Shown: positions 1 through 64,000 of the stretch, in pieces
How the letters are laid out: every line of letters begins with the position of its first letter
How positions within the stretch are numbered: position 1 is the stretch's first letter
Assembly (NCBI RefSeq): GCF_964355755.1
Contig: NC_092678.1
Location: 4,744,922 to 4,808,921, forward strand
Source: Antedon mediterranea
Taxonomy: Eukaryota > Echinodermata > Crinoidea > Comatulida > Antedonidae
Direction: 5' to 3'
DNA length: 64,000 bases
Notes under the pieces: model-generated
What the model was told of the DNA's origin: nothing
The model's database searches: none
What the model saw: only the letters and a program-made list of their open reading frames with translations
Translations under genes and position numbers: made by a program

Positions 1-101
1 CGACGAGGATAAACGTGAATAAATGAGGATAGATAAATTAGATAAATGAGAATCGTAACTATACCGTCTTATATAAGTTAAATATCGTTTGAATAACCAC
101 C
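1..101 (+). other. Leader of the gypsy element
   Basis: AT-rich sequence with no open frame between the window edge and the gag ATG at 102. No copy of the LTR end motif (CATTACA) is present, so the 5' LTR ends upstream of position 1. The ATG at 102 sits in CCACCATGG, a strong eukaryotic start context. Confidence 0.6.
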
Positions 102-3100
102 ATGGCTATGGCGAATAGTAATATGCCTAGCCTGCCTGCATTTGATGTGCACGCCGATCTCGCCAGCAGAGCGACGAGGTGGACCAAGTGGCTGAAGCGT
201 TTTGAGCGAGCCATGGTAGGCTTCGGAATTACAAATGATGCCCGAAAGAGAGCACTGTTGTTATTCTATGGAGGGTTAGAGTTACAAGATGAATTTGACA
301 CCCTGCCAGATCAAGATACTGGTGGTGATGGTGGTACGTACACACAGGCCAAAGAAGCCTTGACAACACATTTAACCCCAAAAGGTAACATTGATTATGA
401 AACGATAATTTTTCGTAGAATGAATCAGGAGCCTAGTGAGAAAATTGACCAGTACTGTAGTAGACTGCGTCTACAGGCTGTTAAGTGTAATTTCAATGAC
501 ATTACCAGAGAAATTAAAACACAGATAATTTCAGGATGCAAAGACAGCCGATTTAGAAGGCGTATCCTAGAAAAGGAAAGAACATTGACACAAATTCTTG
601 ATTTAGCACGGTCTGTTGAGTTGTCAGAAAAAAGGGCAACAGAGGTTGAAGGAAATTCATCCCAATCAGCTGTAAATGCGACAACAGAATCTGTGAATGC
701 GATGAAGTTTACAAATCGTAGCCGTTCAAAGAAATATAATGGTACAAAGAATCAAAGTCAGTATAATAAATCCACTTACAAACAAAAGTCAAAACCAGCA
801 GGAAAATCATCAACATGTAGAAAATGCGGTTTGGCATACCCACATGAGGCTGAGTGTCCAGCAAAAGGTAAAATTTGTAATTCATGTGGTAAACAAGATC
901 ATTATGCACGAGTTTGTTTCACGAAAGGCAAACAACAAGTTAGCAGAGTGGAAGAACAGGTGTGCAGTAGTGGTGCAACAGGAGATACAGATTATGCTTT
1001 TGTTCTCCCAGGACCATCAAATAAGTTACCAACATGTGATATGATAGTCCACTGTAATAACAAGGTACAGATGCGAGCACTTGTAGACACAGGAGCGTCA
1101 GTGAACGTGATGGATAGTGTTTCATTTGATAAGATAGTACCCAAGCCAACAATTGACAAACACAAAACAGAAATCTTTGCATATGGAAAAGCAAATCCAC
1201 TGAAAGTAGTAGGAATTGTTAAACTCAAAATATCCATTGAATCCACACAGAAGTGTATAGAGACTGAGTTTTATATAGTACATGGTAATACAGGAAATTT
1301 GTTATCATGGAAAACATCTCAAGAACTAGAGCTTGTCAAACTAGCGTGTGGAATTGGTAAGAGTGAAGATAGTGTTCCTCAATGTATCAATGACTACTCA
1401 GAACTTTTTAGAGGTATTGGTAAAATCAAAGATGTAGAGATCAAGTTACACATCGACACAACAGTACCAACAAAGGAACAAAAACACAGGAGAATACCAT
1501 TTCATGTTCGTGCTGATGTTGATCGAGAGCTGAAGCGATTATTAGAACTTGACATCATAGAGAAAATTGAAGGACCAACACCGTGGGTCAGTCCAATCGT
1601 TGTAGTACCGAAGAAAAATGGAGTTCGTTTATGCGTTGATATGCGTGAAGCGAACCAAGCTATCAAGAGAGAAAAACACCCAATACCAACGTTAGATGAA
1701 ATTGTATCTGATTTGAATGGTGCATCAGTGTTTAGCACATTAGATTTGTCATCGGGATATCATCAATTTTCACTCCATCCTGAAAGCAGATATATTACAA
1801 CGTTTAGCACACACGTCGGTTTGTTTCGTTACAAACGGTTGATGTTTGGCGTGAATTCTGCCCCTGAATTATTTGCAGCTGCAGTAAGAAATTTATTGAG
1901 CGGGTTAAATGGATGCAGAAACATATCTGATGACATAATTATTTTTGGAAGGACAAAACAAGAACATGACATAAACCTTAAAGCAGTTCTTGAAAGATTG
2001 AAGCAATGTGGAGCAACTTTAAATAAAGAGAAATGTTGTTTTGCTCAACCAAAGGTTAAGTTTTACGGACATACATTCAGTAGTGACGGATTAGCTGCTG
2101 ATACACAGAAGATAGAAAGTCTCAAGAATGCTCCACGACCACAGTCGGCAAGTGAAGTAAAGTCCTTGTTAGGTATGGCTCAGTACTTGTCACGGTTCAT
2201 CTACAATTACGCTTCGATTACAACACCATTGCGAGAGCTTACTCATCAAAATAGCCAATGGAAATGGACAGGTGTTGAAGAACAATCATTTAAAGATCTA
2301 AAGAAAGCTTTAATTAGTTCTGATGTAATAACTTACTTTGACATTAACAAGAGAACAAATATTCTAGTAGATGCAAGCCCTGTAGGCCTGTCAGCTATTA
2401 TGTGCCAAGATGGTAAAGTGATAGGATATGGAAGCAGAGCATTATCCGATGTTGAAACGAGATACTCACAAACCGAGAGGGAAATGCTAGCTGTTGTATA
2501 CGGTGCTGAACATTTTCATTTGTACGTATATGGTGCAAAGTTCAAGATAACAACGGATCACAAGCCATTACTAGGAATCTTCAAAAGTCAAAAACAGATG
2601 TCCGCAAGGATTGAGAGATGGCGATTGCGACTAATGCCATATGATTGTGAAGTGATCTATAGACCAGGTATTGACAACCCTGCAGATTACTTGAGCAGAC
2701 ATCCTACTTCAACAGATACACAGACAGAAGTTAGTCAAGATGTTAATATGATAGGAAGTTATGTAAACTATGTTGTACAGAACAGTGTTCCAAAGGCAAT
2801 GACCAAACAAGAAATTGAAATAGAGAGTGATCGTGACGAAACATTCAAGAAATTGAGGAAAGCTGTTGAAAGTGGAAAGGATAAAGATTGGAAACATCCT
2901 TTGTTGGAACCATTTAAAAATGTGAAAGATGAAATAGCAGTAGTAGATAAAATCATATTACGAAGACATCAGATAGTTTTACCAGAGACATTGAGAGGAA
3001 AAGCTGTAGAATTGGCTCATGTAGGACACCAAGGGATCGTAAAGACTAAAGCATTGATACGTGAAAAAGTGTGGTTCCCTGGAATAGATAAAATGGTAGA

Positions 3101-3704
3101 ACGACAGGTTAGAAAATGCCTAGCATGTCAAGCGACTGTATCTACGAATGCAGAGAAACCAGAACCATTGAAGATGACAGAATTACCAACATTACCATGG
3201 ACTGAAGTGGCAGTTGATTTTAAAGGACCAATGCCAAATGGAAAATATTTGCTTGTTGTATATGATATGTATAGCAGATTTCCAGAAGTCGAGATAGTTC
3301 AGTCGACATCAGCGAAAGCAACTATTCCGAAATTAGATGCGATATTCGCAAGACATGGCATACCTAATATAGTATTGTCAGATAATGGACCTCCATTTAA
3401 CAGTCATGAGTTCGAGCAATTTGCAACATACCAAGGGTTTAAACATCGAAGAACGACTCCATTATGGCCGAGAGCAAATGGGGAAGTTGAAAGATTCAAT
3501 CGGACATTAACCAAAGTTCTTCAAACTGCAAGTGTTGAGGGAAGAAATCCGCATCAAGCGTTATATGAATTCCTCAGGCAGTATCGAGCAACCCCACATT
3601 CAACCACAAGGAAAAGTCCAGCTGAACTATTATATGGAAGAAAAATAAAAATATGTTTTCCATCACTGACTAAAGTAGACGAGAAGAATGGAAGAAGAAA
3701 ATGA
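102..3704 (+). CDS. Gag-Pol polyprotein of Ty3/gypsy element
   Basis: One uninterrupted 1200-residue frame. Order seen: Gag capsid-like region (about 1-235); two zinc knuckles (about 238-271); aspartic protease with LVDTGAS near 327; reverse transcriptase (about 490-690); RNase H starting with LVDAS near 757 and containing TDHKPL; integrase HHCC zinc finger (about 972-1009); integrase core with D1039, D1094 and E1130, giving the D-D35-E spacing. The RT catalytic motif reads ISDD (608-611) rather than the usual YxDD; this form is known in K02A2.6-like elements, so it need not mean loss of activity. The frame stops early in the integrase C-terminal region; the rest continues in a different frame in the next ORF, which overlaps by 4 nt (ATGA). 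The protein would copy element RNA into DNA and integrate it. Low decay suggests a young insertion. Confidence 0.95.
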   Translation: MAMANSNMPSLPAFDVHADLASRATRWTKWLKRFERAMVGFGITNDARKRALLLFYGGLELQDEFDTLPDQDTGGDGGTYTQAKEALTTHLTPKGNIDYETIIFRRMNQEPSEKIDQYCSRLRLQAVKCNFNDITREIKTQIISGCKDSRFRRRILEKERTLTQILDLARSVELSEKRATEVEGNSSQSAVNATTESVNAMKFTNRSRSKKYNGTKNQSQYNKSTYKQKSKPAGKSSTCRKCGLAYPHEAECPAKGKICNSCGKQDHYARVCFTKGKQQVSRVEEQVCSSGATGDTDYAFVLPGPSNKLPTCDMIVHCNNKVQMRALVDTGASVNVMDSVSFDKIVPKPTIDKHKTEIFAYGKANPLKVVGIVKLKISIESTQKCIETEFYIVHGNTGNLLSWKTSQELELVKLACGIGKSEDSVPQCINDYSELFRGIGKIKDVEIKLHIDTTVPTKEQKHRRIPFHVRADVDRELKRLLELDIIEKIEGPTPWVSPIVVVPKKNGVRLCVDMREANQAIKREKHPIPTLDEIVSDLNGASVFSTLDLSSGYHQFSLHPESRYITTFSTHVGLFRYKRLMFGVNSAPELFAAAVRNLLSGLNGCRNISDDIIIFGRTKQEHDINLKAVLERLKQCGATLNKEKCCFAQPKVKFYGHTFSSDGLAADTQKIESLKNAPRPQSASEVKSLLGMAQYLSRFIYNYASITTPLRELTHQNSQWKWTGVEEQSFKDLKKALISSDVITYFDINKRTNILVDASPVGLSAIMCQDGKVIGYGSRALSDVETRYSQTEREMLAVVYGAEHFHLYVYGAKFKITTDHKPLLGIFKSQKQMSARIERWRLRLMPYDCEVIYRPGIDNPADYLSRHPTSTDTQTEVSQDVNMIGSYVNYVVQNSVPKAMTKQEIEIESDRDETFKKLRKAVESGKDKDWKHPLLEPFKNVKDEIAVVDKIILRRHQIVLPETLRGKAVELAHVGHQGIVKTKALIREKVWFPGIDKMVERQVRKCLACQATVSTNAEKPEPLKMTELPTLPWTEVAVDFKGPMPNGKYLLVVYDMYSRFPEVEIVQSTSAKATIPKLDAIFARHGIPNIVLSDNGPPFNSHEFEQFATYQGFKHRRTTPLWPRANGEVERFNRTLTKVLQTASVEGRNPHQALYEFLRQYRATPHSTTRKSPAELLYGRKIKICFPSLTKVDEKNGRRK

Positions 3705-4054
3705 AAGATAGCGGAGATATGTATTTGCATACAAAAGAAAGCGATTTGAAAGTTGGAGACAAAGTGCTTGTAAAGCAACAAAAGAAGAATATGTTAACAA
3801 CCCCGTTTGACCCAGATCCGTATATTGTAAGTTGGAGAAAAGGAAATGCTATAATTGCAGATAGGAATGGTATAAAAATTAGAAGGAACATTTCTCATTT
3901 CAAGAAAATAAACATTTTTAATGATTATGAGTCAGACGTCGATGATGATGTAGTAGAAAGACCCCAAGATGTAAATGATCAACAAGAACCAAGACGACCG
4001 CAAAGGAATCGACGAATGCCCGCAAGATATAATGATTTTGTGTTGGACCAATAA
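3701..4054 (+). CDS. Integrase C-terminal tail in a shifted frame
   Basis: A 117-codon frame whose ATG overlaps the gag-pol stop. Its middle (around residues 35-70, including DPDPYIVSWRKGNAIIA) resembles the SH3-like integrase C-terminal domain of Ty3/gypsy elements that normally follows the catalytic core in the same polypeptide. An acidic stretch and a basic, Arg/Pro-rich tail follow. Either one frameshift has split pol, or the ATGA overlap allows re-initiation; the sequence alone cannot tell. Other copies in this genome would decide. Confidence 0.75.
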   Translation: MKDSGDMYLHTKESDLKVGDKVLVKQQKKNMLTTPFDPDPYIVSWRKGNAIIADRNGIKIRRNISHFKKINIFNDYESDVDDDVVERPQDVNDQQEPRRPQRNRRMPARYNDFVLDQ

Positions 4055-4451
4055 GTTTGAAAATAATAGAAACAAAGGATATGAACATTGTTGAGTTGAT
4101 TCACATTTTGATGAACATTTAAATTTGATTTTGAGCAAAGTTATTGATTTCGAATTATTGGATAAGAACATTGATTATATTTGTGACAAGAGACATTGAT
4201 AAACAGTAAAAGACAATTTGAACATTTCTGAGAATTTAATTAGTAAACAATAATATATCTTGATAATTGACACTATGCAATTGATGGAGAATTACTTATA
4301 AAAAAAATATGCACTAATATGAAGCATAACAATCAGAGTATTAATAATTAAAATAAGCTAGTCAATATGATAAAGGTTAATAGTTAAAATGTTAGTTAAT
4401 ATTCAGTGTTGTATTTGATAGTTGTAGAACTTATCTAAAGTAAGGAGGGAA
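4055..4451 (+). other. 3' untranslated region and polypurine tract of gypsy element
   Basis: AT-rich, no coding content. It ends in the purine run AAAGTAAGGAGGGAA at 4437-4451 directly before the LTR, where plus-strand DNA priming occurs in LTR elements. Confidence 0.7.
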
Positions 4452-4545
4452 TGTAATGTAGTTGCCGCCCTCTAGGTAAGAGTAAGCGTGTGCAACATGG
4501 ACGATGTGAATAAAGTATAATATAGAAGAGTGATAAAACATTACA
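4452..4545 (+). repeat. 3' LTR, 94 bp
   Basis: Begins TGTAATG and ends CATTACA, a perfect 7-bp inverted terminal repeat with TG..CA ends, immediately after the polypurine tract. AATAAA (within GTGAATAAAG, around 4508) is a candidate polyadenylation signal. The right border is confirmed by the resumption of sequence shared with unit 2 at 4546/26211. LTRs under 100 bp are rare but known in mag-type elements. Confidence 0.85.
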
Positions 4546-5126
4546 GCTTGTTTATCAGGAGTGGGTGGCACACTTTATCAAAAGCTTTTGAAAAGTCAAA
4601 TACAAGAACATCCTGACGTTTACCTTTCTCTGCAATTTCAGTGAGCTCGTCAAGTTAAGTCTCGGTAGATCTGTCACCGCGATATCCAAGTTGCTCATCT
4701 TTTAGGATGTTGTGCTGGTCACTATGAGACATCAGATTAGTAACGATGATGTGTTCCATAATTTTACAAGAGATACTGGTCAATGGTCTGTAGTTAGATG
4801 CTTTGTATCGCTCACCTTTTTTAAATACTGATGTTGATGTCAGGGCACTCTGACCAGCCCAACCTTTCATTATTAAGACACCGTTCAAGTTCATCCTCGT
4901 CAAAACTCTCAGGATCACTGAATACAGATTGGAATTGGTTATTAAGTATGTTGGCTGGCTTTTCAGGATCAGTCACTAGTCTACCATTATGTTTCAAGTT
5001 ATAAACACCAACATTTCTTTTGATTAGTTTCCGTAACTTCTTGTTTGGCACAATTTTTTCATCAGATGATCTTTTCTCAGTAACTGTCCAGTATTGACAT
5101 CTCGGTGAGCGTTGTATCTCCCTTTG
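4546..5126 (-). pseudogene. LINE A (CR1/jockey-like), start of reverse transcriptase, truncated
   Basis: On the minus strand two overlapping frames encode the stretch leading into the RT domain (GRLVTDPEKPANILNNQFQS, then KKGERYKASNYRPLTS and DEQLGYRGDRST, RT motifs 0-2). A deletion shifts the frame between them, and the third copy at 32744 keeps extra sequence here (NPNKAP). The rest of the RT is missing because the gypsy element and window edge cut it; unit 2 keeps more (25195-26795). The endonuclease half lies at about 6700-7700, separated by the LINE B, MITE and foldback insertions. Confidence 0.85.
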
Positions 5127-5130
5127 TAAT

Positions 5131-5286
5131 TGTCATATGGGTGGAAGGGTAGGAAGCAATTTACAATAAGCAAACACAACAACGTGGTTCGTTTCTAGTC
5201 GGCCATGTTACATCCGTGTACTTTTATTCGTGTATCATTATTAGACATAGAGGGCGGTGTATCGGTAATATATATTATCATGACAT
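5131..5286. mobile_element. 156-bp MITE-like insertion
   Basis: Short imperfect terminal inverted repeats (TGTCAT at left, ATGACA at right) flanked by TAAT at 5127-5130 and 5287-5290. The third copy of this region (near 33106) has the empty site with a single TAAT, which proves insertion and gives the borders. Unit 2 carries it at 26796-26951. No coding capacity. Confidence 0.75.
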
Positions 5287-5290
5287 TAAT

Positions 5291-6140
5291 GACTTATAGT
5301 TAAAGCTTGCAGAAACAAAGTCAAGAGGGAAATCATTAAAGCTAAAGTAAAATTTAATGCTGATAGAGTTAGACACCTGCAAAAAACTGACCCAGGTAAA
5401 ATGGCACCAACAGGTCAGAGTTATGACAAACACTAAGAAAATTGATCTCAATATACCAGTTCCTGAAATTTCTCCTTTGGATCATAAATCCTTTGCTAAT
5501 GTCATCAATGAATTGTTTACTAACATTAGTGCTCACATCCCTATTCTAAATAAAACTCAATTCCCCGCATTCCTTTTCTCTGACAAACCTGCACCTAAAC
5601 TTTTTCCTTGGGATATTAAAAAAAATAAAGATCTGTCAAAGAAAACAAGGCCTGCAGACCAGATTTGGTCCCGCCCAAAATTGTTAAATTATTTGCCATG
5701 GAGTTTAGTGAACCACTTTGTGATATACTCAACTGTTCTTTTTCTGAAAAAGTGGAAAAGGCAGTTGTAGTGGAAAAAGGCAGTTGTAGTCCTTGTGCCC
5801 AAGGTTCAGCCTCCTACTATTGACTATTGACAAACTCAGACCTATCTCCATTACTTCTGTGTTTGCCAAAGGAGCTGAGGAGTTTATCACTGACTGGATC
5901 TTGCAAAATATAAGTACAAAAATCGATGTTAACCAGTTTGGAAATGTTAATCTACTGCTCATTACCTGACCCACTTGGTGCATTATCTCTGTCAAGGTGC
6001 TGAGAATAAGCACAATGTTGGTACCATGGTTCTTACTGATTTCTCGAAGGCCTTTGATCTTATCGACCATACCATCCTTGTTAGTAAGATCATTGATTTA
6101 CTAATAGCCCTATACCCTACTTCATTAAATTATTAAATTC
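5291..6140 (+). pseudogene. LINE B reverse transcriptase fragment
   Basis: Plus-strand frames encode a linker region (VRHLQKTDPGKWHQQVRVMT) followed by RT motifs: IDKLRPISITSVFAK, VNQFGNVKGLSTAHYLTH and TDFSKAFDLIDHTILVSKI. Several frameshifts and small deletions are present; 8 bases kept in the third copy (in VKGLST, near 33770) are lost here and in unit 2. The sequence stops before the YxDD motif. It is inserted into LINE A in opposite orientation. Dead fragment of a jockey/CR1-superfamily LINE; exact clade not assigned. Confidence 0.82.
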
Positions 6141-6267
6141 TTAATTATTTCCCCAGCGAGCTTGCGATTGCTCTTCCCCTCTATGTTTTTGTTTATTTTA
6201 TTAATTTTTTATATATATATATTTACTATGACATGTTTTTTACCTGCAATTTGGCTCTTACCCACGA

Positions 6268-6680
6268 ATGTTGGAAGAATTTCATCTGGTTGTGGAATAG
6301 GTATTACATAAAATTTCTTTTTGAACAACCAAAAATAGTATAAGCGAACTTACAGTACGTTTCGAAACCTATCAGGTTTCATTCTCAACTGGCGTTTCAT
6401 CGTCTAGCGTTGTTAGAGTCGATCAACATCAGAAAACATGGAAAAATCATGAACAGAGATGAAGGAGCCCACGAATTGTCACACATTTATGATCAACTAT
6501 TGGAGAAGGGGGCACGTCCTTTTGGACCTATTGGTGGCGCTATACCAACTCATCGTCGTCATGGGATTAACAACGCTAGACGATGAAACGCCAGTTGAGA
6601 ATGAAACCTGATAGGTTTCGAAACGTACTGTAAGTTCGCTTATACTATTTTTGGTTGTTCAAAAAGAAATTTTATGTAAT
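6268..6680. mobile_element. 413-bp foldback insertion with 12-bp target duplication
   Basis: Two long inverted arms (about 6307-6413 and about 6574-6680, near-perfect) flank about 160 bp of unique sequence. The whole is bounded by direct repeats TCTTACCCACGA at 6256-6267 and 6681-6692. The third copy (34734 on) has one uninterrupted TCTTACCCACGA, so this is a true insertion. About 39 bp at the left end (6268-6306) lie outside the inverted arms. A long target duplication plus inverted terminal structure suggests a Penelope-like element derivative, but no RT or GIY-YIG remnant is evident, so the class is inference. Unit 2 copy: 27932-28344. Confidence 0.8.
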
Positions 6681-6692
6681 TCTTACCCACGA

Positions 6693-7700
6693 GTTGTAAT
6701 TTTGGTCGATTTTTGATATTTGAAATAAAAGTGAATAACTTATACTTATTTTCCCAGATATAGTCTGTTCTCCCTCTTGATCTCCTTGTGTGTGTCAATA
6801 TCCAAGGAGCAAGGTGTTTGGCTCTTGATAGTTTCCGTGGGATACAAATATTCACAGCCTCTTATAGCCAGATGTAAACTCTTTCCAGATATCTTCAGGA
6901 TTGCTTTCCTGTTCATCATACTTGGATACCAAATGGTCAGACAGTTGTTTCATTGAGGTGCGAAAAGAGTCCCAATCAGCCTTTGTGTACAAGAACAATG
7001 CTTGCTGTGGTTGTTTGATCCTTTTGGCATAGCTATTGGCCTCTAAGTACACAATGTCATGGTCAGAAATTCCTGGTAACACTCTTCAGATGTTGTTGGG
7101 AAGGTTAGTCAGATTGTTCGATTCTCTGGTGGGAATTTTTTGGACGGATTCTTGAAAGTGATTAATGCTCTTTTCACCTGACTTGTCAGGACAATAATAA
7201 GAGCAAACAAGAAGACTCCACTGTCCCTTGAGTTGAATTCTGACCATAAAACTTCACATTCTGTAAACAGACTTGGTTCATCATTGCATGGCAGATTATC
7301 AGCAATTGCAATAACGACTCCTCCACCTTGTCTGTTCTCTACGATATACCTTGTAGTTATGTGTAGTTTAATAAATAGTGTAATCAAGGTGGGTCTCACA
7401 AACAATGATAACATCAGGCCTAGTACTCAGAATGGTGTTATGTAAAAGGTGGACTTCATTTGTAACAGACTGAATATTGATATTTAGGAACCGGAGGGGC
7501 CACTTGTTTCTCACTTGCCTGCTGGATTTGGTTGGTGTTGATGAATGTATAGGTTTGAATTCATTCTCATCCATTGTGGATGTGCTGGTATCTGTCGAAT
7601 GTACAAACTTTGTGCAAGTCAAATACACATCGCTACTGCTGTTATTACCACAGACCAAGCAGTACCAACTATAATGTCAGTATCGCCTAAATGTTGAAAC
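6693..7700 (-). pseudogene. LINE A endonuclease (EEP) domain and linker, decayed
   Basis: Minus-strand frames read in order from 7660 down: RFLNINIQSV and RPDVIIVCETHLD (endonuclease start), GGGVVIAIADNLPCNDEP, then VLPGISDHDIVYLEA (catalytic SDH motif), and a basic linker ending near 6700. This is the apurinic-type endonuclease of CR1/jockey LINEs. Frames are broken at about 7090 and 7370, and a stretch between GGGV and SDH is deleted. The RT half continues at 5126 and below, beyond the LINE B insertion. Adjacent to the SPT6 S1 exon. Confidence 0.85.
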
Positions 7701-7870
7701 GACTTGATGTTGACATCTTGGCATTCAATGTGGAACCAATGTCTGCATGTTTCACATGCAATAGCTCTTCTGTTCCAACCAATAGACATTAGTGCATTAC
7801 ATCGTGTAATAGCTGTAAAGGATTACTTTAAATACTAATTAATGACCAATGGTAGTTTTATTAAACCTAC

Positions 7871-8003
7871 CTTCACTAACATCTGAGTTTTTAACATGTT
7901 TTTCACTATTTCTTTTGTTGGAGTGAATCCCATCAATTTATTATCAAGATGCACTTTGAGACTGATTGCTTGACCTGGGCAGACCTTTGAGATGACTCCA
8001 TAC
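7871..8003 (-). pseudogene. SUPT6H-like: SPT6 exon (S1 RNA-binding domain)
   Basis: The minus-strand exon encodes CPGQAISLKVHLDNKLMGFT followed by PTKEIVKNM, which matches the S1 domain entry of SPT6 (CPGQAI, RLDNGVTGFIPTK in vertebrates). Splice borders are intact: TTTTGTGTAG before the exon and AAG/GTAGGT after it. SPT6 is a nuclear histone chaperone bound to RNA polymerase II. Only a few exons are present, separated from their neighbours by LINE D, and other exons are missing, so this is a duplicated gene fragment. Identical placement in unit 2 (29535-29667). Confidence 0.82.
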
Positions 8004-8129
8004 CTACACAAAATAAAATTAATAAAATTAGAAACATGACAAAGAAAAACACACTTTACATGGATACTGCACAACGTCTAAGGGAAGATCAATATCCGAG
8101 TTGGAGATGCTCGGTAGACCATATTTTTT

Positions 8130-9062
8130 CCTCTCATATTACAATAATGAGCGGAGAGATCTAAAAGGACAGAAACAGGCAAGAGTAACGAAGGAGCAGA
8201 GAAGTACACGAGCCATTAACAAAGTCAGAAAAGAAATCTACAAAGTAAAAAAGATGCCTGGATAGAAAGACAGTGATGCACAATAGATCAAAGTATTGCA
8301 ACCAACAACACCAGGAAAGTCATTAAGAATGAGAACTAAATCACAGCAAGCAAGACCTGCCACAGCAATCAAAGAAAAGGATGGACACTTACTTACAGAA
8401 TCAAAGGCAACTGTTGATAAGTGGAAGGAATACTGTATCGAACTATGTGATAAGCACAGATCCTGCTGTCAAACAGATTATGAAGAGGAGGAGCCACCCA
8501 TACTGAAAACAGAGGATAAGAATGCAATAAAAGGCTTGAAAATAAGGAAGTCTGCCAAAGCAGATAAAATCTCTGCGGAACTTCTACAGAATAGAGGTGA
8601 AGCTGCGGTTGCCAACACAGTGGACCAAACCCATAGTAATACCTCTTCCGAAAAATGGAAATCTTCGCCAATGTAATAACTACCGCCTCATCAGTCATTC
8701 AAGCAAGGTACTTCTCCACATCCTATTACACCGCCTTAAACCTCAAGTCAAATCTATTCTCGCAGAAGGATTTCGTGCTAGAAGAAGCACAACTGAACAA
8801 ATCTTTAATCAGAAGTGAGATAACTATATGGCCATTGGAGTCCACAAACATCTCCTTGAAATTGTGAAAGAGCGCAAACTTTCCTGGTTTGACCACACCA
8901 CAAAAGCAACATCAAGTCTAGCACAAACCATCGCAGAATGACTTGGATGGATAAAACTATGATATTGACAAACATGTCATTTTACCAGCTTCTTCAAAGA
9001 CCGTCAAAAAGGAAGGAGTTGGTGCACCGTACCTCATCTGCTTCTACGTCACAAGACAACTA
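8130..9062 (+). pseudogene. LINE D reverse transcriptase, internally deleted
   Basis: Plus-strand pieces: KEKDGHLLTESKATVDKWKE (pre-RT), NAIKGLKIRKSAKADKISAE (RT motif 1 region), then in another frame TQWTKPIVIPLPKNGNLRQC, ILLHRLKPQVKS and FRARRSTTEQIF. The catalytic core is deleted and the sequence jumps to the C-terminal VKERKLSWFDH motif near 8865. This resembles the animal endonuclease-reverse transcriptase LINE group with the QWTK/STTEQIF motifs. Inserted between two SPT6 exons. Confidence 0.82.
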
Positions 9063-9130
9063 GACCTGCAATATTAATTGATGTAGATACTTTGCACAAA
9101 TACTTGTTAAATAAGTAATGTCTTAAGTAC

Positions 9131-9278
9131 CTCACTTAGTTCTAAAAAGTCATCCTGTAAACAGAATGGACACTGCCACAGACCACTATCAACTTTATGC
9201 ACTGAATTGGCATTATCAAGTTTCTCACCATGTGGATGTCCACGAGCAATTTGTATTACTTGCTCTACCACCAATTTT
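9131..9278 (-). pseudogene. SUPT6H-like: SPT6 exon (GLWQCPFC motif region)
   Basis: Minus-strand exon encodes KLVVEQVIQIARGHPHGEKL and then SGLWQCPFCLQDDFLELSE. SPT6 proteins carry a near-identical GLWQCPFC..D.FPELSE segment just before the S1 domain, and the S1 exon follows downstream at 8003-7871 in the right order. Acceptor TTTGTTTGCAAG and donor GAG/GTACTT are usable. The exon is open throughout. The exons that should precede it are deleted in this copy. Confidence 0.85.
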
Positions 9279-9484
9279 CTTGCAAACAAATACAATTTCT
9301 TCAGTTTCCAGTTCAATAGAGGATGATAAGTAAACTCTCGTAATAAAAAAAAACCAGTTTTATTTACCTATTGACCTTCTAAAACACGAAAAACATTTAA
9401 TTTTATGAGAACCACTTCAATTAAACATTGAATAATCATCTTTTGTATTGTAGTTATTGTAAATATAGCCAAGATTGTGAGTAC

Positions 9485-9780
9485 CTGCCTTGTATGGGAT
9501 CCCTGAAATTTTACTTGAATCAGCGAGGTAAAGCGTTGAGTAAACTATTATCTGTTGCCGGTAGTGATAACTGTCTGGCATTAGTGTTACGTATTCCATC
9601 CTTGGTTTAAATTGAGGCTGGTATGCCAAGGCTAACTTTCAGGAAAAAAAGTTTTGTTTTCTTTCTTTTTCTAAAAGTTTACAGACATCATGTTTGCCAC
9701 CTTCTGCAGTAATGAAGCATTTGTGCATTAAAACATCACAAGCAAATATTGGTTGAATTTTCACCTTTTAAAAAACCAAT
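9485..9780 (-). other. Unidentified exon-like frame upstream of SPT6 exons
   Basis: In unit 2 the same sequence is open for 115 codons on the minus strand (31077-31424); here it is broken into a shorter frame. It starts after a TTTTTAAAAG acceptor-like run and includes FACDVLMHKCFITAEGGKHD, PRMEYVTLMPDSYHYRQQ and ISGIPYK before a GTACTCAC border. A diverged version lies directly upstream of the SPT6 exon at 13642-13715. I do not recognise the protein. It does not match the SPT6 segment expected here, so it may come from another gene joined to the SPT6 pieces. Confidence 0.4.
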
Positions 9781-10139
9781 AAAGTTATATATTAAGCAAT
9801 GACATTAGTGTGATATAGAAATAGCTTTAAATAACAAAAGGAAAAAAAAAGAAACATGACAAAGAAAAACACACTGATTACGTGGACACTGCACAACGTG
9901 CTAAAGAAGATTAGTTTTAATTCTAAATCTAAATATATATTGTTAACAATAATTGGGAAAATAATTGCATCGTCCTGGCAAAGGAAAGAGGGTAATCGGT
10001 AACTCAGTTGTTATTGCAAGGATGTTTTCAGATTTCGAAGTGAAAAAATCTATAGTATTTGTTACGTTTAATGAAGTTTATACTACTGATTAGATATCCT
10101 AAAAAAAAAACTAACTGCACCCATATCAGGTTACCTGAC

Positions 10140-10460
10140 TTCACTAATTCATTCATCTTAGAAGTTGATGCGAGCAATTGAGGCTTACCAGAAACGTATA
10201 CGTGTTGTCTTAGCGTTTGCTAGTAGGTCACTCGGAGAGAATAAGCGGAATATGCTGAATTATAGTAGTATGAAACTAGAATTTCGCGATTTGTTAATGG
10301 GAAGTGAATTTATAGGTTACCTGGATAATAACCCGCTTGACTCACATCCACACATCTTCCAGACTTTGGGCAACCGAAAAAAGATGGATGGCAGACTTAG
10401 CGCAATTTAAATTTACAATAAAATACCAACGATCAATGCAAACGCTTTGAGCAGAAAGGC
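10140..10460 (+). pseudogene. Gypsy B RNase H fragment
   Basis: Plus-strand sequence encodes FILEVDASN, then VLAFASRSLGENKRNMLNYS, MGSEFIGYLDNNPL and, in a shifted frame, INANALSRKAE: the usual Ty3/gypsy RNase H series. The expected TDNNPL motif is changed to LDNNPL, which replaces a catalytic Asp neighbour, and frames are broken. Unit 2 copy at 31799-32130. Confidence 0.8.
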
Positions 10461-10677
10461 CGAACTTGGATCTGAACCATGTCAGCACACTTTGCAAGCC
10501 GTTGACGAGTGAACATCATCTATTATTTGGCTCCGCATACAATGCTGTAAGCCAACGTGCATGTTTGAATCGTGGCAATACTGTATACTATTCAACAGTG
10601 CCTTACTACGTTTTGAGTTTTCTCTGTTTTATTTATACCCGATTTATTTGAACTGTCTACTGACGAGTTAAGACAAT

Positions 10678-11260
10678 GCCTTACAAAGCCATACTTGATG
10701 TACTAGCTTCGGCCGAGTTGAGTAAACAAATATCAGATAGTATCTCATCAGCACTGACCCGTGCCGCCTTTCGAGCAACCATGAAATCGATATTGGATGA
10801 AGTTTTCAATGAAAAATGGAAGCTAAACTGAAACCCTTGTTTGATAGGTTAGACCAGGGTGAAACTAGAATTAGTGAATTAGAGGACATTACAGTTCCGA
10901 CTCAGAACACTGCTACCGTATATCTGAACTTGAATTTAAAATTAGATGTCAAGATTCCTTGATCATGATTTTGAGCAATACTCCCGTTGGAACTCATTAA
11001 GGGTATACGGTGTGACAGAGTCTTACGCGGGAAACACGGATAACATATTGAGTGATATTTGTAATGATAAGCTTGGTATTAAGTGTTGTATAGGCGATAT
11101 TGACCGATCTCATCGTGTTGGGAGGAAGAACTCTGATCAACCTAGAGCCATCTTAGTTTAACTTGTTTCGTATAACTTCACGCTTGCTAAATCTGGTAAG
11201 AAGATTCATCTTACAATGGGCTCACTTATAGCGACGAGACCATTAGAAGTTTAGCTATTG
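10678..11260 (+). pseudogene. LINE ORF1 protein fragment (coiled coil plus RRM-like)
   Basis: Frames include MPYKAILDVLASAELSKQIS, a helical stretch ETRISELEDI, then FEQYSRWNSLRVYGVTES and IDRSHRVGRKNSDQPRAILV. The NSLRVYGV...DIDRSHRVG...PRAILVK series is the RNA-binding core of LINE ORF1 nucleic-acid chaperones. Stops and frameshifts interrupt it. In unit 2 this region is split and partly repeated by the nested copy (32340-32743 and 35738-36240). Confidence 0.78.
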
Positions 11261-11289
11261 ATTTCACAACATTAGAACCTGGCAAAAAC

Positions 11290-11359
11290 GATAAATAATT
11301 ACTTCATACGGACCGGCAAGATCAGTTTTGAGGTTGTCCGTATGAAGTAATTATTTATC
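11290..11359. repeat. Perfect 23-bp palindrome arms (template-switch hairpin)
   Basis: Arms 11290-11312 and 11337-11359 are exact reverse complements around a 24-bp loop. In unit 2 (36251-36297) the corresponding locus has only the right arm, and the loop sequence is present in the opposite orientation. Confidence 0.9.
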
Positions 11360-11530
11360 GAGATGCTACACACTCACACACGTCATGTAGAGCCGCAGAG
11401 CATTGTAATAGAACCTGAACAACAAACTGTAGAAAAACAACACTCAGACGCTCTTCTCGGATTAAGGGAAAAGGCGAAAAACAGAATTATTTGGAATTAA
11501 TAACTCCATATTGGCAGAATTTAGCATGAC
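11360..11530 (+). pseudogene. Gypsy B Pol C-terminal tail, deleted version
   Basis: Encodes the start (HTRHVEPQSIVIEPEQQT) and end (RRSSRIKGKGEKQNYLELIT) of the 111-codon tail ORF intact at 36301-36636. About 170 bp between them are deleted. The basic RRSSRIKGK motif followed by a stop is typical of Ty3/gypsy Pol ends. Confidence 0.7.
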
Positions 11531-11639
11531 GCAACTTTTGTTAGTACAGATACTTGCAGGACAGCTCAAGTCAAGTTTTTATTTCATGATACACTGATGT
11601 TGCCAGGGACAACAACATATAAAGCTGGGGTTCATTTCA

Positions 11640-11935
11640 GTTCATTTTTAGTCGCGTGCAACGCGACTCTACAGCTCACTATGTCGGTCGGTTCGTCGGT
11701 CGGTTGGTTGGTCAGTAAACACTAACTTAAGCACACGACTGCAGCCTTGTTTTTAATGTTTATAAATTCAAGAATTTCATTATTTTTCTTCCTACTTTGA
11801 ATATTCATATTGTAACTTTGTTTATGCTTTGATGAACTTTATTCATTTTTCGTTTTTGGTTTTGACATATTGTACATATGTTACGATAATTGATTTGTTT
11901 GTTTTTTCCCATCTTCTTTTTATGATATATATTTT
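11640..11935. other. Leader-like sequence with GGTCGGTTCGTCGG repeat, non-coding
   Basis: Follows a first copy of the polypurine-like motif (near 11585-11620). Contains a short GTCGGTCGGTTNGTCGG run at 11683-11712 and otherwise T-rich sequence. No frame of interest. Shared with unit 2 (36740-37035). Confidence 0.5.
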
Positions 11936-11939
11936 TAGT

Positions 11940-12580
11940 GATGTTGTCAGGGACGACAACAGATAAAGCTGGGGAGTATGTAAGGAGCTGGTTTTATTTA
12001 TGTTCAAGTTTATTATATTTCTTTATACATTTTATTAGTTTAAATTCTTAATCTAAATATATATTGTTAACAATTATTGGTTTTGACATATTGTACATAT
12101 GTTGCAATAATTAATTTGTGTTTTTTCCCATCTTCTTTATATGTATATATTTTTAGTGATGTTGTCAGGGACGACAACAGATAAAGCTGGGGAGTATGTA
12201 AGGAGCTGGTTTTATTTATGTTCAAGTTTATTATATTTCTTTATACATTTTATTAGTTTTAATTCTTAATCAATTGTTCTTAATTATTGGTTTTGACATA
12301 TTTTACATATGTTACGATAATTGAGTTGTTTGTTTTTTCCCATCTTCTTTATATGTATATATTTTTAGTGATGTTGTCAAGGACAACAACAGATAAAGCT
12401 TGGGAGTATGTAAGGAGCTGGTTTTATTCCTGTTCAAGTTTATTATATTTCTTTATACATTTTATTAATAGTTTTAATTCTTAATCAAAATATATATTGT
12501 TAACAATTATTGGGACAATAATTGCATTGTCCTGGCAAAGGAGAGAGGGCAAGCGGTAACTCAGTTGTTATTGCGAGGAC
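11940..12580 (+). repeat. Three tandem copies of the gypsy B polypurine/LTR junction
   Basis: GATGTTGTCAGGGACGACAAC, the GGGGAG polypurine run and the TGTAAGGAGCTGG LTR start recur at 11940, 12158 and 12370 (spacing 218 and 212 bp). Unit 2 has a single copy near 37044. The LTR proper runs from 11979 to 12790 including the extra units, against 369 bp in unit 2 (37083-37451). Confidence 0.85.
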
Positions 12581-12878
12581 GTTTGCAGATTTCGAAGTGA
12601 AGAAATACTATATTATTTATCATAATCATCAATTTATTGTTTTAATTTACATTTTCTAGCTTGACGTATGCTGGCATTATTGTCCAGTCAAGTTGGGGAT
12701 TTTTTTCAGATTGTTTTCCAGTTTGGTTAAAGTTTGGTCTTAGTATTTCTAGTTCCTATTCGAATAAATAATTTGTCATTGAAGTTTACACAATCTCTCT
12801 CTCTCTCCTGTGTTCACACAATAATAATTTATTATTATTACAAATATTTGTTAAATAATTAAGTCCTAGGGAACTTAC

Positions 12879-13003
12879 TTAGTTCAGGAAAGTCATCCTG
12901 TGAACAGAATAGATAATGCCACAGACCAGTATCATCTTTATGATCCTCACCGTGTGGACGACAACACGCAATTTTATTAATTGCCCTAGCATCTATTTTC
13001 CTC
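12879..13003 (-). pseudogene. SUPT6H-like: SPT6 exon, second set (CPFC region, diverged)
   Basis: Minus strand encodes INKIACCRPHGEDHKDDTGL and WHYLFCSQDDFPELS, paralogous to the exon at 9131-9278. The zinc-type CPFC pair is degraded to YLFC, and the expected codons at the donor have been altered so that GTAAGT now follows CTAA. Acceptor TTTGTTTGCAG intact. Confidence 0.8.
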
Positions 13004-13083
13004 CTGCAAACAAATAAAATGACATTTTTCAGTTTTCAGTTCAATAGACGATGAATAAAAACACATTTTTCACTGTAGCTTAC

Positions 13084-13146
13084 CAATATAAAATGTAGCC
13101 GGTGTTTTTTTGGTCAACATTTGGAAATACACTTCTTGGAATAAAG
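13084..13146 (-). pseudogene. SUPT6H-like: SPT6 exon remnant (YDI..RYKDL region, truncated)
   Basis: Only the 3' part of the exon intact in unit 2 (37743-37894) remains, with its GTAAGC donor; the 5' part including the acceptor is deleted. Confidence 0.65.
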
Positions 13147-13242
13147 AATAACTTTATAGTAGGCGAGTTTCCATCCATGTACTACAAGTGCTACAAAGTC
13201 TAGACTACAACTGTTACCAGTAATAAACGTACTATTCATTAC

Positions 13243-13409
13243 CTGTCTTTCTAACGCATCTGCAAAAGCGTCCAAATCTAAATCTCTGGCTTCTCAGGAT
13301 TGGCATCCACAGCTGACTCATCATACTCTAAAGCGTTTACTGCCATCTTACGTGCCCAATCGTATTTCTCCAGGTGTGCATGTCCAGTACCTCCACATAC
13401 GCCTCAGTA
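13243..13409 (-). pseudogene. SUPT6H-like: SPT6 exon containing the satellite source segment
   Basis: Minus strand encodes [19 protein letters not shown] and [16 protein letters not shown], equal to the SPT6 segment with [26 protein letters not shown] in vertebrates. Acceptor GTTTACAG and donor CAG/GTAATG are present. Small deletions shift the frame (after EVLDST and after DANP). This exon slice, in a fuller form at 24315-24500, is the sequence amplified as the 77-bp satellite at 54473-64000. Confidence 0.85.
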
Positions 13410-13641
13410 CTGTAAACATTAATTTATGAGGTTCAATTTATAGTTGTGTTTTGCATCATTGTAAGTACTTCCATTTCATTTATTTATTTTATTGGCACAA
13501 ACACCCACAAGGAAAATCATCTTTTGTATTGTAGTTATTTCTGTATTTGGGCCATTGGCCCATGTTTTCCTCTTGGGACTATATGCCATAAAATGTTTAA
13601 TAAATAAAATTTTAAATATAGCCAATATTGTGAGTACCTAC

Positions 13642-13715
13642 CTGGTATGGGATCCCTGAAATGTTCTTTGAACCATCAAAGTAAGCATTGAGTGAAATAT
13701 GTCTGGCATCAACGT
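13642..13715 (-). other. Unidentified exon-like segment, diverged copy
   Basis: Minus strand encodes ISLNAYFDGSKNISGIPYQ before GTAGGTACTCAC. It is paralogous to the end of the exon-like frame at 9485-9780 (shared ISGIPY and border). Function unknown. Confidence 0.4.
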
Positions 13716-14077
13716 TTAATCCAATTTTTTACTTGACAAGTATTCTTCTTTGAGTTTTTTTTAATATCTACTTCCTTTAACTCCTTATCTCGTTTAAAAT
13801 AACTGTTGGTACTCTGGTGGTGGGTGGGGTTTTAGAAAGTGAGGTTAGTCAAGTGAGACCGAGTTGGGCTACACATGAAGTAGTAGTCCTTGCTTTAATC
13901 AGTCAGCAATCAGAACTTTGTTGTTAAATCTGTTGTCTTATTTAGATAACTTGAGTTGGATACTCACATATTGTATACAGTTTGTTTAATAAAAACCCCA
14001 TCTTGGGCAGAAATTTCTATAGGCCTATTGTGTTTTGTGTGTAATTCTGTAAATTTCAGACGTCTTGACCGCAGACT
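13716..14077. other. Intergenic, one dispersed repeat
   Basis: No gene seen. 13845-13915 (containing GTTGGGCTACACATGAAGTA) recurs at 38656-38728 and, diverged, at 49633-49706, so a short dispersed repeat is present. Confidence 0.5.
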
Positions 14078-14211
14078 TTCAGGATTATTTTGTGAGTGCT
14101 TTCCCTCACAACGAATTATAATACAGGATTATTTTGTGCGTGCTTTCCCTCACAACGGATTATAAATCAGGAATATTTTGTGCGTGCTTTTCCTCACAAC
14201 GGATTATAATA
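14078..14211 (+). repeat. 43-bp minisatellite, 3 copies
   Basis: Units containing CAGGATTATTTTGTG and CTTTCCCTCACAACG repeat three times. The same family occurs at 17972-18143, 38880-38965, 42656-42817 and 43424-43750. It abuts LINE F here and cyclin D fragments elsewhere. Confidence 0.9.
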
Positions 14212-15159
14212 TATCTAGAGCTAACTGGGATGATATTTATAGATCTGATGATGTAAATATGGCATATAATAATTTTTATACAACTTTTGGTAATATATGT
14301 GATAATAATGCACCGTTTGTAACTTTTAATCCATCAAAAAAGTATTTAAGGAATAATAAGCCATGGATAACTAGAGCTATTAGAAAGAGTATTAACAAAA
14401 AACATAAATTGTATTCTAAACTTGTTAAATCTAACTTCAACATAGACATGTCCTTAACATATAAAAGATATAGGAATGTATTAACAGGCCTTCTTAGAAA
14501 GGCTAAAGAAATGTATTATGGTGATTTGTTTATGAAAAGTAAAAGTAATACAATTAAAACATGGGGAATTATAAACAGTATTCTTAAAGAGTGTAAATTA
14601 AATTATTCCAGATAAACTTAAATAAAATTATGTTAATATAGAATTGCAGAAATTTAGCAAGCAAGATTAATTGCTCTCAAAAAAGTTCCAATGAATATTT
14701 GAAAAATTCAATTAGTTCCTCTTTATTTTGGAAACCTGTTTTAGAATTTGAAATTAAAGAATTATTAAGAAATATAGATATAAAAAAGTCCACTTGACAT
14801 GACCAGTTATCTGCTAGATTAATTAAGGATTCATCTATTGTTATTGCAAAGCCATTAACATATATTATTAACTTATTACTTGTCACAGGTGTTTTTCATG
14901 ATGACTTGAAAGTGGCACAAGTGACTCCAAATTTTTTTAAAGGGTTATAAGGATCTCCTTGGAAATTATCTACAGATTTCAGTTTTGCCACTATAAACCA
15001 AAGTATTTAAAAGGATTGTGAAAAATAGATTATTAGATTTTATAGAAAAAAATAATATATTTTATTGTCATCAATATGGTTTCCGCCAAAAGTATAGTAC
15101 TAAACATTCTCTATTTAATCTAGTTAATCAAATAATACAATACTTAGATGAGGGGAGAG

Positions 15160-15355
15160 TCACAGTAGGAGATTTGATTTAGTCAAAGCTAGTCTGGGTT
15201 CCAGACGGAGTTTTGTCTTAATATTAGTAAAAAGATAAATATTTTGGCACATATGGCATTTCATACGTATACTACTTGATTTTGTATTTTCAGACAAAAA
15301 TCGCGGTCGCAATAAAAATAAATAAATAAAAAAAAAAGATAATACAGACTTGGGG
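15160..15355. mobile_element. Short insertion inside LINE F RT
   Basis: Interrupts the RT between EGRV and KAFDTID. It ends in an A-rich run followed by repetition of flanking-like AGTCAAAGCC/GTCAAAGC sequence, suggesting a SINE-type or retrotransposed insert with a short target duplication. Class not assigned. Copy in unit 2 at about 39900-40125. Confidence 0.45.
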
Positions 15356-15612
15356 CAAGTCTAAGTCAAAGCCTTTGACACCATTGATCATAGTATTCTT
15401 TTATCTAAAATGGCTCATTATGGAATCAGAAGATTGCCTTTAAATTGGTTTAAAAATTATTTAGAAAATAGGAGACAATATGTTAAACTCAATGGACTTC
15501 GGTTATCATCACTACTAATTATATGCGGAGTACCGCAGGGTTCGGTGTTAGGCCCAACTATATTTCTTCTCTATATAAATGATTTATCACTCTCTACACC
15601 ATATTATAATTA

Positions 15613-16972
15613 GGTTATATGCATTATCATGCATATAACCTGATTCTGTCAGGATCTTTATTTATTTATTTATTCTTTCCTTATCACTATTTTGTCCGTG
15701 AATTATCTTGATATCAGTTTCATCTAGCTAAGTCAATTTTTCAGAGTATATTTCTTATGGCCAGGAATCGATGTGGTTATGGATTCACTGTGCGCTATCA
15801 AAAATTACGCGTTCTACTCGCGATTTAACAAAATCACTTTTGTAATCATAAATTCACAATCATGAATCATTCTTAAACAAAATTTGGTACTCTTAAATTT
15901 TAGGTCATATTTCATCATATGGCAATACAATTGCGTGTGTAGCGCATATAAATGCATACGTACGTGCGCTAAAAATTTTCAAAATTTATTTTCAATGAAA
16001 TTAGAGTACGTTTCAGGCAATTTTAAGCGTTTAAAAAATTGCCATGAGTGCGCAGATTTTCGCATGCGCACTGCGCATTAAACGTCGTTGCGCACTATTT
16101 TTGTTCGATTTCTGTTGTACAACCTTTCTTTAATAATATCATCATATTTTATTAACATTTTAACGTGAAATTGCGTTATACGAGCACGTCAAAAGTGAAA
16201 GGCTACGCACGTGTAAGTTAACAAAATGGTGAAAATATGCTAAATTTAAAAATTAATATAGATCGTCAGAATGCTCGGGAACTTTTTATTTTTTATTTCA
16301 TTTTCTTGAAGTGTATGTATCATATGTGTGATTTATTATGAAATTAGGAGAACAAATGTTGATACGGTCATTATTAATTGCATTTTAAATTAAAAAAAAT
16401 TGATTTCGACAATCAAAAAATTATGACATTTTCGTAGGCCAAAATAACAAACTTAACATTAATTTTCTTCCTTCAAAAGTTCATATATTAGAGTTAAAAG
16501 TATATAGTTTGACAGTGCATCATTTTTTTTAAATTTTTAAAGATGTCATCATTGTAATACACAGAGGAATCTTTCTACAACTGCAGTTGTGGATGGCTCG
16601 GTGGTTTGGGCACGTGTCTATGGTGTTCAAGGTACCGAGATCGAGTCTCACCTTGGGAAACAAAACAAAATGAGATTTTTTTTTATTATCCATATTGTTT
16701 GTTCAATTTTATTTTTTAGTGTATAGATTATACACATGATTTATAATGAAATCTAGATAAAAAGTAACTTAAGTCTTTATTATTATGTAACAAATGTGGT
16801 TTATGACATTATATACGCAGAAGAATCTTTGATCGGATTATGATACCGGCTATTGTATTTGCGTTAGCAAGATCCTATCATATATTATAAATAACTAAAG
16901 ATTCTGAGAAAATCAATCATCAATATATCTTAAATCAATCAATTATCTTTATTTAAATCAATGCATATAACC
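15613..16972. mobile_element. Non-autonomous DNA transposon with palindromic left end
   Basis: Terminal inverted repeats GGTTATATGCAT (left, 15613) and ATGCATATAACC (right, ending 16972). Flanks TATAATTA (15605-15612) and TATAATTC (16973-16980) look like an 8-bp target duplication with one change, and LINE F reads through when the element is left out. The left end is itself a hairpin: GGTTATATGCAT, 4 bp, then its reverse complement. No transposase frame. An 8-bp duplication suggests hAT or a related superfamily. Unit 2 copy 40356-41456 is internally deleted. Confidence 0.72.
16591..16657 (+). repeat. tRNA(Leu)-like SINE head
   Basis: GGCTCGGTGGTTTGGGCA resembles an A box and D arm and GATCGAGTCTCACC a B box and T arm, at tRNA-like spacing. 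No complete cloverleaf or clean acceptor stem is evident, so this is a tRNA-derived repeat rather than a tRNA gene. Copy in unit 2 at about 41068-41134. Confidence 0.5.
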
Positions 16973-17971
16973 TATAATTCATCATAGTGACGAATTAAAT
17001 CTATTTTTAGATTATTTGCTGATGACTCAAATTTGCATTTAGCATATGTAAACCAATGGTGTAGTGCGAATAGACTTACGATACATACTTCCAAGATGCA
17101 TTTTATTTTGTTTAGTGGGAGAAACAAAACTGTCTTAACTCAAGGACATGTGACTCTTAATGATAGTATAATTAAAGAGGTAGAATCGGCTTCTTTTGTG
17201 GGACTTATTATGGATAAACATTTAATTTTTAATAAACATATTGAACATGTTAATATTATCTTAAGAAAAAAAATTTGAATTTCGTATAAACTCAGGTTAT
17301 TTGTTCCAAAGCATATATTATTATCATTATACCAAAACATTTATTCAACTTATATAATGTACGGTCTTGAAGTTTGGGGTGGTACATTCCATTCTTAATT
17401 AAACTATATTTATTTATCACAAAAGATGGCAGTTAGAGCGATAACCTTTAGTAATTATACAGCACACGCATTTCCTCTGTTTGTTAAATTAAATATCTTA
17501 AATAATTTTAAATTATATAAGCTTTTATGTATGATTTAATTAATAATAATTTATCACATTCATTTGATTAATACTGTATGTTATTACAACATGAATATGG
17601 TACTAGACAAAGGCAACGAGGTAATCTGGTTTTACTCAAAGTCAAAACAAATATTGGAAAAACAGCATTCTCTTATGCAGGTCCTGCTATATGGAATGAG
17701 TTGCCTCTTCCAATTAGAGCCTCCAATTCCAATTAAGGCTTCATTCACTGATTATTTATTACATGCTTAAATATATATATATATATTTTTTCCCTCTTAG
17801 TCTATGTTGATATATTGCCACACATAATTTAAAGTGTTGTGGGGTTGGACTTGACTAGCGTTTTGCTATTTTACAGCTCCAATTATCCATTGTATATATA
17901 TTCATTTACAATATTGTACGGTTTTGTTTGTTTTGTATGGATAATAAAAAAAGAAAGAAGAAAGATAATAC

Positions 17972-18143
17972 AGGAATATTTCGTGAGTGCTTTCCCTCAC
18001 AACGGATTATAATTCAGGATTATTTTGTGAGTGCTTTCCCTCAAAACAGATTATAATTCAGGATTATTTTGTGAACACTTTCCCTCACAAGGGATGATAA
18101 TTCAGGATTATTTTGCGAGTGCTTTCCCTCAAAACGGATTATA
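17972..18143 (+). repeat. 43-bp minisatellite, 4 copies
   Basis: Same family as 14078-14211, ending directly at the ATG of the cyclin D pseudogene. Confidence 0.9.
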
Positions 18144-18686
18144 ATGTTAGAGGTATCTGAAACCCAGAGATGTGAGGACGATGATAGAATTTGTAAAAAA
18201 CAGAATATCGCAAGAAAAACTGTTGGGCGCTGGATGTCTATTCGTCGCATCCAAACTGAAACAAACAGTACCACTTCTAGCTGAAACCCTGATAGACTAG
18301 ACGGACAACTCAATTACATACCAACAACTTATGGAAATCGAGGTTTCTATTGTGAAGGACCTGAACTGGTACCTTTCACCACTTACTCCACAAGATGTAT
18401 TGGAACAAGTGCTTAGTGCATTAAACATTAAACATAAGTACATCACTTCAATAACACGGAAATGTAATGCTGTTATCGGTGTATCAAAGACTACTCATTC
18501 TCCACTTATCCACCTTCTTTGATAGTTGCGGGGTGTACCATGTACATATTGGAAGACATGGTGCCAAACCTGACATCACAGTTAAACGTGCTGACAGAAA
18601 TAATATCTGAGAACATTATTAAATGCAGAGACAAAATCAAACTGATTGCCAAGAGGGAAAGAAAAGAAAAGGTTGATGAATTATGA
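18144..18686 (+). pseudogene. CCND-like: Cyclin D-like retropseudogene, copy 1
   Basis: From ATG the sequence encodes MLEVSETQRCEDD, jumps by deletion to LLGAGCLF(V)ASKLKQ-type sequence, then Y.DNSITYQQLMEIEVSIVK, PLTPQDVLEQVLSALNIKHK and a C-terminal helix set ending near 18684. This order matches the D-type cyclin box (MLEVCE..QKCEEE, LGA.C.FVASK, TDNSI, TPHDF in vertebrates). Cyclin D binds CDK4/6 in the nucleus. No introns interrupt the cyclin box, so it is probably a processed copy. Frameshifts and the N-terminal deletion make it non-functional. It is tied to the minisatellite in all three copies. Confidence 0.85.
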
Positions 18687-18805
18687 CATTTTGAAATTTT
18701 TACTTTACGTTGTACTAAAGACACTTATTGTTTTAACTTAACTTCCGAATACTTATTGACATTAAAAATTAAATTAGAATAAACTCACAACAGATGATAA
18801 TTCAG

Positions 18806-19060
18806 AGTATCTGGATTAATGGATGGACATTCTCTCTCCAATTGGAGCAATATTGGACTTACTGTAGGGAAAATCCAAATAAATAAGGCAACGAAACTAC
18901 CGTATTAACTGGAACAGAAGAATTAAAAGGTAAAAATACATGATAAGACCGTGATATTTCACGAACACATACTGGGGATTTAACATTGTAATTCAATTTG
19001 ATTAAATTACCACTACCACTGAGAACCCACAACAGTAGGGAAAAAACAGGGAAAAGCACC
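18806..19060. repeat. Non-coding stretch with a repeat shared with 44925-45045
   Basis: 18955-19075 (around ACACATACTGGGGATTTAAC and CCACTACCACTGAGAACCCA) recurs at 44925-45045. The minus strand of this copy is open for 81 codons with a hydrophobic start (TILVLFPVFSLLLW), but no family is recognised and the second copy does not keep it. Confidence 0.5.
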
Positions 19061-19063
19061 AAA

Positions 19064-20113
19064 ATAGTCATAACAATTGATTGAAAAAAGACTAAAATAC
19101 ACATTTATTGTTAATACTGCATCTAGTAAAATGACAGTAAACACTGGAGTTCCTCAGGGATCCATATTGGGTCCATTATTATTTCTTATATTCATTAATG
19201 ATATTAGTCTAGCATGTAACCATGTAGACATGATTATGTATGCAGATGACACAAATGTGTTTTATAGTCACAATGATATTACTCAAGCTTTTGATACAAT
19301 GAACCAGGAGTTATCTATACTTTCGGACTGGTTTATTTCTAACAAATTAACGCTAAATGTAAACAAATCAAAATAATGTTATATTTAAGGCTAGAAATAA
19401 GTCAGCTGACACTACCTCACTAGAATTGAGGATGGGAAATGAATGTATAGTAAAAGCTACTGAAGTTAAATTTCTAGGCTTATTTCTGGATGAAACTTTA
19501 TAGTTTAATTTTCATGTAAATGAGGTAGCAAACAGTATTTCTAGAATAATTGGTGTCTTAAACAAAGTGAAGTCTATGTTATCAAGTAAAATCTGGTTAA
19601 CGGTATACAATGCACTTATATTACCTAGAATAACGTATGCTATCACAGTATGGGGTGCTACTTCTGCTACAAACTTAAACCGTATACATATTCTCCAGAA
19701 AAAAGCACTTGGAAATATTTGTCGTGTTCATTTTATGCATTTAGAAACAGGTCAAACTACTGTCCACAACTAAAACGCACCAAAGTCGGACAGCAATGTA
19801 TTTCCTACCAAGGAACACATATTTGGAACAATTTAACAGACTATATAAAACAATCCCCCACTTTAAGTTTGTTTAAACAGAGATTAAAGCAATATTATAA
19901 CAATAGAAATATTTAAGTTAAGTAAATCACATTATGTTATTTTGGTTTGTTCTTTTTGTTAGTACTAATTGTTTGATCTTTTTGTTAGGGTTACATGCTT
20001 AAAGCACTTGTGCTTATTTTGTATCCCATTCCATTATCTTATTATTTGTATTGTATTTGTATATGTTTTTATTTTGATTATGGAATAAAAATGTCGATGA
20101 ATTGAATTGAATT
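19064..20113 (+). pseudogene. LINE G, RT active site to 3' end
   Basis: Encodes NTGVPQGSILGPLLFLIFIN, MIMYADDTNVF (YADD active site), NKLTLNVNKSK, then in broken frames KFLGLFLDETL, NALILPRITYAITVWG and GTHIWNNLTDYIKQS to a stop at 19916. The 3' end finishes in GAATTGAATTGAATT, a short tandem tail typical of CR1/L2-group LINEs. 5' truncated; several frameshifts. Confidence 0.88.
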
Positions 20114-20199
20114 CACAAAATAGGTTGAAATCAGCCCACTCCCGTCTCAAGTTGCAGAGGTAAGTGCTAGAGCCCTAGATTTGGTGTACCTTTTCAGTT

Positions 20200-20775
20200 A
20201 CACTCAGACCAGGGGAGGAATTTTGAAAGTGAATTGTTCGCATGTTTATGTAAAGTCTTACAGATCCACAAGACCCGGACGACGAGGTAACGACCGCTGC
20301 CACAGATTGCTGGTGCGCTACGCGCCACAGTGAATTGCTCGACTGGTTTCACTCCAAACATGCTGATGCTGGACCGAGAGGTCAACTTATCAGCTGATTT
20401 TATGTTTGGAGAATGCAGGTCCACTGATGAGCAGGATGTAGTTGCAGATTTAGTGAAAGCAATCCGTGATGCCCATGGTGTCTCTAAGGAAACGCTAAAG
20501 CAAACTCAGAAGAGAATGAAACAGGACTATGTTCTCCTTATGTTCTTTGAGTACTAGAACGTCCTTACCAATGTGGGGACAAAGTCTACGTTCTTGACAA
20601 GGCTACCCCTCGGGGGAAAGTGCAAGAAGTTGTGTCCTCCCTGGAAGGGGCCCGGTATTGTTATTGAGGTTTTTAGTTCTTGTTTTTTGCAGGTGCAGCT
20701 GAGGAATAAGCTGTTCTAAATCATGACAAGCTGAAGCCCTGTTGGGATCGACAGCTTCCTAAATGGCTAATTGAT
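20200..20775 (+). pseudogene. Gypsy C integrase C-terminal fragment
   Basis: Encodes STGFTPNMLMLDREVNLSAD (integrase core end), VVADLVKAIRDAHGVSKETL, then in shifted frames GDKVYVLDKATPRGK and a GPGIVIEV GPY/F-type module to KPCWDRQLPKWL. Upstream part is rearranged and the 5' two thirds of the element are absent. Confidence 0.82.
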
Positions 20776-21627
20776 TTTAATTTACCTTCTTTTTCTTCAC
20801 CTACATGTGATGATGCGGGACCGTTGTATTGTTTATATCGCCAGCCCTGGCCTGTGCCCAAGGGATGATGAGTGATGGCAACGACGTCCTACCACTGGAT
20901 AGGAAGACGTGATTGGGATAAAGAGGCTCCGGCTATCAATCACCCATCAGCCCTCATCCACTGGCGTTGTGTGGTTAGTCTCGTCACTTTGTTTGGTGAA
21001 GAAGTGGTAAAGGAATGTGGTCGTCGGGCCGAGGAGTAGCCGGAAGTGAACCAGACTTCAACCGCAAAGCAGCAGACAAAGAGGAAAGCAGCCACCACCG
21101 GCACAGAACACAGAGAGCGACCAGCCAAGCGTGATGCCCCCCGCACCACATGTTGGAAAATCAGTGGCGACGCCATTGGTTGTGCAGAGGACATCGGCCT
21201 CGTTTGGTTCGGCATCCATCTCGGCCAGTTGCGGACAGATCTGCAACTATCTTGATGTGCGGACCTGTAGATGTGATTGGTGGGATTGCCCTGTTTGGCG
21301 ATCCGACCACGTACCCGACCGAACAGGAGATCTGCGAGTTGAAGAGGCATGGTTGTGCGGTGGGCTTGTGAGTGGCTCCTGGTTACTCGCCGACAACGGT
21401 CCGATTCGATATGCTTCTGGCCTTAGTCCGATCTCGAGAAGTTTGAGTAATTGGGAATTTGGGATTGGATCATTCGGCCTCACCCACTGACTGGCCAAGG
21501 CAGGATCAACTTCTGAAGAGGGTGTTGGGTCGTTGTTTGGACCTCGGCCACCATCGCCTGCTTACCTTGGAAATAGCGACTGCTCCTGGCAGACCACGCT
21601 TCTACGAAGGGTGTAGCAACTGCCTAA
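20776..21627. other. GC-richer stretch, likely end of gypsy C, no gene assigned
   Basis: Base composition is clearly richer in G and C than the surroundings. Overlapping frames of 60-136 codons occur on both strands, which is expected at this composition, and none has a recognisable motif. Its position right after an integrase end suggests the accessory or 3' part of the same element. Confidence 0.45.
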
Positions 21628-22830
21628 AAAATGCCAGTACCACATAACAAAGTTGTCATCATTGATGCTATGGCGCTATTATAAAACCCGAGACTTCCCA
21701 TCAATGCTACCTTTGCTGATTTAGCTTTGACGGTTTTAGATAAGGTCATAAAACATGCTTCACCTTTTTCAATTGTTTATTGGGTATGCAACACCTATCC
21801 ATCAGTATCTATCGAAAATGCTGAAAGAGATGAGAGAGTTAAATCAACTATAGGCAGTTTTGCAACTACAATATTCCAGTTCAATTCAAAGCAATTAAAA
21901 AAAGGCTCTGTGTGATGGACAATTTAAAGAATCATTGACAACTTTTTTATTGGAAGAATGGCGTCACAAGAGATATGCTTCAATACTTGGTCAGGTGACA
22001 GTTTATGCTACTTCCGGCTCAAAATGCTGTGTATTTTGGGCAGCTGATCTTCAAGTTCAAGGTAATTGTTTGCGGACACTAAGATCACCATGTAATGAGG
22101 TACCTGAATTAGAATATAACATGGGAGAAGCTGACCAACATCTCATTCTCCTTGCATACTACGCATCAAACCAGATGTCATATCAATTCAGTCACCTGAC
22201 ACTGATGTTATGGTTATGTCAACAGCTGGATGTGGCTGAGTGGATATCAACTTGTGTATTTGTTACTTACTTACTGGAGTGAGAGACAAAATCTGTTCAG
22301 TCAATGTCACAAGAATAGCCGAGAGCCTTGGAATGTCTGTGTGCAAAGCATTAATAGGACCTCATGTTTTCACGGGACAGCACCTGTGCTTCCAAAGGAA
22401 AGAGAAAGTCATCTGTACTCTGGTTGATACAGAATAACAGTACATTCTGCCAATGTAATGGCTTCTCTTAGTAAGACCTTAACTTCAACTGATGATTTGT
22501 TCAAGAAAATTAAAATCAGTAACAACATGTAGTGTAAACACTATGAGAACAATCATGTTTAGGCTACTTCAGGAACTTCCGATTCAGACAAACCACGAAA
22601 GAAGATATTGCGAGCTAATTACCAATCGTATAATCGACAATGCATACCCACATGCCCATGGGTTGATTGTAACAGGTTCTAGTATTGACATTGATTGGAT
22701 GGATATACAACCAGCTTCATCAGTTGTCCTATCAATGACTTGCTGTGGATGTAAAAGTGAATGTAAAATCAATAGGTGTAAGGTAACACCTTGCCATATT
22801 AACTATGGCAAGGGTTCATGCCTCACTCGC
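21628..22830 (+). pseudogene. Decayed XPG/PIN-like nuclease-fold gene
   Basis: Broken plus-strand frames read FADLALTVLDKVIKHASPFS and IENAERDERVKS, EVPELEYNMGEAD, a DTDVMVM motif, LLTGVRDK, VNVTRIAESLGMSVCKALIG, FTGQHLCFQRKEKVI, HAHGLIVTGSSIDIDWMDIQ and a Cys-rich end (CCGCKSECKINRCK). The E-A-D, DTDV and GxH.FTG...GKGK series is the pattern of a widespread animal repeat-associated protein family with an XPG/FEN1-like core (recognised from pattern, not searched). Stops and frameshifts abound, and the FTGCD motif is mutated. Confidence 0.55.
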
Positions 22831-22869
22831 TCCATGGTTCTGGTGGTAAAACGAGTTTTCTCGGATTAG

Positions 22870-24230
22870 GAATATAAACCGTAGGTCCAGTGTACACATC
22901 TGGCTCATGTGCACTTAAAAAACTTACATCTTTCGAGATGAGTAGGGAGTTACGCCAGTTTACTAGTATACACACTGACAACTCATCAAGAGAGCCCCTT
23001 GATTGTCAGACACTGCTTAGGATCACCCTCTATAAATAAGGTAAAATAAAAATTCCTTTGTGATGCAGCCAATGAACAATGCTAATTGTGATAATTAAGA
23101 TTACTATAATACAATTATCTATATTATAATATAACCCAAAGTGAACGTCGCTCATAGAGGGCATTCAGAGCCACCTCGTGGGTGTTGAGGATGGAGAGAC
23201 TGTTATGTTGATACTACCGCCGTATGAGCTAAGGTACCTTTTAGTTCCCCTTTATCCATTAGTCTATATTAGAACTGCGAATATGTACGAAAAATGTGTT
23301 TTTTATACAAATTTCTTTGCAACTGCCAAAATCTTCGGCCGTTTCCCCACTAGCAAATCAATCGAGCATGCAATATACAGCAACAATTAAGAGCACCACG
23401 GACATCAGGTCATCGCCGATCAAGCATGCAATTGGCGACCATGCACCATAAATCCTGAACCGGATGGAGGTATAGTAATCTCCTGCTTCGATTATTTATT
23501 AAAAAATATATAAGAAAATAAAATACCTCAATCAAATTACAATATTTATAAGTTTGAACAAACAAACCTTTTGTCTTCTAAGAATACAGTAAACCTATTC
23601 ACTTTATGAGCTTTCTTTACTAGGCCTGGGTAGGAGGCGCTTGAGTCCGGGATGCGATTTTATTTTTCGTAAATAAGTTGGGGATCCCTTATGTGAAAGA
23701 TAGTCAAACTACTTCCTAAATATAACTAAACCTAACCCTCTAAATAATTTCTCTCTCACTATAAAGTAAAAAGAAGTTGCTCATGGAATTCGAACACCAT
23801 ACATTGACCAAGTTCATAGCCTAAAATGCACTCGACTACACAGACGGCTCGACAGAAAGCAGTTGAATTTAATAGCGAATTGTAGCTCAATTCTTGCATC
23901 ACACCTTTATGGATAATGATGTTTATTTTGTGACGTTCCAACTCATATACGAAAAGAAATATCGCATCTGGGATTACCGAGCCACAAATGGTGCTCACCA
24001 TGGTTCAATTTAGATCGAACCCTGGTTACCAACAAGGGCGTATTCCGGTTCGGGTTCAGTTTCTACTGATCAGCGCTTAGAGGGGTTTTAAAACATAAAC
24101 ACTTTTAAATCCATGATATTATAATATAAATACTCTGCGTATTTGTTAGACTCTCACAATGACATGCCATATACACTTATTATCCATTTCTAGAACATGT
24201 ATTCACTTAATTTATCATGGTGCCTGTCCA
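22870..24230. other. No gene; AT-rich with one SINE-like segment
   Basis: No convincing frame. 23765-23860 on the minus strand holds a B-box-like GTGTTCGAATTCC and an A-box-like TGTAGTCGAGTGC about 50 bp upstream, as in tRNA-derived SINEs. Otherwise nothing recognised. Confidence 0.4.
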
Positions 24231-24314
24231 TTTATCATGGTGCGATCCATGTACTGTAAGTGCTACAAAGTCTAAACTACAACTGTTACTAGTAATAAAC
24301 ATAACATTCATTAC

Positions 24315-24500
24315 CTGCAAAAGCATCGAAATCTAAATCTCGTACCTCCTCAGATCAGGAATCTCATTCAAAGCATCGGCAGGATTAGCACCCACAGCTG
24401 ACTCATGCTCTAAAGCATCTACTGCCATCTTACGTGCCCAATCATATTTCTCCAGGTGTACACGTGTACTGTCGAGTACCTCCATATACGCCTCAGTATA
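24315..24500 (-). pseudogene. SUPT6H-like: SPT6 exon, fullest copy of the satellite source
   Basis: Minus strand encodes [40 protein letters not shown] and DALNEIPD, then after a one-base frame slip [12 protein letters not shown]. Acceptor GTTTACAG and donor CAG/GTAATG are intact. It retains the PADALNE part missing from the 13.2 and 38.0 kb copies. The slice complementary to 24363-24436 is the satellite monomer, shorter by one codon. Sits alone between the two large units, next to LINE A. Confidence 0.87.
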
Positions 24501-24649
24501 CTGTAAACGTTAATAAAAGGGTTCCATTATTTGATACATTTTTTTTGGCATCATTGTATGAATACTTCATTTCATTTATTTTATTGGCACAAACAGCCAC
24601 AACAGGTTGTGGCTGATCACAGGTGATCACATAACAGGTGATGACCACA

Positions 24650-24770
24650 TCAAAGTAGTTATGTCCATTTCCTAGGCAGAGGTTTAGGCATCTAAATTCG
24701 GCCATGACAACCATGCCAACTCGAGTCACCCCCTTGTGAAAATAAATAGTACCTTAATAATAATAATAAT
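24650..24770 (+). repeat. LINE A 3' end fragment with (TAA)n tail
   Basis: TTTCCTAGGCAGAGGTTTAG and CCATGCCAACTCGAGTC match, in inverse orientation, 25198-25250 at the 3' end of the minus-strand LINE A. It ends in TAATAATAATAATAAT. A 5'-truncated insertion of the same family on the other strand. Confidence 0.65.
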
Positions 24771-25190
24771 ATCCTGGATTTATATAGGGCCTAATGTTGT
24801 GAAACCTCTAATCGCTAAAGATTATTACCCCAGTCATTGTTTGGATCAAACACCTATAACAACATACTCCCATAATGCAGCTAGTAATCAGCGCAACCTT
24901 AGTCACTTTATAATGTCATGAGGTAATTTCCCGATTGATCGTAATCAAAACGGTACTGGGTTTGGTCTACTAGCGTTCCTGCTCCCAACCAGTACATCCA
25001 TTCATAGAAGCCTTTGAAAAAAAAGTTATAAGCAATGACATCTTCATTTTCCCACAATCATCATGTTGATATCACGGAACTATTTGGTGTGGTGGCAGTA
25101 TTTACAGCTGATTTATTTCTTATATTATTTCATTTTATTTTTTAATTTTTATTATTATTTTTCTTTTATGCTTTTTATTTATTTTTACAA
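24771..25190. other. No gene; AT-rich
   Basis: Low-complexity T-rich stretch at 25110-25190, on the LINE A minus strand part of its 3' untranslated tail. Nothing coding. Confidence 0.4.
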
Positions 25191-25194
25191 GGGT

Positions 25195-26795
25195 CAGGCA
25201 GATTCGAGTTGGCGTGGTTGTCATCTAAACCTCTGCCTAGGAAATGGAATATTTATAGTATGATTTTGTTGTGATGGTCTTCACAATCCTCATTCCACTC
25301 TCTCACATTGCATGGTAAGAAGGGCCAAATCTGGTAATTAGTTCTGTGGGAATTGGATGAGAACTGGTTGGGATGTGAAGCCCTTTTTATTTTTAGAGCC
25401 AGTCGCTTCAAGGGGTCAAAAACAGAGTTGATAAAAAGCTGCTGGTTGCTGTACTTAGAGAAGAAACAATGTCTAGCTTCCTTTCTCCTGCTCTGTAGTG
25501 AGTTCCATTTCAGTTCCTCCATCATGTTATTAACCCTTGAGGTTCTGCAAAACCTCCTAGTGACCCCATCTAGCTGCAATTCGTTGGATCTTCTCAAGAC
25601 AAGTTATGTTGATTTGTGTGTACTGTGTGGGGATCCCATACAGTTAAAGCGTACTCCATTCTAGGTCATACTAGAGCTTTGTAGACTGCTTTCACCTTCT
25701 TAGAGCCATTTAAGATTCCTTTTTAAGAATCCCAGAGCCTGGTTTCCAGCTTGGCAGACATTTGTGATGTGCTGGTTCCACACGCAATTTAGATCATTAG
25801 ATATGGTGACACCGAGGTACTTGATGTTATCCACCTGCTTGATAACATGTCCATGCAAAGAATACAATATGGATGTAGGACCTTTCTTTCTAGATATGAT
25901 CACGGCACTTATCTGGATGGAATTCCATCTCCCACATCTTCCTATTCAGCCAATTTGTAAATATCAGCTTGGAGACGGTTGTATCTCATCTCTTCTTGAT
26001 GTGCTTTCTCAATGTATAAGTGTATCATCGCCAAATAATCTGGTAGTGAACTTTAGGCAGGTCATTGATAAGAAGAGCCGATCATTGTGCTACACCAGAT
26101 AATACAGGAATGTATGAGTACTTTGTCCCGTTCATTACAACAGCTTGTGTCCTCTCTGAGAAATTTTTCAATACATCTTGAAGTCTTACCACAGACACCA
26201 TTTCTTCTAAGCTTGTGTATCAGGAGTGGGTGGCACACTTTATCAAAAGCTTTTGAAAAGTCAAATACAAGAACATCCTGACGTTTACCTTTCTCTGCAA
26301 TTTCAGTGAGCTCGTCAAGTTAAGTCTCGGTAGATCTGTCACCGCGATATCCAAGTTGCTCATCTTTTAGGATGTTGTGCTGGTCACTATGAGACATCAG
26401 ATTAGTAACGATGATGTGTTCCATAATTTTACAAGAGATACTGGTCAATGGTCTGTAGTTAGATGCTTTGTATCGCTCACCTTTTTTAAATACTGATGTT
26501 GATGTCAGGGCACTCTGACCAGCCCAACCTTTCATTATTAAGACACCGTTCAAGTTCATCCTCGTCAAAACTCTCAGGATCACTGAATACAGATTGGAAT
26601 TGGTTATTAAGTATGTTGGCTGGCTTTTCAGGATCAGTCACTAGTCTACCATTATGTTTCAAGTTATAAACACCAACATTTCTTTTGATTAGTTTCCGTA
26701 ACTTCTTGTTTGGCACAATTTTTTCATCAGATGATCTTTTCTCAGTAACTGTCCAGTATTGACATCTCGGTGAGCGTTGTATCTCCCTTTTTAAT
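25195..26795 (-). pseudogene. LINE A, reverse transcriptase to 3' end
   Basis: Minus strand, from 26795 down: the same RT start as in unit 1, then beyond the point where unit 1 is cut: GQRTQAV-type and Leu-rich segments (26100-26330), IKYLGVTISNDLNCVWNQHI with NQALGFLKRNLK (about 25700-25850), and the C-terminal LQLDGVTRRFCRTSRVNNMM and SLQSRRKEARHCFFSK (25250-25600). These are the ordered C-terminal motifs of CR1/jockey LINEs. Frames are shifted in at least four places. A deletion of the RT active-site segment is likely, since no YxDD is seen. Confidence 0.85.
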
Positions 26796-26951
26796 TGTCA
26801 TATGGGTGGAAGGGTAGGAGGCAATTTACAATAAGCAAACACAACAACGTGGTTCGTTTCTAGTCGGCCATGTTACATCCGTGTACTTTTATTCGTGTAT
26901 CATTATTAGACATAGAGGGCGGTGTATCGGTAATATATATTATCATGACAT
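26796..26951. mobile_element. MITE, unit 2 copy
   Basis: Same insertion as 5131-5286 with TAAT flanks; inherited through the duplication. Confidence 0.75.
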
Positions 26952-26955
26952 TAAT

Positions 26956-27804
26956 GACTTATAGTTAAAGCTTGCAGAAACAAAGTCAAGAGGGAAATCA
27001 TTAAAGCTAAAGTAAAATTTAATGCTGATAGAGTTAGACACCTGCAAAAAACTGACCCAGGTAAATGGCACCAACAGGTCAGAGTTATGACAAACACTAA
27101 GAAAATTGATCTCAATATACCAGTTCCTGAAATTTCTCCTTTGGATCATAAATCCTTTGCTAATGTCATCAATGAATTGTTTACTAACATTAGTGCTCAC
27201 ATCCCTATTCTAAATAAAACTCAATTCCCCGCATTCCTTTTCTCTGACAAACCTGCAACTAAACTTTTTCCTTGGGATATTAAAAAAAATAAAGATCTGT
27301 CAAAGAAAACAAGGCCTGCAGACCAGATTTGGTCCCGCCCAAAATTGTTAAATTATTTGCCATGGAGTTTAGTGAACCACTTTGTGATATACTCAACTGT
27401 TCTTTTTCTGAAAAAGTGGAAAAGGCAGTTGTAGTGGAAAAAGGCAGTTGTAGTCCTTGTGCCCAAGGTTCAGCCTCCTACTATTGACTATTGACAAACT
27501 CAGACCTATCTCCATTACTTCTGTGTTTGCCAAAGGAGCTGAGGAGTTTATCACTGACTGGATCTTGCAAAATATAAGTACAAAAATCGATGTTAACCAG
27601 TTTGGAAATGTTAATCTACTGCTCATTACCTGACCAACTTGGTGCATTATCTCTGTCAAGGTGCTGAGAATAAGCACAATGTTGGTACCATGGTTCTTAC
27701 TGATTTCTCGAAGGCCTTTGATCTTATCGACCATACCATCCTTGTTAGTAAGATCATTGATTTACTAATAGCCCTATACCCTACTTCATTAAATTATTAA
27801 ATTC
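26956..27804 (+). pseudogene. LINE B fragment, unit 2 copy
   Basis: Near-identical to 5291-6140, sharing the same frameshifts and the 8-base loss in the VKGLST region. In this copy the ATG-led frame starts at 27087 because one base is missing upstream. Confidence 0.82.
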
Positions 27805-27931
27805 TTAATTATTTCCCCAGCGAGCTTGCGATTGCTCTTCCCTTCTTTGTTTTTGTTTATTTTATTAATTTTTTATATATATATATTTACTATGACATGT
27901 TTTTTACCTGCAATTTGGCTCTTACCCACGA

Positions 27932-28344
27932 ATGTTGGAAGAATTTCATCTGGTTGTGGAATAGGTATTACATAAAATTTCTTTTTGAACAACCAAAAAT
28001 AGTATAAGCGAACTTACAGTACGTTTCGAAACCTATCAGGTTTCATTCTCAACTGGCGTTTCATCGTCTAGCGTTGTTAGAGTCGATCAACATCAGAAAA
28101 CATGGAAAAATCATGAACAGAGATGAAGGAGCCCACGAATTGTCACACATTTATGATCAACTATTGGAGAAGGGGGCACGTCCTTTTGGACCTATTGGTG
28201 GCGCTATACCAACTCATCGTCGTCATGGGATTAACAACGCTAGACGATGAAACGCCAGTTGAGAATGAAACCTGATAGGTTTCGAAACGTACTGTAAGTT
28301 CACTTATACTATTTTTGGTTGTTCAAAAAGAAATTTTATGTAAT
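27932..28344. mobile_element. Foldback insertion, unit 2 copy
   Basis: Same 413-bp inverted-arm insertion and TCTTACCCACGA flanks as at 6268-6680. Confidence 0.8.
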
Positions 28345-28356
28345 TCTTACCCACGA

Positions 28357-29364
28357 GTTGTAATTTTGGTCGATTTTTGATATTTGAAATAAAAGTGAAT
28401 AACTTATACTTATTTTCCCAGATATAGTCTGTTCTCCCTCTTGATCTCCTTGTGTGTGTCAATATCCAAGGAGCAAGGTGTTTGGCTCTTGATAGTTTCC
28501 GTGGGATACAAATATTCACAGCCTCTTATAGCCAGATGTAAACTCTTTCCAGATATCTTCAGGATTGCTTTCCTGTTCATCATACTTGGATACCAAATGG
28601 TCAGACAGTTGTTTCATTGAGGTGCGAAAAGAGTCCCAATCAGCCTTTGTGTACAAGAACAATGCTTGCTGTGGTTGTTTGGTCCTTTTGGCATAGCTAT
28701 TGGCCTCTAAGTACACAATGTCATGGTCAGAAATTCCTGGTAACACTCTTCAGATGTTGTTGGGAAGGTTAGTCAGATTGTTCGATTCTCTGGTGGGAAT
28801 TTTTTGGACGGATTCTTGAAAGTGATTAATGCTCTTTTCACCTGACTTGTCAGGACAATAATAAGAGCAAACAAGAAGACTCCACTGTCCCTTGAGTTGA
28901 ATTCTGACCATAAAACTTCACATTCTGTAAACAGACTTGGTTCATCATTGCATGGCAGATTATCAGCAATTGCAATAACGACTCCTCCACCTTGTCTGTT
29001 CTCTACGATATACCTTGTAGTTATGTGTAGTTTAATAAATAGTGTAATCAAGGTGGGTCTCACAAACAATGATAACATCAGGCCTAGTACTCAGAATGGT
29101 GTTATGTAAAAGGTGGACTTCATTTGTAACAGACTGAATATTGATATTTAGGAACCGGAGGGGCCACTTGTTTCTCACTTGCCTGCTGGATTTGGTTGGT
29201 GTTGATGAATGTATAGGTTTGAATTCATTCTCATCCATTGTGGATGTGCTGGTATCTGTCGAATGTACAAACTTTGTGCAAGTCAAATACACATCGCTAC
29301 TGCTGTTATTACCACAGACCAAGCAGTACCAACTATAATGTCAGTATCGCCTAAATGTTGAAAC
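28357..29364 (-). pseudogene. LINE A endonuclease region, unit 2 copy
   Basis: Same broken frames as 6693-7700, including GISDHDIVYLEA and GGGVVIAIADN. Confidence 0.85.
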
Positions 29365-29534
29365 GACTTGATGTTGACATCTTGGCATTCAATGTGGAAC
29401 CAATGTCTGCATGTTTCACATGCAATAGCTCTTCTGTTCCAACCAATAGACATTAGTGCATTACATCTTGTAATAGCTGTAAAGGATTACTTTAAATACT
29501 AATTAATGACCAATGGTAGTTTTATTAAACCTAC

Positions 29535-29667
29535 CTTCACTAAAATCTGTGTTTTTAACATGTTTTTCACTATTTCTTTTGTTGGAGTGAATCCCATCAA
29601 TTTATTATCAAGATGCACTTTGAGACTGATTGCTTGACCTGGGCAGACCTTTGAGATGACTCCATAC
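29535..29667 (-). pseudogene. SUPT6H-like: SPT6 S1 exon, unit 2 copy
   Basis: Same exon and splice borders as 7871-8003; one codon near the 3' end differs (KTQI for KTQM). Confidence 0.82.
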
Positions 29668-29793
29668 CTACACAAAATAAAATTAATAAAATTAGAAACA
29701 TGACAAAGAAAAACACACTTTACATGGATACTGCACAACGTCTAAGGGAAGATCAATATCCGAGTTGGAGATGCTCGGTAGACCATATTTTTT

Positions 29794-30720
29794 CCTCTCA
29801 TATTACAATAATGAGCGGAGAGATCTAAAAGGACAGAAACAGGCAAGAGTAACGAAGGAGCAGAGAAGTACACGAGCCATTAACAAAGTCAGAAAAGAAA
29901 TCTACAAAGTAAAAAAGATGCCTGGATAGAAAGACAGTGATGCACAATAGATCAAAGTATTGCAACCAACAACACCAGGAAAGTCATTAAGAATGAGAAC
30001 TAAATCACAGCAAGCAAGACCTGCCACAGCAATCAAAGAAAAGGATGGACACTTACTTACAGAATCAAAGGCAACTGTTGATAAGTGGAAAGAATACTGT
30101 ATCGAACTATGTGATAAGCACAGATCCTGCTGTCAAACAGATTATGAAGAGGAGGAGCCACCCATACTGAAAACAGAGGATAAGAATGCAATAAAAGGCT
30201 TGAAAATAAGGAAGTCTGCCAAAGCAGATAACATCTCTGCGGAACTTCTACAGAATAGAGGTGAAGCTGCGGTTGCCAACACAGTGGACAAAACCCATAG
30301 TAATACCTCTTCCAAAAAATGGAAATCTTCGCCAATGTAATAACTACCGCCTCATCAGTCATTCAAGAAAGGTGCTTCTCCACATCCTATTACACCGCCT
30401 TAAACCTCAAGTCAAATCTATTCTCGCAGAAGGATTTCGTGCTAGAAGAAGCACAACTGAACAAATCTTTAATCAGAAGTGAGATAACTATATGGCCATT
30501 GGAGTCCACAAACATCTCCTTGAAATTGTGAAAGAGCGCAAACTTTCCTGGTTTGACCACTCCACAAGAGCAACATCAAGTCTAGCACAAACCATCGCAG
30601 AATGACTTGGATGGATAAAACTACGATATTGACAAACATGTCATTCTACCAAAGACCGTCAAAAAGGAAGGAGTTGGTGCACCGTACCTCATCTGCTTCT
30701 ACGTCACAAGACAACTAGAC
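29794..30720 (+). pseudogene. LINE D, unit 2 copy
   Basis: Collinear with 8130-9062 with scattered substitutions and a small deletion near 30650. Confidence 0.82.
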
Positions 30721-30791
30721 CAAGACCTGCAATATTAATTGATGTAGATACTTTGCACAAATACTTGTTAAATAAGTAATGTCTTAAGTAC

Positions 30792-30939
30792 CTCACTTAG
30801 TTCTAAAAAGTCATCCTGTAAACAGAATGGACACTGCCACAGACCACTATCAACTTTATGCACTGAATTGGCATTATCAAGTTTCTCACCATGTGGATGT
30901 CCACGAGCAATTTGTATTACTTGCTCTACCACCAATTTT
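30792..30939 (-). pseudogene. SUPT6H-like: SPT6 CPFC exon, unit 2 copy
   Basis: Encodes the same open SGLWQCPFCLQDDFLELSE exon as 9131-9278, with the same splice borders. Confidence 0.85.
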
Positions 30940-31144
30940 CTTGCAAACAAATACAATTTCTTCAGTTTCCAGTTCAATAGAGGATGATAAGTAAACTCTC
31001 GTAATAAAAAAAAACAGTTTTATTTACCTATTGACCTTCTAAAACACGAAAAACATTTAATTTTATGAGAACCACTTCAATTAAACATTGAATAATCATC
31101 TTTTGTATTGTAGTTATTGTAAATATAGCCAAGATTGTGAGTAC

Positions 31145-31424
31145 CTGCCTTGTATGGGATCCCTGAAATGTTACTTGAATCAGCGAGGTAAAGCGTTGAG
31201 TAAACTATTATCTGTTGCCGGTAGTGATAACTGTCTGGCATTAGTGTTACGTATTCCATCCTTGGTTTAAATTGAGGCTGGTATGCCAAGGCTAACTTTC
31301 GGGAAAAAAAGTTTTGTTTTCTTTCTTTTTCTAAAAGTTTACAGACATCATGTTTGCCACCTTCTGCAGTAATGAAGCATTTGTGCATTAAAACATCACA
31401 AGCAAATATTGGTTGAATTTTCAC
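31145..31424 (-). other. Unidentified exon-like frame, better-preserved copy
   Basis: Open minus-strand frame of 115 codons with its surroundings; exon part starts after TTTTTAAAAG and ends at GTACTCAC. Contains several Cys and an aromatic-rich YVTLMPDSYHYRQQ stretch. No signal peptide or known motif seen. One base change relative to unit 1 keeps it open. Confidence 0.42.
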
Positions 31425-31798
31425 CTTTTAAAAAACCAATAAAGTTATATATTAAGCAATGACATTAGTGTGATATAGAAATAGCTTTAAATAACAAAAG
31501 GAAAAAAAATAAACATGACAAAGAAAAACACACTGATTACGTGGACACTGCACAACGTGCTAAAGAAGATTAGTTTTAATTCTAAATCTAAATATATATT
31601 GTTAACAATAATTGGGAAAATAATTGCATCGTCCTGGCAAAGGAAAGAGGGTAATCGGTAACTCAGTTGTTATTGCAAGGATGTTTTCAGATTTCGAAGT
31701 GAAAAAATCTATAGTATTTGTTACGTTTAATGAAGTTTATACTACTGATTAGATATCCTAAAAAAAAAACTAACTGCACCCATATCAGGTTACCTGAC

Positions 31799-32130
31799 TT
31801 CACTAATTCATTCATCTTAGAAGTTGATGCGAGCAATTGAGGCTTACCAGAAACGTATAGGCCTACGTGTTGTCTTAGCGTTTGCTAGTAGGTCACTCGG
31901 AGAGAATAAGCGGAATATGCTGAATTATAGTAGTATGAAACTAGAATTTCGCGATTTGTTAATGGGAAGTGAATTTATAGGTTACCTGGATAATAACCCG
32001 CTTGACTCACATCCACACATCTTCCAGACTTTGGGCAACCGAAAAAAGATGGATGGCAGACTTAGCGCAATTTAAATTTACAATAAAATACCAACGATCA
32101 ATGCAAACGCTTTGAGCAGAAAGGCCGAAC
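31799..32130 (+). pseudogene. Gypsy B RNase H fragment, unit 2 copy
   Basis: As 10140-10460, with 6 extra bases (around 31858) that keep the frame. Confidence 0.8.
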
Positions 32131-32339
32131 TTGGATCTGAACCATGTCAGCACACTTTGCAAGCCGTTGACGAGTGAACATCATCTATTATTTGGCTCCG
32201 CATACAATGCTGTAAGCCAACGTGCATGTTTGAATCGTGGCAATACTGTATACTATTCAACAGTGCCTTACTACGTTTTGAGTTTTCTCTGTTTTATTTA
32301 TACCCGATTTATTTGAACTGTCTACTGACGAGTTAAGAC

Positions 32340-32743
32340 AATGCCTTACAAAGCCATACTTGATGTACTAGCTTCGGCCGAGTTGAGTAAACAAATATCA
32401 GATAGTATCTCATCAGCACTGACCCGTGCCGCCTTTCGAGCAACCATGAAATCGATATTGGATGAAGTTTTCAATGAAAAATGGAAGCTAAACTGAAACC
32501 CTTGTTTGATAGGTTAGACCAGGGTGAAACTAGAATTAGTGAATTAGAGGACATTAACAAAATCTGTTCCGACTCAGAACACTGCTATATCTGAACTTGA
32601 ATTTAAAATTAGATGTCAAGATTCCTTGATCATGATTTTGAGCAATACTCCCGTCGGAACTCATTAAGGGTATACGGTGTGACGGAGTCTTGCGCGGGAA
32701 ACACGGATAACATTTTGAGTGATATTTGTAATGATAAGCTTGG
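32340..32743 (+). pseudogene. LINE ORF1 fragment, left part
   Basis: MPYKAILDVLASAELSK to the middle of the RRM-like core (NSLRVYGVTES, ILSDICNDKLG), then an abrupt switch at GCTTGGT to LINE A sequence of the third copy. Confidence 0.78.
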
Positions 32744-33106
32744 TCTGGAGCTAGGAGCTTTGTTAGGATTGAGGTCCTGAAGTTGTTTACGCATGCCTTT
32801 AATACTGATGTTGATGTCTGGGCACTCTGACCAGCCCAACCCTTCATTAGTAGGACACCGTTCAAATTCATCCTCGTCAAAACTCTCAGGATCAATGAAT
32901 ACAGATTGGAATTGGTTATTAAGTATGTTGCCTGGCTTTTCAGGATCAGTCACTAGTCTACCATTATGTTTCAAGCTATAAACACAAACATTTCTTTTGA
33001 TAAGTTTCCGTAACTTCTTGTTGGGCACAATTTTTTCATCAGATGATCTTTTCTCAGTAACTGTCCAGTATTGACATCTCGGTGAGTGTTGTATCTCCCT
33101 TTTTAA
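32744..33106 (-). pseudogene. LINE A reverse transcriptase start, third copy
   Basis: Minus strand encodes GRLVTDPEKPGNILNNQFQS, INISIKGMRKQLQDLNPNKA: the pre-RT region and RT motif 0, more complete than in units 1 and 2. Confidence 0.83.
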
Positions 33107-33107
33107 T

Positions 33108-33967
33108 GACTTAAAGCTTGCAGAAACAAAGAGGGAAATCATTAAAGCTAAAGTAAAATTTAATGCCGATAGAAACCTGTAAAAAACTGACCCAGGTAAA
33201 TGGCACCAACAGGTCAGAGTTATGACAAACACTAAGAAAATTTATCTCAATATACCAGTTCCTGAAATTTCTCCTTTGGATCATAAATCCATTGCGGATC
33301 ATAAATCCATTGCTAATGTCATCAATGAATTGTTTACTAACATTAGTGCTCACATCCCTATTCTAAATAAAACTCAATTCCCCGCATTCCTTTTCTCTGA
33401 CAAACCTGCACCTAAACTTTTTCTTTGGGATATTTAAAAAAAATAAAGATCTGTCAAAGAAAACAAGGCCTGCAGACCAGATTTGGTCCCGCCCAAAATT
33501 GTTAAATTATTTGCCATGGAGTTTAGTGAACCACTTTGTGATATACTCAACTGTTCTTTTTCTGAAAAAGTGGAAAAGGCAGTTGTAGTGGAAAAAGGCA
33601 GTTGTAGTCCCTGTGCCCAAGGTTCAGCCTCCTACTATTGACTATTGACAAACTCAGACCTATCTCCATTACTTCTGTGTTTGCCAAAGGAGCTGAGGAG
33701 TTTATCACTGACTGGATCTTGCAAAATATAAGTACAAAAATCGATGTTAACCAGTTTGGAAATGTTAAGGGTTTGTCTACTGCTCATTACCTGACCCACT
33801 TGGTGCATTATCTCTGTCAAGGTGCTGAGAATAAGCACAATGTTGGTACCATTGTTCTTACTGATTTTGATTTCTCCAAGGCCTTTGATCTTATCGACCA
33901 TACCATCCTTGTTAGTAAGATCATTGATTTACTAATAGCCCTATACCCTACTTCATTAAATTATTAA
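33108..33967 (+). pseudogene. LINE B RT fragment, third copy
   Basis: Open for 109 codons from 33638 (IDKLRPISITSVFAKGAEEF, FGNVKGLSTAHYLTHLVHYL, TDFDFSKAFDLIDHTILVSK). It carries a 6-base duplication (TDFDFSKAF for TDFSKAF) and a 12-base local duplication near 33295. Confidence 0.83.
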
Positions 33968-33978
33968 ATTCTTAATTA

Positions 33979-34622
33979 GTCATAGTCATAGTCATATATA
34001 CTTTATTGTCCATTTAAAAAACAGAAATGTGATTTGAAAACTGGCAAAATACAAAAATATAAAATACAATTTACAAAAACACACACAAAAAGTTAAGAGG
34101 CTAAAAATTGTTAAAATTAGATAAAAATTATTATTATTTAATTATATTATATGATTTATTATTATATTGAACTAACGATGATTTAAAGTTTATATAAAAG
34201 CATTAAAACTATAAAAATAAACAAAAGCGGTTACATTTTACCTTTGTACTCTGGAGGTACAAACGAGCACCTAAACCGGTTTGTTTTGGTATTAAGTGCA
34301 CGTAGTCTTATGCCAGAATTCATGAGAGCAAATTGTTTGTGAAGAGGATGTGTTTCATCATCAATGATACTTTTTACTTTTTTTAACACATTTTCTTTAT
34401 ACAAGGATTCAACATCAGGTAAGTGTTCTACTAGTCTAATTGCTCTATTTCCTATTCGATTAAGTTTAATTTTATCTTTTTGCATTGTACAGTATTACCA
34501 TAAAAACAAACATTACAAAAAAGTATTACACTGAGAATTACAGAGTTATAAAACAATTTAAGTATAGTTTTGTCAATTTGTAGGTACTTCATTTTTCTTA
34601 AAATAAACATCTAATAATAATT
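33979..34622 (-). mobile_element. 5'-truncated LINE insertion (third copy only)
   Basis: Absent from units 1 and 2, where the target reads CTTAATTATTT. On the minus strand it encodes a LINE C-terminus (RIGNRAIRLVEHLPDVESLY, THPLHKQFALMNSGIRLRAL, RFRCSFVPPEYKG; frame 34231-34485) and ends at the left in a (GACTAT)n tail (33981-33998). AATTA at both edges is a possible short target duplication. Post-dates the split of this copy. Confidence 0.8.
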
Positions 34623-34735
34623 ATCTTCCCTGTGAGCTTGCGATTGCTCTTCCCTTCTTTGTTTTTGTTTATTTTATTAATTTTTTATATATATATTTTT
34701 ACTATGACATGTTTTTTTACCTGCAATTTGGCTCT

Positions 34736-35690
34736 TACCCACGAGTTGTAATTTTGGTCGATTTTTGATATTTGAAATAAAAGTGAATAACTTATACTTA
34801 TTTTCCCAGATATAGTCTGTTCTCCCTCTTGATCTCCTTGTGTGTGTCAATATCCAAGGAGCAAGGTGTTTGGCTCTTGATAGTTTCTGTGGGATACAAA
34901 TATTCACAGCCTCTTATAGCCAGATGTAAACTCTTTCCAGATATCTTCAGCCTTTGTGTACAAGAACAATGCTTGCTGTGGTTGTTTGGTCCTTTTGGCA
35001 TAGCTATTGGCCTCTAAGTACACAATGTCATGGTCAGAAATTCCTGGTAACACTCTTCAGATGTTGTTGGGAAGGTTAGTCAGATTGTTTGATTCTCTGG
35101 TGGGAATTTTTTGGACGGATTCTTGAAAGTGATTAATGCTCTTTTCATCTGACTTGTCAGGACAATAATAAGAGCAAACAAGAAGACTCCACTGTCCCTT
35201 GAGTTGAATTCTAGACCATAAAACTTCACATTCTGTAAACAGACTTGGTTCATCATTGCATGGCAGATTATCAGCAATTGCAATAAACCACTCCTCCACC
35301 TTGTCTGTTCTCTACGATATACCTTGTAGTTATGTGTAGTTTAATAAATAGTGTAATCAAGGTGGGTCTCACAAACAATGATAACATCAGGCCTAGTACT
35401 CAGAATGGTGTTATGTAAAAGGTGGACTTCATTTGTAACAGACTGAATATTGATATTTAGGAACCGGAGGGGCCACTTGTTTCTCACTTGCCTGCTGGAT
35501 TTGGTTGGTGTTGATGAATGTATAGGTTTGAATTCATTCTCATCCATTGTGGATGTGCTGGTATCTGTCGAATGTACAAACTTTGTGCAAGTCAAATACA
35601 CATCGCTACTGCTGTTATTACCACAGACCAAGCAGTACCAACTATAATGTCAGTATCGCCTAAATGTTGAAACGACTTGATGTCGACATC
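34736..35690 (-). pseudogene. LINE A endonuclease region, third copy
   Basis: Same domain as 6693-7700, with its own deletion near 34950 that removes the SDH-to-linker part. Confidence 0.8.
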
Positions 35691-35737
35691 TTGGCATTCA
35701 ATGTGGAACCAATGTCTGCATGTTTCACATGCAATAG

Positions 35738-36245
35738 CAACCATGAAATCGATATTGGATGAAGTTTTCAATGAAAAATGGAAGCTAAACTGAAACCCTT
35801 GTTTGATAGGTTAGACCAGGGTGAAACTAGAATTAGTGAATTAGAGGACATTAACAAAATCTGTTCCGACTCAGAACACTGCTATATCTAAACTTGAATT
35901 TAAAATTAGATATCAAGATTCCTTGATCATGATTTAGAGCAATACTCCCGTCGGAACTCATTAAGGGTATAGTGTGACGGAGTCTAACGCGGGAAACACA
36001 GATAACATTGTGAGTGATATTTGTAATGATAAGCTTGGTATTAAGTGTTGTATAGGCAATATTGACCGATCTCATCGTGTTGGGAGGAAGAACTCTGATC
36101 AACCTAGAGCCATCTTAGTTTAACTTGTTTCGTATAACTTCACGCTTGCTAAATCTGGTAAGAAGATTCATCTTACAATGGGCTCACTTATAGCGACGAG
36201 ACCATTAGAAGTTTAGCTATTGATTTCACAACATTAGAACCTGGC
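35738..36245 (+). pseudogene. LINE ORF1 fragment, right part
   Basis: Restarts at the ATMKSILDEVFNEKWKL segment already present at 32445 and runs to the end of the RRM-like core (IDRSHRVGRKNSDQPRAILV). It duplicates about 300 bp flanking the nested copy. Confidence 0.78.
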
Positions 36246-36300
36246 AAAAACAACCTCGAAACTGATCTTGCCGGTCCGTATTAAGTAATTATTTATCCAG

Positions 36301-36636
36301 ATGCTACACACTCACACACGTCATGTAGAGCCGCAGAGCATTGTAATAGAACCTGAACAACAAACTGTAGAAAAACAAGTAGAACCTGAACTACAAATGG
36401 TAAAAGAACAACTAGAACCGCAACAGAATAAAGAAACTAAACCTGTTGCTCAAATTGTAAATAAAGATGAAACGAGGGAGAGTGATGATATAGCTCATAC
36501 ACGGCGGAGTGCTTCTAATTACAATACTTGCGACAAAGACGAACTAACACTCAGACGCTCTTCTCGGATTAAGGGAAAAGGCGAAAAACAGAATTATTTG
36601 GAATTAATAACTCCATATTGGCAGAATTTAGCATGA
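36301..36636 (+). pseudogene. Gypsy B Pol C-terminal tail, fuller copy
   Basis: 111-codon open frame: Glu/Gln-rich repeats (VEPELQMVKEQLEPQQ) followed by basic LTLRRSSRIKGKGEK and a stop before the polypurine region. Position and composition fit the end of a Ty3/gypsy Pol. The integrase it belonged to is gone. Confidence 0.7.
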
Positions 36637-37082
36637 CGCAACTTTTGTTAGTACAGATACTTGCTGGATAGCTCAAGTAAAGTTTTTATTTCATGATACA
36701 CTGATGTTGCCAGGGACGACAACATATAAAGCTGGGGTTCATTTCAGTTCATTTTTAGCTGGTGCAACACGACTCTACAGCTCACTATGTCGGTCGGTTC
36801 GTCGGTCGGTTGGTTGGTCAGTAAACACTAACTTGAGCACACGACTGCAGTCTTGTTTTTAATGTTTATAAATTCAAGAATTTCATTATTTTTCTTCCTA
36901 TTTTGAATATTCATATTGTAACTTTGATTATACTTTGATGAACTTTATTCATTTTTCATTTTTGGTTTTGACATTGTACATATGTTACGATAACTGATTT
37001 GTTTGTTTTTTCCCATCTTCTTTTTATGATATATATTTTTAGTGATGTTGTCAGAGACGACAACAGATAAAGCTGGGGAGTA

Positions 37083-37451
37083 TGTAAGGAGCTGGTTTTA
37101 TTTATGTTCAAGTTTATCATATTTCTTTATACATTTTATTAATAGTTTTAATTCTTAATCAAAATATATATTGTTAACAATTATTGGGACAATAATTGCA
37201 TTGTCCTGGCAAAGGAGAGAGGGCAAGCGGTAACTCAGTTGTTATTGCGAGGTGTTTGCAGATTTCGAAGTGAAGAAATACTATATTATTTATCATAATC
37301 ATCAATTTATTGTTTTAATTTACATTTTCTAGCTTGACGTATGCTGGCATTATTGTCCAGTCAAGTTGGGGATTTTTTCAGATTGTTTTCCAGTTTGGTC
37401 TTAGTATTTCTAGTTCCTATTCGAATAAATAATTGGTCATTGAAGTTTACA
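37083..37451 (+). repeat. Gypsy B 3' LTR, 369 bp
   Basis: Starts TGTAAGGAGC after GATAAAGCTGGGGAGTA and ends GAAGTTTACA; AATAAATAAT near 37425 may be the polyadenylation signal. Confidence 0.7.
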
Positions 37452-37537
37452 CCATCTCTCTCTCTCCTGTGTTCACACAACAATAATTTATTATTATTAC
37501 AAATATTTGTTAAATAATTAAGTCCTAGGGAACTTAC

Positions 37538-37662
37538 TTAGTTCAGGAAAGTCATCCTGTGAACAGAATAGATAATGCCACAGACCAGTATCATCTTTAT
37601 GATCCTCACCGTGTGGACGACAACAAGCAATTTGATTAATTGCCCTAGCATCAATTTTCCTC
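37538..37662 (-). pseudogene. SUPT6H-like: SPT6 CPFC-region exon, second set, unit 2
   Basis: As 12879-13003; degraded CPFC motif, same borders. Confidence 0.8.
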
Positions 37663-37742
37663 CTGCAAACAAATAAAATGACATTTTTCAGTTTTCAGTT
37701 CAATAGACGATGAATAAAAACACATTCTTCACTGTAGCTTAC

Positions 37743-37894
37743 CAATATAAAATGTAGCCGGTATTTTTTTGGTCAACATTTGGAATAAAACTTTTAATAG
37801 GGGTCACTTCTTGGAATAAAGATTTCAAATCCTTGTATCGATTGTTTAATTCTGCATGGATATCGTAGAAAGAAATTCTTTTGCTCCCATAGTT
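37743..37894 (-). pseudogene. SUPT6H-like: SPT6 exon (YDI.AEL..RYKDL region)
   Basis: Minus strand is open across the exon: NYGSKRISFYDIHAELNNRY, KDLKSLFQEVTPIKSFIPN, DQKNTGYILY. SPT6 has [20 protein letters not shown] followed by KDLR at this place, just after DAFAEELERQ and before the CPFC exon, and the order here is the same (38220 to 37538). Acceptor TTTACTAG and donor GTAAGC are intact. This is the best exon for confirming the gene identity. Confidence 0.88.
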
Positions 37895-38046
37895 CTAGTA
37901 AACCAAACAAATGAAATATATATGACATATTCATATAAAATGGAAGGAAGAGTAACTTTTTAGTACGCGAATTTCCATACATGTACTGTAAGTGCTAAAA
38001 AGTCTAGACTACAATTGTTACCAGTAATAAACATAATGTTCGTTCC

Positions 38047-38220
38047 CAGTCTTTCTAACTCATCTGCAAAAGCGTCCAAATCTAAATCTCTGGCTTCTCA
38101 GGATTGGCATCCACAGCTGACTCATCATACTCTAAAGCGTCTACTGCCATCTTATGTGCCCAATCGTATTTCTCCAGGTGTGCATGTGTACTGTCGAGTA
38201 CCTCCACATACGCCTCAGTA
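38047..38220 (-). pseudogene. SUPT6H-like: SPT6 exon ([15 protein letters not shown] region), unit 2
   Basis: Minus strand encodes [35 protein letters not shown] and, after a deletion with frameshift, [16 protein letters not shown]. The donor is mutated (GGAACG where the paralogue has GTAATG). Confidence 0.85.
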
Positions 38221-38454
38221 CTGTAAACATTAATTTATGAGGGTTCAATTTATAGTTGTGTTTTGCATCATTGTAAGTACTTCCATTTCATTTATTTATT
38301 TTATTGGCACAAACACCCACAAGGAAAATCATCTTTTGTATTGTAGTTATTTCTGTATTTGGGCCATTGGCCCATGTTTTCCTCTTGTGGCTATATGCCA
38401 TAAAATGTTTAATAAATAAAATTTTAAATATAGCCAATATTGTGAGTACCTACC

Positions 38455-38535
38455 TGGTATGGGATCCCTGAAATGTTCCTTGAACCATCAAAGTAAAGCA
38501 TTGAGTGAAATATGTCTGACATCAACGTTTAATCC
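38455..38535 (-). other. Unidentified exon-like segment, unit 2
   Basis: Copy of 13642-13715, ending in ISGIPYQ before GTAGGTACTCAC. Confidence 0.38.
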
Positions 38536-38879
38536 AATTTTTTACTTGACAAGTATTCTTCTTTGAGTTTTTTTAAATATCTACTTCCTTTAACTCCTTA
38601 TCTCGTTTAAAATAACTGTTGGTACTCTGGTGGTGGGTGGGGTTTTAGAAAGTGAGGTTAGTCAAGTGAGACCGAGTTGGGCTACACATGAAGTAGTAGT
38701 CCTTGCTTTAATCAGTCAGCAATCAGAACTTTAAACTTGAGTTGGATACTCACATATTGTATACAGTTTGTTTAGTAGGCAAGTGTTACCAATAAAAACC
38801 CCATCTTGGGCAAAAAGTTATTTCTATAGGCCTATTGTGTTTTGTGTGTAATTCTGTAAATTTCAGACGTCTTGACCGC

Positions 38880-38965
38880 AGGATTATTTTGCGAGTGCTT
38901 TCCCTCACAACGAATTATAATACAGGATTATTTTGTGCGTGCTTTCCCTCACAACGGATTATAAT
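38880..38965 (+). repeat. 43-bp minisatellite, 2 copies
   Basis: Same family and position (before LINE F) as 14078-14211; one copy fewer. Confidence 0.9.
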
Positions 38966-40355
38966 ATATCTAGAGCTAACTGGGATGATATTTATAGATC
39001 TGATGATGTAAATATGGCATATAATAATTTTTATACAACTTTTGCTAATATATGTGATAATAATGCACCGTTTGTAACTTTTAATCCATCAAAAAAGTAT
39101 TTAAGGAAAAGCCATGAATAACTAGAGCTATTAGAAAGAGTATTAACAAAAAACATCAATTGCATTCTAAACTTGTTAAATCTAACTTCAACATAAACAT
39201 GTCCTTAACATATAAAAGATATAGGAATGTATTAACAGGCCTTCTTAGAAAGGCTAAAGAAATGTATTATGGTGATTTGTTTATGAAAAGTAAAAGTAAT
39301 ACAATTAAAACATGGGGAATTATAAACAGTATTCTTAAAGAGTGTAAATTAAATTATTCCAGATAAACTTAAATTAAATTATGGTAATATAGAATGGCAG
39401 AAATTTAGCAAGCAAGATTGATTGCTCTCAAAAAAGTTCCAATGAATATTTGAAAAATTCAATTAGTTCCTCTTTATATTGGAAACCTGATTTAGAATTT
39501 GAAATTAAAGAATTATTAAGAAATATAGATATAAAAAAGGCCACTGGACATGACCAGTTAACTGCTAGATTAATTAAGGATTCATCTATTGTTATTGCAA
39601 AGCCATTAACATATATTATTAACTTATTACTTGTCACAGGTGTTTTTCCTGATGACTTGAAAGTGGCACAAGTGACTCCAAATTTTTTTAAAGGGTTATA
39701 AGGATCTCCTTGGAAATTATCTACAGATTTCAGTTTTGCCACTATAAACCAAAGTATTTAAAAGGATTGTGAAAAATAAATTATTAGATTTTATAGAAAA
39801 AAATAATATATTTTATTGTCATCAATATGGTTTCCGCCAAAAGTATAGTACTAAACATTCTCTATTTAATCTAGTTAATCAAATAATACAATACTTAGAT
39901 GAGGGGAGAGTCACAGTAGGAGATTTGATTTAGTCAAAGCTAGTCTGGGTTCCAGACGGAGTTTTGTCTTAATATTAGTAAAAAGATAAATATTTTGGCA
40001 CATATAGCGTTTCATACGTATACTACTTGATTTTGTATTTTCAGACAAAAATCGCGGTCGAAATAAAAAAAAAAAAATAAAAAAAAAAGATAATACAGAC
40101 TTGGGGCAAGTCTAAGTCAAAGCCTTTGACACCATTGATCATAGTATTCTTTTGTCTAAACTGGCTCATTATGGAATCAGAAGATTGCCTTTAAATTGGT
40201 TTAAAAATTATTTAGAAAATAGGAGACAATATGTTAAACTCAATGGAGTTCGGTTATCATCACTACTGCGGAGTACCGCAGGGTTCGGTGTTAGGCCCAA
40301 CTATATTTCTTCTCTATATAAATGATTTATCACTCTCTACACCATATTATAATTA

Positions 40356-41456
40356 GGTTATATGCATTATGCATATAACCTGATTCTGTCAGGATCTTTA
40401 TTTATTTATTTATTCTTTCCTTATCACTATTTTGTCCGTGAATTATCTTGATATCAGTTTCATCTAGCTAAGTCAATTTTTCAGAGTATATTTTTTATGG
40501 CCAGGAATCGATGTGGTTATGTTTTCACTGTGCGCAATCAAAAATTACGCGGTCTACTCGCGATTTAACAAAATCACTTTTGTAATCATAAATTCACAAT
40601 CATGAATCATTTTTAAACAAAATTTGGTACTCTTAAATTTTAGGTCATATTTCATCATATGGCAATACAATTGCGTGTGTAGCGCATATAAACGCATACG
40701 TACATGCGCTAAAAATTTTCAAAATTTATTTTCAATGAAATTAGAGTACGTTTCAGGCAATTTTAAGTGTTTAAAAAATTGCCATGAGTGCGCAGATTTT
40801 CGCATGCGCACTGCGCATTAAACGTTGTTGTTAAATTTTTGTTTGATTTCTGTTGTACAACCTTTCTTTAATAATATCATCATATTTTATTAACTTTTTA
40901 ACGTGAAATTGCGTTATACGAGCACGTCAAAGTGAAAGGCTACGCACGTGTATTATGAAATTAGGAGAATAAATGTTGATAAGGTCATCATTAATTGAAT
41001 TTTAAATTTTAAAAATGTATTTCGACAATCAAAAAATTATGACATTTTCGTAGGCCAAAATAACAAACGTGGATGGCTCGGTGGTTTGGGCACGTGTCTA
41101 TGGTGTTCAAGGTACCGAGATCGAGTCTCACCTTGGGAAACAAAACGAAATGAGATTTTTTTTTATTATCCATATTGTTTGTTCAACTTTATTTCTTAGT
41201 GTATAGATTATACACATGATTTTTTATAATGAAATCTAGATAAAAAGTAACTTAAGTCTTTATTATTATGTAACAAATGTGGTTTATGACATTACATACG
41301 CAGAAGAATCTTTGATCGGATTATGATACCGGCTATTGTATTTGCGTTAGCAAGATCCTATCATATATTATAAATAACTAAAGATTCTGAGAAAATCAAT
41401 CAATCAATATATCTTAAATCAATCAATTATCTTTATTTAAATCAATGCATATAACC
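40356..41456. mobile_element. DNA transposon with palindromic end, unit 2 copy
   Basis: Same termini as 15613-16972, about 260 bp shorter from internal deletions. The left-end hairpin has a 2-bp-shorter loop. Contains the same tRNA(Leu)-like segment at about 41068-41134. Confidence 0.7.
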
Positions 41457-41965
41457 TATAATTCATCATAGTGACGAATTAAATCTATTTTTAGATTATT
41501 TGCTGATGACTCAAATTTGTTTCATACTTTTCCAGATGATCAAAGAAACATAGATCTTTCATAAGTCAGTTTGCATTTAGCATATGTAAACCAATGGTGT
41601 AGTGCGAATAGACTTACGATACATACTTCCAAGATGCATTTTATTTTGTTTAGTGGGAGAAACAAAACTGTCTTAACTCAAGGACATGTGACTCTTAATG
41701 ATAGTATAATTAAAGAGGTAGAATCGGCTTCTTTTGTGGGACTTATTATGGATAAACATTTAATTTTTAATAAACATATTGAACATGTTAATATTATCTT
41801 AAGAAAAAAAATTTGAATTTCGTATAAACTCAGGTTATTTGTTCTAAAGCATATATTATTATCATTATACCAAAACATTTATTCAACTTATATAATGTAC
41901 GGTCTTGAAGTTTGGGGTGGTACATTCCATTCTTAATTAAACTATATTTATTTATCACAAAAGAT

Positions 41966-42185
41966 AATAATAATAATAAATAACATTTATAAAGCGCAAG
42001 AGACAAAGGTTTCAAAGCGCTGTGTTTTCCAAGATCAGTGCAAGTAGTAGCGTGCGATTATGCTTCTCTGAAGAGATGAGTTTTGAGTTTAGTTTTAAAT
42101 GTGATAACAGATTTTGATGAGCGTATTTTGAGTGGTAGAGTGTTCCAGAGTTTTGGGGCTGCGACAGCGAAAGCACGATCACCGT
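41966..42185. mobile_element. Insertion in LINE F of unit 2 only
   Basis: Begins with (ATA)n and contains AACATTTATAAAGCGCAAGA and GTGTTCCAGAGTTTTGGGGC; unit 1 reads AAAAGATGGCAGTTAGAGCG instead. The A/T tract at one end suggests a truncated retroelement tail. It post-dates the duplication. Family not assigned. Confidence 0.6.
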
Positions 42186-42655
42186 TAGAGCGATAACCTT
42201 TAGTAATTATACAGCACACGCATTTCCTCTGTTTGTTAAATTAAATAGCTTAAATATTTTTAAATTATATAAGCTTTTATGTATGATTTAATTAATAATA
42301 ATTTATCACATTCATTTGATTAATACTGTATGTTATTACAACATGAATATGGTACTAGACAAAGGCAACGAGGTAATCTGGTTTTACTCAAAGTCAAAAC
42401 AAATATTGGAAAAACAGCATTCTCTTATGCAGGTCCTGCTATATGGAATGAGTTGCCTCTTCCAATTAGAGCCCATTTATTCAGAACTTTATTAAGTCTT
42501 CATTCACTGATATTTATTACATGCTTAAATATATATATATTTTTGTTCCCTCTTAGTCTATGTGTATATATTGCCACACATAATTTAAAGTGTTGTGGGG
42601 TTGGACTTGACTAGCGTTTTGCTATTTTCCAGCTCCAATTATCCATTGTATATAT

Positions 42656-42817
42656 ATTTGAGTGCTTTCCCTCACACGGATTATAATTCAGGATTATTTT
42701 GTGAGTGCTTTCCCTCAAAACAGATTATAATTCACGATTATTTTGTGAACACTTTCCCTCACAAGGGATGATAATTCAGGATTATTTTGCGAGTGCTTTC
42801 CCTCAAAACGGATTATA
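42656..42817 (+). repeat. 43-bp minisatellite, 4 copies
   Basis: Counterpart of 17972-18143, directly before the cyclin D pseudogene. Confidence 0.9.
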
Positions 42818-43304
42818 ATGTTAGAGGTATCTGAAACCCAGAGATGTGAGGACGATGATAGAATTTGTAAAAAACAGAATATCTGAAACAAACAGTACCA
42901 CTTCTAGCTGAAACCCTGATAGACTAGACGGACAACTCAATTACATACCAACAACTTATGGAAATCGAGGTTTCTATTGTGAAGGACCTGAACCACTTAC
43001 TCCACAAGATGTATTGGAACAAGTGCTTAGTGCATTAAACATTAAACATAAGTACATCACTTCAATAACAAGGAAATGTAATGATGTTATATATCGGTGT
43101 ATCAAAGACTACTCATTCACCACTTATCCACCTTCTTTGATAGTTGCGGGGTGTACCATGTACATATTGGAAGACAGGGTGCCAAACCTGACATCACAGT
43201 TAAACGTGCTGACAGAAATAATATCTGAGAACATTATTAAATGCAGAGACAAAATCAAACTGATTGTCAAGAGGGAAAGAAAAGAAAACGTTGATGAATT
43301 ATGA
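42818..43304 (+). pseudogene. CCND-like: Cyclin D-like retropseudogene, copy 2
   Basis: As copy 1 but with deletions removing the LLGAGCLFVASK segment. The C-terminal cyclin fold is open from 43014 (VLEQVLSALNIKHKYITSIT, YPPSLIVAGCTMYILEDRVP, IKCRDKIKLIVKRERKENVD, stop). Confidence 0.83.
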
Positions 43305-43423
43305 CATTTTGAAATTTTTACTTTACGTTGTACTAAAGACATTTATTGTTTTAACTTAACTTCCGAATACTTATTGACATTAAAAATTAAATTAGAATAA
43401 ACTCACAACAGATGATAATTCAG

Positions 43424-43750
43424 GATTATTTTGGGAGTGCTTTCTCTCTCAAGGGATTAAAATACAGAATTATTTTTGCAAGTGCCTTCCCTCACAACGG
43501 ATTATAATTCAGGATTATTTTGCGAGTGCTTTCCCTCAAGACAGATTATAATTCAGGAATATTTTGTGAGTCCTTTCCCTCACAACAGATTATAATTCAG
43601 GATTATTTTGTGAGTGGTTTTCCTCACAACAGATTATAATTCAGGATTATTTTGGGAGTGCTTTCTCTCACAAGGGATTAAAATACAGAATTATTTTTGC
43701 AAGTACCTTCCCTCACAACGGATTATACTTCAGGATTATTTTGTGAGTGC
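43424..43750 (+). repeat. 43-bp minisatellite, about 8 copies
   Basis: Largest block of this family; some units repeat as pairs (TTTTTGCAAGTRCCTTCCCTC recurs at 43465 and 43690). Joins the third cyclin D fragment. Confidence 0.88.
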
Positions 43751-43751
43751 T

Positions 43752-44660
43752 TGGTTGCAGATTGTATGTGAAAACCAGAGATGTGAGGAAGATTTTTTCA
43801 CCATTGCGATGAACTACTTTGATAGAATTTTGTATAAAAAAAAAAAAATGGAGGAGGAGTGTGTATCTACATAAATGATGTATCGTTCAATACAAAGCTA
43901 GAAATGAGTATTGACAGTTTAGAATCAATCTGGATTGATATATTGCTACCCAAGTTGAAACCTATTGCTGTTGGATGCTTTTATCGCCCTCCCACTTGTA
44001 AAGCATTTCTTGAAAACTTCTTAAACTTAAGATCTGATTGTGAATTGTATGTTTTAAGTGATTTCAATATTAATTTTAATAAGAATGTTCATGATTTTGC
44101 TGTTATGTTTAAAAATAAGTTGATATGTAAGAAAAATAGGATCTCATATCTTGGTTGTTTGCTTGATGAAGACCTGTCTGGAGAATCTATGGTTCAAAAA
44201 GTTCTTAGTAAGACTAATTCAAGACTTAAATTTTTGTATAGACATTCTGCATGTCTAAATTTCTTTTCGTGTAAAATTCTATGTTCGGCACTGATTACTT
44301 GTCACTTTGATTATGCATGTTGCTCCTGGTTTCCAGCTGTTTCTAAAAAACTAAAAAGACTTCAAACCACTCAAATAAAGTTGCAACTGTTGGGCGCTGG
44401 ATGTCTATTCGTTGCATCCAAACTGAAACAACCACTTACTCCACAAGATGTATTGGAACAAGTGCTTAGTGCATTAAACATTAAATATAAGTACATCACT
44501 TCAATAACAAGGAAATGCATTCACCACTTATCCACCTTCTTTGATAGTTGTACATATTGGAAGACATGGTGCCAAACCTGAAATCACAGTTAAACGTGCT
44601 GACAGAAATAATATCTGAGAACATTATTAAATGCAGAGACAAAATCAAACTCAGGATTAT
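43752..44660 (+). pseudogene. CCND-like: Cyclin D-like copy 3 interrupted by a LINE fragment
   Basis: 43752-43850 encodes LQIVCENQRCEEDFFTIAMN YFDRIL-type cyclin-box start. Then comes a LINE insertion (43850-44383), then cyclin again: LQLLGAGCLFVASKLKQ, PLTPQDVLEQVLSALN, with small deletions, ending near 44650. This copy keeps the cyclin-box N-terminal helix that the other two lack. A 240-codon frame (43859-44581) runs through the LINE part into the cyclin part without a stop. Confidence 0.83.
43850..44383 (+). mobile_element. LINE fragment, endonuclease joined to RT C-terminus
   Basis: Encodes GGGVCIYINDVSFNTKLEMS, VGCFYRPPTCKAF and LYVLSDFNINF (endonuclease), then directly ISYLGCLLDEDLSGESMVQK and SALITCHFDYACCSWFPAVS (C-terminal region). 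The RT core is deleted, yet the frame stays open. Confidence 0.82.
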
Positions 44661-45049
44661 TTTGTTAGTTTTTCCTCACAAGCTCAATACAGGATTCAAG
44701 ATCGTTTTGCAAGGATTATTTACAAATATTCAACCTTCAGAATTATTTTGTAAATTTTTTAAATTTTCATTCAATCTTCAAAATAATTAAGGATATTCGG
44801 GCAGCATTACCACATTGTATTACAAAAAGCTGATGTTACCTCATTAGACATATATAGGATTTACAGATTGGACAGATGTTTCGTTCTGTGAAAGTAACCT
44901 TTGCCAACTTAAGAGTAACTTCCACGAACACATACTGGAGACTTAACATTGTAATTCAATTTGATTAAATTACCACTACCACTGAGAACCCACAACAGTA
45001 GGCAAAAAACAGGGAAAAGCACCAAAATAGTCATAAAATTTGAAAGGAT
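44660..45049. other. No gene; minisatellite debris and shared repeat
   Basis: 44650-44760 holds degenerate GGATTATTTTG units. 44925-45045 is the repeat shared with 18955-19075. Confidence 0.5.
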
Positions 45050-46030
45050 CAGTTGATGAGGTCATTTGTAGGCTTACCCCTTTCTGAAAGACAATTTATT
45101 CTGGACAAAAGCAAGCAATGTTGGACTTGGCGGCATATTGTCACAAATACAGGATGGAGAGAAAAGAGTGATCAGTTATGCAAGTCGTGCCCTGAGCAAA
45201 TCACAACGGAATTATTGTGCCACACAACGCAAACTACTTGCATTATTAGGTTCAATATCATTATGGACGTCATTTCACGGTCCGGACAGATTTGCATCAT
45301 TTCGTTGGCTTACAAACTTCAAGGAACCAGAGACAGTTAGCAAGGTGGTTGCAGTGGTACATCGACCAGAACTTAAACATGAAAATGCTGTGAAGGAAGC
45401 CATGTGGGCAATGTAAGAAAACAGCCGAACAACGGAGGCTGTAATCATAATATCCGCCTCATACAATTACAATCTAACATTTGTCTGGATGATATTTGCA
45501 CAGCTCAGTTGGAGGATAGTTCAATGCGACGTGTAATAGAGAACAAAGAACAACGTGAACCTCGACCTACATGGGAAGAGATGGCCGGGTTGAGTCGCAT
45601 CGATAATTGATATCGGAAGCTATTGTAAGTACTGGAGATAAGAAATGGAGTTCTCTATCGCAGATGGAAGTCAGAGGACAGTATTAGTTAGTTGGAAACT
45701 TGTACTTCCCGTCGAGATGAGAGCAGCAGCCCCGAAGGAACTGCACAGAGGCAAAACCAGTGGACATTTAGGGGTTGTAAAGACCACCTCAATGCAACAT
45801 TGTTTTTGGCTCGAAAGGCAAGGAGCAAATGTGACATTTGTGTTTGTAGGAAGATGCCAAATAAATAGAGAAAGGCCCCACTCCAACAGCAGGCAGCATA
45901 GAGAGCCCAATGGAATAAGTTGTATGGATATTACTGGACCTTTTCCAGAAACAGACAGGGGAAATAAGTACATACTTGTTGTTGGCGATTGTTTCTCAAA
46001 GAGGATGGAGGCCTATACTATATTATAAAT
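45050..46030 (+). pseudogene. Gypsy D RNase H and integrase fragment
   Basis: Encodes VISYASRALSKSQRNYCATQ and RWLTNFKEPE (RNase H), HRPELKHENA, then after stops VEMRAAAPKELHRGKTSGHL (integrase zinc finger start) and SCMDITGPFPETDRGNKYIL, VVGDCFSKRMEAYTI (integrase core with first catalytic Asp). Frameshifts and deletions throughout; the core ends at 46028. Confidence 0.87.
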
Positions 46031-46250
46031 ATTGTAAAAAAGGAAAGCATGAACACATCAATTATTTCAACAAAAGACATCAATCTTCATTCCATTATAT
46101 CTTACCTATTTCTTATACTATTAAGCGTATAGCTACATTTGACTTTAAACTTCTAAAAATGTTCAAATAGGGCCTAGGCCTAGCTACAAAATGTTTCCAT
46201 TTTCACGACGGTATGATGCACACTGCAGATATCTTACTAACTATTATTAA
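46031..46250. other. No gene; AT-rich spacer
   Basis: Nothing recognised; GGGCCTAGGCCTAG is a short palindromic run near 46170. Confidence 0.4.
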
Positions 46251-46251
46251 C

Positions 46252-47510
46252 TTTAAACTTAGGGTCACTCAACTATGGCATGCAATTTATGCAAAAAAAA
46301 ACAGCGGCCTAGGATTTAATACACGCTGGTGTTACATGCGTTGGTGCAGTATGCAAATTGATTTTTATCATTTAAATAGGTCCTATTACAAGCGCCACCT
46401 TTTCGTTTAGCATTTAAAGTTCCAAGGTTTTTGGAACAATTGTTTTTTTCATGATAATTTTAAATAACATGAGGTCCGGTAAGTTGGTTCATTATTATTA
46501 AAAATAATAAGTTTAAAATATGCAAAAAATAGCGCCACATTTTAGTGGTTGAGCATTTAAAAGCAGATCTTTTTGATGGTTTGCGCATATAGATTCAAAG
46601 CTTCACGATGTGCAATGAAAAAATCGTCGACATGCAAACTCATTGTTGTGGAACAACAAGGAGAAAAAGAGACTCGGAAACAAGTTACATAATGGGAATG
46701 CTAAGCGAGAGCATTAACAAAGATGAAAGCGGACAAATCATCCCATGTTACATAAATGGTAACTTGGAGAGCGACGTGGCTCAAAAAGCCCTCGCTTTAG
46801 CAGTGGGAGACAGTTTCATTGCAACTAATGTGAATAAAGGAGGAGACAATCACCGCCTCTTAAGTAGTTCCAAAGTAAACTATCATTCCTTTTCCAAATA
46901 ATTTAAACATGTTATATGTAAAAAATAAGAAGTCGTATAAAAACATTACACACAAAATCTTTTATTTTTTAAGTAATTTTACTTATAATTTTAAAATATA
47001 AATCCAATTTTACAATTTGTTTTTGTATTTTGATTTTCAGATATTTACGAAAGTTAGTAAGTTTCCAGTGGACGACATAGCAATACAAAACTTCATAACA
47101 CCGGATTTTGTATCTATGGTGGAAGCCAAAGGACTGCCAGTTAAAAGAAGACTCAGTATAATTGGAGGCGTTACTGAAGTAATTATTTTTTTTCATCGTA
47201 GGAACCATGATTAAAATGTCAATTATGTTTATTTTATCTGCTGATTTTGGAGTTTCGTGCTAATATCCAAAAGTTTGTTTATTTGTTTTCCTTTTTATTT
47301 AGCTTGGAGAATATGTTTCAACGTCGAAGTATAAACGAAAGAGTCTAAAACTAGAGTGCGACGACGTAAAAATGGATGTGGTACTCTGGGGGGAAAGTGG
47401 CCGAGGAGGCAAACCAACTCGTTATTGGCGAAAACATTATTATGGCGAAAACATTATTATAACTTTATTTTGCATATATCATGCATAGAAAGTAATTACA
47501 TGAGGAACAA
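46252..47510 (+). pseudogene. RPA-like OB-fold gene segment, tandem unit 1 (three exons)
   Basis: Exon A ends at 46874 (SETSYIMGMLSESINKDESG, QIIPCYINGNLESDVAQKAL, NKGGDNHRLLSSSK, then GTAAAC). Exon B is 47041-47178 after TTTTCAG (IFTKVSKFPVDDIAIQNFIT, GLPVKRRLSIIGGVTE, then GTAATT). Exon C starts at 47303 after TTTAG (LGEYVSTSKYKRKSLKLECD, VKMDVVLWGESGRGGKP). All joins are in phase 0. The DESG...VGD.F..TN...LSSS pattern and the KLE.D..K..VVLWGE strand resemble RPA70-type single-strand DNA-binding OB folds; this is pattern inference. A frameshift before exon A (lost bases near 46660) breaks this unit. Confidence 0.55.
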
Positions 47511-47633
47511 GTTTTTAAAAGTAGTGTAAAATATTGACATAGAATTTTTAGTTAAAATAATTATTTCAACCAATAACGGCACTTATAAAAGACAAAAGAT
47601 ATCAAATACAAATCTTAAATTATAATCTTTGAA

Positions 47634-48523
47634 CTTAGGGTCACTCAACTATGGCATGCAATTTATGCAAAAAAACAGCGGCCTAGGATTTAATACACGC
47701 TGGTGTTAAATGCGTTGGTGCAGTATGCAAATTGATTTTTATTTCGTTTAGCATTCAAAGTTCCAAGGTTTTTGGAACAATTGTTTCTTTCATGATAATT
47801 TTAGATAACATGAGGTCCGGTAAGTCTATCCATTTGGTTCATCATTATTAAAAATAATTAGTTTAAAATATGCCAAAAAATAACGCCACATTTTAGTAGT
47901 TGAGCATTTAAAAGCAGATCTTTTTGATGGTTTTCGCATATAGATTCAAAGCTTCACGATGGCAATAAAAAAATCTTCTACATGCAAACTCATTGTTGTT
48001 GAACAACAAGGAGAAAAAGAGACTCGGAAACAAGTTACATAATGGGAATTCTAAGCGAGAGCATTAACAAAGATGAAAGCGGACAAATCATCCCATGTTA
48101 CATAAATGGTAACTTAGAGAGCGACGTGGCTCAAAAAGCCCTCGCTTTAGCTGTGGGAGACCGTTTCATTGCAACTAATGTGAATAAAGGAGGAGACAAT
48201 CACCGCCTCTCAAGTAGTTCCAAAGTAAACTATCATTCCTTTTTCAAATAATTTAAACATGTTATGTGAAAAATAAGAAGTCTTTAAAAACATTACACGC
48301 AAAATCCTTTATTTTTAAAGTAATTTTACTAATAATTTTAAAATATAAATCCAATTTTACAATTTGTTTTTGTATTTTGATTTTCAGATATTTACGAAAG
48401 TTAGTAAGTTTCCAGTGGACGACATAGCAATACAAAACTTCATAACACCGGATTTTGTATTTATGGCGGAAGCCAAAGGACTGCCAGTTAAAAGAAGACT
48501 CAGTTTAATTAGAGGCGTTACTG
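47634..48523 (+). pseudogene. RPA-like segment, tandem unit 2, truncated
   Basis: Starts with the same CTTAGGGTCACTCAACTATG upstream sequence as 46258. Exon A ends 48224; exon B starts 48388 and is cut at 48523 by direct fusion to the upstream region of unit 3. Shares unit 1's frameshift before exon A. Exon C missing. Confidence 0.55.
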
Positions 48524-49480
48524 TTTTCGTATATAGATTCAAAGCTTCACGATGGCAATGAAAAAATCGTCGACATGCAAACTCATTGTTGTTGAACAAT
48601 TTACAGAAAGGAGAAAAAGAGACTCGGAAACAAGCTACATAATGGGAATTCTAAGCGAGAGCATTAACAAAGATGAAAGCGGACAAATCATCCCATGTTA
48701 CATAAATGGTAACTTGGAGAGCGACGTGGCTCAAAAAGTCCTCGCTTTAGCAGTGGCAGACCGTTTCATTGCAACTAATGTGAATAAAGGAGGTGACAAT
48801 CACCGCCTCTTAAGTAGTTCCAAAGTAAACTATCATTCCTTTTCCAAATAATTTAAACATGTTATATGTACAAAATAAGAAGTCAAAGTAATTTTACTTA
48901 TAATTTTAAAATATAAATCCAATTTTACAATTTGTTTTTGTATTTTGATTTTCAGATATTTACAAAAGTTAGTCAGTTTCTAGTGAACGATATAGCAATA
49001 CAAAACTTCATAACACCGGATATTGTATCTATGGCTAAAGCCAAAGGACTGCCAGTTAAAAGAAAATCAGTTATATTGGAGGCGTTACTGAAGTAATTTT
49101 TTTTTTAATCGTAGGAACCATGATTAAAATGTCAATTATGTTTATTTTATCTGCTGATTTCTGAGTTTCTTCCTAATAACCAAAAGTTTGTTTATTTGTT
49201 TTCCTTTTTATTTAGCTTGGAGAATTTGTTTCAACGTCGAAGTATAAACAAAAGAGTCTAAAACTAGAGTGCGACGACGTAAAAATGGATGTGGTACTTT
49301 GGGGGAAAAGTGGCCGAGGAGGCAAACCAACTCGTTATTGGCGAAAACATTATTATAACTTTATTTTGCATATATCATGCATAGAAAGTAAATATAAAAG
49401 AGAATAATCGTTGTAAATGATGAAGAAGCAAATGATGAAGAAACAATTACATTAGCAGAAATGGAAAATAGGAGGAAATG
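48524..49480 (+). pseudogene. RPA-like segment, tandem unit 3
   Basis: Has an intact ATG-led exon A (48552-48824, MAMKKSSTCKLIVVEQFTER onward), retaining bases lost in units 1 and 2. Exon B from 48956 is frameshifted near its end. Exon C from 49216 has VVLWGKSG. A possible further exon at 49400-49492 encodes VNDEEANDEETITLAEMENR before GTGACC. No unit is intact, but each keeps parts the others lost. Confidence 0.55.
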
Positions 49481-50123
49481 CCAGCAACATGGAGGTGACC
49501 GGCTCATTTTGATATTTAATTGTTATATTATCTAATAATTACTTGGTTGTTTTTTTTTTTTAGTTTTAAAGAATATTTTTGTTTGTTCTAGTTAATTAAA
49601 TTTGCATATTTCCATTACTTTATCGAGGGACCGATAAGTTAGCCAAGAGAAACCGTGTTGGGCTACATGTGAAGTAGTTGTCCTTGGTTAATCAGTCAGT
49701 AATCAGTTGTCTGTCTGACCTATTTTCAATAAACTGCTCTTGGCACAATTTCTGACAAATAGGTAAAAAAAATATCTAAAAGAAGCTTGGAAATGACCCT
49801 GCTAATAATTGCTTATAGAACCATTCATTATTATTTTTATTATTATTATTTTTATATATATTTTCCATTTTCTGTGTTTCTTTAGCTTATCTTTGTTTCT
49901 TTTATGGTAGAAGCTGTACTGTGTGAGAGTATTTTAATGCCTTTCAATGTTGTTTTTCAAACTGTTTTGTTTTTGACTTGATACTTTGTAAATATATAAT
50001 ATATAAATACTGTATTGTTATTGTTATGAAGTCAAACTCTTTTATCAAAGAACGTTCCTCTTTTACAAAAGAGTGTACCAATAAATTATAAAAACATAAT
50101 ATTTAGAATATATAAAGATCTAC
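49481..50123. other. No gene; AT-rich, dispersed repeat at 49633-49706
   Basis: 49633-49706 matches the dispersed repeat near 13845 and 38656. The rest is T-rich with AT runs. Confidence 0.5.
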
Positions 50124-51505
50124 AGACTTTTAAAAAACCAAAACGTTTATAAACTTGAAAAAAAAAAATAATACAAACAAAACAAAAACCACCTCTTCTC
50201 CAAGTACCGTAAATCCTCATGCTTTATGTTGTTTTGGTTGTTCTGCCAACTAAGATGACAAACCAAAAAGGCCAATTTGATTTGACCATGAAGTACTCCA
50301 ATGATTTGAAATGGAAATACTCGCAGAAATTGGATACTAACCACAGGACTATACATGGAATAGACTCTACCATTGTTAGAGTGCGCCTAACAATGTAAGA
50401 GCGTGCTTTCCAATGTTAGAGCAAGCCTACCGAAAAGTGCGAGCCTAACAAAGAGTGCGAGCCTACCGAAGAGTGCGAGCCTAACAAAGAGTGCGAGCCT
50501 AACAAAGAACAAAGAGTGCGAGCCTAACAAAGAACAAAGAGTGCGAGCCTAACAAAGAGTGTGAGCCTACCAAAGAGCTGTGCAGCTAGCCTACCAAAGA
50601 GTGCTGCTGAAGAGGTACGAGCCCACAGCTGCTAAATAAGTATGAGCCTACAGATGTTAAAGAAGTATGAGCCTACAGATGCTAAATAAGTATGAGCCTA
50701 CAGATGCTAAAGAAGTATGAGCCTACAGATGCTAAAGAGTGCAATTCTAACGCCAATAAGAGTGCGAGCCCAACAATATTTAGGAGTGCGAGCCTAACGC
50801 TATTAAGAGTGCGAGCCTAACGCTATTAAGAGTGCAAGTCTAACGCTATTAAGAGTGCAAGTCTAACAATATTTAGGAGTGTGAGCCTAGAGTGCAAGTC
50901 TAACGCTATTAAGAGTGCAAGTCTAACGCTATTAAGAGTGTAAGCCAAACAATATTTAGGAGTATGAGCCTAACGCTATTAAGAGTGCGAGTCTAACGCT
51001 ATTAAGAGTGCGAGCCTAACACTAGCAAGAGTGCAAGCCTAACGCTAATAAGAATGTGCAGCCAGCAATATTTTAGAGTGTGAGCCTAACGCTATAAGAG
51101 TGTGAGCCTAACACTAGCAAGAGTGCAAGCCTAACGCTATTAAGAGTGTGAGTCTAACGCTATTAAGAGTGCAAGCCTAACGCTATTCAGAGTGTGAAGC
51201 AGATCCACTATAACATCGGTAAATGAACTCTAACACCAGTAGACGAACTCTAACAATGGTAGAGTCTACTCTACATGCATTTTTCCAGTGGTTAATAACC
51301 AATTTCCGTATGTAATTCCATGTCAAATCATTGGAGAACTTCAAAGTCTAATCAAATTGGCCTTTTCGGTTTGCCTCTTAGTGGGCAGAACAACCAAAAC
51401 AAAACAAAAAGCATGGGGATGTACAGGAGTCGGAGAGGAGGTAGTTTTACAAAGTACAAACAAGCAAACAAAAAGTTTATAAACGTTTTGGTTTTTTAAA
51501 AGTCT
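50124..51505. mobile_element. Foldback element with minisatellite core
   Basis: Arms 50124-50382 and 51247-51505, each 259 bp, are inverted copies with some divergence (both contain AAAAACCAAAACG or its complement, and ACTCTAACAATGGTAGAGTC or its complement at the inner ends). The core 50383-51246 is a tandem array. No transposase. Structure matches foldback-type DNA elements; superfamily unknown. Confidence 0.8.
50383..51246 (+). repeat. 23-bp minisatellite in foldback core
   Basis: Variants of GAGTGCGAGCCTAACGCTAT with AA repeat about 35 times. A left sub-block uses CTACCGAA or CTAACAAA endings (50430-50570), a middle block uses 25-bp TATGAGCCTACAGATGCTAA units (50640-50730), and the right block uses CGCTATTAA. 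Confidence 0.9.
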
Positions 51506-51509
51506 ATAA

Positions 51510-51715
51510 AAGAAAAGAAAAAATTATAAAATAAAACATAAAATTACAAAATAAAACATAAAATTATAAAATAAAACCTAAAATGATAAAATAAAACATA
51601 AAATTATAAAATAAAACATAAAATAAAACCTAAAATTATAAAATAAAAGCTAAAATTATAAAATAAAACATAAAATTATAAAATAAAACATAACATTCTA
51701 AAAACCATTTTATAA
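51510..51715 (+). repeat. AT-rich tandem repeat, about 20 bp
   Basis: Units of ATAAAACATAAAATTATAAA repeated roughly ten times with small changes. Confidence 0.88.
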
Positions 51716-51724
51716 AATATAGTC

Positions 51725-52115
51725 CATGCCTTGTTTGGTTGCCTTTTTGATGTCTTTAAAAGGTGCATGCCTTTGTTGTTTGTTTCTTTTAATTCTTTTT
51801 AAAAGGTCTAAAGGCCCCACTAGGATGATAACGATCAACGATAAATAGATAAGCATGCATTTTTCTTAAAAAACAAAGGAAATTTAGAAAGGTTTTCGGT
51901 TCTAGAGCTATAGGATAACCATTTATGCTGTCTTTGATAAAATTAATATTTTATAAAACCCAATAAAATGATGTCATGATTAATAAAATGCCTTTTAAAA
52001 GGTCCATACCTTGGTTGGTTGTTTTATTTTATGCCTTTTAAAAGGACATGCCTTCGTTGTTTGTTTTTTTTTTAATGATTTTTAAAAGATTTATGCTTTT
52101 TAAAAGGTTTATGCC
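51725..52115 (+). repeat. Degenerate TTTTAAAAGG/CCTTGGTTGG repeats
   Basis: Short recurring blocks with TTTAAAAGGT, ATGCCTTGGTTGGTTG and TTGTTTGTTT; no coding content. Confidence 0.55.
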
Positions 52116-52700
52116 TTGGTTTGTTTAATATCTGTAATACAAATTGCGACAACATAATCTATTATAGGAAAGATTGCAAGCACATCTTGAAAAATGTGCG
52201 TTTAACAGATGATTAAATGTCAAGAAACATATTCCAAGAGGCAAAAGAGAATGAGAAAATTGAACATCAGATGCAACATATGTTGGGTTTTAAAGCTCTA
52301 CAATGAATTTGCTCTTTACAAGTAAACTGTAAGCACCACAAAGCACCAGCATTGTGTGCGACTAGGGAAGCTGGAAGGACAATATGACATATACATATAT
52401 ACCACTTGTTTGTGACTTTTCCGCCAAGAATGCAATTTTCAATCTTTCCACCGGCCAAAGGCAGAGATCGCCGTGGATTCCAATCCATGGAACGCATTAC
52501 CAACAAAGACCCTATTTAATTACCAAGCTTTTGTAAAATAATACAATTTGAAAACAAAAGAGTGCAGAAACCCTTAATAAAAATGGTATACTACACTTGT
52601 GATAACCCAAACACATGGTTTTTACTTCTGGCCTCAGCAAATTTTGAACTTATTTGTTAAAGGAAAGAACCCATCAGGTCAGATTTTAAAGCCAATTCAC
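52110..52700. repeat. Diverged direct repeat, copy 1
   Basis: Matches 53125-53535: CTTGGTTTGTTTAATATCTG, AAAGCTCTACAA, AGACTAGGGAAGCTG-like and GCAAATTTTGAACTT landmarks occur in the same order. Minus-strand frames in both are similar (ENCILGGK versus KIVFLAAK) but not conserved enough to call a gene. Confidence 0.65.
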
Positions 52701-53124
52701 CACTTGCGTCACAAAGTGGCAGACGAATTGGGAAAATAAATAAAAGATTTGGAACAACAACAGAAGTGTAAATGGCTCTGTAAAACAAGAAATTAAAGAA
52801 ATTCTCACAGTAAAACAAACAAAAGTAGCTTGTTTCAACGAATGGCTAAAAGCAACGGTAGGGTTACATATCGTTATTTAGCTCGATCACAGGTTTAAAT
52901 TCATTCTAACGAGAAGCTTGAACCTGGATTTCCTCAAGAATCTGTTTTCAATTGTTGAGGAAGAGGGGTTACAAATATAATTTAATGGCCAATGAGTTTT
53001 TTGAAAAGAAATAATGTGTCACAAATTATATGATTCGGGCAAATTTTGGTAAAAGTTAATAACTAATCATTATCGTCCTAGTGTAAATGGTCCATATGTT
53101 TTGGTTGATTGTTTTTTTATTATC

Positions 53125-53535
53125 CCTTGGTTTGTTTAATATCTGCAATACAAATTGCAACAACAACATTTATAATGGGAGAGATGGGAGAGGGACCCTT
53201 GTTGGGTTGTAAAGCTCTACAACAAATTAATTTGCTCTCTACAAGTACAAAATAAAACTGCTAAGCACCACAAGGCAACATCATTGTGTGTTAGACTAGG
53301 GAAGCTGAAGGACAATATGGCATGTACACAGTATATACCACTTGTTCGTGATTTTGCCGCCAAGAATACAATTTTCAATCTTTCCGCCGGCAGAAGCCAG
53401 ATATTGTTGTGGATTCCGATCCACAAAACACATAACCAACAAAGAACCTAATTACCAAGCTTTGGATTAAAAAATTCAGCAAATTTTGAACTTAATTGTT
53501 GAAGGAAAGAAGGTCAGATTTAGAGCTTCAAAAGT
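53125..53535. repeat. Diverged direct repeat, copy 2
   Basis: Second copy of the 52110-52700 repeat, with about 150 bp deleted between its two conserved halves. Confidence 0.65.
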
Positions 53536-54407
53536 GTAAAATTGGTAATACAGGTAGCTCTAAGCAAGAAATACAATACAAAAATAAAACATGCAGCAAT
53601 TGGGAAAACTTTGCTTTTTCAACAATGCAGTAAAATGGTGAAAATAATCAGCTGCTTAATATATATAAACCAATGGCTGGTAAAGCAGAGGGTAGGGATG
53701 TACGCAATTCCTTGATTTGAATAGAGATACAGTGGATTGTGAAAAATAAAAAAATCCAAATTAGTTGTGGACTAGAGCTATTACAAGCAGAGGACTTTAT
53801 TTTGTAAAAGATGGCATTTACCATCTCTAAGGTAGAGTTGCCAGGATACACGCAGAGGTGGTATTTTAGACAAGAGTGTCGCCGATTTGGACAACAAGGA
53901 CATAACAGAAGGTAAACAAGAACTTGTTGAAAATATAGAAAGCTCAATCTATCTGCCACCATTCATACTGCAAACAAGCTTTGAAATGCATGTGTACGAC
54001 AAAGAAGGGAAAAAGAAATTCCAAAGAAAGTAGCCTAGTTGTCTGGGAAAAAAGATCAATTTTTGGAAATTGTAAAATCTTTTTTTAAACTGAAGAAATA
54101 TGAAGAAAGAATTTGATTTTATTTATTTGCAGAAACCTGGCTAACATTGATTTCAGAATTTTTTTGGCCCTGAGCTTAGGCTCCTAACCTGGAAATCCAA
54201 TAATCTTCTTTTGAAAGTTTTTCAATTTCCCAATTTTAACTTTACAGAAGCATGGCCAATTTTACACTACTACTTGTGGGTTGCTTGCCCTAAAAAAGCA
54301 TCAAGTTGATCATTTAGTAGCTTTCTATTGTTGTTCCCAATCTTTTATTAAACTGAAGAAATACGAGAAAGAATGTCATTATATTTTCAATAGAGGATAA
54401 TTAGTAA
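53536..54407. other. Spacer with one short unexplained open frame
   Basis: A plus-strand frame ending at the stop 54031-54033 reads for about 65 codons without an ATG (DNKDITEGKQELVENIESSI, YLPPFILQTSFEMHVYDKEG). Could be a terminal exon; no family recognised. Otherwise AT-rich with no features. Confidence 0.3.
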
Positions 54408-54472
54408 CACACGTCTTTCTAACTCACCTGCAAAAGTATTCAATTCAAAATCTCATAGCTTCTTAAAAATCT
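54408..54472 (-). pseudogene. SUPT6H-like: SPT6 exon 3' remnant adjoining the satellite
   Basis: Minus strand encodes EIFKKL.DFELNTFAGELERR, corresponding to the PADALNE...[14 protein letters not shown] end of the SPT6 exon, but diverged. It continues without a break into the first 77-bp monomer, which carries the preceding exon sequence ([16 protein letters not shown]). This places the array inside an SPT6 exon copy. Confidence 0.8.
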
Positions 54473-55599
54473 CATTCAAAGCATCGGCAGGAATAGGATT
54501 AGCATCCACAGCTTACTCATCATACACTAAAGCGTCTACTGCCATCTTACGTGCCCATTCAAAGCATCGGCAGGATTAGCGTCCACAGCTTACTCATCAT
54601 ACTCTAAAGCGTCTACTGCCATCTTACATGCCCATTCAAAGCATCGGCAGGATTAGCGTCCACAGCTGACTCATCATAGTCTAAAGCGTCTACTGCCAAC
54701 TTCTATGCCCATTCAAAGCATCAGCAGGATTAGCGTCCACAGCTTACCCATCACACTCTAAAGCGTCTACTGCAATCTTACGTGTCCATTCAAAGCATCG
54801 GCAAGATTAGCGTCCACAGCTTACTCATCACACTCTAAAGCGTCTACTGCCATCTTACGTGCCGTGCCATTCAAAGCATCGGCAGGATTAGCGTCCACAG
54901 CTTACCCATCACACTCTAAAGCATCTACTGCCATCTTACGTGCCCATTCAAAGCATCAGCAGGATTAGCGTCCACAGCTTACCCATCACACTCTAAAGCG
55001 TCTACTGCCATCTTACATGTCCATTCAAAGCATCGGCAGGATTAGCATCCACAGCTTACTCATCATACTCTAAAGCGTCTACTGCCATCTTACGTGCCCA
55101 TTCAAAGCATCGGCAGGATTAGCGTCCGCAGCTTACTAATTATACTCTAAAGCGTCTACTGCCATCTTACATGCCTATTCAAAGCATCGGCAGGATTAGT
55201 GTCCACAGCTGACTTATCACACTCTAAAGCGTCTACTGCCATCTTATATGTCCGTTGAAAGCATCGGCAGGATTAGCGTCCACAGCTTACTCATCATACT
55301 CTAAAGTGTCTACTGCCATCTTACATGCCCATTCAAAGCATCGGCAGGATTAGTGTCCACAGCGTACCCATCTAGTCTAAAGCGTCTACTGCCATCTTAC
55401 GTGCCCATTCAGAGCATCGGCAGGATTAGCAACCAGTTTACTCATCACACTCTAAAGCGTCTACTGCCATCTTAGGTGCCAATTCAAGGCATCGACAAGA
55501 TTAGCGTCCACAGCTTACTCATCATAGTCTAAAGCGTCTACTGCCATCTTACGTGCCCATTCAAAGCATCGGCAGGATTAGCAACCACAGCTTACTCAT

Positions 55600-58500
55600 C
55601 ACACTCTCAAGCGTCTACTGCCACCTTAGGTGCCCATTCAAAGCATCGGCAGGATTAGTAATCACAGCTTACTCATCACACTCTAAAGCGTCTACTGCCA
55701 TCGTACGTATCCATTCAAAGCATCGGCAGGATTAGCGTCCACAGCTTACTTATCACACTCTGCGCGTCTACTGCCATCTTATATGCCCATTCAAAGCATC
55801 GGCAAGATTAGCGTCCACAGCTTACTCATCATACTATAGAGCGTCTACTGCCATCTTACGTGCCCATTCAAAGCATCGGCAAAATTAGCGTCCACAGCTG
55901 AATCATCACATTCTAAAGCGTCTACTGCCATCTTACATGTCCATTCAAAGCATCGGCAGGATTAGCGTCCGCAGCTTACCCATCATAGTCTAAAGCGTCT
56001 ACTGCCATCTTACGTGACTATTCAATGCATCAGCAAAATTAGTGTCCACATCTGACTTATCACACTCTAAAGCGTCTACTGCCATCTTATACGTCCATTC
56101 AAAGCATCGGCAGGATTAGCAACCACAGCTTACTCATCACACTCTAAAGCGTCTACTGTCATCTTACGTGCTCAATCAAAGCATCGACAGGATTAGCATC
56201 CACAGCTGAATCATCATACTCTAAAACGTCTACTGCCATCTTATATGCCCATTCAAAGCATCGGCAGGATTAGCGTCCACAGCTTACTCATCATAGTCTA
56301 AAGCGTCTACTGCCATCTTACGTGCCCATTCAAAGCATCGGCAGGATTAGCAACCTCAGCTTACTCATCACACTCTAAAGCATCTACTGCCATCTTACGT
56401 GCCAATTCAAGACATCAGCAAGATTAGCGTCCACAGCTTACTCATCATAGTCTAAAGCGTCTACTGCCATCTTACGTGCCCATTCAAAGCATCGGCAGGA
56501 TTAGCAACCACAGCTTACTCATCACACTCTCAAGCGTCTACTGCCATCTTACGTCATGCCCATTCAAAGCATCGGCAGGATTAGCAACCACAGCTTAATC
56601 ATCACACTCTAAAGCGTCTACTGCCATCGTATGTGTCAATTCAAAGCATCGGCAGGATTAGCGTCCACAGATTACTCATCACACTCTGCGCGTCTACTAC
56701 CATCTTATGTGCCCATTCAAAGTATCGGCAAGATTAGAGTCCACAGCTGACTCATCACACTCTAAAGCGTCTACTGCCATCTTACATGTCCATTCAAAGC
56801 ATCGGCAGGATTAGCGTCCACAGCAATGCTCATCATACTCTAAAGTGTCTACTGCCATCTTATGTGCCCATTCAAAGCATCGGCAGGATTAGTGTCCACA
56901 GCTTATTCATCACACTCTAAAGCGTCCACTGCCATCTTACGTGCCCATTCAAAGCATCGGCAGGATTAGCGTCAAACAGCTTACCCATCATAGTCTAAAG
57001 CGTCTACTGCCATCTTACGTGCCCATTCAAAGGATCGGCAGGATTAGCGTCCACTACCCATCATAGTCTAAAGCGTCTACTGCCATCTTACGTGCCCATT
57101 CAAATCATCGGCAGGATTAGCAACCACAGCTTACTCATCACACTCTAAAGCGTCTACTGCCATCTTACATGCCCATTCAAAGCATCGGCAGGATTAGCGT
57201 CCTCAGCTTACCCATCATAGTCTAAAGCGTCTACTGCAATCTTACTTGCCCATTCAGAGCATCGGCAGGATTAGCGTCGACAGCTTACTCATCACACTCT
57301 AAAGCGTCTACTGCCATCTTACGTGCCAATTCAAAGCATCGGCAGGATTAGCAACCACAGCTTACCCATCATAGTCTAAAGCGTCTACTGCCATCTTACG
57401 TGCCCATTCAAATCATCGGCAGGATTAGCAACCACAGCTTACTCATCACACTCTAAAGCGTCTACTGCCATCTTACATGCCCATTCAAAGCATCGGCAGG
57501 ATTAGTAATCACAGCTTACTCATCACACTCTAAAGCGTCTACTGCCATCGTACGTATCCATTCAAAGCATCGGCAGGATTAGCGTCCACAGCTTACTTAT
57601 CACACTCTGCGCGTCTACTGCCATCTTATATGCCCATTCAAAGAATTGGCAAGATTAGCGTCCACAGCTTACTCATCATACTATAGAGCGTCTACTGCCA
57701 TCTTACGTGCCCATTCAAAGCATCGGCAAAATTAGCGTCCACAGCTGAATCATCACATTCTAAAGCGTCTACTGCCATCTTACATGTCCATTCAAAGCAT
57801 CGGCAGGATTAGCGTCCGCAGCTTACCCATCATAGTCTAAAGCGTCTACTGCCATCTTACGTGACTATTCAATGAATCAGCAAAATTAGTGTCCACATCT
57901 GACTTATCACACTCTAAAGCGTCTACTGCCATCTTATACGTCCATTCAAAGCATCGGCAGGATTAGCAACCACAGCTTACTCATCACACTCTAAAGCGTC
58001 TACTGTCATCTTACGTGCTCAATCAAAGCATCGACAGGATTAGCATCCACAGCTGAATCATCATACTCTAAAGCGTCTACTGCCATCTTATATGCCCATT
58101 CAAAGCATCGGCAGGATTAGCGTCCACAGCTTACTCATCATAGTCTAAAGCGTCTACTGCCATCTTACGTGCCCATTCAAAGCATCGGCAGGATTAGCAA
58201 CCTCAGCTTACTCATCACACTCTAAAGCATCTACTGCCATCTTACGTGCCTATTCAAGACATCAGCAAGATTAGCGTCCACAGCTTACTCATCATAGTCT
58301 AAAGCGTCTACTGCCATCTTACGTGCCCATTCAAAGCATCGGCAGGATTAGCAACCACAGCTTACTCATCACACTCTCAAGCGTCTACTGCCATCTTACG
58401 TCATGCCCATTCAAAGCATCGGCAGGATTAGCAACCACAGCTTAATCATCACACTCTAAAGCGTCTACTGCCATCGTATGTGTCAATTCAAAGCATCGGC

Positions 58501-59330
58501 AGGATTAGCGTCCACAGATTACTCATCACACTCTGCGCGTCTACTGCCATCTTATGTGCCCATTCAAAGTATCGGCAAGATTAGAGTCCACAGCTGACTC
58601 ATCACACTCTAAAGCGTCTACTGCCATCTTACATGTCCATTCAAAGCATCGGCAGGATTAGCGTCCACAGCAATGCTCATCATACTCTAAAGTGTCTACT
58701 GCCATCTTATGTGCCCATTCAAAGCATCGGCAGGATTAGTGTCCACAGCTTATTCATCACACTCTAAAGCGTCCACTGCCATCTTACGTGCCCATTCAAA
58801 GCATCGGCAGGATTAGCGTCAAACAGCTTACCCATCATAGTCTAAAGCGTCTACTGCCATCTTACGTGCCCATTCAAAGGATCGGCAGGATTAGCGTCCA
58901 CTACCCATCATAGTCTAAAGCGTCTACTGCCATCTGACGTGCCCATTCAAAGCATTGGCAGGATTAGCAACCACAGCTTACCCATCATAGTCTAAAGCGT
59001 CTACTGCCATCTTACGTGCCCATTCAAATCATCGGCAGGATTAGCAACCACAGCTTACTCATCACACTCTAAAGCGTCTACTGCCATCTTACATGCCCAT
59101 TCAAAGCATCGGCAGGATTAGCGTCCTCAGCTTACCCATCATAGTCTAAAGCGTCTACTGCAATCTTACGTGCCCATTCAGAGCATCGGCAGGATTAGCG
59201 TCGACAGCTTACTCATCACACTCTAAAGCGTCTACTGCCATCTTACGTGCCAATTCAAAGCATCGGCAGGATTAGCAACCACAGCTTACCCATCATAGTC
59301 TAAAGCGTCTACTGCCATCTTACGTGCCCA
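55600..59330 (-). repeat. Higher-order block, period about 1847 bp (24 monomers)
   Basis: Rare variants recur in the same order: CTATAGAGCG at 55849 and 57690, CAGCAATGCTCATC at 56821 and 58668, GTCCACTACCCATC at about 57050 and 58905. The first two pairs are about 1841-1847 bp apart and the third about 1.85 kb. The CAGCAATGCT variant appears again at 62827 (54 monomers on). Confidence 0.85.
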
Positions 59331-59429
59331 TTCAAATCATAGGCAGGATTAGCAACCACAGCTTACTCATCACACTCTAAAGCGTCTACTGCCATCTTAC
59401 ATGCCCATTCAAAGCATCGGCAGGATTAG

Positions 59430-62400
59430 CGTCCTCAGCTTACCCATCATAGTCTAAAGCGTCTACTGCAATCTTACGTGCCCATTCAGAGCATCGGCAG
59501 GATTAGCGTCGACAGCTTACTCATCACACTCTAAAGCGTCTACTGCCATCTTACGTGCCAATTCAAGGCATCGGCAGGATTAGCAACCACAGCTTACTTA
59601 TCACACTCTCAAGCGTCTACTGCCATCTTACTTGCCCATTCAAAGCGTCGGCAGAATTAGCAACCACAGCTTACTCATCACACTCTAAAGCGTCTACTGC
59701 CATCGTACGTGCCCATTCAAAGCATCGGCAGGATTAGCGTCCACAGCTTACCCATCACACTCTAAAGCGTCTACTGCCATCTTACGTGCCCATTCAAAGC
59801 ATCGGCAGGATTAGCGTCCACAGCTTACTCATCATAGTCTAAAGCGTCTACTGCCATCTTACATGTCCATTCAAAGCATCGGCAGGATTAGCATCCACAG
59901 CTTACTAATCATACTCTAAAGCGTCTACTGCCATCTTACGTGCCCATTCAAAGCATCGACAGGATTAGCAACCACAGCTTACTCATCACACTCTCAAGCG
60001 TCTACTGCCACCTTAGGTGCCCATTCAAAGCATCGGCAGGATTAGTAACCACAGCTTACTCATCACACTCTAAAGCGTCTACTGCCATCGTACGTATCCA
60101 TTCAAAGCATCGGCAGGATTAGCGTCCACAGCTTACTTATCACACTCTGCGCGTCTACTGCCATCTTATATGCCCATTCAAAGCATCGGCAAGATTAGCG
60201 TCCACAGCTTACTCATCATACTATAGAGCGTCTACTGCCATCTTACGTGCCCATTCAAAGCATCGGCAAAATTAGCGTCCACAGCTGAATCATCACATTC
60301 TAAAGCGTCTACTGCCATCTTACATGTCCATTCAAAGCATCGGCAGGATTAGCGTCCGCAGCTTACCCATCATAGTCTAAAGCGTCTACTGCCATCTTAC
60401 GTGACTATTCAATGCATCAGCAAAATTAGTGTCCACATCTGACTTATCACACTCTAAAGCGTCTACTGCCATCTTATACGTCCATTCAAAGCATCGGCAG
60501 GATTAGCAACCACAGCTTACTCATCACACTCTAAAGCGTCTACTGTCATCTTACGTGCTCAATCAAAGCATCGACAGGATTAGCATCCACAGCTGAATCA
60601 TCATACTCTAAAGCATCTACTGCCATCTTATATGCCCATTCAAAGCATCGGCAGGATTAGCGTCCACAGCTTACTCATCTTAGTCTAAAGCGTCTACTGC
60701 CATCTTACGTGCCCATTCAAAGCATCGGCAGGATTAGCAACCTCAGCTTACTCATCACACTCTAAAGCATCTACTGCCATCTTACGTGCCAATTCAAGAC
60801 ATCAGCAAGATTAGCGTCCACAGCTTACTCATCATAGTCTAAAGCGTCTACTGCCATCTTACGTGCCCATTCAAAGCATCGGCAGGATTAGCAACCACAG
60901 CTTACTCATCACACTCTCAAGCGTCTACTGCCATTTTACGTCATGCCCATTCAAAGCATCGGCAGGATTAGCAACCACAGCTTACTCATCACACTCTAAA
61001 GCGTCTACTGCCATCTTACATGCCCATTCAAAGCATCGGCAGGATTAGCGTCCTCAGCTTACCCATCATAGTCTAAAGCGTCTACTGCAATCTTACGTGC
61101 CCATTCAGAGCATCGGCAGGATTAGCGTCGACAGCTTACTCATCACACTCTAAAGCGTCTACTGCCATCTTACGTGCCAATTCAAGGCATCGGCAGGATT
61201 AGCAACCACAGCTTACTTATCACACTCTCAAGCGTCTACTGCCATCTTACTTGCCCATTCAAAGCGTCGGCAGAATTAGCAACCACAGCTTACTCATCAC
61301 ACTCTAAAGCGTCTACTGCCATCGTACGTGCCCATTCAAAGCATCGGCAGGATTAGCGTCCACAGCTTACCCATCACACTCTAAAGCGTCTACTGCCATC
61401 TTACGTGCCCATTCAAAGCATCGGCAGGATTAGCGTCCACAGCTTACTCATCATAGTCTAAAGCGTCTACTGCCATCTTACATGTCCATTCAAAGCATCG
61501 GCAGGATTAGCATCCACAGCTTACTAATCATACTCTAAAGCGTCTACTGCCATCTTACGTGCCCATTCAAAGCATCGACAGGATTAGCAACCACAGCTTA
61601 CTCATCACACTCTCAAGCGTCTACTGCCACCTTAGGTGCCCATTCAAAGCATCGGCAGGATTAGTAACCACAGCTTACTCATCACACTCTAAAGCGTCTA
61701 CTGCCATCGTACGTATCCATTCAAAGCATCGGCAGGATTAGCGTCCACAGCTTACTTATCACACTCTGCGCGTCTACTGCCATCTTATATGCCCATTCAA
61801 AGCATCGGCAAGATTAGCGTCCACAGCTTACTCATCATACTATAGAGCGTCTACTGCCATCTTACGTGCCCATTCAAAGCATCGGCAAAATTAGCGTCCA
61901 CAGCTGAATCATCACATTCTAAAGCGTCTACTGCCATCTTACATGTCCATTCAAAGCATCGGCAGGATTAGCGTCCGCAGCTTACCCATCATAGTCTAAA
62001 GCGTCTACTGCCATCTTACGTGACTATTCAATGCATCAGCAAAATTAGTGTCCACATCTGACTTATCACACTCTAAAGCGTCTACTGCCATCTTATACGT
62101 CCATTCAAAGCATCGGCAGGATTAGCAACCACAGCTTACTCATCACACTCTAAAGCGTCTACTGTCATCTTACGTGCTCAATCAAAGCATCGACAGGATT
62201 AGCATCCACAGCTGAATCATCATACTCTAAAGCATCTACTGCCATCTTATATGCCCATTCAAAGCATCGGCAGGATTAGCGTCCACAGCTTACTCATCTT
62301 AGTCTAAAGCGTCTACTGCCATCTTACGTGCCCATTCAAAGCATCGGCAGGATTAGCAACCTCAGCTTACTCATCACACTCTAAAGCATCTACTGCCATC

Positions 62401-62670
62401 TTACGTGCCAATTCAAGACATCAGCAAGATTAGCGTCCACAGCTTACTCATCATAGTCTAAAGCGTCTACTGCCATCTTACGTGCCCATTCAAAGCATCG
62501 GCAGGATTAGCAACCACAGCTTACTCATCACACTCTCAAGCGTCTACTGCCATTTTACGTCATGCCCATTCAAAGCATCGGCAGGATTAGCAACCACAGC
62601 TTAATCATCACACTCTAAAGCGTCTACTGCCATCGTATGTGTCAATTCAAAGCATCGGCAGGATTAGCGT
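59430..62670 (-). repeat. Higher-order block, period 1619 bp (21 monomers)
   Basis: Variant-bearing segments at 59555 and 59940 recur at 61174 and 61559, exactly 1619 bp apart, with almost no differences, indicating a recent block duplication. Confidence 0.88.
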
Positions 62671-64000
62671 CCACAGATTACTCATCACACTCTGCGCGTC
62701 TACTACCATCTTATGTGCCCATTCAAAGTATCGGCAAGATTAGAGTCCACAGCTGACTCATCACTCTGTAAAGCGTCTACTGCCATCTTACATGTCCATT
62801 CAAAGCATCGGCAGGATTAGCGTCCACAGCAATGCTCATCATACTCTAAAGTGTCTACTGCCATCTTATGTGCCCATTCAAAGCATCGGCAGGATTAGTG
62901 TCCACAGCTTATTCATCACACTCTAAAGCGTCCACTGCCATCTTACGTGCCCATTCAAAGCATCGGCAGGATTAGCGTCAAACAGTTTACCCATCATAGT
63001 CTAAAGCGTCTACTGCCATCTTACGTGCCCATTCAAAGGATCGGCAGGATTAGCGTCCACTACCCATCATAGTCTAAAGCGTCTACTGCCATCTGACGTG
63101 CCCATTCAAAGCATCGGCAGGATTAGCAACCACAGCTTACCCATCATAGTCTAAAGCGTCTACTGCCATCTTACGTGCCCATTCCAATCATCGGCAGGAT
63201 TAGCAACCACAGCTTACTCATCACACTCTAGAGCGTCTACTGCCATCTTACATGCCCATTCAAAGCATCGGCAGGATTAGCGTCCTCAGCTTACCCATCA
63301 TAGTCTAAAGCGTCTACTGCAATCTTACGTGCCCATTCAGAGCATCGGCAGGATTAGCGTCGACAGCTTACTCATCACACTCTAAAGCGTCTACTGCCAT
63401 CTTACGTGCCAATTCAAAGCATCGGCAGGATTAGCAACCACAGCTTACCCATCATAGTCTAAAGCGTCTACTGCCATCTTACGTGCCCATTCAAATCATC
63501 GGCAGGATTAGCAACCACAGCTTACTCATCACACTCTAAAGCGTCTACTGCCATCTTACATGCCCATTCAAAGCATCGGCAGGATTAGCGTCCTCAGCTT
63601 ACCCATCATAGTCTAAAGCGTCTACTGCAATCTTACGTGCCCATTCAGAGCATTGGCAGGATTAGCGTCGACAGCTTACTCATCACACTCTAAAGCGTCT
63701 ACTGCCATCTTACGTGCCAATTTAAAGCATCGGCAGGATTAGCAACCACAGCTTACTTATCACACTCTCAAGCGTCTACTGCCATCTTACTTGCCCATTC
63801 AAAGCGTCGGCAGAATTAGCAACCACAGCTTACTCATCACATTATAAAACGCCTACTGCCATCTTACATGCCCATTCAAAGCATCGGCAGGATTAGCGTC
63901 CACAGCTTACTCATCACACTCTAAAGCGTCTACTGTCATCTTACGTGCTCAATCAAAGCATCGACAGGATTAGCATCCACAGCTTACTCATCACACTCTC

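Follow-up and report, generated by a model that had tools for sequence, protein, structure and literature searches.

Two minisatellite arrays at one locus that very probably arose in place, from a coding exon of an SPT6 duplicate in decay

The 77-bp array and the SPT6 fragments in the window

The window, that is, the whole stretch of 64,000 nucleotides analysed here, corresponds to C9:4744922-4808921 in a 354.4-Mb assembly of 18 contigs, and its far end is filled by a tandem repeat with a 77-bp unit (array A). The array reported there by the initial annotation (54473-64000) is real: TRF finds period 77 with 123.4 copies and 87% matches at 54495-63999, and wrap-around segmentation divides the window part of the array into 125 segments, 123 of them complete, with a mean identity to the consensus of 93.2%. 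Truncated by the window edge, array A continues to C9:4813342, giving a full span of C9:4799394-4813342 (13,949 bp, 13.9 kb) with 181 complete units, a copy number that, like the block identities given below, derives from one assembly. Adjacent to it lies a shorter array B (C9:4815427-4817066; 1,640 bp, 1.6 kb; 21 complete units).

Read as its reverse complement, the 77-bp consensus gives a 24-residue SPT6 exon peptide. This slice is also present in the SPT6 gene that the genome carries on C3, with 68 of 77 positions identical to the array A consensus, which bears out the annotation's reading of the array's minus strand as a slice of an SPT6 exon. Array A comprises 116 distinct unit sequences among its 181, and the unit length of 77 nt is not a multiple of three. 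A serine codon is replaced by TAA in 142 of the 181 A units and 17 of the 21 B units. The original TCA is retained in 28 A units and one B unit, the 28 of 181 in A counting somewhat against a simple common ancestor for TAA. The window holds the following SPT6-derived features:

4545-11077, strand unassigned: segmental duplication with SPT6 exon fragments, 99.0% identical to 26210-32744
7865-7981, minus strand: degenerate SPT6 exon e19 (CPGQAI)
9128-9283, minus strand: degenerate SPT6 exon e18 (GLWQCPFCLQDD)
9549-9758, minus strand: degenerate SPT6 exon e23
12874-13147, minus strand: degenerate e18 (12874-12975) and e17 (13079-13147), both downstream of the e16 copy at 13243-13409
13243-13409, minus strand: degenerate copy of e16 with a 33-nt loss between AATCCTG repeats
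13643-13828, minus strand: SPT6 fragments e23 (13643-13684) and e11 (13757-13828), out of gene order
24315-24500, minus strand: degenerate unamplified copy of e16 (C9:4769236-4769421), AG/GT ends kept, frame broken
29529-29645, minus strand: degenerate exon e19, second copy
30789-30944, minus strand: degenerate exon e18, second copy
31209-31418, minus strand: degenerate exon e23, second copy
37533-37894, minus strand: degenerate e18 (37533-37634) and e17 (37738-37894), both downstream of the e16 copy at 38047-38220
38047-38220, minus strand: degenerate e16 copy that has lost the same 33 nt as the 13243 copy, again between AATCCTG repeats
38455-38641, minus strand: SPT6 fragments e23 (38455-38514) and e11 (38570-38641), out of gene order
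54413-54472, minus strand: host exon e16, its 3' part, immediately next to array A (comparison with the C3 locus)
54473-64000, minus strand: array A, 77-bp unit, about two thirds of the array (TRF, segmentation)

The copy at 24315-24500 had been described as an exon with intact splice sites. Its AG acceptor and GT donor are indeed kept, and a PDB comparison of its first 46 residues finds SPT6 chains, the best at E 7.5e-13, but compared with the C3 gene it has gained 2 nt at its 5' end and lost 3, 4 and 17 nt; these indels break the frame, so that it is a pseudo-exon and not a working one. The partial copies noted earlier at 13243-13409 and 38047-38220 are likewise present, and they too are pseudo-exons. 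Deletions in the single exon copies end at direct repeats: the 33 nt missing from both partial copies lay between two AATCCTG repeats, and the 17 nt missing from the 24315 copy lay between two CAG repeats. The window exon copies were also considered as the functional gene or as the parent of the arrays and rejected in both roles, since all three carry indels and in two of them the unit is incomplete.

The SPT6 gene on C3 and its broken copies on C9

An apparently intact SPT6 gene lies on C3 (37689310-37701741), where 23 exon peptide blocks are open and in order; these blocks were taken from the C3 locus itself. The gene is apparently functional. Exon e15 is also open at this locus, and the C3 copy of e16 matches Pfam HHH_9 (E 1.1e-06). 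The best identity of the C3 protein is 63% among the best 120 of 999 matches, and in a tree with 18 rows picked from these 120 its neighbours are two sea urchins, a sea star and one further row, while an acorn worm branches off outside them (fork supports 100/99). The source animal is probably a crinoid. A 537-residue SPT6 query built from C3 exons e14 and e16-e23 gave at least 115 matches, a lower bound as 81 of 253 candidates were scored, and every listed match falls on C3 or C9.

Among the matches listed, those on C9 lie at 1.24-1.25, 2.64, 2.67, 2.87, 3.37 and 4.71-4.82 Mb, and many of them, although not all, contain stops. DNA comparison added a further SPT6 copy at 4.68 Mb. This broken copy (C9:4684654-4684854) carries seven 24-bp units derived from exon e16, and a 40-nt piece of e15 adjoins its e16; because that e15 is cut short, the contact is not a splice join. 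The C9 copies have kept introns and lost the frame while a parent gene is present, the properties of duplicated pseudogenes. They do not show the introns removed at exact splice sites that mark processed (retro)pseudogenes, as the e16 copies have homologous intron flanks. The majority sequence of the C9 exons differs from the C3 exon at 15 codons, 12 synonymously and 3 nonsynonymously, which is compatible with a founder that was a working exon, or with change on the C3 side.

Both arrays sit inside copies of this kind. Read on the minus strand, an acceptor (tttacag) and the 5' part of exon e16 come before each array, and the 3' part of e16 comes after it. For array A, similarity to C3 stops at the exon end, at about window position 54413, and the donor site is not recognisable; the host of array B retains a donor-like gt. 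Upstream of array A lie SPT6 exons e19, e14 and e15, with C9:4813993-4813723 spanning e15 and its intron (88.6%), and upstream of array B lie e13, e19 and e14, e15 having been looked for there and not found. The e19-e14 fusion recurs at C9 1.25, 2.64, 2.67 and 3.37 Mb, so the array hosts belong to a rearranged family. We are highly confident that the 77-nt slice grew into arrays where it lay, within degenerate SPT6 copies on C9 that keep their introns. The earlier proposal that the slice had been excised in register is contradicted by a unit that is not a multiple of 3 and by arrays lying between two parts of the exon.

Genome-wide distribution and class of the repeat

Minisatellites have units of about 10-100 bp in arrays of about 0.5-30 kb at one or few loci. 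Satellite DNA is abundant, forms very long arrays, often at several chromosome sites, and belongs to constitutive heterochromatin. With a 77-bp unit and two adjacent arrays of 13.9 kb and 1.6 kb, the SPT6 repeat has minisatellite dimensions, and it falls short of satellite abundance, amounting in assembled copies to one locus of 15.6 kb in the 354-Mb assembly. A pattern scan of the whole genome with a 22-nt unit core, allowing at most 2 mismatches, found 191 matches, a count that rests on this one core and misses strongly diverged units; the other strand and a reversed control gave 0 matches. A recount in the DNA sequence placed 164 of the 191 in array A, 20 in array B and 7 in single exon copies (the three window exon copies, two in L010, one in L013 and one in L014), with none between arrays A and B. 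The C3 exon has 4 mismatches to the core and hence lies outside the 191. This distribution identifies a pair of minisatellites at one locus and rejects a dispersed satellite, so that the label "satellite" given by the initial annotation is not borne out. The own-genome DNA similarity search omits very common words, and the window part of the array went unreported by it. Among known RNA families, a search of the window and L009 returned a single match, a 5S rRNA-like copy outside the arrays.

Birth of the arrays, alternative explanations and known systems

In C9-type exons the first letters of the unit are TGGG, and the letters just past its end are TGAG, for which C3 has TGAA. TG is exactly common to the two places, and GATTGGG and GAATGAG are alike at 5 of 7 positions. 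The join letters TGAG, which belong to the exon's own 3' side, survive in eight of the 21 units of array B and in eight of the 181 of array A, as would be expected of a trace of the first junction. A longer unit in array B joins the exon end to the unit at GATGAGTCAG, and GATGAGT is present twice in the C9-type exon. Within array A, block copies of 21 units at 99.88% and of 28 units at 99.12% identity occur. The likeness of adjacent units (88.2%) does not exceed that of all unit pairs (88.5%), so that single-unit slippage does not dominate now and recent growth went by blocks. Together, the unit joins and the blocks of about 99% identity point to a duplication probably primed by microhomology, followed by block-wise unequal exchange.

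We consider it very likely that the two arrays are a pair of minisatellites at one locus and that a coding exon, in an SPT6 duplicate that was degenerating, gave rise to them in place. An intron-bearing stretch of SPT6 would have reached C9 and multiplied there as frame-broken copies, a direction of movement suggested by the open exons on C3 and the broken copies on C9. In one C9 copy, 77 nt of e16 would then have been tandemly duplicated at the imperfect homology GATTGGG / GAATGAG, through slippage or microhomology-mediated repair, leaving the junction that is still visible. The repeat-bearing piece may itself have been duplicated into hosts A and B, which have the array at the same exon position and the same e19 and e14 upstream, pointing to a common origin. 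Array A would finally have grown to about 181 units through unequal exchange of unit blocks, of which the copies at 99.1-99.9% identity are the presumed products. In a copy without a frame, selection would not have opposed such expansion. The TAA common to array A, array B and the 24-bp copy fits a common ancestor, and exchange between arrays would look alike.

Four other accounts of the arrays were weighed against expansion in place. The near-identity of the 21-unit blocks (99.88%) could come from assembler duplicates, and the array might thus be an inflated version of a shorter real repeat; this is unlikely given the 116 distinct units among 181, several block identities from 99.1 to 99.9%, and arrays A and B that differ in unit make-up. 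A mobile element that captured SPT6 DNA and carries the array as an internal repeat would accord with retroelement-like reading frames seen by eye in the window and with SPT6 pieces at several places on C9. Yet the array flanks are SPT6 exon, the upstream DNA consists of SPT6 exons and an intron, and the SPT6 matches, among those listed and the gene aside, are on C9 only, making such an element very unlikely. More improbable still is the initial version, in which a slice left the functional exon and was amplified elsewhere into a true satellite: the unit is clearly exon-derived, but both arrays are flanked by the two parts of e16 itself, the core scan finds a single locus, and the unit is not a multiple of three.

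The fourth account concerns function, namely that the arrays make small RNAs tuning or silencing functional SPT6, much as in the Drosophila system of Stellate and its suppressor repeats. Exact matches to the functional C3 exon occur at 182 positions in A and 40 in B for 21 nt, at 87 and 23 for 22 nt, and at 1 and 8 for 23 nt, with none of 24 nt or more in either array, and a reversed-exon control gave 0 matches in both already at 18 nt. Small RNAs of 21-22 nt could therefore match perfectly and longer piRNAs could not. Repression of Stellate mRNA by Piwi-interacting RNAs, and action of pseudogene-derived ones on cognate mRNAs, are described in the part of the literature drawn upon (PMC7792047) and would lend this account a precedent, but transcription in the direction of the host copy would yield sense and not antisense RNA, and we regard such regulation as highly improbable. 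An extended scenario, in which C9 carries a low-recombining, perhaps sex-linked or driving region with amplified SPT6 pieces whose arrays make 21-22 nt small RNAs acting on SPT6, seems more doubtful still; if true, it would amount to a Stellate-like arms race around a general transcription factor. Judged from sequence, the arrays expanded in place are most likely inert and without function.

Tandem repeats seldom show how they were born, since their seed has generally been lost. In this one genome a working gene coexists with broken copies that are not amplified, with arrays both short and long, and with early junctions, so that the steps can be ordered: duplication, frame loss, microhomology junction, array duplication and block amplification. 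The unusual feature is that a coding exon served as seed and that its source, the intermediates and the junctions can all still be seen. About 200 copies made in place within two broken SPT6 copies on one chromosome would render the birth of a repeat readable base by base, and indicate that a conserved coding exon, here one of the housekeeping gene SPT6, is able to seed a long array when the gene copy around it is dead. Exon e16 yielded repeats of two unit lengths (77 bp and 24 bp).

Several known systems share parts of this history. MUC1 and other coding exonic VNTRs stay in frame and are translated. They resemble the SPT6 arrays as tandem expansions within an exon and differ from them in frame and translation, the SPT6 unit being 77 nt long with a stop in most units. 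The Stellate-suppressor system consists of gene-length repeats with small-RNA action, whereas the SPT6 arrays repeat a 77-nt slice and are known from DNA alone; both, from what is described of Stellate, are tandem repeats related to a protein gene. The CapA satellite of Platyrrhini has a suggested origin in an intron of NOS1AP (Valeri et al. 2018, as cited in PMC8210747) and, like the SPT6 arrays, is a tandem repeat followed back to part of a gene that other species have in a single copy; as cited there, its source is intronic and it is a major satellite, in contrast to a coding exon expanded in situ in a broken copy at one locus. In the Drosophila simulans clade, Y-linked duplicates, many of them likely pseudogenes, are confined to one chromosome as the C9 SPT6 copies are, microhomology-mediated repair has been proposed, and some new Y satellites may derive from non-repetitive DNA (PMC8794474). 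The part of that paper drawn upon names no exon as seed, whereas the SPT6 arrays have one, and C9 is not known as a sex chromosome. Satellite seeds named in the consulted part of a review are ribosomal spacers and transposons and, in theory, any sequence (PMC5615363). Judged by titles and abstract starts among the matches listed, which is not proof of absence, no exon-derived satellite was found in the literature, and the word "exon" was not found in the available text of the review PMC12628747.

A coding array was also considered and rejected, with TAA in most units and the longest stop-free frames antisense. Coding exonic VNTRs have units that are a multiple of three and an open frame, and the 77-nt unit has neither. 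In each array the plus, antisense strand holds all of the three longest stop-free frames, and the longest stretch, 128 codons on the plus strand of array A, is read as a probable product of chance.

SPT6 pieces on contig C9

Among the SPT6 copies listed, every one outside C3, the contig with the apparently functional gene, lies on a single contig, C9. A fusion of SPT6 exon pieces e19-e14, often accompanied by e13, is repeated on C9 at 1.25, 2.64, 2.67 and 3.37 Mb (loci L013, L015, L016 and L017), in an exon order that differs from that of the gene. SPT6 exon pieces are also borne by a duplication within the window:

4545-11077 and 26210-32744, segmental duplication, 6.5 kb, 99.0% identity

Tandem repeats in SPT6 sequence

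Exon e16, the source of the 77-bp arrays A and B, has also given rise to seven 24-bp units (ANPADALN) at C9:4684654-4684901 (L014), whose host is a further broken SPT6 copy, distinct from those of A and B; here a 40-nt e15 fragment adjoins the exon bearing the units. Six-frame reads of the apparently functional gene revealed long, stop-free tandem repeats (e.g. WPTAPNQLSSSDEGYRRE) located between exons, at C3 37698500-37700240.

Other repeats and non-SPT6 elements

Further features comprise tandem repeats, an rRNA-like copy and an open reading frame that, judged by eye from its sequence, looks like a Ty3-type gag-pol retroelement:

Window 93-3701, open reading frame, 1203 aa
Window 14080-14211, 17965-18145, 38879-38966, 42659-42819 and 43402-43752, 44-bp tandem repeat (five sites)
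Window 50424-51194, complex array, units of ~18-25 bp, AACAAAGAGTGCGAGCCT type
L009 (C9 DNA around array B) 9722-9839, minus strand, 5S rRNA-like copy upstream of array B (Rfam RF00001, 79.8 bits)
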